Shown piece after piece: positions 1-32,851 of a stretch of DNA of 32,851 nucleotides (positions are counted from its first letter, which is position 1; each line of letters begins with the position of its first letter). The stretch lies in IMG/VR virus record IMGVR_UViG_3300040801_001951, positions 1 through 32,851 of that record; one strand, 5' to 3'. This stretch comes from a virus. Position numbers and translations under genes: made by a program. Below the pieces are notes generated by a model that was not told the DNA's origin, ran no database searches, and worked only from the letters and a program-made list of their open reading frames with translations.

Positions 1-285
1 ATTAACATCTTCTTCATCAAAACCTTCTTCTACAAAATAATCAAAAGATTTAACCATATCTTTTTGGAAACATTCCCAGACAGCTTCTTCTGCGTCATTG
101 TCAAATTTTACTTCAGGCATTTCTCCCAAAGTGATCAAATGAATAACTTCATAATCAGAAGCTTCATTTTGAATATAATCTTTTAACTCTTCCTTTTCCT
201 CTATAGACGAAGCATCAATAGATTCACAGACACTCTGTCTTGCAAGTTTAAGAAAAAGCAAAGATTCAATTACTGGATGTAACAT
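1..285 (-). CDS. Hypothetical acidic protein, N-terminal part (cut by window edge)
   Basis: The first 95 codons of a minus-strand gene; the end lies outside the window. The ATG at 285 follows a strong ribosome binding site (AGGAGGAG, about 7 nt upstream). The visible protein begins MLHPVIESLLFLKLARQSVC and then becomes very acidic, with runs of Glu and Asp and the cut end reading EEGFDEEDVN. No motif or membrane segment was recognised. The 22-bp gap to the tail tube gene suggests cotranscription with it. In T4 the tail tube gene is followed by the portal gene, but this N-terminus does not look like a portal. A tail assembly factor or small head protein is possible; this is only inference from position. 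Confidence 0.75.
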   Translation of the reverse strand, partial: MLHPVIESLLFLKLARQSVCESIDASSIEEKEELKDYIQNEASDYEVIHLITLGEMPEVKFDNDAEEAVWECFQKDMVKSFDYFVEEGFDEEDVN

Positions 286-307
286 AATATACTCCTCCTA
301 ATTAATT

Positions 308-1039
308 TTATCCAAGACCTACTTCACCATAATCAGTAATAACTTTCTTACTATCTGAAACTGGAGCCTGGAATGTTTTAGCAATTTTATTATATACCCA
401 ATCTTCATGCCATACATAATCACAATTAAATTCAATCTCTACATCAAGTTTACCGATACTTTCTACATCACTGGCAAATAAATCAGATGGGTCTTTTGTT
501 GGAAAAACTCCATCATATGCAGCATAATATTCAATAGTATGTCCATCTGGTGCTGTTGTCCAGTAATATAATACTGCTGAATATTGAGTTTTAGAATATC
601 CAATATCTTGAGACTGACCTTTATCGTCAAGATTAGAAACACCAGTTCTATAATCTCTCATTAGTTTAATCCAGTTGTGCATAATCATTGATACTGGTAA
701 ACCTTGCATTTCTTGGAACTTTATAGAAATTGAATTACCATAATCAAGATTTCCAGGAACTGCCCATTTGACTCCACCAAGACCAGTGAACTCAATTTTA
801 TTTAGTGTTCCGCCTGGAGGTGTTACACCTGTACATGTTGCTGCTAATATTTTTTGCATATCACCTTTAATAATGTCACCTGAAGCCATTTCTGATTTTG
901 TTGAAATAGTTGGTAGTCGATCAAACCAAATGTGATGATACCCAGTAACATATGGATCTGCTACTCCAGTAGAGTGTCCGCCCCAACGTCTTGATAGTAA
1001 ATTATCTTTAACATTTGAAAAAGCATGTTTTAAAGCCAT
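308..1039 (-). CDS. Tail tube protein (T4 gp19-like)
   Basis: A 243-residue protein assigned as the inner tail tube subunit, which polymerises into the channel for DNA passage inside the sheath. Supporting features are the position just after the tail sheath gene (the 18-19 order of T4) and a gp19-like body: WFDRLPTI near residue 40, a Gly-rich segment around residues 75-95, then NSISIKFQEMQGLPVSMIMHNWIKLMRD-type strand and helix (reported here only as the key stretch ISIKFQEMQGLP). It is longer than T4 gp19 (about 163 residues). An upstream in-frame GTG at 1054 exists, but it overlaps the ribosome binding site GGAGG that serves the ATG at 1039, so 1039 is chosen. A late-type promoter lies at 1121-1140. 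Confidence 0.8.
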   Translation of the reverse strand: MALKHAFSNVKDNLLSRRWGGHSTGVADPYVTGYHHIWFDRLPTISTKSEMASGDIIKGDMQKILAATCTGVTPPGGTLNKIEFTGLGGVKWAVPGNLDYGNSISIKFQEMQGLPVSMIMHNWIKLMRDYRTGVSNLDDKGQSQDIGYSKTQYSAVLYYWTTAPDGHTIEYYAAYDGVFPTKDPSDLFASDVESIGKLDVEIEFNCDYVWHEDWVYNKIAKTFQAPVSDSKKVITDYGEVGLG

Positions 1040-1120
1040 ATCTAATTCCTCCACATTATTGTGTTTTCTAGTTTTTTAAATCCTATTTTGGATTATCAGG
1101 TAATCAACCCTGATTAATGT

Positions 1121-1140
1121 ATTCTTTATATTTTGTTCTA
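1121..1140 (-). promoter_or_regulatory. Late promoter motif upstream of tail tube gene
   Basis: On the minus strand the sequence reads AGAACA-AAA-TATAAAGA. It fits the window-wide pattern AGAACA-N3-TATAAA, about 80 bp before the tail tube start and just after the terminator of the preceding gene. Confidence 0.6.
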
Positions 1141-1172
1141 AATATTATCTCAACTAGTTAACAAAAATGTTA

Positions 1173-1220
1173 GCGGAACAAACTCCCTACCCGTTGATAT
1201 TATCTAAAGATAGGGAGTTA
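1173..1220 (-). terminator. Intrinsic terminator after the 1230-1427 gene
   Basis: Nine-bp stem (1181-1189 with 1211-1219, AACTCCCTA/TAGGGAGTT). On the minus strand it is followed by TTGTTCCG, a short T-rich tract plus the CCG seen after the other terminators. Confidence 0.7.
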
Positions 1221-1229
1221 ATAATAAAC

Positions 1230-1427
1230 TTATTTTGCTTTGTCATTTGAAATAGAAAGTGCTCGGAAATCCTTGAGTTGGTTACCTAATTGCATACTAA
1301 GTTTTCTCGCTTGCAATGCTTTAGTTTTACTTCCTCTACCATCTTTTCCGCCTTCTGCCAATTCTGTAAATGTATTAAACGCTTCCTTCAAACTTTCAAC
1401 TGATTCATCATATTCTATTAAACTCAT
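1230..1427 (-). CDS. Small basic protein, histone H1-like (Hc1-type) candidate
   Basis: A 65-residue protein with ribosome binding site AGGAGG 5-6 nt before the ATG at 1427, its own promoter (1468-1486) and its own terminator, so it is a real gene. The N-terminal half is acidic. The second half contains GRGSKTKALQARKLSMQLG followed by LKDFRALSI, which resembles the basic helix of small Hc1-like histone H1 homologues (a pattern such as K-A-x-R-A-R-K-x-x-x-x-L-x-K-x-x-K-x-F-R). That family binds nucleic acid. Placement between tail sheath and tail tube could instead mean a small tail or scaffolding component. The family assignment is by eye and tentative. Confidence 0.7.
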   Translation of the reverse strand: MSLIEYDESVESLKEAFNTFTELAEGGKDGRGSKTKALQARKLSMQLGNQLKDFRALSISNDKAK

Positions 1428-1467
1428 AACTTCCTCCTAAATTAATAAATTTTATCTACTTACTTAT

Positions 1468-1486
1468 AGATTTAATATATGTTCTT
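1468..1486 (-). promoter_or_regulatory. Late promoter motif upstream of 1230-1427 gene
   Basis: Minus strand reads AGAACA-TAT-ATTAAATC. The AGAACA box is perfect and the -10-like part is degenerate. It lies between the sheath gene's terminator and the ribosome binding site of the small basic protein. Confidence 0.55.
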
Positions 1487-1511
1487 ATTAAAATACCATA
1501 TCAGCCTGTAT

Positions 1512-1558
1512 ACGGAAAATACAGGGAATAGGAGACTTTTACTTATCCTATTCCCTGT
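1512..1558 (-). terminator. Intrinsic terminator after tail sheath gene
   Basis: Perfect 13-bp stem (1521-1533 with 1546-1558) and 12-nt loop. On the minus strand it is followed by ATTTTCCGTA. It starts 8 nt beyond the tail sheath stop codon. Confidence 0.8.
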
Positions 1559-1565
1559 TTACTAA

Positions 1566-3557
1566 TTATTTAATGAAGAAATTTAAACTAATTTTTTCTG
1601 CTACTCTAGTAGGTTCTAAAGTAATATTTACATGGAAAGTTTTAGTTTTTCTTTCATAAGCAGTAGCTCCGACATCAACATTAAAGCTATAAAGACCTCT
1701 TCTTGATTTAATATCATCAAGAAATGCTACTATTCCTCCTGATACTTGAGACCAAGTAATTTGATCATTTTGTTCAAAAATAAAGAAACGGCAATATTGT
1801 TCTAATGCGCGTTTACAATAAAGAACAAGTCTTACAATATTTAGATCTTGCAATGCACTTGGTTTAGCTTGAGAAGTCAATTGTCCCCAGTTAACATAGC
1901 CTGGATTAAACTTAACAATTGGATTCAATTGTTTTAGATACATTTGATCTCTCTGACCTAATCTTGGATTAAATCTTAACTCTTTAATTGTATCAATAGA
2001 AGCTCTATTAAAACCAGCTGCAGCAAACCAAACCTCAGATACATTATCAGTTCTTGGTAATAGATATGACATATGATATACTGGTGAGAACCATACATCT
2101 TGTCCAGTAAATGAATCATATACTTTATTATATTCTTCATATATTGCACAGAAATAATTATTAAATGTATGAACATCTGTACGTTTAGCAATTGAATTAC
2201 TATATGATGAATTATCACCATTATCCATAATTGCCACACAATCACGTCTAGTTTGAACTAATGTTGAAATACTAGTTTTAACATCGGTTGGATAACCACA
2301 ATCATATACAATTGAAAAGTATATATTTTCTTGGTCTAAAAGTTCATCAACTGAACTACTACCATCAATTTTACTAGTTAATTGACCTAGATAACCTTGA
2401 GATAATAGATTAGTTGCTCCACCAAGTCCAGATGTATTTAAATCTCCGGATGCATCTAATAAAGAACCATCAGAACCTTTCTTTAATGGAACAGGTTCAT
2501 CAAAATCAAATGCTGTTGATACTAATGTATTTGATTTTTTAATTGTATAAGTAATTTCTCCAGTAATATCAAATGCTACTGTATCACCAATCCAATTTTT
2601 AGCACCACCAGTAAGTCTACTATTATAAACTTCAATACTATCTTCTTCAACATTTATAGCACCACACCAACCATGTATTTTATTACCACGTTGGTCAGTA
2701 GCTTCTATACAATAAGTATATGGGTATGATGTAGATGCCCAGTCAACAAAATCTTGTTTTAAATCTGTTAATGATGCTGATCCATTAGATTTATTAACAG
2801 AAACAGTTCCTATTTCTTTATCATATACTTTAATCATTGTATTATAACCAGGAGACATAATTTCATCTCCATCAGTAGTCATTTCACATCTTAAAGTAGT
2901 TGAATAATTATTAAGAACATATTGGATCCAAATAGAATCCCCAGAATTATCTCTTGTATTAGGATCAAATGATATTTCAAATGATTCTATAATAGTTTCT
3001 GAGTCATCTGCTTGTTTTTCATATACATCAAGTACATAAATACCATCTAACATTGGGTTAGCATGAGCTGTTAATCTTACACTAATAGCATTATAATATT
3101 CACCTCTACCAATTGGATATAGAATACATAATGGATGACTATCTCCAGTAGAAGCTAATTTTGATCTTATTTCATAAATACTATTAATATCCACTGAATC
3201 TATATAATCTAAAGAAACAGTAGCTGTAGAATCAGTAGCTGCTAAATCTACACTAATTCTTACATTTGAATATGCTGCATTATCTGGCATACATCTGATA
3301 AAAAATAATGAACCAGACTCTCCAAGATAATTATATGCACAATACATACCTTGTCCGTATTGTTTTCCATACTCAGTTATATTAGGTTCACCATACTCAG
3401 AAATGAGTTCAGCTCTTCCTCCGATAAATTTTAAAACGTTGTCTTCACCTTTTTTGGTGAGAGCACAAATCAAACCAATAGTGCTTGGTACAGCACCAAC
3501 ATAACTACTTAAGTCAGTTATTGTAGTATATACACCTGGTGATATTGGACTTGCCAT
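1566..3557 (-). CDS. Contractile tail sheath protein (T4 gp18-like)
   Basis: A 663-residue protein, close to the 659 residues of T4 gp18. It forms the contractile outer layer of the tail. The N-terminus MASPISPGVYTTITDLSSYV has the typical sheath opening (SPGV-x-x-x-E/T-x-D), used for the inter-subunit strand exchange. The middle (about residues 100-400) is a variable insertion-rich region. The C-terminal region is the conserved part: RASIDTIKELRFNPRLGQRD, then VKFNPGYVNWGQ, a helix rich in RALEQYCRFFIFEQN, and a final SRRGLYSFNVDVG with a basic strand ending KISLNFFIK. The ATG at 3557 follows AAGGAGGAAAAATT. The gene is followed by a strong terminator. The promoter upstream is not a good match to the late consensus. 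Confidence 0.92.
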   Translation of the reverse strand: MASPISPGVYTTITDLSSYVGAVPSTIGLICALTKKGEDNVLKFIGGRAELISEYGEPNITEYGKQYGQGMYCAYNYLGESGSLFFIRCMPDNAAYSNVRISVDLAATDSTATVSLDYIDSVDINSIYEIRSKLASTGDSHPLCILYPIGRGEYYNAISVRLTAHANPMLDGIYVLDVYEKQADDSETIIESFEISFDPNTRDNSGDSIWIQYVLNNYSTTLRCEMTTDGDEIMSPGYNTMIKVYDKEIGTVSVNKSNGSASLTDLKQDFVDWASTSYPYTYCIEATDQRGNKIHGWCGAINVEEDSIEVYNSRLTGGAKNWIGDTVAFDITGEITYTIKKSNTLVSTAFDFDEPVPLKKGSDGSLLDASGDLNTSGLGGATNLLSQGYLGQLTSKIDGSSSVDELLDQENIYFSIVYDCGYPTDVKTSISTLVQTRRDCVAIMDNGDNSSYSNSIAKRTDVHTFNNYFCAIYEEYNKVYDSFTGQDVWFSPVYHMSYLLPRTDNVSEVWFAAAGFNRASIDTIKELRFNPRLGQRDQMYLKQLNPIVKFNPGYVNWGQLTSQAKPSALQDLNIVRLVLYCKRALEQYCRFFIFEQNDQITWSQVSGGIVAFLDDIKSRRGLYSFNVDVGATAYERKTKTFHVNITLEPTRVAEKISLNFFIK

Positions 3558-3569
3558 AATTTTTCCTCC

Positions 3570-3605
3570 TTATAACGGATTCATATTAAATTGTTTTTTA
3601 GTCAT
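3570..3605 (-). promoter_or_regulatory. Possible 11-codon leader ORF and weak promoter before sheath gene
   Basis: On the minus strand an ATG at 3605 opens an 11-codon frame (MTKKQFNMNPL) whose TAA at 3570-3572 runs directly into the sheath ribosome binding site (TAAGGAGG). The same bases include AAAACA-ATT-TAATATGA, a degenerate version of the late promoter pattern. Either reading is uncertain; if the promoter is used, the leader frame would not be translated. Confidence 0.2.
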
Positions 3606-3676
3606 TTTCCGCTCTACAGTGTGTTTGAAAATCCTTTGGAGGTATCTCTAAATTAACCTTTTTTAATCTATTTTTA

Positions 3677-4354
3677 TTAGCAATATAAATACCAATAAAA
3701 TACTAACTGTCTAGTATCATCTTTTACAATACTAGGAAATGTAACTATACTAAATATATTAAATGGACCACCGTGCCCACCAACATTACTAGTAGATGTA
3801 TATAATCCTGCTTCATTCAAATTATATCCATTAGCATGATCTACTGATATTGTTGTCGTAATTTTTAATATTAACCAACTATCCTCATTTAAACTATCCT
3901 TTTGAAATTCTATTGTATCAAAAGGGTGTTTATAATACTGTCCACTCCTAAGATCAGCACAACTTGAATCTGATGCATGAAAAGGAATTTCATTTGATAA
4001 ACTATCTAAATCATTTGTAGGTGTGGCTGGAGCTAATGGAGCACTAGTTGGAGCTCCACCATTTCCTAATCCAAACCAACTTATAAATTCAGACGGAACT
4101 TGGTTAATATCATCATTTATTTTGTTACATAATCTAGAAGCTATCCACTCTCGACCTTTATAGAGAACTAAGTTACTTTTACCAACTTTTTGTTTTTTTC
4201 CATGTTCGTCAATAGAATAGATTTCAACAAATCCTTTTGGCTTTCTAGATTTAGCATTCACATTATTCACTGCATCATTAATGCACGAGTCACCATAATT
4301 TTCATCTATACTGACAACTATAGTTTCTGGCTCTTTGATCTTTTTATCTTCCAT
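3677..4354 (-). CDS. Putative virion structural protein
   Basis: A 225-residue protein of unrecognised family. It starts at the ATG at 4354 with AAAGGAG 7 nt upstream. Residues 1-35 are charged and probably flexible. From about residue 40, FVEIYSIDEHGKKQKVGKSN leads into NLVLYKGREWIASRLC, then WFGLGNGGAP near residue 95, and later GYNLNEAGLYTS near residue 180. The combination of a strand-rich start, a G-x-G-x-G loop and an NEAGLY-type motif resembles small phage tail or baseplate-associated proteins that share a fold with fibre-attachment modules, but I cannot name the family. It has a late-type promoter upstream and sits between the TIGR cassette and the tail sheath gene. Confidence 0.75.
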   Translation of the reverse strand: MEDKKIKEPETIVVSIDENYGDSCINDAVNNVNAKSRKPKGFVEIYSIDEHGKKQKVGKSNLVLYKGREWIASRLCNKINDDINQVPSEFISWFGLGNGGAPTSAPLAPATPTNDLDSLSNEIPFHASDSSCADLRSGQYYKHPFDTIEFQKDSLNEDSWLILKITTTISVDHANGYNLNEAGLYTSTSNVGGHGGPFNIFSIVTFPSIVKDDTRQLVFYWYLYC

Positions 4355-4378
4355 TATGTAACTCCTTTAGAATCTACT

Positions 4379-4399
4379 TTATCTTTTTATTTTGTTCTT
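4379..4399 (-). promoter_or_regulatory. Late promoter motif upstream of 3677-4354 gene
   Basis: Minus strand reads AGAACA-AAA-TAAAAAGA about 25-45 bp before the start codon, with the same 3-bp spacing as the other copies. It lies in the divergent region shared with the plus-strand TIGR cassette. Confidence 0.5.
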
Positions 4400-4491
4400 A
4401 TTTTTTCATGTGATTGGTGGTAATTATAGAAATAAGGTTCTATATATATAAATAACTAATATAATATAATTGTAAATTTTAATTTTAAAGG
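4400..4491 (+). promoter_or_regulatory. Candidate promoter region of the TIGR array and tas gene
   Basis: A very AT-rich plus-strand segment before the first array repeat. It contains TATAAATA at 4447-4454 (the T4 late promoter core) but without the AGAACA box seen at the minus-strand promoters, and two overlapping TATAAT hexamers at 4460-4465 and 4465-4470 without a clear -35. The start site cannot be decided by eye. A perfect ribosome-binding sequence (AAGGAGGT) straddles its end and the first repeat but has no nearby ATG. Confidence 0.35.
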
Positions 4492-4752
4492 AGGTCACCA
4501 CCTTAGTTGAGAAACCCACTACCTATAGTTTATCACACCAATAAAGAATCCCACAGTTGAAAAGTTTACCAAAGTATACAAGAAACCCATATACAAAGAG
4601 TTTACCAATTCTGATTTAGAAACCCAAAACTATTAAGTTTACCATACTCGCTTAGAAACCCAAAGGAATGTAGTTTACCATACTTCTTAAGAAACCCAGA
4701 AGTACAAAGTTTACCAATATATTATAGTAGCCCAAATAATCCAAGTTAACTT
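4492..4752 (+). repeat. TIGR array 1 (7 units, upstream of tas)
   Basis: Two different 9-nt repeats alternate, separated by unique spacers. The type-1 repeat AGAAACCCA starts at 4510, 4545 (AGAATCCCA), 4581, 4618, 4654, 4690 and 4726 (AGTAGCCCA). The type-2 repeat AGTTTACCA starts at 4492 (degenerate AGGTCACCA), 4527 (AGTTTATCA), 4563, 4599, 4636, 4672, 4708 and 4744 (degenerate AGTTAACTT). Spacers are 9 nt except 4519-4526 (8 nt) and 4608-4617 (10 nt), so the period is 35-37 and mostly 36 nt. This is the layout of tandem interspaced guide RNA arrays, whose 36-nt products carry two spacers each. The array starts and ends with a degenerate type-2 repeat, so type 2 is inferred to be the edge repeat and type 1 the internal (loop) repeat. 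It ends 18 nt before the tas start codon, so array and gene probably share a transcript. Confidence 0.93.
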
Positions 4753-4770
4753 AAAAAAAAGGATGTTACA

Positions 4771-5838
4771 ATGACAATTACCAAAAAAGAAAAAGCAGCA
4801 GCAGAGAAAGCAGAAAGACTTGACCTTATTAATAAGATGAGAGTTATGACAAGAAGACCATCTTATACATTTCTTAAATCTCAAGATAAAACATTCTATG
4901 GCATTCAAAAATTGAGAATCCAGACTGGAAATAGAATAACAACAGGTTTGATGAAACAACTTGGTCTACCTGTTGGAGTATCAAAAGAAAAAGGACTTAG
5001 TACACTATCCCAAGAACTTTTGATTGAAGCTGTAAAAGATTATAAATTCCTTGCAGATTATGTTGTTGTAAATAAAACAACATTAATCAAAGCTATAAAA
5101 GATAATAGCATTCTTGTTGGTTCAGTGCCTGAATATAATCTGGTTGAAAATTATGTATCTCTTTTAGAAGAAGAAGCAAAAACCAAAAAGGTGATTGCTG
5201 GTTATTTAGAAACATTTCCAATTTGGTCCCAATATCTAAAACATATTGATGGTGTTGGTCCTTTGATGGGAGCAGTCATCATATCAGGGTTTGATATTAC
5301 CAAATGTACATATGTTTCTTCAATGTGGGCATATGCTGGTTATGATGTGGTTGGCACTATAGATGAAGAATCAGGCGAAATGAAAATGGAAGGAAGGTCC
5401 AGACAAGTAAGGCATCTTGTAGAAAGAGAATATTTAGATGCACAAGGAAAACTTTGTACGAAAAGAGGGGTATCATATAACCCAGCCATGAGAACAAAGA
5501 TGTTTGTGCTTTCTGGATCTATTTTGAAAGCATATGGGAAAAAACCTAATAAGTATGGTGATATTTATTATAATGCTAAATTGAAATATCAGAATAGACG
5601 GCAAATTGCTTTACTTAAAGAAATGAGATCTTCTGGGCTGACTGAAGCAAAAGCTGCAAAGGTCGTTGATAAATATTGGAATAAAACCCATATTCACCTT
5701 ATGGCTGTAAGGATTCAAATGAAAACTTTCCTTCAAGATCTTTATCCTGTGTGGAGAGGGTTGGAAGGATTGGAAGTTGTTCCGCCTTATCATGAAAGAG
5801 TTCTTGAAAGACCACATCATGAAAAAATAGAAGCTTAA
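4771..5838 (+). CDS. tas: TIGR-associated (Tas) protein, nuclease-less, Nop/IS110-like
   Basis: A 355-residue protein inferred to bind the 36-nt guide RNAs from the flanking arrays and direct them to DNA. The N-terminus (1-30) is Lys/Glu/Ala-rich. Residues about 80-155 are helical and charged. Residues 157-192 hold the diagnostic core HIDGVGPLMGAVIISGFD followed by SSMWAYAGYDVV, the helix-hairpin-helix element shared by IS110-family transposases (Transposase_20) and Nop-type proteins. Residues 235-275 (SYNPAMRTKMFVLSGSIL, then a Lys/Tyr-rich stretch) and 304-333 (KTHIHLMAVRIQMKTFLQDL) give the conserved C-terminal helices. I see no HNH, no RuvC and no N-terminal DEDD domain as in IS110, so this corresponds to the nuclease-free Tas class, expected to bind rather than cut. 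The ATG at 4771 has AAGGA 7 nt upstream. It is the only plus-strand gene in the window. The identification rests on the array architecture plus the HhH core; a structure prediction would settle the Nop fold. Confidence 0.88.
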   Translation: MTITKKEKAAAEKAERLDLINKMRVMTRRPSYTFLKSQDKTFYGIQKLRIQTGNRITTGLMKQLGLPVGVSKEKGLSTLSQELLIEAVKDYKFLADYVVVNKTTLIKAIKDNSILVGSVPEYNLVENYVSLLEEEAKTKKVIAGYLETFPIWSQYLKHIDGVGPLMGAVIISGFDITKCTYVSSMWAYAGYDVVGTIDEESGEMKMEGRSRQVRHLVEREYLDAQGKLCTKRGVSYNPAMRTKMFVLSGSILKAYGKKPNKYGDIYYNAKLKYQNRRQIALLKEMRSSGLTEAKAAKVVDKYWNKTHIHLMAVRIQMKTFLQDLYPVWRGLEGLEVVPPYHERVLERPHHEKIEA

Positions 5839-5844
5839 TATTTT

Positions 5845-5877
5845 AAATAGCAGGGATCTAATAAGTCCCTGCTATTT
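5845..5877 (+). terminator. Hairpin between tas and TIGR array 2
   Basis: Perfect 12-bp stem (5845-5856 with 5866-5877, AAATAGCAGGGA/TCCCTGCTATTT) with a 9-nt loop, 6 nt after the tas stop codon. It is followed by only ACCATTTTAATTA, so the U-tract is poor and termination may be partial. The end of its 3' arm is also the start of array 2 (degenerate repeat TATTTACCA at 5873-5881). It lacks the TTCCG tail of the minus-strand terminators. It could be a terminator, an attenuator or a processing barrier. Confidence 0.6.
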
Positions 5878-6458
5878 ACCATTTTAATTAAGAAACCCAT
5901 CGTATCTTAGTTTACCATGCGTAACAAGAAACCCATAATAAATTAGTTTACCAATCTGTCACAGAAACCCATAGAAGAGAAGTTTACCACCACCTTCTAG
6001 AAACCCAATACTGACCAGTTTACCACCACCTCTCAGAAACCCAATACTTTCGAGTTTACCAATTGAAGGCAGAAACCCAAAATAAGTAAGTTTACCATTA
6101 AAATGCAGAAACCCAACTTAAAACAGTTTACCAGCCTCATAAAGAAACCCAAGAGGACGTAGTTTACCATTTGTGCGGAGAAACCCAAAAAAAGCAAGTT
6201 TACCAACATATCAAAGAAATCCAGAGGTGTATAGTTTACCAGTTACCAATAGAAAACCATTGCAGGCAAGTTTACCATCTTCATGAAAGAAACCCATAAC
6301 AAAGTAGTTTACCATTAAAATGCAGAAACCCAAAGTAGCGAAGTTTACCATTATAACGAAGAAACCCAACTTATAACAGTTTATCAATCATCGGTAGAAA
6401 TCCATCGGAACAAAGTTTACCACGTTCAGCTAGAAACCCAGGACAAAAAAGTTAACGG
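5873..6458 (+). repeat. TIGR array 2 (16 units, downstream of tas)
   Basis: Same two-repeat architecture as array 1. AGAAACCCA-type repeats start at 5891, 5927, 5963, 5999, 6035, 6071, 6107, 6143, 6179, 6215, 6251, 6288, 6324, 6360, 6396 and 6432 (variants AGAAATCCA at 6215 and 6396, AGAAAACCA at 6251). AGTTTACCA-type repeats alternate 18 nt later (5909, 5945 and so on), with a degenerate first copy TATTTACCA at 5873, AGTTTATCA at 6378 and a degenerate last copy AGTTAACGG at 6450. All spacers are 9 nt except 6278-6287 (10 nt), giving a strict 36-nt period. The spacer TTAAAATGC occurs twice (6098-6106 and 6315-6323). No cas1/cas2 genes or palindromic 25-40-nt repeats are present, so this is not CRISPR. 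The last repeat overlaps the end of the minus-strand terminator of the convergent gene. Confidence 0.93.
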
Positions 6459-6496
6459 AAAATGTGGGACTCAGCTATTACTAGTGAGTCCCACAT
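6457..6496 (-). terminator. Intrinsic terminator after the zinc-ribbon protein gene
   Basis: Perfect 12-bp stem (6462-6473 with 6485-6496, ATGTGGGACTCA/TGAGTCCCACAT). On the minus strand it is followed by TTTTCCGTT. It also separates the convergent TIGR array from the structural genes and could stop plus-strand transcripts leaving array 2. Confidence 0.8.
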
Positions 6497-6521
6497 AGTC
6501 CATCTTTTTTTTGTTTATTTT

Positions 6522-7316
6522 TTATGCTTGTAAATTAGTACCACACTCCGAACAATAATTAGTTCCATAATGTGACTTAGTTCCACAAGTAGGACATTCT
6601 TTTTTTGTCGATACAAATACAGGAGTCTTTACAGGCTCGTCTATTTTATCAGTACCTTTAAGTCTAATGATAACTACTCCATGATCTTCAATAGTACCAA
6701 CATGAGTTGTATTAAAATCTTGTTTTAATTCAGAACCAGGAACTGTAATACCTTCTTCAGCTTGAGGTGCTTCACTTGGTCCCATCCAATCCATAGTAAC
6801 TGAACTTTCAACATTTGCTTGAGCTGTTGGTTCTGATTGTCCTGTAATACCTCTAGCAGTTGGACCTTCATTTAATACACCACCATACTTAACATCAGTT
6901 TGACTATAGAAAGATCTATACACTGTTGGATATGTATGAGTAGTTGTCCATGAATAATCTATAGTTCTTTCAAACCCATATTTAACACGAATAAAACCAT
7001 CATCTACTTTATCACCTCGATGATCTTGAATCTTTTTCGTTTTTTGAATAAATTTAAAAGCATTCTTAACTGCATTATTAACCATGACACCTTTTAATTC
7101 CATGTCATCATTAGCATCAATAACAAGTCTTCTTCCATCCAATACATCTGAACCATCAATAGAAACTTCCGCTACTGCTCGTCTATTATCAAGGTTCTTT
7201 AATAGGATAGAATATTCTGACCCAAAAGGAAGGATGACATCATTGTCAGTTGATACTTCTCTAAGAATTTTACCATTACATTTGATTACCACTACGAACT
7301 TATTGCTATATACCAT
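6522..7316 (-). CDS. Putative structural protein with C-terminal zinc ribbon
   Basis: A 264-residue protein starting at the ATG at 7316 (AGGAG about 6 nt upstream). Residues 1-75 form a strand-rich domain (FVVVIKCNGKILRE, later LPFGSEYSILLKNLDNRRA and VSIDGSDVLDGRRLVI) that looks like a small beta-sandwich of the kind found on virion surfaces. Residues about 90-180 contain KFIQKTKKIQDHRG, GFIRVKYGFE and a stretch rich in Thr, Gly and Glu. The C-terminus carries two CxxC knuckles, CPTCGTKSHYGTNYCSECG, a classical zinc ribbon. The gene has a late-type promoter at 7377-7396 and a strong terminator, so it is probably expressed with the tail genes. Head or tail decoration is the best guess; DNA or RNA binding by the ribbon is possible. 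Confidence 0.8.
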   Translation of the reverse strand: MVYSNKFVVVIKCNGKILREVSTDNDVILPFGSEYSILLKNLDNRRAVAEVSIDGSDVLDGRRLVIDANDDMELKGVMVNNAVKNAFKFIQKTKKIQDHRGDKVDDGFIRVKYGFERTIDYSWTTTHTYPTVYRSFYSQTDVKYGGVLNEGPTARGITGQSEPTAQANVESSVTMDWMGPSEAPQAEEGITVPGSELKQDFNTTHVGTIEDHGVVIIRLKGTDKIDEPVKTPVFVSTKKECPTCGTKSHYGTNYCSECGTNLQA

Positions 7317-7333
7317 TTTTATCTCCTAAGCAT

Positions 7334-7364
7334 ACAGACTAAATGCTTTAAGTTTAAAGTCTGT
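7334..7364 (-). promoter_or_regulatory. 5' UTR hairpin upstream of the zinc-ribbon gene
   Basis: Seven-bp stem (7334-7340 with 7358-7364, ACAGACT/AGTCTGT) lying between the late promoter and the ribosome binding site, so it would be in the mRNA leader. It may stabilise the transcript. No known riboswitch was recognised. Confidence 0.35.
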
Positions 7365-7376
7365 GGAATAAGATGG

Positions 7377-7396
7377 ACTATTTATAATATGTTCTA
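7377..7396 (-). promoter_or_regulatory. Late promoter motif upstream of zinc-ribbon gene
   Basis: Minus strand reads AGAACA-TAT-TATAAATA, a perfect copy of the T4 late core TATAAATA (7379-7386) preceded by the conserved AGAACA box with 3-bp spacing. Confidence 0.7.
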
Positions 7397-7405
7397 ATAA
7401 AATCC

Positions 7406-10400
7406 TTAAACGACTGTTAGATCAGCATCAAACTCACTTGTTGTTGTAGATGTACTATCCAATGTATCATTGCTTATATCTATTGTTGTATCATAAACAT
7501 TAGTAGTTAATACATCTGTTCCTATTAATATTTCATCATCTCCAGTCAATACTAATCCTGTTGATAATGTTGTGATACCAATTGTACTAGTCAATTCTTC
7601 ATTGTCTCCAGTTACTAAATCAGCATTAATATCACTAATTGAATTAGCTGAACCAATAATAACCATACTAATATCTATAATAGAATCAATGTTAATAGTT
7701 GAATTAGATGAACCAATAATAGCCATACCAATATCTAAACTATAAGCATATATAAATATTATCTTAGATTCAGAAGTTCCTGATAATTCTATATTTTCGC
7801 CAGTGAATACTAAATCAGAACTAATAATATCAGTAGTTATATCTATTGTACTTGTTAACAAGTCACTTCCAGGTACCAGGATATAAGAACTAACATCAGT
7901 AGTTATATTTATAGGTCCTGCTAACTCTTCATTTACACCAGGAACCTCTAACTCAGGTGTGGTAGTATCAGTAGTTATTGTTATTGTGCTTGATAATTCT
8001 TCATTTTCACCAGATACTAAAGGAAAAGCACTAGCATTAGTAATAATATTTGAAGTTGCGTTTATAACAAGATCATTTATTAATGTTGCATCTGATGATA
8101 CAATTACTTCAGACATACCAATTAATATTTCATTTTCACCCAATACTAACATTGAAGTTGATGTTGTTGTAATACCAATTATACTAGTTAATTCTTCATT
8201 ATCTCCAGTTACTAAATCAGCATTTACATCTGTAGAATTATTAACAACTCCGGTCAATTCTTCAATATTTCCAGTTACTAAATCAGCATTTACATTTGTA
8301 TAATTATCAACAACACCTGTTAATATTTCATTATCTCCAGTAAATATTAGTCCTGTTGATAATGTTGTAATACCAACTACACCAGTTAATTCTTCATTAT
8401 CACCTCTGTCTATAACAGCACTTACATTTGATATAACATTAGTAATTGAATTTAATACATATTCAACACCTAAAATAGATATTATATCAGTAGTAATATT
8501 AGATGATCCAGTTAATATTTCATTTATACCAATGTATAGTTCTGGTAATGATACCACAGAAGTTACATTAATAGGACTTGTTAAGTCTTCATTGTCACCT
8601 ATAACCAATGTTGCAACTGATACATTAGTTGTTACATTTATTCTGGTATTAGCTAATGCTACAGGAACACCCATAGTTATATTAGAATCAACTGAAGTAA
8701 TAACATTAGTAGTTGATGATAATATTTCTTCTTCACCAGATAATAATGTAGATGCTATTACATTGGATATAATATCAATGTTAGATGATAATTCTTCATT
8801 GTCACCAGTAACTAATTCTGAAGTTACTAAATTAATAATTTCTACTGAACCTGTTAATTCTTCATCAACACCAGTATCTATTACACTTATTAAAATATCT
8901 ATTACACTATTTGAACTACCTGATAATATTTCATTATATCCAACAATTAATGAACCATCAACTGCAGTATAAATATTAGAAACACTACTATTAATTTCCT
9001 CAATACCAAAACTTAATAATGGTGTAACATCACTAATGATTATACAATTAGCTTCTAATACAGAGTTTCTAATTTCAATTTCACCATAAACATTACTTGA
9101 TTCTATTGATGTTCCTTCTAATATTTCAGATGTACCAATAATTAAAATATCAGACACAATAGAACTAGATGTAGAATTACCAGTTAATATAATATCATTT
9201 TGATTTAATGTACTATCAATATTAGAATCAATAGTTATATTACTACTTAATTCTTCATTACCACCTGTAACAAGAATACCATTAGAAATACTATCAATAG
9301 TTGATGTTCCTGAAATTATTGTTAGAACACCCATATCTAATGCAGCAGTAAATGTAGAATCAACTACTGAAGTTCCACTTAATGTTTCATTTACTCCAGT
9401 TGATAATAAATCTACTGTTACATCTGTATTTGTTATAATTATACTACTTAATAATTCAACAATACCAATAGTGACAATTCCTTCTACATTAGAAATTATA
9501 TTAACAAATCCATCAAAAGATACATCAGCTCCAAGAGATAAATCTGCTGTGACTAATGTAATAGTAGAATTAGAACTACTAAGTATTTCTGAATCACCAA
9601 GTATTAAATTTCCACCTAATACATAAGAAATTATATCAATAGAACTACTCAAGGAATCAGTAGAACCAAGAGTTAATTCAGAATAAATATTTGACTCAAC
9701 AAAATGATTTAAATATGAATTTGTCCATATAACATCATTTGTATCTATAAATTTAGTATCAATTTCATAATAAGTGCTGGATAATAATATAGTAGGAACA
9801 CTTAAAATAACTTCAACGTCAGAATCTACTTCACAATAAGCTTCTAATGAATGTTCTGTACCAATACTTAAAATAGTATCAACATTAGTATTAGAATTAA
9901 CAGTTATAGATGATGATAATTCTTCTATAACACCAACAGATAGATCAGAATCATTAACATAAGAAATTATAGTAGAATTTCCTGATACTAAGTCAACACC
10001 TAAATCAACATTATTAACATAAGAACTTATATTAACTGATCCACTATAAGTACCAAGTATAACTGATTGAGGATCTTCTTCATTTACTGGAGTATGTTCA
10101 TTTATACTACCATTGTATACTAATACTCCATTAGAAACTGGATTACCATATACCTTATCTGATATTATATCATTACTAAAGTAAATTTTAATGTTTCTAA
10201 TACCTTTGTCTGTATCAGTTCCACTCTGGTGATAATTATGGAATAATATTTCATCTATACCAATACCAACTCCAACATTACAAATAATTCTTTGGTTTGT
10301 TGTTTTCTCATTAGCTAACCAATTTTGAGGAGATCCAGTTAAATCAATTGAATTATAAAATAATCTCCAAGGTGCATAAGAACCTGATGGTAATGTTGTT

Positions 10401-13195
10401 GTGGCATAAGCACTAAAATCAACATTTGGAACTCCAATATCAACTATATTACCAAAGTTAGAAAATCTTATACCCATTAATCCCATGTTGACTGGGTCAC
10501 CATGGTTATTTTCTACATCAATTACAATACTTCTTGTAATATATACTGAACTAACAACAAGTAAGTCAGAAGATGAATTAGAAGTAATATTTGAAGTAGA
10601 TTCTAAATATTCTTCAAAACCCATTCTCATTTCACTAACTGTATATATAACACTAGCAACAGCACTACTTAATAATTTAACTATACCAGTAGATAATAAT
10701 GTATCTACTTCTGTAGTAACGGAAGAAACACCACTTAATGATTCAATGTCGCCTTGAGTTAATTCAGTATCATATATATTTGATTTTACTATTAATGTAC
10801 CAGTTAATTTTTCTTTAGTAGTACCAGTACTCATAATAGCAGTAGTTACATTTGTTGCCAATATAAAAGCTGATAAAGCTACTGGTAGTCCAACAATTTC
10901 TAGGTCAACTTCTATTGCACTAACAACATTAATACTTGATGTTAATACCTCACTTCTACCAAAATCTATTCCTATTGTTTCTACAACTGAAGATTGAATG
11001 GTAACGGTAGATGATAAATATTCAATTATTCTACCATCACCAACAACATCTAAATTAGTTATTCCATCAAAAGTATTACCTGAATCAAATATTGATGGGT
11101 ATTTACCAACTGTTGTTGTTACTGTTGCTCTAGCATTGGAGGTGATCCAAATTTCAAATACATCTCTAACAGGAGATGATGTTACTAATGTATCATAACT
11201 ATTTCCAACATCCATCCTCATAGGAGGTTCTAGTCCAAAATTATCAGACATAGTCTGCATAATTTCATGGTTAAATCCATCATCATCAACAGTAACAACA
11301 TCGTCACGGTTTTGCTCAGGATCAACATCCATTGTATCATACCAAGCATGTTCAGTTCCTGAATCAAAAAATGAACCAGTATCCCAATTTTGATTATAGT
11401 GATTAGTTCTACCAATTCTATCATGAAAGAACATACCTATCTCAATCATCCAAGAATCACATATACCACCACCTGGATGATGCTTCAATGCTTCTAGAAA
11501 ACATTTTTGAAGAATAGGAAGAATATCATAATATCCACCACTATCATAACTAAAATTTAGATATTCAGGAGGCATAGGAACATCATAACGTCTACAGGCA
11601 TCATATAACCATTCTAAGTTATCACATAGTACTGGAGGGAATGGGTCTTTAGCACCAGGAATTTCTGGAATACGAGGTGGATCATCAAAAAATCTTCCTG
11701 TATCCCATTGCCAAGTCAAACTCATTAATGTTTCTAGATCAATTTCTGCCTGAGTTTTATTACAAGGAAAACTAGGTGGTCTAATACTGTCATGATAATA
11801 ACTGCCTATCTGTGTTAGCATCCATTCATCTAACATTACAGATTCAGTTAATGGATTTTTAAATGAGAAAGCTGTATCCATAAAAGCTAATCTAGCTCTA
11901 TATGGTTTAAAGAAATTTAATATTTCATATAATTCTTTTCTAAACCCAAGCCCTAACATTGTTATAACTAAACTCGGAGACTTGGAGTCTACATTTAATC
12001 TAATCCAATTATCTAATGTACCTATCATATATGTTATTAAATAAGATTCATCTCCAGTATCAAACCAAGAGTCAATAGTTTCTTTGAACTCTGGATTCAT
12101 TGCATCTAATAATGATTCAGCAGAACCTATTGAATTTAGAAAGTTTTGACTCATAGGTCTTGACCAATCATCAACTATAGATTGGATTCTAGCAGTTCTA
12201 TCATCTCTTGATATTGGTCTTGAAATTAATTCTTCATATATTTCTGTTATATTTGATAAATCAAGAGGTACAGGAGGATCACCTTGATAATCAATAACAC
12301 CATCATAACAACCATATCTAGTAAAAGTACTTATAATACCATCTCCAAACAATCTTTGAAAAGTATAACAAGTAGCAACAAAAACATGTAAAATAGGAAG
12401 AAGAACTCCTAAATTCTTTACGGCAGTATTTTCAGGTAATTCCAAACCCAACATGAATCTATCATATTGATCTTCAACAACTCTAAATAAAATAGATAAA
12501 GAAATTGTAATATTATATAAAGCAAAAATAGAACTTAAAGAATAATATGGACTTTTAGATGGTAAACTTATTTTATTTGTTTGAATCAAGGATTCAATAC
12601 TACCTGCAGTCTGTATCCAATGAGGATCTGATCCAGTCATTTTTTCAAAAGGAACATCTGTTTCTAATAATAAAGTACTACCGGATGCAGCTAACCTTAC
12701 TGACTCACCTCTAAAAACAAGATTGTTATATTGATCTTTTTGTAACCAATATTCAATTAAATCAGTATCAGAAAAACCATAGTAATCTAATACATCAACC
12801 AGAGTTTCAGGAGTACCTTTTTTCTTATAAAAATTTACTAAGTCTAAAAAGAAATTAGCTTTAGTTGTCAATGGTACTAAATTTAATCCATGTTCGAAAC
12901 CAAAACTTCTGAAAAGCTCACTTAATTGATTGTTAGGCATCTGATGGATATCAGATGAATGTCTTTGAGTTGTGGCTATTGTTCTATGAGAAGTATACCA
13001 ATCAATTATCATTTGGCGCAATCTTTTCATATCATTGGTAGTCATCGTATTTTGATCAATTATTTGCTCAAAGTATTTAGTTACTAATTCCTTTTCTGAT
13101 GTCGCTAAGGTGGTAGTCAATTCACTAAGGTTTGGATCAGTAGTCCCATCCTTTAGGTAATGCATTATTCTCCAAAGATCATCAATTGTAAACAC
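7406..13195 (-). CDS. Giant baseplate-like/repeat-fibre fusion protein
   Basis: A 1929-residue protein. The start is a GTG at 13195 with AAAGGAG 7 nt upstream. Residues 1 to about 720 are non-repetitive, largely helical and unlike the rest; near residue 110-135 the segment DLVNFYKKKGTPETLVDVLD followed by YYGF resembles the K-K-G-T-P-x-x-L helix of tail protein I/baseplate components. From about residue 725 the protein becomes an array of roughly 22-residue Ser/Thr-rich repeats with a G-x-x-E-x-L-[ST]-[SG] core (for example GDNEELTSTIGITT). About residues 900-1042 the array is interrupted by a module (MGIRFSNFGN, then PWRLFYNSIDLTG and IRNIKIYFSND) that looks like a galactose-binding-like beta-sandwich. 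The likely role is anchoring a long fibre to the baseplate. A degenerate late promoter overlaps the 3' end of the preceding gene. Confidence 0.8.
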   Translation of the reverse strand: MFTIDDLWRIMHYLKDGTTDPNLSELTTTLATSEKELVTKYFEQIIDQNTMTTNDMKRLRQMIIDWYTSHRTIATTQRHSSDIHQMPNNQLSELFRSFGFEHGLNLVPLTTKANFFLDLVNFYKKKGTPETLVDVLDYYGFSDTDLIEYWLQKDQYNNLVFRGESVRLAASGSTLLLETDVPFEKMTGSDPHWIQTAGSIESLIQTNKISLPSKSPYYSLSSIFALYNITISLSILFRVVEDQYDRFMLGLELPENTAVKNLGVLLPILHVFVATCYTFQRLFGDGIISTFTRYGCYDGVIDYQGDPPVPLDLSNITEIYEELISRPISRDDRTARIQSIVDDWSRPMSQNFLNSIGSAESLLDAMNPEFKETIDSWFDTGDESYLITYMIGTLDNWIRLNVDSKSPSLVITMLGLGFRKELYEILNFFKPYRARLAFMDTAFSFKNPLTESVMLDEWMLTQIGSYYHDSIRPPSFPCNKTQAEIDLETLMSLTWQWDTGRFFDDPPRIPEIPGAKDPFPPVLCDNLEWLYDACRRYDVPMPPEYLNFSYDSGGYYDILPILQKCFLEALKHHPGGGICDSWMIEIGMFFHDRIGRTNHYNQNWDTGSFFDSGTEHAWYDTMDVDPEQNRDDVVTVDDDGFNHEIMQTMSDNFGLEPPMRMDVGNSYDTLVTSSPVRDVFEIWITSNARATVTTTVGKYPSIFDSGNTFDGITNLDVVGDGRIIEYLSSTVTIQSSVVETIGIDFGRSEVLTSSINVVSAIEVDLEIVGLPVALSAFILATNVTTAIMSTGTTKEKLTGTLIVKSNIYDTELTQGDIESLSGVSSVTTEVDTLLSTGIVKLLSSAVASVIYTVSEMRMGFEEYLESTSNITSNSSSDLLVVSSVYITRSIVIDVENNHGDPVNMGLMGIRFSNFGNIVDIGVPNVDFSAYATTTLPSGSYAPWRLFYNSIDLTGSPQNWLANEKTTNQRIICNVGVGIGIDEILFHNYHQSGTDTDKGIRNIKIYFSNDIISDKVYGNPVSNGVLVYNGSINEHTPVNEEDPQSVILGTYSGSVNISSYVNNVDLGVDLVSGNSTIISYVNDSDLSVGVIEELSSSITVNSNTNVDTILSIGTEHSLEAYCEVDSDVEVILSVPTILLSSTYYEIDTKFIDTNDVIWTNSYLNHFVESNIYSELTLGSTDSLSSSIDIISYVLGGNLILGDSEILSSSNSTITLVTADLSLGADVSFDGFVNIISNVEGIVTIGIVELLSSIIITNTDVTVDLLSTGVNETLSGTSVVDSTFTAALDMGVLTIISGTSTIDSISNGILVTGGNEELSSNITIDSNIDSTLNQNDIILTGNSTSSSIVSDILIIGTSEILEGTSIESSNVYGEIEIRNSVLEANCIIISDVTPLLSFGIEEINSSVSNIYTAVDGSLIVGYNEILSGSSNSVIDILISVIDTGVDEELTGSVEIINLVTSELVTGDNEELSSNIDIISNVIASTLLSGEEEILSSTTNVITSVDSNITMGVPVALANTRINVTTNVSVATLVIGDNEDLTSPINVTSVVSLPELYIGINEILTGSSNITTDIISILGVEYVLNSITNVISNVSAVIDRGDNEELTGVVGITTLSTGLIFTGDNEILTGVVDNYTNVNADLVTGNIEELTGVVNNSTDVNADLVTGDNEELTSIIGITTTSTSMLVLGENEILIGMSEVIVSSDATLINDLVINATSNIITNASAFPLVSGENEELSSTITITTDTTTPELEVPGVNEELAGPINITTDVSSYILVPGSDLLTSTIDITTDIISSDLVFTGENIELSGTSESKIIFIYAYSLDIGMAIIGSSNSTINIDSIIDISMVIIGSANSISDINADLVTGDNEELTSTIGITTLSTGLVLTGDDEILIGTDVLTTNVYDTTIDISNDTLDSTSTTTSEFDADLTVV
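7440..11010 (-). repeat. 22-residue (about 66-bp) coding repeats, fibre 1
   Basis: Coding repeats covering the C-terminal two thirds of the 1929-residue protein, excluding the inserted module at about 10070-10490. Units are diverged but keep G-x-x-E-x-L followed by Ser/Thr pairs. Low codon diversity makes the DNA rich in recurring words such as those for GDNEEL. Confidence 0.75.
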
Positions 13196-13223
13196 TATCG
13201 AACTCCTTTAAATTGGTTATCTC

Positions 13224-13242
13224 TAATTTATATTATGTTCCT
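13224..13242 (-). promoter_or_regulatory. Late promoter motif overlapping the end of the 13233-20699 gene
   Basis: Minus strand reads GGAACA-TAA-TATAAATT; it keeps the 3-bp spacing, with one change in the AGAACA box. The box itself encodes the last codons (Gly-Thr-stop) of the upstream fibre gene, so promoter and coding sequence overlap. Confidence 0.55.
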
Positions 13243-16200
13243 TTATTTGATACATGTTCAAAGATATTTTGAGTTAAATATGTTTCATAGCATGTTTCTA
13301 ATGATTTTAACTTTCTAGTAAAAATTGCCTCGTTATCATATTTGCTATAATCGCCATTAATCTTCAATTCTAAGTATATATAAATCATTTTAGCTAATGA
13401 AGTATCTAAAATATCATAGTCAATACCAATTAGTGTAGCATTTTCAGGTTCCAATCTATATACTAATAATCTATCCATCATAATTATATCATGTGATTGA
13501 ATATTATATACATTTATATTATATTCATTTGGATCATCACCATCCGCTATATAATAATGAGCAGTATCTGGATCTAACATCATTCTTTGTTTAATAGCAG
13601 CTGGCCATGATGTTTTATCTAACACTTCTCTATACATATATCTATAAGTTGTTTTATCATAGTTATCATTAAATAATAATTCTATAAATGATCCTTCATA
13701 TATATTACCTGCAGAAGGAAATGTTATCTGATGTTTATTTAATGATTTATGATTCACAACAAAATAGTCGTACCAATATTGTAAATCAGCAGTAATCTTT
13801 CTTCTAAGAAGATCTTGAGTATTTATATCTAATTCAGTTTCAATTTTACTAATGGTAGATAAATTAATACTAGCTTCTAATACTTCATTAACAATACCCA
13901 TAGATAATTCAGTAGCAACAACAACTCTTACATATGAATTAGCAGATAAAATTTCATCTTCACCTAAGTACATTGGGTCTATAGTAGATACAGTTCTAAT
14001 AACAACTGTACTTGATAATGAATTATCAAGATGACCCATTGTTATAGCAACATCTGGTATAGATGATTGAATAACTATATTAGCTATATGTTCAATTTCT
14101 AACCATAATGTATCAGAATTAGATTCAACCCAAGGAGCGGTTGTAGCTGATAATACTTCTACTAAACCAATAATTAAATCAGATGATGTAGTAGTTTGAA
14201 CAATATTAACTGAACTTGCTAATGGATTAGCAATACCTAAATTCAAGAATGTATCAGACTTAGTTTTAATATCAACAGAACTTGTTAATACTTCAACAAT
14301 TCCCCAACAATATAAATCATAAATATTTATACTAAAAATAACTGAACCTGATAAATGCTCTGCATAACCAACATTTATACTACAAGAAGCTTTAGTACTA
14401 AATGAAACATTCCCAATTAATGGCTCAAGTTTTCCAGTAATATACTCTGCATTAGTAGATGTTCTAATCAAACTAGTTGCAGATAAAGGTTCTTGTGAAC
14501 CAACAATTATACCAACTTGAGGTATATTTGAGGTATACACTGTATGTCCAACAATAGCAATACCTATATAAAGATCATCATCTAAACCAGTATAAGAAGT
14601 AATTAGACCGGTTGCTGATAGTATCTCAGTGGTTCCTAATAAGAAATGACCACTTGATGATGACTCTGCTAATGTTGTTGCAGTAAGACCTGTATCAGTA
14701 CCAAGAATCATCTCAGCATCAGTAATTGAAATGGAGAATATACTACTTGATAATAGATCAGTTCCACCAAGTAATACATTCAATGGAGCAAGTGATGTTT
14801 GAATTTGAACTGTAGCTGATAATTCTTCTATAACACCTTTCATTAAATATGGAGTTATAAATAATGAATTAGCATGTACTTGAGAATTTAATTGTGAATT
14901 ATCACCAATAAATAAATCAGCTTCACCAACTAAACTTTGAATATCAACATCTGATCTTATTCCGTATTCTACTCCTGTATAAATAAATCCATCAACAAAA
15001 GATTCAATAAAAATATTTGAATTTAATGGTTCTGTTGTACCTAATTCTAATTCACTATCATTTACATTTGTATCTATAATAGCAGAATGTTCTAATGGAG
15101 TTACACCACCAACGCTTAAGTCAACAATAATATTTGATGAAATTAAAGAAATGGCTGACATAATACTACCAACGCTTAAGTTGGCATCAGCAGTGGTTGT
15201 TATTGCATAATCTACATTTAAATCAATGGCACCAATTACAAGACCGTCACAATTAACGACTGACTGTCCATAAGATGACCCACTTTCAAAGTGTTCTGCA
15301 ACACCTAATGTTAGAGTGCCCCAAATTTCAGTTTCAGAATATGATTTACCTCTAAAATTACTAAGTATTAGAACTGAATTTGATAATGATATTACATTTC
15401 CAGTTGATGTTAATGGAGTAGCAACACCAAGAGTAAGTATATTTTCTACATCAGTAGTTATTTTAACAATAGATGTTAAGCTATCTGCTGCACCTAATAA
15501 TAAGATAGAATCTGCAACATCAGATTGAATAATAGAAGTTGATGTTATACCTGTTACAGTACTTACAAGTGGTATAAATGATTCAACATTAATAGTTGAT
15601 GAAACAAATACAGGTTCTCCAATAAATAAATCAGATTTAACATCAGTAGAAATTGTAGTTGTACCTACTAATACTTCTATATTGAATATACTTAGATCTG
15701 CAAATGAAGTAGATGTTGAACTAACACTACTTGTGTATTCTCCTATTAATATTTTAAGATCACTAACATTACTATCAACAAAAACAGTTGTATCTAACCA
15801 TTGCATATTAATTGGTGATAAGGCATCAATTGTACTATAAACATCAATAGATGATGATAAGTACTCATTAATACCTAATGTTAATTCAGATATAGTATCA
15901 AGAACACTAACAGTAGTAGTACTTAATAGTTCAACAATACCCGGAACTACATTGGCAGTAACAATTACTTCAACTAAACAATTGGCTGAAAGTGCAGCAA
16001 ATATATCAACTACATCAGGAATATTACTTACTACTGATATAGTAGAACTCATCTCAGTAACATTTCCAGTTATAAGAGAAGAAACAGTTAATGATTCTAT
16101 AACAGAGGATGATGATAACTCTTCTAAAACACCAGTAGATATAGCAGAGACTTCTGTATAAGAATTAGTATATACAGTACCAACTAAACTAACGTCATTA

Positions 16201-19200
16201 ATTAATTCAGCATCAACAGTACTTCCTATTAAAATAGAAGCTACTAAGTTTTCTGCGCCACCTAACATAAGGACTGGACCAACTGAAGTTTCAACGTGTG
16301 TAATCGCAGTTAATGTTTCAGAATTACCTGCAAGTAATGATGAATCTATAGACGAAACAACATTAATTGCACTTGTAAGACCAATGTAAGAATCAAAAGT
16401 TGCTATACTTAATACATAAGCAGTTCCTTCTAATACTTCTAATGTGCCTGGGATTTGTAGAAATCCCTTAGTTTTAGTAGTTGAATGAATAGTGCTTGAT
16501 AATGGTTGTACATCACCAAGGAATAATTCAGCATCTGTTATTGAAATAGACAGAGTAGTTGATGATAAAACATCAAGAGCGCCAAATATTAATTCAGATC
16601 CATTAGCATCAGTACTTGAAAAACAAAAAGAACATTGTAAATCTTCACTAACACCTAATTCTAATGTAGTATTTAATACTACAGCACTAACAATATTGTT
16701 GGTTGCATTAAGTATTTCATTTTCGCCTTGAGTCATAAAACTTCCGGTTATGGAAATTAATGAAATAGTTGAACCTAATAACTCAACAATACCAACACTT
16801 AATTCTGGTTCAATACTACTAATTGTTGTAGAGGAACCACTTAATATCTCATTGAAATTTTTCATAAATACATTAGATTGAATTAAAATAGTAGATTCTA
16901 ATTCTTCTAATGCACCTGGCACATATAACCATGTTCCAGTAACTTTAGATGTAATTTTTATTGTTGGACTAAACTCTTCTCTTTGACCCCATATTAAATC
17001 AGCATCTTCAACTAAATGAGTAAATGTAATACTGCTTGATAATTCTTCATAAATACCAAGATCTAATACATCAGCTACATTAGGTTGAGCTACAGCTGTA
17101 CCAGTCATTGACTCAGCAGCACCAAGAGTTAAAATAGCTGGAGGTGAACTTAATGTTGAAGCAATAGATGATGAAAATAATTCATCTATACCTATAATTA
17201 AAGGACCATCATTAGTATAACTTTGTATAAATATTGAACTTGATAATGGTTCATCAACTCCAAATGATATTACAGCATCTGCAACTGAATTAGAAAAATT
17301 AGAAGAAGCTAATAACTCTGATACACCAATAACTAAAATAGCAGTATCAGTAACAAATGAAGTAATCAATTCAGATGATGACACAGGAGTGTCTATACCC
17401 ATTGTGATATCAGCAGTAGATAATGATTCAATTATACTTGTATGTGATAAAGGTTCATCAACACCTAATGTAATATCTGCATCTGTTATTGATATAGAAA
17501 AATTTGATGTAGCAAGTAATTCTGCTTTACCAATAGTTAATAAAGATTCATCATAAGATACAATACTAATAGAAGCTGATAATGGAGTATTAGCACCTAA
17601 TTCTAATTCAGCATTAACAATAGATTGAATTAAATAAGATGCTTCTAATGGTTCATCAACACCTAATGTTAAATCACCAGGTAGATTTGATTGTGTAGTA
17701 GAAGAAGCAGCAACTACCTCTAATATACCCAAACCTAATACTGATGTAATATAAGATTGGACATTAGATGATGAAGTTAATAATTCAACCACACCTATTT
17801 CAAGATTTGGTAAACTAACATTAGTTGTAATATCAACAGGAGTTGATAACTGCTCTACAAGTCCTAAATACACATTACTTAGTATAGATGTAGTTATATC
17901 AAGAGTAGCAGTTAATTTAGCAGCAACACCAAGAGTTATAAATACTTCAACATTACTTTCAACAACACAACTAGTTACTAATGATTCATCTCGACCAATA
18001 AATAAATCAAGATCAACATGTGATGTAGTTGCTATAGTAGACGCTAACAACTCTAAGACACCTATTACCATATCAGCATTAACATCACTGACTATATCAA
18101 TAGATGAAGTTAATTCTTCTGAAACACCTAAAGTTAAAACTCCAGTTATTGTTCCACCATCTGTTGTTGCTACAGATAAACCAGTTAATTCCTCACTCCT
18201 ACCAAGAGTTAAGTCTGTTGTTGTAATTGACTGAGAAATAGAAGATGATCCTAATACCTCTATCTTTCCAGTAGTTAATAAACCATCAACCTGAGAACTT
18301 CCTAAGAAATAATAAGTTGATTCTAATGGTTCACCAACACCAAGAATCAATTCAGAAAATGAAACATTAGTTTGAATTGGGTTATGATGCTCTAATATTT
18401 CATTAATACCAAGAGTTAATTCACTATAACTTCCACCCTTTCTAATAAAACTTACTACATCAACAGTAGCTGAAATTAATTCAACTGCACCTTCAATTAT
18501 AAATCCACTAACAAGAGATTCATAACTAATAGATGCTGATAGAGATTCAACAACACCCATATTCAATTCAGCTTCAGTTATTGAAACACTAAATGATGAA
18601 GATGCTAATATCTCTAATACTCCAGTTATTAAAAGACCACTAGAAGCAGTACTAATACTTGTTACTGTTGATAATAATACTTCAACAACACCAAGAACTA
18701 GTTCAGATTCAATTACACTAACAATAGCAATCGATCCTGATAATTCTTCTGATAATCCAGTAGTTATAATAACTGTAACATTTGATTGAACTAATGTAGT
18801 TGAACTTAATTCCTCACCAAAACCAATAGTTAATTCAGATATAGAAGAAGTTGATATAACATTAGATGTTGCTTTTACCTTTTCTGCAACACCAAGAGTT
18901 AATATACCACCAACATTAGAAATAGGATCAGTTGACCCTGAAACTAATTCAACAACACCCATGAACAAGTCAGCGTCTGCTACAGAATTTGTAAACACAG
19001 TTGTTGCTAAAAATTCAACAACACCAAGAGATAATAAAGAATTTGAAGTAGTAGATATAACTGATTGTGTAGAACTTAATCCCTCAGAACCTCCAGTAAT
19101 TAATACTGCATATATATTTGATTTAGCAGTAGCAGTAGCAGATTGTATTTCACTAGAACCAACATACATATCTGAATCAGTTATTGATATAGAGAAAATA

Positions 19201-20699
19201 GTAGTTGATAATAATTCAACCTGACCTACAAGAAGTAAAGAATTCTGACTAACTTCTGTATTAACTGTTGCTGATAATTGTTCAGTTGTTCCCATTAATA
19301 CAAATGCACTAGAGGAACTTTCAGCAATAATTGTAGAAGTTAATGGTTCATCAATACCAATATATAAATCAGCAACATTTGCTATTGTCGCATTTGCAAT
19401 AGTTGATGCCAACAATTCAACATGACCAATTGTTAATGTACTTCCAACATTTGATTGAATAAGAACATTATGAGATAACTCTTCAAATCCACCACCTAAG
19501 TCAAGATTTGTATGTGATACAATTGAAACTACTTGTACTGTATTACTTAGTAGTTCAGTATGTCCAATTATAAGTTCTGACCATTCACCACCTTTTCTAA
19601 TAAAACTTTGTAGATTTATTGTAGATGATAAAGGTTCAGTTAAACCAAGAATTAAGAATGAACTAATTGATGATTGAGCTAATATTGTTGATTCTAAAGG
19701 TTCTACTTGACCTATAGTAAGATCAGTAACAATATCAGATGTTATTGAAGAAGTAACACCAAGAACCTCAACTATACCCAATGTTAATAATGCATCAACT
19801 TCAGTGGTTGTATCAACAATAGAATTAATAGGTTCAGACTGACCAATAGTCAATGTAACATCAATATTTGAATTAATAAGAGTTGATGAAGATACTGGTT
19901 CATCTTGACCTAAATCAATAGATAGAGAAGTAGCTAAACTTATAGAAATAGATGTAACAGCTAATAACTCTGAAATACCAATAGTAATTAAAGACTCACT
20001 GAATGATTCTATTGAGTTTGTAGCTGATAAAGGTTCATTAATACCTAAGGTTAGTTCGGATACTACATCTGTTCTTGAATGACTATTAGCAAATATAACT
20101 TCTTCAACACCTAATATTATAAAACCAGAAACCATACTCTCAATTATAGTAGTTGATCCTACTAAAGGTTCTACTCCTCCTAATATTAATGTAGGAGATG
20201 TTGTAATACTATTAACATATATATGACTGGTCACTAACTCAACAACACCTATAATTAAATCAGAGGTAGTGTATGAAAAAATAGATGTTGAACTACCAAG
20301 TAATTCAACAACACCAAGACTTAAAGAAGCTGTTATATTAGTTTGATTAATATTTGTAGATGAAATACCTTCTGCTAATCCCATTGTTAAAAATGAGTCA
20401 ACATTTGTTCCTATAATAACACCAGTTGAAATATTCTCCTGGATTCCCATAAATAATTCAATATTTTCACTAATAGATGTTGTGGGAATTGTAGACGCTA
20501 AAATCTCTACAAGACCTAAAGTTAACACTGAAATGGCAGACGTACTTGAATTAGATATACCTGCTAATACCTCATTAGATCCTATTGTAAGTGATGCACC
20601 CGCAAGAGTGTCACCACCTACATTAGAATTAACAAGATAAGAATCAAATGAATCATTCCATTTTACATCTGCTCTATTTATAAAAACTACATTACTCAT
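13233..20699 (-). CDS. Giant repeat fibre protein (2488 residues)
   Basis: A very long structural protein, presumably a tail fibre. The ATG at 20699 has AAAGGAAA upstream. Residues 1-30 (MSNVVFINRADVKWNDSFDS, then NSNVGGDT) are nearly the same as the N-terminus of the 20737-26037 protein and probably form a shared attachment cap. Residues about 35 to 2280 are roughly 100 copies of a 22-residue repeat with consensus [LI]-x-[LI]-G-[VI]-x-E-x-L-[SA]-[SA]-[ST]. Two copies carry a 5-residue extension, SFIRKGG. Residues about 2286-2488 are unique, mostly helical and charged (DLLRRKITADLQYWYDYFVV; YRYMYREVLDKTSW) and may be a tip or a partner-binding domain. The repeats predict a regular beta structure (solenoid or stacked beta modules), but I know no named family for them. 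Confidence 0.82.
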   Translation of the reverse strand: MSNVVFINRADVKWNDSFDSYLVNSNVGGDTLAGASLTIGSNEVLAGISNSSTSAISVLTLGLVEILASTIPTTSISENIELFMGIQENISTGVIIGTNVDSFLTMGLAEGISSTNINQTNITASLSLGVVELLGSSTSIFSYTTSDLIIGVVELVTSHIYVNSITTSPTLILGGVEPLVGSTTIIESMVSGFIILGVEEVIFANSHSRTDVVSELTLGINEPLSATNSIESFSESLITIGISELLAVTSISISLATSLSIDLGQDEPVSSSTLINSNIDVTLTIGQSEPINSIVDTTTEVDALLTLGIVEVLGVTSSITSDIVTDLTIGQVEPLESTILAQSSISSFLILGLTEPLSSTINLQSFIRKGGEWSELIIGHTELLSNTVQVVSIVSHTNLDLGGGFEELSHNVLIQSNVGSTLTIGHVELLASTIANATIANVADLYIGIDEPLTSTIIAESSSSAFVLMGTTEQLSATVNTEVSQNSLLLVGQVELLSTTIFSISITDSDMYVGSSEIQSATATAKSNIYAVLITGGSEGLSSTQSVISTTSNSLLSLGVVEFLATTVFTNSVADADLFMGVVELVSGSTDPISNVGGILTLGVAEKVKATSNVISTSSISELTIGFGEELSSTTLVQSNVTVIITTGLSEELSGSIAIVSVIESELVLGVVEVLLSTVTSISTASSGLLITGVLEILASSSFSVSITEAELNMGVVESLSASISYESLVSGFIIEGAVELISATVDVVSFIRKGGSYSELTLGINEILEHHNPIQTNVSFSELILGVGEPLESTYYFLGSSQVDGLLTTGKIEVLGSSSISQSITTTDLTLGRSEELTGLSVATTDGGTITGVLTLGVSEELTSSIDIVSDVNADMVIGVLELLASTIATTSHVDLDLFIGRDESLVTSCVVESNVEVFITLGVAAKLTATLDITTSILSNVYLGLVEQLSTPVDITTNVSLPNLEIGVVELLTSSSNVQSYITSVLGLGILEVVAASSTTQSNLPGDLTLGVDEPLEASYLIQSIVNAELELGANTPLSASISIVSYDESLLTIGKAELLATSNFSISITDADITLGVDEPLSHTSIIESLSTADITMGIDTPVSSSELITSFVTDTAILVIGVSELLASSNFSNSVADAVISFGVDEPLSSSIFIQSYTNDGPLIIGIDELFSSSIASTLSSPPAILTLGAAESMTGTAVAQPNVADVLDLGIYEELSSSITFTHLVEDADLIWGQREEFSPTIKITSKVTGTWLYVPGALEELESTILIQSNVFMKNFNEILSGSSTTISSIEPELSVGIVELLGSTISLISITGSFMTQGENEILNATNNIVSAVVLNTTLELGVSEDLQCSFCFSSTDANGSELIFGALDVLSSTTLSISITDAELFLGDVQPLSSTIHSTTKTKGFLQIPGTLEVLEGTAYVLSIATFDSYIGLTSAINVVSSIDSSLLAGNSETLTAITHVETSVGPVLMLGGAENLVASILIGSTVDAELINDVSLVGTVYTNSYTEVSAISTGVLEELSSSSVIESLTVSSLITGNVTEMSSTISVVSNIPDVVDIFAALSANCLVEVIVTANVVPGIVELLSTTTVSVLDTISELTLGINEYLSSSIDVYSTIDALSPINMQWLDTTVFVDSNVSDLKILIGEYTSSVSSTSTSFADLSIFNIEVLVGTTTISTDVKSDLFIGEPVFVSSTINVESFIPLVSTVTGITSTSIIQSDVADSILLLGAADSLTSIVKITTDVENILTLGVATPLTSTGNVISLSNSVLILSNFRGKSYSETEIWGTLTLGVAEHFESGSSYGQSVVNCDGLVIGAIDLNVDYAITTTADANLSVGSIMSAISLISSNIIVDLSVGGVTPLEHSAIIDTNVNDSELELGTTEPLNSNIFIESFVDGFIYTGVEYGIRSDVDIQSLVGEADLFIGDNSQLNSQVHANSLFITPYLMKGVIEELSATVQIQTSLAPLNVLLGGTDLLSSSIFSISITDAEMILGTDTGLTATTLAESSSSGHFLLGTTEILSATGLITSYTGLDDDLYIGIAIVGHTVYTSNIPQVGIIVGSQEPLSATSLIRTSTNAEYITGKLEPLIGNVSFSTKASCSINVGYAEHLSGSVIFSINIYDLYCWGIVEVLTSSVDIKTKSDTFLNLGIANPLASSVNIVQTTTSSDLIIGLVEVLSATTAPWVESNSDTLWLEIEHIANIVIQSSIPDVAITMGHLDNSLSSTVVIRTVSTIDPMYLGEDEILSANSYVRVVVATELSMGIVNEVLEASINLSTISKIETELDINTQDLLRRKITADLQYWYDYFVVNHKSLNKHQITFPSAGNIYEGSFIELLFNDNYDKTTYRYMYREVLDKTSWPAAIKQRMMLDPDTAHYYIADGDDPNEYNINVYNIQSHDIIMMDRLLVYRLEPENATLIGIDYDILDTSLAKMIYIYLELKINGDYSKYDNEAIFTRKLKSLETCYETYLTQNIFEHVSNKGT
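13860..20600 (-). repeat. 22-residue (about 66-bp) coding repeats, fibre 2
   Basis: About 100 tandem coding units. Two consecutive examples are LTLGIVEVLGVTSSITSDIV plus TD, and LTIGQVEPLESTILAQSSIS plus SF, each 22 residues. Sub-types recur irregularly, such as units containing SISITDAE. Confidence 0.85.
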
Positions 20700-20736
20700 A
20701 AGTATAATTTCCTTTGAGAATTAGTTATAGAACAAT

Positions 20737-23700
20737 TTACGTCACAAAAATACCACCCTTTGTAGAGATTTCACCTGTAACTCTTAATCTCATTCTTAAT
20801 GCCATACAATCTACTTCATTATTAACATCAACAACACTTATAGATGTTCCTTCCAATATTTCAGAAAGACCCATAAACATTTGTCCAATAGTTACTGTAT
20901 TAACAACTCTTGTAGCAGAAATCATTTCTACTAAACCAAATATTAATTCACCAGCAACAGCACCTGTTGAAATTACTGATGAAGCAAGTAATTCATCATT
21001 ACCCATACTTAAGAATGCTGTAGAGGATGACTGAGCAACCGCATTGAAGTGTCCAACATCAAGAGTATTTCTCATTTCAATTTCATCTAATATTACCACT
21101 CCAGGTGTTATACCTTCATGAATTGATACTATTCGTATACTATATTTATCATATGGATCATTATTTGAAATACCAAATCCTGCAACCTTACCTGGCGACC
21201 AGTATGAAGAAGTATAACCTTGAATATATGTTAATAGTACCCAACCTGTAGCAGAAGTCCATCCTCTCACTTCCCAACTATATGGTGTATAATCAGGAGC
21301 ATAGTTACCAACTCTAAATGACATTGCATTAACTACTGTTGGCACTGGAAATGTATATGTAATTGTAGGTTGAGTATCAGAAGGGTCATTCGACCACTGA
21401 GCAGTTGTTCCACTAAATAAATTATCTACAGTTTCATCATTTGATGAAGCAGTAGCTCTTGTTGGGTCAGTTGCTAAATTTGGCGCTGTTGGAGCATAAT
21501 TATCAAATGTTAAACTTTCACCAATACCAAGAGTTAATACAGCATCAGCAACAGAGTTAGAAAAACTAGTTGCTGCTATAAACTCAGTAAGACCTGCAAT
21601 AAGTTCAGGTTCACTAACAATTGTTGAAATATTAATACCTGTATTAAACAATTCTGTTACACCAAGTGTTAATGGCGGTGTATGAATTTGTGTCCATATC
21701 ATTTTAAATGCTGATACTATTTCCAGAACACCAGTATCTAATGATGAAGCATTTGCATATAATACAACATTTATACTAGAAGATAATTCTTCTATCTTAC
21801 CTGGTATACCTAATTCACCATCAGATTCACTAGTAATACCAATAGTTGATGATAATGGTTCATCTACTCCAAGAGTTAATGATCCTTCTGTAATAGTAAG
21901 ACCAAATCCTAAAGTACCCATTAATTCAGCAATACCTATTGTCAGTAAAGAATCAGACTCTGTACTAAAGTTAATAGTTGAATCTAATGGAACATCAACA
22001 CCAAGAGTAATATCTGCAGAAGCTTCTGAATCAGCAACGTAGTTATTTATAAATAAACCTTCTCCAACTACAACAGTTGTATTGGTATATGATAAATCTT
22101 CAATGACACCAAGTGTTAGTGTAGTAGACCCTACAGTTGAAACACAGGGTCCAGCAGAACCAAGTAACTCTGAAACACCTAAATCTAATAATGCAACACC
22201 TACTGTAGAAATTGGATCAGTTGAACCTGAAAGTAATTCAATTCCACCAAGAGTTAATACAGCATTTAAAACATCTGATTGAACATCAATACTAAGATCT
22301 GAAATATTTTCCATTAACTCAATTTCACCAATCTCAACATCAATACCACTAATTGAATCAGTTATTAATAATCTATAAACTTGATAAGATGTTTTATTAT
22401 CAATAAAAGTATATGTTTTACTATCAAATAAACCTAACCAAGTTTGTCCAATAACTTCAAATATATCAGTCCAAGGACCAGATATAGATGAACTACCTTG
22501 TAATTTAAAATCAGTAGGAGCATGATTAAGTCTACTAGTAGCATTTACTTTTAGTTGTTGTATTACTTTCTCATTCCCAACACCAAAATCATAACCAATA
22601 ATAGCATCGCCTGTTAAACTTCCCATCCAAGCATTTACACTGTAATTAGTGTTAGCATTATCAAATGCTCTTGATGGTGGTCTTGCATAAGGGTTTTCAC
22701 CAAAAGCATCACCAGAACCTGTTACATCATTTGACCATACAAGAGGAAATGTGTATGGAGAAGTATGAGCTAAATCTTCATCAACACCCATAGTTGTAGA
22801 TGAAACAGCATAACTTATAGGACCTGCGTCACCACTTAACTCTACAGCTACACCAAGAGTAATAAATGATACTGTTTTAGAAACAACACCAATAGAAGCA
22901 GTTAACGGTTCATCAACTCCTAAGTGTATAGTAGCATCTGATGTAGATGCATTTATAGAAGTTGAAGCAAGTAATTCATTAACACCAAATAATATTGCAG
23001 CGTTAGGAACAACTGATTGAATTGTAAATGATGCGCTTAAAGGTTCAGCAACACCCATAGTGATAGTAATATCAATATTTGTAGCAGGAGTAATTGTTGA
23101 TGATAAAGGTTCAACAATACCTAATTGTAGAACTGCTTCTGTCATTGAAGTAAATGTTGTACTAACACTTGCAGTTTCAATAATACCAGTGATTAACAAT
23201 GCATCAGATAATGTAGTAAAATTACTACTAGCTGATAATTCTTCAACTCTACCCAATACTAAATTAGCATATGCAATAGAATTTGAAGCAACTGCTGTGG
23301 CAACATATTCTGCACCACCTAAATCTATTAGAGCTGTAGATGTAACACTTAAAGTAGAAGTTGAGCTTAAAAATTCATCAACACCTAATGTAACAATAGA
23401 ACTTATAGTAGGTTGAATACTAATACTTGATGTTAATTCTTCACCTACACCAAGAATCAATTCAGCATTAGTTACTGATACACTAAATGTAGATGAAGCA
23501 ACAACTGTACTAACACCAAGGTCTAATAAAGAATTTGATGTTGTAGTAATAACTCCTTGAGTAGCACTTAAAGATTCAACAATACCCATAGTTAATATTT
23601 CATCACCAACAACTGATGTAAAGTTTATAGATGATGATAATTCTTCATTAATACCTAATGTCATCTCAGCATCTGTTATTGATATAGAAATCGTGGTAGA

Positions 23701-26037
23701 TGTTAGTAACTCTGATAAACCTGTTGTTAATAAACCAGAGATAGAAGTCCAACATACACATTCATCTGATAATTCTTCTATAACTCCAATATTTAATTCA
23801 GCAATACCAATAGTACTGATAACTCCTTGTGTAGAATCTAATGGTTGATCAGCACCAATAGTTAATAAGGCATCAGTAGAGCTTGTAGATGATTGAGAGA
23901 CACCTAATATTTCATCAACACCAAGGTCTAACACTGCATTTGAAGTTGTTGATATAACATAAGGATCAAGATCACCAGAAGTAAATTCATATAATGTATG
24001 AGCTAATTCTTCACCACTACCAAGACTCAATTCACCATCTACTTTAGATGATAAAGCATTATCAACATCAGCTAATAATTCATCAATACCAATAGTCAAT
24101 AAACTATTAGATATTACAGAAATAGGACCAGAAGTAGCAGTTAAATCTTCAGTAATACCTAATAATATTATAGCATTAACATTAGTAGATGAATTACATA
24201 AAGAAGATTGTAATACTTCATCAACACCAAGAGTTATAGTAGAATTATCGACATTTGTTGCAACAAATGAAGTAGCTGACAATATTTCTTCAACTCCAAC
24301 TAATAATAAAGCAGCTGTGGTTGATACTGTATAAGTATCAAGATCATTGTATAGATCATCCCAAGGTCCACTATATCCAACAGGGATTATTGTATGAGAT
24401 AACGGTTCAACTCCACCAAAATCAATAGTATTACAACTAACTAAAGTAGTAGATGAACTAGTAGCATTTAATATTTCTGTGTAACCAAATACTATTTCAC
24501 CAGCATCTGCCTCAGTAGTAATAGGAATAGTTGATGCTACTAACTCTGTAATACCAACTGTTAAAACACCACCACTAATAGAAACTGCATCAGTTGTTGA
24601 AGATAAGGATTCAACTATACCAAATACCAATGTTAATGCAATAGCATTACTACTAACTAATGGGTTACTGTGAGATAATGATTCAACAATCCCAAATGAT
24701 ATATTAGAATCAACTTCAGATGTAATGCCCTGTGTTGAGGCAAGTAATTCTTGAAGACCTATAGTAAGATCAGCAAAAACAGAAGTATATGCATTAGTAG
24801 TAGTTGATAATGGTTCATCAATGCCTAAAATTAAATCAGCAATAGCTACTGATGGAGCAAGAACTGTATCAGATAATAATTCAGCAATACCAATTATAAG
24901 ATCAGCATTACTTCCACCCTTTCTAATAAAACTAACAAAGTTAATATGTCCTTCTAATACTTCAGTAACACCTAAATTTAAGAATGAACTAACCACTGAT
25001 TCTAATACAATAGTTGATGATAATGGTGATGGTTCACCCAATGTTAATTCAGTTATTAAAACAGTTGAGATAATAGAACCAGTTGAAGCAGTTGTTTCTG
25101 TTATACCTAAAGTAAGACCAGAATTATTAACAAGAACAACTTGTCCCGCTGTTGCAGTAAGACTCTCTACTATACCTATTATAAGATCAGTAATTGAGAC
25201 AGTTGATACAATAGAAATTGTTGAAGAACAATCCTCAACAATACCCATAGTAATAGGTTCAATTGAGACAGTTGAAGTAATGGACCCAGTAGATGCTATT
25301 ACTTCAGTAACACCTAAGTCTAATAAGGCAACATCAGTTGTCTGAATAGAAATACTAGATGAACAATCAACATCAACACCCAACGTTAATTCTCTTAAAG
25401 AATCCTCAACTATACAAGAAATATGTGCAGTCATAGGTTCAAGAAGACCCATTTGTAACCAAGCATCTGTTGTTGAAGCATTAGATGCTGATGAAGCAAG
25501 TAACTCAGTCACACCAAGATCTAATAAACCATTTACATTTGAAGTTGGTGTTTGGTTTGAAGTTAGAGCTTCTCCAATACCAATAGTAAGTAATGGTCCA
25601 GCAGTAACTGACGTATAAGCAATAGTTGATGAAACGACTTCAACTACACCAATGGTTAAGTCAGCTCCAACATCACTAGTTGCATTACATAAATTGGAAG
25701 CTAGATCAGTAGCCACACCCATTGCAATCCAACTACTAATATTAGTTGAAGTATCAATAGTTGTTGATAATGGTTCAATTACACCAAGGGTTAAATCCGC
25801 AGCTGGAGTACTAGAAGTTATAGAATTAGATGATGCTAATAGTTCAGCAATACCTGCAGTTATAATACTGGTAGCAATTGTAACACTTGAACTTGTAGAA
25901 GATAACACTTCACTACTACCTAAAGTCATAGTCGCGCCCGCTTCGGTATCTCCACCAACATTTGAATTGATCATATAACTATCATATGCATCATTCCATT
26001 TTACGTCAGTTCTATTTATAAAAATAATATCAGCCAT
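20737..26037 (-). CDS. Giant repeat fibre protein with galactose-binding-like modules (1766 residues)
   Basis: Paralogue of the 13233-20699 protein, with the same N-terminal cap (FINRTDVKWNDAYDSYMINS, then NVGGDT) and the same 22-residue G-x-x-E-x-L repeats over most of its length. It differs in having two inserted modules. The first, about residues 1100-1242, contains SRAFDNANTNYSVNAWMG, GYDFGVGNEKVIQQLKV, PTDFKLQGSSSISGPWTDI and YQVYRLLITDS, a convincing F5/8 type C (discoidin) pattern. The second, about 1516-1659, contains NLFSGTTAQWSNDPSDTQPT, MSFRVGNYAPDYTP and VVILDEIEM, also discoidin-like. These folds usually bind carbohydrates, so host surface recognition is inferred. The ATG at 26037 has AGGAG about 9 nt upstream. 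Only 37 bp separate it from the next fibre gene and no clear promoter is present there, so the two are probably cotranscribed. Confidence 0.85.
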   Translation of the reverse strand: MADIIFINRTDVKWNDAYDSYMINSNVGGDTEAGATMTLGSSEVLSSTSSSVTIATSIITAGIAELLASSNSITSSTPAADLTLGVIEPLSTTIDTSTNISSWIAMGVATDLASNLCNATSDVGADLTIGVVEVVSSTIAYTSVTAGPLLTIGIGEALTSNQTPTSNVNGLLDLGVTELLASSASNASTTDAWLQMGLLEPMTAHISCIVEDSLRELTLGVDVDCSSSISIQTTDVALLDLGVTEVIASTGSITSTVSIEPITMGIVEDCSSTISIVSTVSITDLIIGIVESLTATAGQVVLVNNSGLTLGITETTASTGSIISTVLITELTLGEPSPLSSTIVLESVVSSFLNLGVTEVLEGHINFVSFIRKGGSNADLIIGIAELLSDTVLAPSVAIADLILGIDEPLSTTTNAYTSVFADLTIGLQELLASTQGITSEVDSNISFGIVESLSHSNPLVSSNAIALTLVFGIVESLSSTTDAVSISGGVLTVGITELVASTIPITTEADAGEIVFGYTEILNATSSSTTLVSCNTIDFGGVEPLSHTIIPVGYSGPWDDLYNDLDTYTVSTTAALLLVGVEEILSATSFVATNVDNSTITLGVDEVLQSSLCNSSTNVNAIILLGITEDLTATSGPISVISNSLLTIGIDELLADVDNALSSKVDGELSLGSGEELAHTLYEFTSGDLDPYVISTTSNAVLDLGVDEILGVSQSSTSSTDALLTIGADQPLDSTQGVISTIGIAELNIGVIEELSDECVCWTSISGLLTTGLSELLTSTTISISITDAEMTLGINEELSSSINFTSVVGDEILTMGIVESLSATQGVITTTSNSLLDLGVSTVVASSTFSVSVTNAELILGVGEELTSSISIQPTISSIVTLGVDEFLSSTSTLSVTSTALIDLGGAEYVATAVASNSIAYANLVLGRVEELSASSNFTTLSDALLITGIIETASVSTTFTSMTEAVLQLGIVEPLSSTITPATNIDITITMGVAEPLSASFTIQSVVPNAAILFGVNELLASTSINASTSDATIHLGVDEPLTASIGVVSKTVSFITLGVAVELSGDAGPISYAVSSTTMGVDEDLAHTSPYTFPLVWSNDVTGSGDAFGENPYARPPSRAFDNANTNYSVNAWMGSLTGDAIIGYDFGVGNEKVIQQLKVNATSRLNHAPTDFKLQGSSSISGPWTDIFEVIGQTWLGLFDSKTYTFIDNKTSYQVYRLLITDSISGIDVEIGEIELMENISDLSIDVQSDVLNAVLTLGGIELLSGSTDPISTVGVALLDLGVSELLGSAGPCVSTVGSTTLTLGVIEDLSYTNTTVVVGEGLFINNYVADSEASADITLGVDVPLDSTINFSTESDSLLTIGIAELMGTLGFGLTITEGSLTLGVDEPLSSTIGITSESDGELGIPGKIEELSSSINVVLYANASSLDTGVLEIVSAFKMIWTQIHTPPLTLGVTELFNTGINISTIVSEPELIAGLTEFIAATSFSNSVADAVLTLGIGESLTFDNYAPTAPNLATDPTRATASSNDETVDNLFSGTTAQWSNDPSDTQPTITYTFPVPTVVNAMSFRVGNYAPDYTPYSWEVRGWTSATGWVLLTYIQGYTSSYWSPGKVAGFGISNNDPYDKYSIRIVSIHEGITPGVVILDEIEMRNTLDVGHFNAVAQSSSTAFLSMGNDELLASSVISTGAVAGELIFGLVEMISATRVVNTVTIGQMFMGLSEILEGTSISVVDVNNEVDCMALRMRLRVTGEISTKGGIFVT
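20800..25960 (-). repeat. 22-residue (about 66-bp) coding repeats, fibre 3
   Basis: About 60 tandem coding units interrupted by the two discoidin-like modules (about 22310-22735 and 21060-21490) and by two shorter insertions with a shared (D)L(D)xY-x-[VI]-STT motif (about 24340 and 23960). Confidence 0.82.
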
Positions 26038-26079
26038 ACTATTTATCTCCTATTCTAATTACGGACTAACCGCATATAC

Positions 26080-26436
26080 TTATATTTTTTTAAAATTATT
26101 TGTTTTATAGTCTTGTTGGTAGGGATTTGAGTTGACTGTAAATACAGTAAACGAATGGAGGAACGATTTAATATCTACCATAGGAGGACCATGGGTTTGT
26201 ATTGAAGTTCCAATACATTTGTTAGTAGATATAGAATCGTAATCAACATAACTAATTAAAGAAGATGTTGACTCGAATACTATAGTATTTACAGTCTTAA
26301 TTGTTGATGTTATTTTAGCTATTCCACCAAAACCCATCAACAGAGCAAAACTTGAAGGTTTGCTCACTGATTTAACGGAAGAAGCTCCACCCATAGATAT
26401 TATCAGGTTTCTACTTCTAATGATTAAATCAGCCAT
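26080..26436 (-). CDS. Small fibre-related protein (118 residues)
   Basis: Starts at the ATG at 26436 with GGAGG 5 nt upstream, and has its own late-type promoter at 26461-26481. It opens MADLIIRSRN, which is similar in style to the cap of the giant fibres, and its middle contains LLMGFGGIAKITSTIKTVNT, which fits one copy of the 22-residue fibre repeat with the conserved Glu missing. The C-terminus (HSFTVFTVNSNPYQQDYKTN) is unique. It ends 43 bp before the 1766-residue fibre gene and probably shares its transcript. It may be a short fibre cap or a remnant of a larger fibre gene. Confidence 0.65.
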   Translation of the reverse strand: MADLIIRSRNLIISMGGASSVKSVSKPSSFALLMGFGGIAKITSTIKTVNTIVFESTSSLISYVDYDSISTNKCIGTSIQTHGPPMVDIKSFLHSFTVFTVNSNPYQQDYKTNNFKKI

Positions 26437-26460
26437 TATTCCTCCATTTTAAGATAGTCT

Positions 26461-26481
26461 TAATTTTATTATTTGTTCTAA
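26461..26481 (-). promoter_or_regulatory. Late promoter motif upstream of the small fibre gene
   Basis: Minus strand reads AGAACA-AAT-AATAAAAT. It lies between the preceding terminator and the ribosome binding site and probably drives the 26080-26436 gene and the giant fibre genes after it. Confidence 0.55.
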
Positions 26482-26510
26482 ATATTTATAGGATTAAGCA
26501 AATCTTCCGA

Positions 26511-26555
26511 CGGAACAAACTCCCTCAGTATGTATATTAACTGAGGGAGTTTGTT
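26511..26555 (-). terminator. Intrinsic terminator after the 1065-residue fibre gene
   Basis: Perfect 16-bp stem (26514-26529 with 26540-26555). On the minus strand the hairpin runs into TTTGTTCCGTCGG. The strongest stem in the window. Confidence 0.85.
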
Positions 26556-26565
26556 TCTTAACTAT

Positions 26566-29500
26566 TTATTTAATTGCGCAGTAAACTAATTTTTCATTCA
26601 TATCACTATTATCTTCTAATGCAACTCCCATTTTATATAGAAGTTCCATTTCAGTAATAGCCTGTCTTGCACAACCATTACCAGCTGAAACAATTGGTTG
26701 TCCTTTCTTGACTTCACCAACAATTCTAACTGGAACTTTACCAGTAAGACCAACAATAATACTATCTTCTAAATCTTCATTCATTATATAACCAGCTTTT
26801 TCTGAAACAACACCAATAACATTGGACGCTTTTTCAGTCATACATTCTTCTGCTTCATACTCACCTTGACTACAAGCACAAATAACAGTGCCAGTAATAA
26901 GAGCTTTGTTTTCACAAGTATGCTTTTCAGCTAAATCGGCATATCTAGAAGATGTAGAAGTTCCATAAAATGCAGGAGCATATAATCTATTATTAGTATT
27001 ATCAAAATAAAGACTAGAATCTTCATATAACCTTTTATATCCAGCAGTAGTATTAGCGGTGAATGTTAATGGACAGTTTGTATCACCAGTATCATCGTCA
27101 GAAATATAAGGATCTACAATTATATTAGCTGATCCATTAAATGATACACCATTAATACTTCTAGCAGTTTGTAAAGTAGTAGCTGTTGAAGCATTACCTG
27201 ATAAAGCAGCGGTTATAGTACCAGGAAAAGAACTATTACCAGATGAATCTAAAATAGTTGCTTCATGTCTACCAGCCCAACTTGATGTCCAATTATCAGG
27301 AGATGAAACAACTTTAACTCCATTTTCTCCACCTAACCAAACTGTTTCTGCAGTGCCAATATTACCAACAGTCAATTGGGTATATGATTCCCCAGCAGCT
27401 ATAGCTAACTGTGAAGCATTAGTACTAGCATACATATCACTTTTAATCATATTACTAGCAATAACATTTGTAGCATTAACAGTTGCAGAAGTTGTATTAC
27501 CACTTGCATCTCTAAGTACTAAAGTATCTCCAGTAGCTCCAGTTGCTGATCCAATATTATCAACGTTATCTAGATCAAGAGAAGCTTTAAATCCTGCAGC
27601 AGTATTTTTTCTAATAGCAGTATCATCAGAAGAATAAAATATTGTATCAGAATTTCTTGTTGCTTGTGCATGAGACATAATCATATGAAGACCAGTTGCA
27701 TATCTTACATTTATATCTCCCTCAGCATCTCTTGCAACAATAGTACTACCAGTAGCAGCAGTAGATGAACTCATATTATCTAACACATCAGCATTTAATC
27801 CAGAACCAGGACCATCAACAGTTTTGATAGCTGTCAATATCTCAGCAGCAGTCATATCAGCAGTAGCAGAAGATTCAATCCCATTTAACTTAGTTTGTAA
27901 AGCATCAGTGAAGGCATTTGTATTAGCGTTAGCTTCATAAGCTGTTTTTACTTCAGAGTTAGTAGGATTAACATCAGCACCTGCTTCAATCCCATTAAGT
28001 TTAGTTAATAGAGGATCAGTGAAGTCATTCTGAGTTCTAACATATGTAGTACCATCACCAATCTCATCTTGATTTAATATAACTGTTCCTGTCTCACCAT
28101 TAACACTTAATACAGAATCAACTGGTGTTGATAATTCAGTAAAATCAGCCATAGTACCAGCTGTTCCACCATTGTCTATATATGATCTATTAAGATCAGT
28201 TCTAACTACAACATCACCCTGTTGAGTAACCAATGCTAATTGAGCAGCTTCTGATGAAGCAACCTGAGTTGTTGTAATAGCAATTGGAGGTAATACACTA
28301 CTTGGTAGTGTACCTGTTGTTATATTACTAGCATTAGTTGTGTTAACATTTGGAACATTACTAAGACCAATATTAGTTCTTGCAGTAGTAGCATTAGTTA
28401 AGTCTGATAAGTTATTACCAACTATTGCATATGTTTGTGGCATTCTTGCAGCTGGTATTGTACCAGTAGTAAGGTTAGAAGCATCTTTAGCAAATAACCT
28501 AGTAGCAACATCACTATCGGTAGTAGGTGCTGGTAATCCAGTCAGTCTATTACCATTCATATCAATACCATCAGTGAAGCTTATCGCATTTCCATCACTT
28601 GACATCATATTCTTTCCAGCAAGAACTGAAAAATTACCTTTCATTTGAATTACACCAGAACCAGAAGGTAACAATTCAATATCACCAGTACCTTTAGATT
28701 GAACTTGAATGTTTTGATCAGCATCAGCACTCATTACAATAGTACCAGAGTTATCTGAAACAACTTGTTGACCATTTACATATAAAGATCCAGGTCCAAC
28801 AAAGACGTCTTTCCATTGTTTAGCTGCAGTACCCAATGATCTAGTAACATCAGCGTCAGGAATAATATCTTCATTAACAGCAGATAAATTAGTATTTAAA
28901 GTATCACCATTCATTTCTAAGTTATCACCAACTTTAATAGCACCTAAAATTGATGCAGTAGCAGTTGGTAAATCAAACATCTCAGAACTTGTAACCCAAG
29001 TATTAGTATCATCTGATACTAATCTTAAAGCGCCATATTCATCATTAATATCATAAGAAGCATTTGATTCAATAGTTTCTGATCCATAACATGCTACAGT
29101 TAAAGTATTTGAAGATGATTTCTTAAAGATTGTTATAGCTGATTTAGTTGATGCTTGAGGTAATGTTAATGTTATATCACCACCAGAACAATCACCAATT
29201 ACAATATCATCGTCAGCAGTAATTGAATAAGATGAAGTTTTAGTTACAATTGCTAAATCATCAACTGAAAAAGTTACCTGTCTTCCAGAACCAGTTGTAT
29301 TTACTTTACCTTGACCAAGTAAATCAAGTTGATGACTACTAATAGTAACAGTTCCTGAATCAGTAATTACATTTTTAATTACTCTACCATCTAGAAGAAC
29401 TTGACCAGGACTAATGGTAAAATCTCCAGAATCAAACATATCATCAATAGTATTTAATGCTTTTTGAACATCGTCGTCATTAGCATCAAGAATACCATTA

Positions 29501-29763
29501 AAAGAAGAATAGTCTAATGATGACTCAGCAGCTCTACTAGAAACTAAAACCCATCTTTTATTTGCTTCATTTGTATCAGGTGTAATTAAATCAGGTGAAC
29601 TTTCAGTGCCACCACTTGACTCATCCAATGTATAAATATATGTAGCATCTGATGTAAAAACAATTGCTGCGTCGCCTTGTGCAAGGTCAGTACCATCAAT
29701 AGAATCTAATGAACCTGTACCTCCACCATTTAAAGCAACAGCTCCGTATATATAATTCGCCAT
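26566..29763 (-). CDS. Tail fibre protein with C-terminal YADLAE domain (1065 residues)
   Basis: A long fibre protein of the kind found in T4-like and marine phages. Residues 1-75 form an N-terminal module (NYIYGAVALNGGGTGSLDSI through NKRWVLVSS). Around residues 310-410 comes TRSLGTAAKQWKDVFVGPGS with LYVNGQ, typical of fibre shafts. Further on are repeats of the type KLNGIEAGADVNPTNSEVKT and ANTNAFTDAL. Residues about 939-1065 are a distinct C-terminal domain (SRYADLAEKHTCENKALITG, VIGVVSEKAGYIMNED, VPVRIVGEVKKGQPIVSAG) known from many phage fibres, with five or more Cys. The ATG at 29763 follows AAGGGG. It shares long stretches with the 29934-31667 protein and arose by duplication. Confidence 0.88.
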   Translation of the reverse strand: MANYIYGAVALNGGGTGSLDSIDGTDLAQGDAAIVFTSDATYIYTLDESSGGTESSPDLITPDTNEANKRWVLVSSRAAESSLDYSSFNGILDANDDDVQKALNTIDDMFDSGDFTISPGQVLLDGRVIKNVITDSGTVTISSHQLDLLGQGKVNTTGSGRQVTFSVDDLAIVTKTSSYSITADDDIVIGDCSGGDITLTLPQASTKSAITIFKKSSSNTLTVACYGSETIESNASYDINDEYGALRLVSDDTNTWVTSSEMFDLPTATASILGAIKVGDNLEMNGDTLNTNLSAVNEDIIPDADVTRSLGTAAKQWKDVFVGPGSLYVNGQQVVSDNSGTIVMSADADQNIQVQSKGTGDIELLPSGSGVIQMKGNFSVLAGKNMMSSDGNAISFTDGIDMNGNRLTGLPAPTTDSDVATRLFAKDASNLTTGTIPAARMPQTYAIVGNNLSDLTNATTARTNIGLSNVPNVNTTNASNITTGTLPSSVLPPIAITTTQVASSEAAQLALVTQQGDVVVRTDLNRSYIDNGGTAGTMADFTELSTPVDSVLSVNGETGTVILNQDEIGDGTTYVRTQNDFTDPLLTKLNGIEAGADVNPTNSEVKTAYEANANTNAFTDALQTKLNGIESSATADMTAAEILTAIKTVDGPGSGLNADVLDNMSSSTAATGSTIVARDAEGDINVRYATGLHMIMSHAQATRNSDTIFYSSDDTAIRKNTAAGFKASLDLDNVDNIGSATGATGDTLVLRDASGNTTSATVNATNVIASNMIKSDMYASTNASQLAIAAGESYTQLTVGNIGTAETVWLGGENGVKVVSSPDNWTSSWAGRHEATILDSSGNSSFPGTITAALSGNASTATTLQTARSINGVSFNGSANIIVDPYISDDDTGDTNCPLTFTANTTAGYKRLYEDSSLYFDNTNNRLYAPAFYGTSTSSRYADLAEKHTCENKALITGTVICACSQGEYEAEECMTEKASNVIGVVSEKAGYIMNEDLEDSIIVGLTGKVPVRIVGEVKKGQPIVSAGNGCARQAITEMELLYKMGVALEDNSDMNEKLVYCAIK

Positions 29764-29810
29764 AGCTTAACCCCTTTATAAATCTAAAATTATTATTTAT
29801 GTTTCCAAAC

Positions 29811-29833
29811 TCTATATTTTTTAATTTGTTCTA
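29811..29833 (-). promoter_or_regulatory. Late promoter motif upstream of the 1065-residue fibre gene
   Basis: Minus strand reads AGAACA-AAT-TAAAAAAT; the AGAACA box is exact and the -10-like element is degenerate. Confidence 0.5.
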
Positions 29834-29863
29834 GTTTTAAACATGAGTCGGTAGCATATTTGT

Positions 29864-29905
29864 ACGGAAAAACTCCCCCAATCCGTATATTGATTGAGGG
29901 AGTTT
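29864..29905 (-). terminator. Intrinsic terminator after the 577-residue fibre gene
   Basis: Fourteen-bp stem (29870-29883 with 29892-29905) with one G-U pair. On the minus strand it is followed by TTTTTCCGTAC. Confidence 0.8.
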
Positions 29906-29933
29906 GTTTCTAATTAAAAATTATTTTAATAGA

Positions 29934-31667
29934 TTAAGCATATCTTGCTTGAGTAGCAGTACCATTCATAATATTAACAGTAATATTTCCACTACCATCA
30001 CGACTAACAATAGTATTAGCTGTAGCATTAACAGTTGGACTTAAACCATCTAATTTATCTGCGTCTAATCCTGATCCTGTGCCATCAACTGTTAAAAGAG
30101 CTGCTAGTATTTGAGCGGCAGTCATATCAGCAGTAGCATTTGCTTCTATAGCATTTATCTTAGCCAATAGAGCATCGGTAAAGGCATTAGTATTAGCGTT
30201 AGCTTCATATGCTGTTTTAATCTCACTATTAGTAGGATTAACATCAGCACCTGCTTCAATCCCATTAACCTTGGATAAAAGGGCATCAGTAAAAGCATTG
30301 GTGTTTGCATTAGATTCATAAGATGTTTTAATTTCACTACTAGTAGGATTAATTTCAGCACCATTTTCAACATTCTCTAATCCAAGAGAAGTTTTTAATC
30401 CAACAGTAGTATTTCTATATAATGTTCCACCACTTACTGAGATAAATTCTTCATCTGAATTTCTTGCACCAACAGGAGCAGACATTGTAAAGTAACGACC
30501 ATTAACATCACCCTCAGCATCACGTAGTACAATAGTATCAGCAGTATTATTAACATCTGAATTTTTACCATCTAATAGATCGGCATCTAATCCTGAACCT
30601 GAACCATCAACAGTTTTTAGAGCAGTTAATATTTCAGAAGCTGTTTGGTCATCTGTTGCCCCAGCTTGTATACCATCAAGTTTAGTTTTAAGAGTATCAC
30701 TTAAATCATTATGTGTTCTAACATATGTAGTACCATCACCGACTTGATCTTGATTTAATATAACTGTTCCTGTTGCTCCATTAACACTAAGAACTGAATC
30801 AGTAGGAGTAGCAAGTTCAGTAAAATCAGTCATAGTTCCTGATGATCCATTATTACGCATGTAAGTTTTATTTTCATCCGATCTAACAATAACATCACCT
30901 TCCTCAGTAGTAAGGGCTAACATAGCAACTTCAGACAAAGCAACTTTAACTGTTGTCATAGCTATTGGAGGTAATACTGATGTTGGTATAGTTCCTGATG
31001 AAAGGTTACTAGCATTTGAGGAATATGTTGTTACATAATTTCTTGTAGCAGCATCTGTTCCCGCAGTAGGTTCAGGTAACTCAGTAATCTTGTTACCATT
31101 CATATCAATACCATCACTAAAACTGATAGCATTACCATCACTTGACATGATATTCTTTCCACCCAATACCGAGAAATTACCCTTCATTTGAATTACGCCA
31201 GTTCCTGCAGGTAATAATTCAATATCACCACTACCTACAGATTTAAATTGGAGATTCTGATCTGAATCGGCACTAACAACAATAGTTCCTGAATCTTCTT
31301 CAAGAACCTTTTGACCATTTACATATAGAGAACCAGGTCCAACATAAACGTCTTTCCATTGTTTAGTAGGACTACCCAATGATCTGGTGATATCTAAATC
31401 AGGAATGATATCTTCATCTACTTCTGACATTATTTCTGGGTCTGTTACTAATACCCATCTCTTAGTTCCAGGCGAACTGTCAGGTGTTATAACATTAGGA
31501 CTACTTTCAATCCCACCATGAGTTGGATCTAATTTATAAAATCTTGTTCTTGTGTCTGTAAAAATGATAGCAGCATCTCCGGCTTCCAAGCCAGCGCCAT
31601 CAATTGCATCTAATGAATTAGCTCCCCCACCAGTTAAGCTGAAACCACCATATATTCTAGTTCCCAT
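29934..31667 (-). CDS. Truncated tail fibre paralogue (577 residues)
   Basis: Closely related to the 1065-residue fibre. The N-terminal module (RIYGGFSLTGGGANSLDAID), the TRSLGSPTKQWKDVYVGPGS shaft, the IELLPAGTGVIQMKGNFSVL block and the GIEAGADVNPTNSEIKTAYE repeats all have counterparts there. It stops at QARYA, exactly where the paralogue continues RYADLAEKHTC, so it lacks the whole C-terminal domain. A proper terminator follows, so the truncation looks settled rather than a sequencing error. It may be a proximal fibre subunit or need a partner for its tip. The ATG at 31667 has AGGAG 7 nt upstream, and a late-type promoter lies at 31702-31722. Confidence 0.85.
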   Translation of the reverse strand: MGTRIYGGFSLTGGGANSLDAIDGAGLEAGDAAIIFTDTRTRFYKLDPTHGGIESSPNVITPDSSPGTKRWVLVTDPEIMSEVDEDIIPDLDITRSLGSPTKQWKDVYVGPGSLYVNGQKVLEEDSGTIVVSADSDQNLQFKSVGSGDIELLPAGTGVIQMKGNFSVLGGKNIMSSDGNAISFSDGIDMNGNKITELPEPTAGTDAATRNYVTTYSSNASNLSSGTIPTSVLPPIAMTTVKVALSEVAMLALTTEEGDVIVRSDENKTYMRNNGSSGTMTDFTELATPTDSVLSVNGATGTVILNQDQVGDGTTYVRTHNDLSDTLKTKLDGIQAGATDDQTASEILTALKTVDGSGSGLDADLLDGKNSDVNNTADTIVLRDAEGDVNGRYFTMSAPVGARNSDEEFISVSGGTLYRNTTVGLKTSLGLENVENGAEINPTSSEIKTSYESNANTNAFTDALLSKVNGIEAGADVNPTNSEIKTAYEANANTNAFTDALLAKINAIEANATADMTAAQILAALLTVDGTGSGLDADKLDGLSPTVNATANTIVSRDGSGNITVNIMNGTATQARYA

Positions 31668-31701
31668 ATTAAATCTCCTATTTTATCTTTTAATAATATC
31701 A

Positions 31702-31722
31702 ATACCTTTTTATTTTGTTCTA
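31702..31722 (-). promoter_or_regulatory. Late promoter motif upstream of the 577-residue fibre gene
   Basis: Minus strand reads AGAACA-AAA-TAAAAAGG, with the same spacing as the other copies. Confidence 0.5.
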
Positions 31723-31750
31723 AAATATTTGATAGTTAAAGATTATTCCA

Positions 31751-31769
31751 ACGGAAAAAACCCTCTCAC
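31751..31769. repeat. 19-bp direct repeat flanking the GIY-YIG gene, left copy
   Basis: ACGGAAAAAACCCTCTCAC is present here and again, identical, at 32594-32612. Each copy is the distal terminator arm plus the T-tract and CCG motif. Confidence 0.85.
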
Positions 31770-31792
31770 CCAGTTAAACAGTGAGAGGGTTT
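31752..31792 (-). terminator. Intrinsic terminator after the GIY-YIG gene
   Basis: Twelve-bp stem (31758-31769 with 31781-31792, AAACCCTCTCAC/GTGAGAGGGTTT). On the minus strand it is followed by TTTTTTCCGTT. Its 3' half repeats the terminator on the other side of the GIY-YIG gene. Confidence 0.85.
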
Positions 31793-31797
31793 GAAAC

Positions 31798-32592
31798 TTA
31801 AATTAATTCAAGTAATTGCTTTTCTAATTCTTTAAAAACTTTAATACTCTTAGCAGTTGATGGTAACTGAATATCTAAAGAGTTAATCTCTATTAAATTT
31901 TTACATCTATCTATAACTATTTTTTTTCTTTTATGAGCTAATTTTTGAGCTTCACTATTTTTCTTTCTAGCATTAGGATCTTTAAAATATTCTTTCAATC
32001 GTTTACTATTTGCTTTTCTATTCTCTGGTTTTCTTCTAGTCTCATGCGTTTTAGCTATAGTATCTGCATATTCTTCGGGAAATTCTTTCATGTAATCTAG
32101 TTGAGCTTTTCTATATTTATTTCTTACTTCAGGTAGTTGTTTAATTTTTGTTGCATTTTTTTGATAAGACTTATGTTCTATTGGGTGAGTTAAAACATAA
32201 TTTTTAATTGAATCACTTAATTTTTTTAATGATTCCTCAGCACAATTTCTTGGACCGCCACCATCAGTTAGATTAGTTAGTATTCCAGTTTTTAAATCAA
32301 TCCTACCATAATATAATATTAAAAATTTTTCAACTTCCAATGCAATTTCATCTGTTTTATAAAATCCATAAATTTTATAGTTTAATCTTTTGTTAGATTT
32401 TATAATCCCTCTGATTATACTCAATTTTAAATTTTTATTATCTGTGTTAATAGCTTCAGCTAAATGAAGTTGAAATCTATAATCTTGACCTTTACCTATA
32501 TAAAATGGTTTGCCTGATGGTGATATTATACCATATACATAATGTTTATATTCATTTTTTCTTATTAATGATTTAGCTTCACTTATTTTCAT
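31798..32592 (-). CDS. GIY-YIG homing endonuclease (free-standing)
   Basis: A 264-residue protein. Residues about 17-35 (YVYGIISPSGKPFYIGKGQD) hold a variant GIY-YIG motif (VYG then FYIGKG), the LEM-3-like form, followed by the Arg (DYRFQLHL) expected in the catalytic helix. Residues 110-215 contain basic segments with a recurring N-x-x-x-x-x-E/K pattern (TRRKPENRKANSKRLKEYF; DPNARKKNSEAQKLAH), like the DNA-binding NUMOD-type minor-groove modules of phage homing endonucleases. Such enzymes cut at one locus to copy their own gene between phages. It sits between structural genes rather than inside an intron, like T4 seg genes. The ATG at 32592 lies just after the upstream terminator tract, with only GAGAGGG as a possible ribosome binding site. 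Confidence 0.85.
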   Translation of the reverse strand: MKISEAKSLIRKNEYKHYVYGIISPSGKPFYIGKGQDYRFQLHLAEAINTDNKNLKLSIIRGIIKSNKRLNYKIYGFYKTDEIALEVEKFLILYYGRIDLKTGILTNLTDGGGPRNCAEESLKKLSDSIKNYVLTHPIEHKSYQKNATKIKQLPEVRNKYRKAQLDYMKEFPEEYADTIAKTHETRRKPENRKANSKRLKEYFKDPNARKKNSEAQKLAHKRKKIVIDRCKNLIEINSLDIQLPSTAKSIKVFKELEKQLLELI

Positions 32593-32593
32593 G

Positions 32594-32612
32594 ACGGAAA
32601 AAACCCTCTCAC
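32594..32612. repeat. 19-bp direct repeat flanking the GIY-YIG gene, right copy
   Basis: Identical to 31751-31769. The pair brackets the homing endonuclease gene, as expected if the terminator was duplicated when the gene arrived. Confidence 0.85.
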
Positions 32613-32619
32613 TAATTAA

Positions 32620-32637
32620 TATTTATAATATGTTCTT
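32620..32637 (-). promoter_or_regulatory. Late promoter motif inside the terminator loop, for the GIY-YIG gene
   Basis: Minus strand reads AGAACA-TAT-TATAAATA, identical over 17 bases to the copy at 7377-7396 and a perfect T4 late core. It precedes the GIY-YIG start by about 30 bp. Confidence 0.7.
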
Positions 32638-32683
32638 AGTGAGAGGGAAATTTTCTAAACAACTATTTTATAATCCCTAAGGA

Positions 32684-32851
32684 TTAATCCATAGTAATAT
32701 CTAATGCACCGTCTGCGAAGGAAGGTGTATCATTCTGACCTATATTTCTAGCATTGTCAAGTGCTCCGTAGAACAACATGTTACCAGCTGTTGATGCATC
32801 CCACATTGCGAAATGTGTTACAGTTCCCCATGCAGCAGTAGCCTGTGGAAA
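32684..32851 (-). CDS. C-terminal end of a phage structural protein (cut by window edge)
   Basis: The last 55 codons of a minus-strand gene ending with TAA at 32684-32686. The residues AAWGTVTHFAMWDASTAGNM, then LFYGALDNARNI and DGALDITMD, match the W-G-T-V-T-H-x-x-x-[WF]-D-A pattern that closes many small phage tail or fibre-associated proteins. It is followed by the terminator at 32594-32647. The start and length are outside the window. Confidence 0.8.
   Translation of the reverse strand, partial: FPQATAAWGTVTHFAMWDASTAGNMLFYGALDNARNIGQNDTPSFADGALDITMD

What the first reader, a model, noticed from the sequence alone, without database searches (positions are those of the whole stretch)
4492..6458. 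Complete TIGR-Tas RNA-guided system inside a phage tail gene cluster, with arrays on both sides of tas
Seen: 23 units of 9-nt repeat/9-nt spacer/9-nt repeat/9-nt spacer with a 36-nt period, flanking one gene whose product has the IS110/Nop-like HhH core. Known: TIGR-Tas systems (described 2025, from phages and parasitic bacteria) combine a Nop-domain Tas protein with arrays processed to 36-nt RNAs carrying two spacers. The period matches exactly. Two separate arrays around a single tas gene, one long and one short, is a noteworthy arrangement.
Basis: partly seen in the sequence, partly recalled or inferred. Interest (0 to 1): 0.95.

Follow-up and report, generated by a model that had tools for sequence, protein, structure and literature searches.

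The report
TIGR-TasA RNA-guided cassette in phage
A giant-phage fragment carries a genuine TIGR-Tas system, a recently described RNA-guided DNA-binding machine. This copy lacks the DNA-cutting part, and it sits behind what looks like the phage's own early-gene switch in a slot where related phages keep other genes.

Summary
Window 4492-6458 holds two TIGR dual-repeat arrays (7 and 16 units, 36-nt period) around one 355-aa gene. Its product passes the NCBIfam TIGR-Tas cut-off (125 versus 100 bits), and its predicted fold is closest to solved TasH and TasR (Z 16-18). It has no nuclease domain, so it is TasA-type. Arrays on both sides of tas are already described and recur in at least three relatives. 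It is therefore a new member of a known kind.

What I add is context. Kin phages (72-99% identical tail sheath) put different cargo, or nothing, between the same two flanking genes. Kin genomes encode two sets of multisubunit RNA polymerase, as phiKZ/AR9-type jumbo phages do. The cassette lies between a promoter motif shared by kin, resembling AR9's early promoter, and a shared terminator, so it is probably one early operon. A distantly collinear jumbo-phage contig carries a giant, partly degenerate array with the same repeats but no tas. No spacer target was found above chance in the window, in other TIGR contigs or in kin phages. Its biological role remains open.

The parts
4440..4455 (+). 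Early-type phage promoter motif CTATATATATAAATAA, in cargo direction
   Evidence: Motif CTATATATAT[TA]AATAA occurs 44 times on one strand and 0 on the other in 80 kin loci (778 kb); 40 of 44 are followed by an RBS and an ORF within 160 nt; 0 in a Markov control of 40 loci. Close to the AR9 early consensus AAATATATATTAT-6N-G (PMC5312081). Promoter activity is inferred.
4492..4752 (+). Upstream TIGR array, 7 units, from a 5'-truncated edge repeat (AGGTCACCA) to a 3'-truncated edge repeat (AGTTAAC)
4771..5838 (+). tasA, 355 aa, Nop-domain Tas protein without a nuclease domain
   Evidence: NCBIfam NF052498, 125 bits; phmmer to 9mty and 21kl; AF2 pLDDT 78.6; Z 17.6 TasH, 16.7 TasR
5844..5878 (+). 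14-bp perfect hairpin between tas and the downstream array; its 3' arm contains the truncated first edge repeat
   Evidence: -20 kcal/mol, z -5.4; role unknown
5873..6458 (+). Downstream TIGR array, 16 units, ending in truncated edge AGTTAAC
6462..6512 (.). Intrinsic terminator hairpin plus T-run, at a place conserved in kin phages with any cargo or none; probably bidirectional
   Evidence: -32.8 kcal/mol, z -6.4
3677..4354 (-). Flanking virion structural gene (225 aa), one border of the cargo slot
   Evidence: PHROG 19418; 56-100% identical in kin
6522..7316 (-). Flanking gene (264 aa, C-terminal zinc ribbon), other border of the cargo slot
   Evidence: 41-81% identical in kin; PHROG 16351 weak
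1566..3557 (-). Contractile tail sheath, used to place the phage
   Evidence: PHROG 19666 1.7e-66; best-covered cultured matches are nearly all >200-kb phages such as PBS1, AR9, phiR1-37

Best explanation
This is a TIGR-TasA cassette carried as accessory cargo by a jumbo phage of the phiKZ/AR9 type. Steps supported by sequence: promoter motif, 7-unit array, tasA, 16-unit array and terminator form one unit on one strand; the protein is a Nop-domain Tas without a nuclease; the repeats keep the box C/D and edge-pairing grammar of tigRNAs. Inferred from the published family: early in infection the unit is transcribed as one RNA and cut within the edge repeats into 23 guide RNAs of about 36 nt (5'-UACCA-spacer A-AGAAACCCA-spacer B-AGUU-3'). 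A TasA dimer binds one guide, pairs spacer A with one DNA strand and spacer B with the adjacent stretch of the other strand, and sharply bends the DNA. Because there is no nuclease, the effect should be blocking (transcription or replication), not cutting. The most likely use is against competing mobile elements or the host, but no target was found and the role is open.
For: Arrays. Tas identity: NCBIfam above cut-off, PDB matches, fold. No nuclease: residue 29 of the model aligns with TasR 110 and TasH 65, so the whole N-terminal nuclease region is absent, and no nuclease profile is found. Edge pairing: U3-A6 in 23/23 units and G2-C7 or G2-U7 in 23/23. In 1158 units from all loci, pairs 2-7 and 3-6 form in 98% and 96%, against 89% and 85% when shuffled between units, with C-G/U-A and G-C/A-U exchange. 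36-nt arrays accompany tas in 84 of 101 sequences examined. Cargo slot: same flanks in kin, with other cargo, near-empty or empty. Early-type promoter. Kin genomes encode two beta and two beta-prime RNA polymerase sets.
Against: No transcript data, so early expression, co-transcription and 36-nt processing are inferred. The centre of the edge repeat is UU here, where relatives have mostly GA, so the unknown processing nuclease might act differently. The hairpin at 5844-5878 could separate the downstream array from tas. No spacer target was found above chance. In the window itself the promoter rests on one 16-nt motif with one deviation from the commonest form.
Confidence: 0.86

Rival explanations
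1. An IS110-family transposase gene next to an unrelated tandem repeat.
For: Weak Pfam match to Transposase_20 (E 0.077, below cut-off); PHROG 4285 is labelled 'transposase'; fold similarity to IS621 and ISCro4 (Z 11.6-11.9).
Against: No N-terminal DEDD/RuvC domain, because the protein starts where the coiled coil begins. TasH/TasR rank well above IS110. NCBIfam TIGR-Tas is over its cut-off. Relatives carry dual-repeat arrays.
Confidence: 0.02
2. An active RNA-guided nuclease (TasH or TasR type) that cuts target DNA.
For: The NCBIfam model is named 'RNA-guided endonuclease'.
Against: The 28 N-terminal residues before the Nop/coiled-coil region cannot hold an HNH or RuvC domain; the corresponding residues of TasR (1-109) and TasH (1-64) have no counterpart.
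Confidence: 0.04
3. The cassette regulates the phage's own genes or DNA rather than foreign DNA.
For: The paper allows regulatory roles for TasA (PMC12045711). The cassette lies behind a promoter of early type. The window holds only part of the genome (kin contigs reach 207 kb).
Against: No A + rc(B) site above chance in the 32.8-kb record, in kin jumbo contigs, or, for other TIGR systems, in the contigs of the phages that carry them.
Confidence: 0.2
4. A decaying relic: arrays and tas are no longer used.
For: A few repeats are degenerate (in units U1, U7, D10, D11). In the distant relative G001 a giant array of the same repeats is strongly degenerate and has no tas on the contig.
Against: The tas frame is open over 355 codons. 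37 of the repeats are exact, spacing is nearly perfect, edge pairing is kept in 23/23 units, and promoter motif and terminator are in place.
Confidence: 0.05

Closest known systems
TIGR-TasA systems (Faure et al. 2025, PMC12045711; for example Flavonifractor plautii FpTIGR)
   Same: Solo Nop-domain Tas protein; dual-repeat array with 9-nt spacers and 36-nt period; arrays upstream and/or downstream; truncated edges at the array ends; terminator; phage origin.
   Different: Edge repeat AGTTTACCA (U3-A6 pair, UU centre) instead of the AGCGAGYCA/AACGAGTCA common in the relatives found here. 25-40% protein identity to the aligned relatives. Probably in a phiKZ/AR9-type jumbo phage behind an early-type promoter; the paper's main text does not mention jumbo phages.
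TIGR-TasH (Salicola phage CGphi29) and TIGR-TasR (PDB 9mty)
   Same: Same Nop/coiled-coil fold (Z 17.6 and 16.7) and same guide grammar.
   Different: Those carry an N-terminal HNH or RuvC nuclease; this protein does not. TasR repeats start with UG, these with AG.
Microcystis phage Mvi-JY20, ORF at 21367-22092 of PP438412
   Same: Cultured-phage tas relative (25.7% identity over 66%) followed at once by a 36-nt dual-repeat array that is not annotated.
   Different: Shorter protein (about 240-250 aa), different repeats, different genome place.
IS110 family (IS621, ISCro4)
   Same: Shared Nop-like RNA-binding fold (Z 11.6-11.9).
   Different: Recombinase with a DEDD domain and one bridge RNA; no array.

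Membership tests
TIGR-Tas | Nop-domain Tas protein | tested here: met
   NCBIfam NF052498 125 bits versus cut-off 100, E 4e-36; fold Z 16-18 to TasH/TasR
TIGR-Tas | Array of two alternating 8-12-nt repeats with about 9-nt spacers, several units, beside tas | tested here: met
   23 units, two 9-nt repeats, 36-nt period, about 20 nt before the tas start and 34 nt after its stop
TIGR-Tas | Truncated edge repeats at both array ends, followed by a terminator | tested here: met
   ...CACCA and ...TTTACCA starts; AGTTAAC at both ends; terminator after the second array
TIGR-Tas | Box C/D motifs shared by edge and loop repeats; edge half-repeats able to pair, with covariation | tested here: met
   AG...CCA in both repeats; 2-7 and 3-6 pairs kept in 23/23 units; covariation across 1158 units
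TIGR-Tas | Array processed to 36-nt tigRNAs bound by Tas | not testable with these tools
   needs RNA sequencing or pull-down
TIGR-Tas | Two spacers guide binding to opposite strands of DNA | not testable with these tools
   no natural target found; needs a binding assay
TIGR-TasA subtype | Nop domain alone, no HNH or RuvC nuclease | tested here: met
   alignment begins at TasR 110 / TasH 65; no nuclease profile
TIGR-TasH / TasR | N-terminal HNH or RuvC nuclease | tested here: not met
IS110 transposase | N-terminal DEDD/RuvC domain plus single bridge RNA | tested here: not met
   domain absent; RNA locus is a 23-unit array; Pfam Transposase_20 below cut-off
phiKZ/AR9-type jumbo phage (for the carrier) | Two sets of multisubunit RNA polymerase | tested here: inconclusive
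   present in kin contigs G017 and G022; the window is a 32.8-kb fragment without these genes

The most novel reading that the evidence does not exclude
Jumbo phages of the phiKZ/AR9 type carry their own TIGR subtype (edge AGTTTACCA), expressed from a virion-polymerase early promoter, as a non-cutting RNA-guided silencer that acts on host or rival DNA from the first minutes of infection. In kin phages the same slot is a swap site for other accessory genes.
Probability: 0.35. Interest if true: 0.75.

Novelty: new member of a known kind. Interest (0 to 1): 0.5.

Why it matters
What TIGR-TasA systems do in nature is unknown; the discovery paper says so. This case gives testable context: a probable jumbo-phage carrier, a likely early promoter, kin phages without the cassette at the same site, and two arrays in one likely operon. 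If early expression is confirmed, the target is to be sought among things present at the start of infection (host genes, host defence, resident elements, co-infecting phages) rather than in virion assembly, despite the place in a tail gene cluster.

Tried and rejected
Self-targeting: A + 0-2 nt + rc(B) sites in the window, and in the contigs of nine other array-carrying phages for their own arrays, do not exceed re-paired spacers. Cross-targeting: 759 distinct units against 1.39 Mb of TIGR-phage sequence, 8 hits at 17/18 or better versus 8-10 in nulls. Window units against 1.45 Mb of kin jumbo-phage DNA: no excess. Exact target of unit D8 in all IMG/VR: four contigs, which are two independent phages with 47-53% G+C, about what I estimate chance gives. 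Complementarity of spacers A and B inside units: p = 0.008 in the window but not consistent over 35 loci (Stouffer z 1.4) and without a fixed register, so not claimed. Close relatives of the window protein in IMG/VR with single-sequence patterns: none; the alignment search gave 153 matches, at 33-43% identity in those listed. No structural match outside the Nop/IS110/Tas families stood out.

Full report
Observation. The window is itself a whole IMG/VR record of 32,851 bases, probably a fragment. At 4492-6458 two dual-repeat arrays flank one ORF, 4771-5838 on the + strand. Parsing gives 7 upstream and 16 downstream units. The 9-mers AGTTTACCA and AGAAACCCA occur 19 and 18 times exactly, all inside the arrays and nowhere else in the window. 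A generic detector (AG....[CT]CA every 18 nt) finds these arrays and none in 40 shuffled sequences.

Which repeat is which. Both arrays begin with a 5'-truncated repeat ending in ACCA (AGGTCACCA, TATTTACCA) and end with AGTTAAC. In published TIGR arrays the truncated repeats at the ends are edge repeats (PMC12045711). So AGTTTACCA is the edge repeat and the A-rich AGAAACCCA the loop repeat; an A-rich loop repeat is also what the paper describes for TasR. Five nt (UACCA), spacer A (9), loop (9), spacer B (9) and four nt (AGUU) sum to 36. The exact cut point is inferred.

The protein. NCBIfam NF052498 (TIGR-Tas) matches at 125 bits over a cut-off of 100. phmmer finds TasR 9mty (3.4e-12) and TasH 21kl (2.4e-5) among solved structures. 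tblastn in cultured phages finds the known SpTasH of Salicola phage CGphi29 and an unannotated relative in Microcystis phage Mvi-JY20. An AlphaFold2 model from an 11-sequence alignment (pLDDT 78.6) aligns best to TasH (Z 17.6) and TasR (16.7), then IS621/ISCro4 (11.6-11.9), then Prp31/Nop5 (about 7). Foldseek gives the same order. The alignment starts at TasR residue 110 and TasH residue 65, so the nuclease part is missing: it is TasA-type. The NCBIfam name 'endonuclease' should not be carried over.

Relatives. An alignment search of IMG/VR found 153 relatives, 80 kept, and 8 in bacterial and archaeal genome assemblies. Dual-repeat arrays were found in 84 of 101 sequences examined. Arrays on both sides of tas occur also in G007 (tas runs across the contig ends), L085 and L105, and the paper states 'upstream and/or downstream'; the two-array layout is therefore ordinary. 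G014 has a second array about 18 kb from tas.

Repeat grammar. In the published structure the half edge repeats at the two ends of a guide pair with each other. Over 1158 units here, the 2-7 pair forms in 98% and the 3-6 pair in 96% of units, against 89% and 85% after shuffling between units. G-C, G-U and A-U occur at 2-7; C-G and U-A at 3-6. The window keeps G2-C7 or G2-U7 and U3-A6 in all 23 units, but with a UU centre where relatives mostly have GA.

The carrier. The tail sheath (1566-3557) is closest in cultured phages, by coverage, to that of phages mostly of 250-275 kb such as PBS1, AR9 and phiR1-37. In IMG/VR 80 kin loci were kept, 59-99% identical. Kin contigs of 207 and 186 kb encode two RNA polymerase beta proteins each, and one or two beta-prime matches, the mark of phiKZ/AR9-type jumbo phages. 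That the window belongs to such a phage is inferred from these kin.

The slot. In the closest kin loci the two genes that flank the cassette (225 aa and 264 aa) are present, but the DNA between them differs. It is 145 bp in L159 (empty) and 284 bp in L167 (near-empty). Elsewhere it holds AbiEi-like winged-helix proteins (L157, L158, L162), a protein with weak DUF6551 or ParB-like matches beside one of them (L158, L165), or a helicase set with a radical SAM protein (L160). The main cargo ORFs run opposite to the tail genes. The terminator next to the 264-aa gene is at the same place in nearly all kin, with changed but paired stem sequence. No kin record of this set carries a detectable tas, although those records are fragments.

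The promoter. Upstream of the cargo, kin share CTATATATATTAATAA. It occurs 44 times on the cargo strand and never on the tail-gene strand in 778 kb; 40 of 44 are followed by a ribosome-binding site and an ORF; a Markov control of 40 loci gave 0. The window has it at 4440 with one deviation. AR9's early promoter is AAATATATATTAT-6N-G, and phiKZ-related virion polymerases use extended AT-rich promoters (PMC5312081). In kin the cargo ORF starts after the following AAGGAG; in the window the first truncated edge repeat overlaps that very sequence (AAAGGAGGTCACCA). So the upstream array probably begins near the start of the transcript, and promoter, array, tas, array and terminator form one unit. 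Early timing and co-transcription are inferred.

A giant relative. Contigs G001 and G002 (identical over the shared part compared) carry arrays with the same two repeats over about 5.4 kb: 166 linked repeats at up to two mismatches, against a mean of 2 and a maximum of 8 in shuffles. The array is partly degenerate and interrupted by a 193-aa ORF, and no tas is found on the contig. G001 is distantly collinear with the 207-kb kin phage, including its polymerase region. Jumbo phages may thus hold their own TIGR subtype.

Spacer dynamics. Some units in the window look like diverged duplicates: spacer A of D7 and D13 is identical; D7 and D14, and D4 and D5, share parts of both spacers. More near-identical spacer pairs than expected occur in several larger arrays. 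Near-identical phages in other groups differ by single internal units (L136 versus L138/L143/L144). This suggests growth by internal duplication and loss rather than by addition at one end only, but was not tested further.

Targets. None were found above chance in the window, in the other TIGR phages or in kin jumbo phages. One exact 18-nt match type in IMG/VR is at the level I expect by chance. The function against any particular DNA therefore stays open.

Verdict. A complete, probably working TIGR-TasA cassette: a new member of a known kind, with a context (probable jumbo phage, early-type promoter, swap site) that makes the open question of TasA function more testable.

Noticed in passing
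L010 / G001:C1:20500-26000 (minus strand); L011 identical: Giant, partly degenerate TIGR array (166 linked repeats) with the window's repeat types, on a 62-kb jumbo-phage contig without tas; published arrays mostly have 5-15 units.
   Followed up: partly
G014:C1:53580-54954 (tas at 34345-35397): A second TIGR array of about 38 units lies about 18 kb from the tas gene and its adjacent array; G007 also has a remote array at 72.5 kb.
   Followed up: no
L002 4640-4950 (PP438412.1, Microcystis phage Mvi-JY20): Unannotated 36-nt dual-repeat array directly after a hypothetical protein that is a tas relative, in a cultured phage; a convenient laboratory system.
   Followed up: partly
window 5844-5878: Perfect 14-bp hairpin between tas and the downstream array that takes in the truncated first edge repeat; role unknown.
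   Followed up: no
window units U3, U6, U7, D7, D14: Spacers A and B of the same unit are partly complementary or alike more often than re-paired spacers (p = 0.008 in the window), not seen consistently elsewhere.
   Followed up: partly
window 7406-13195, 13233-20699, 20737-26037: Three very long proteins (1929, 2488, 1766 aa) built of many short degenerate repeats (about 25-30 aa, '...LGxxExLSSTxxxxS...') in the tail cluster.
   Followed up: no
window 31798-32592: ORF with matches to phage homing endonuclease families (PHROG 314, 1.9e-6) at the end of the record.
   Followed up: no
L157-L167, L205 between the 264-aa and 225-aa genes: Swap site in jumbo phages with varied cargo: AbiEi-like winged-helix proteins, weakly DUF6551/ParB-like proteins, a helicase set with a radical SAM protein, or nothing.
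   Followed up: partly
L136 versus L138/L143/L144; L099 versus L100: Near-identical phages whose TIGR arrays differ by one internal unit or in detected length; useful for studying how arrays grow and shrink.
   Followed up: no
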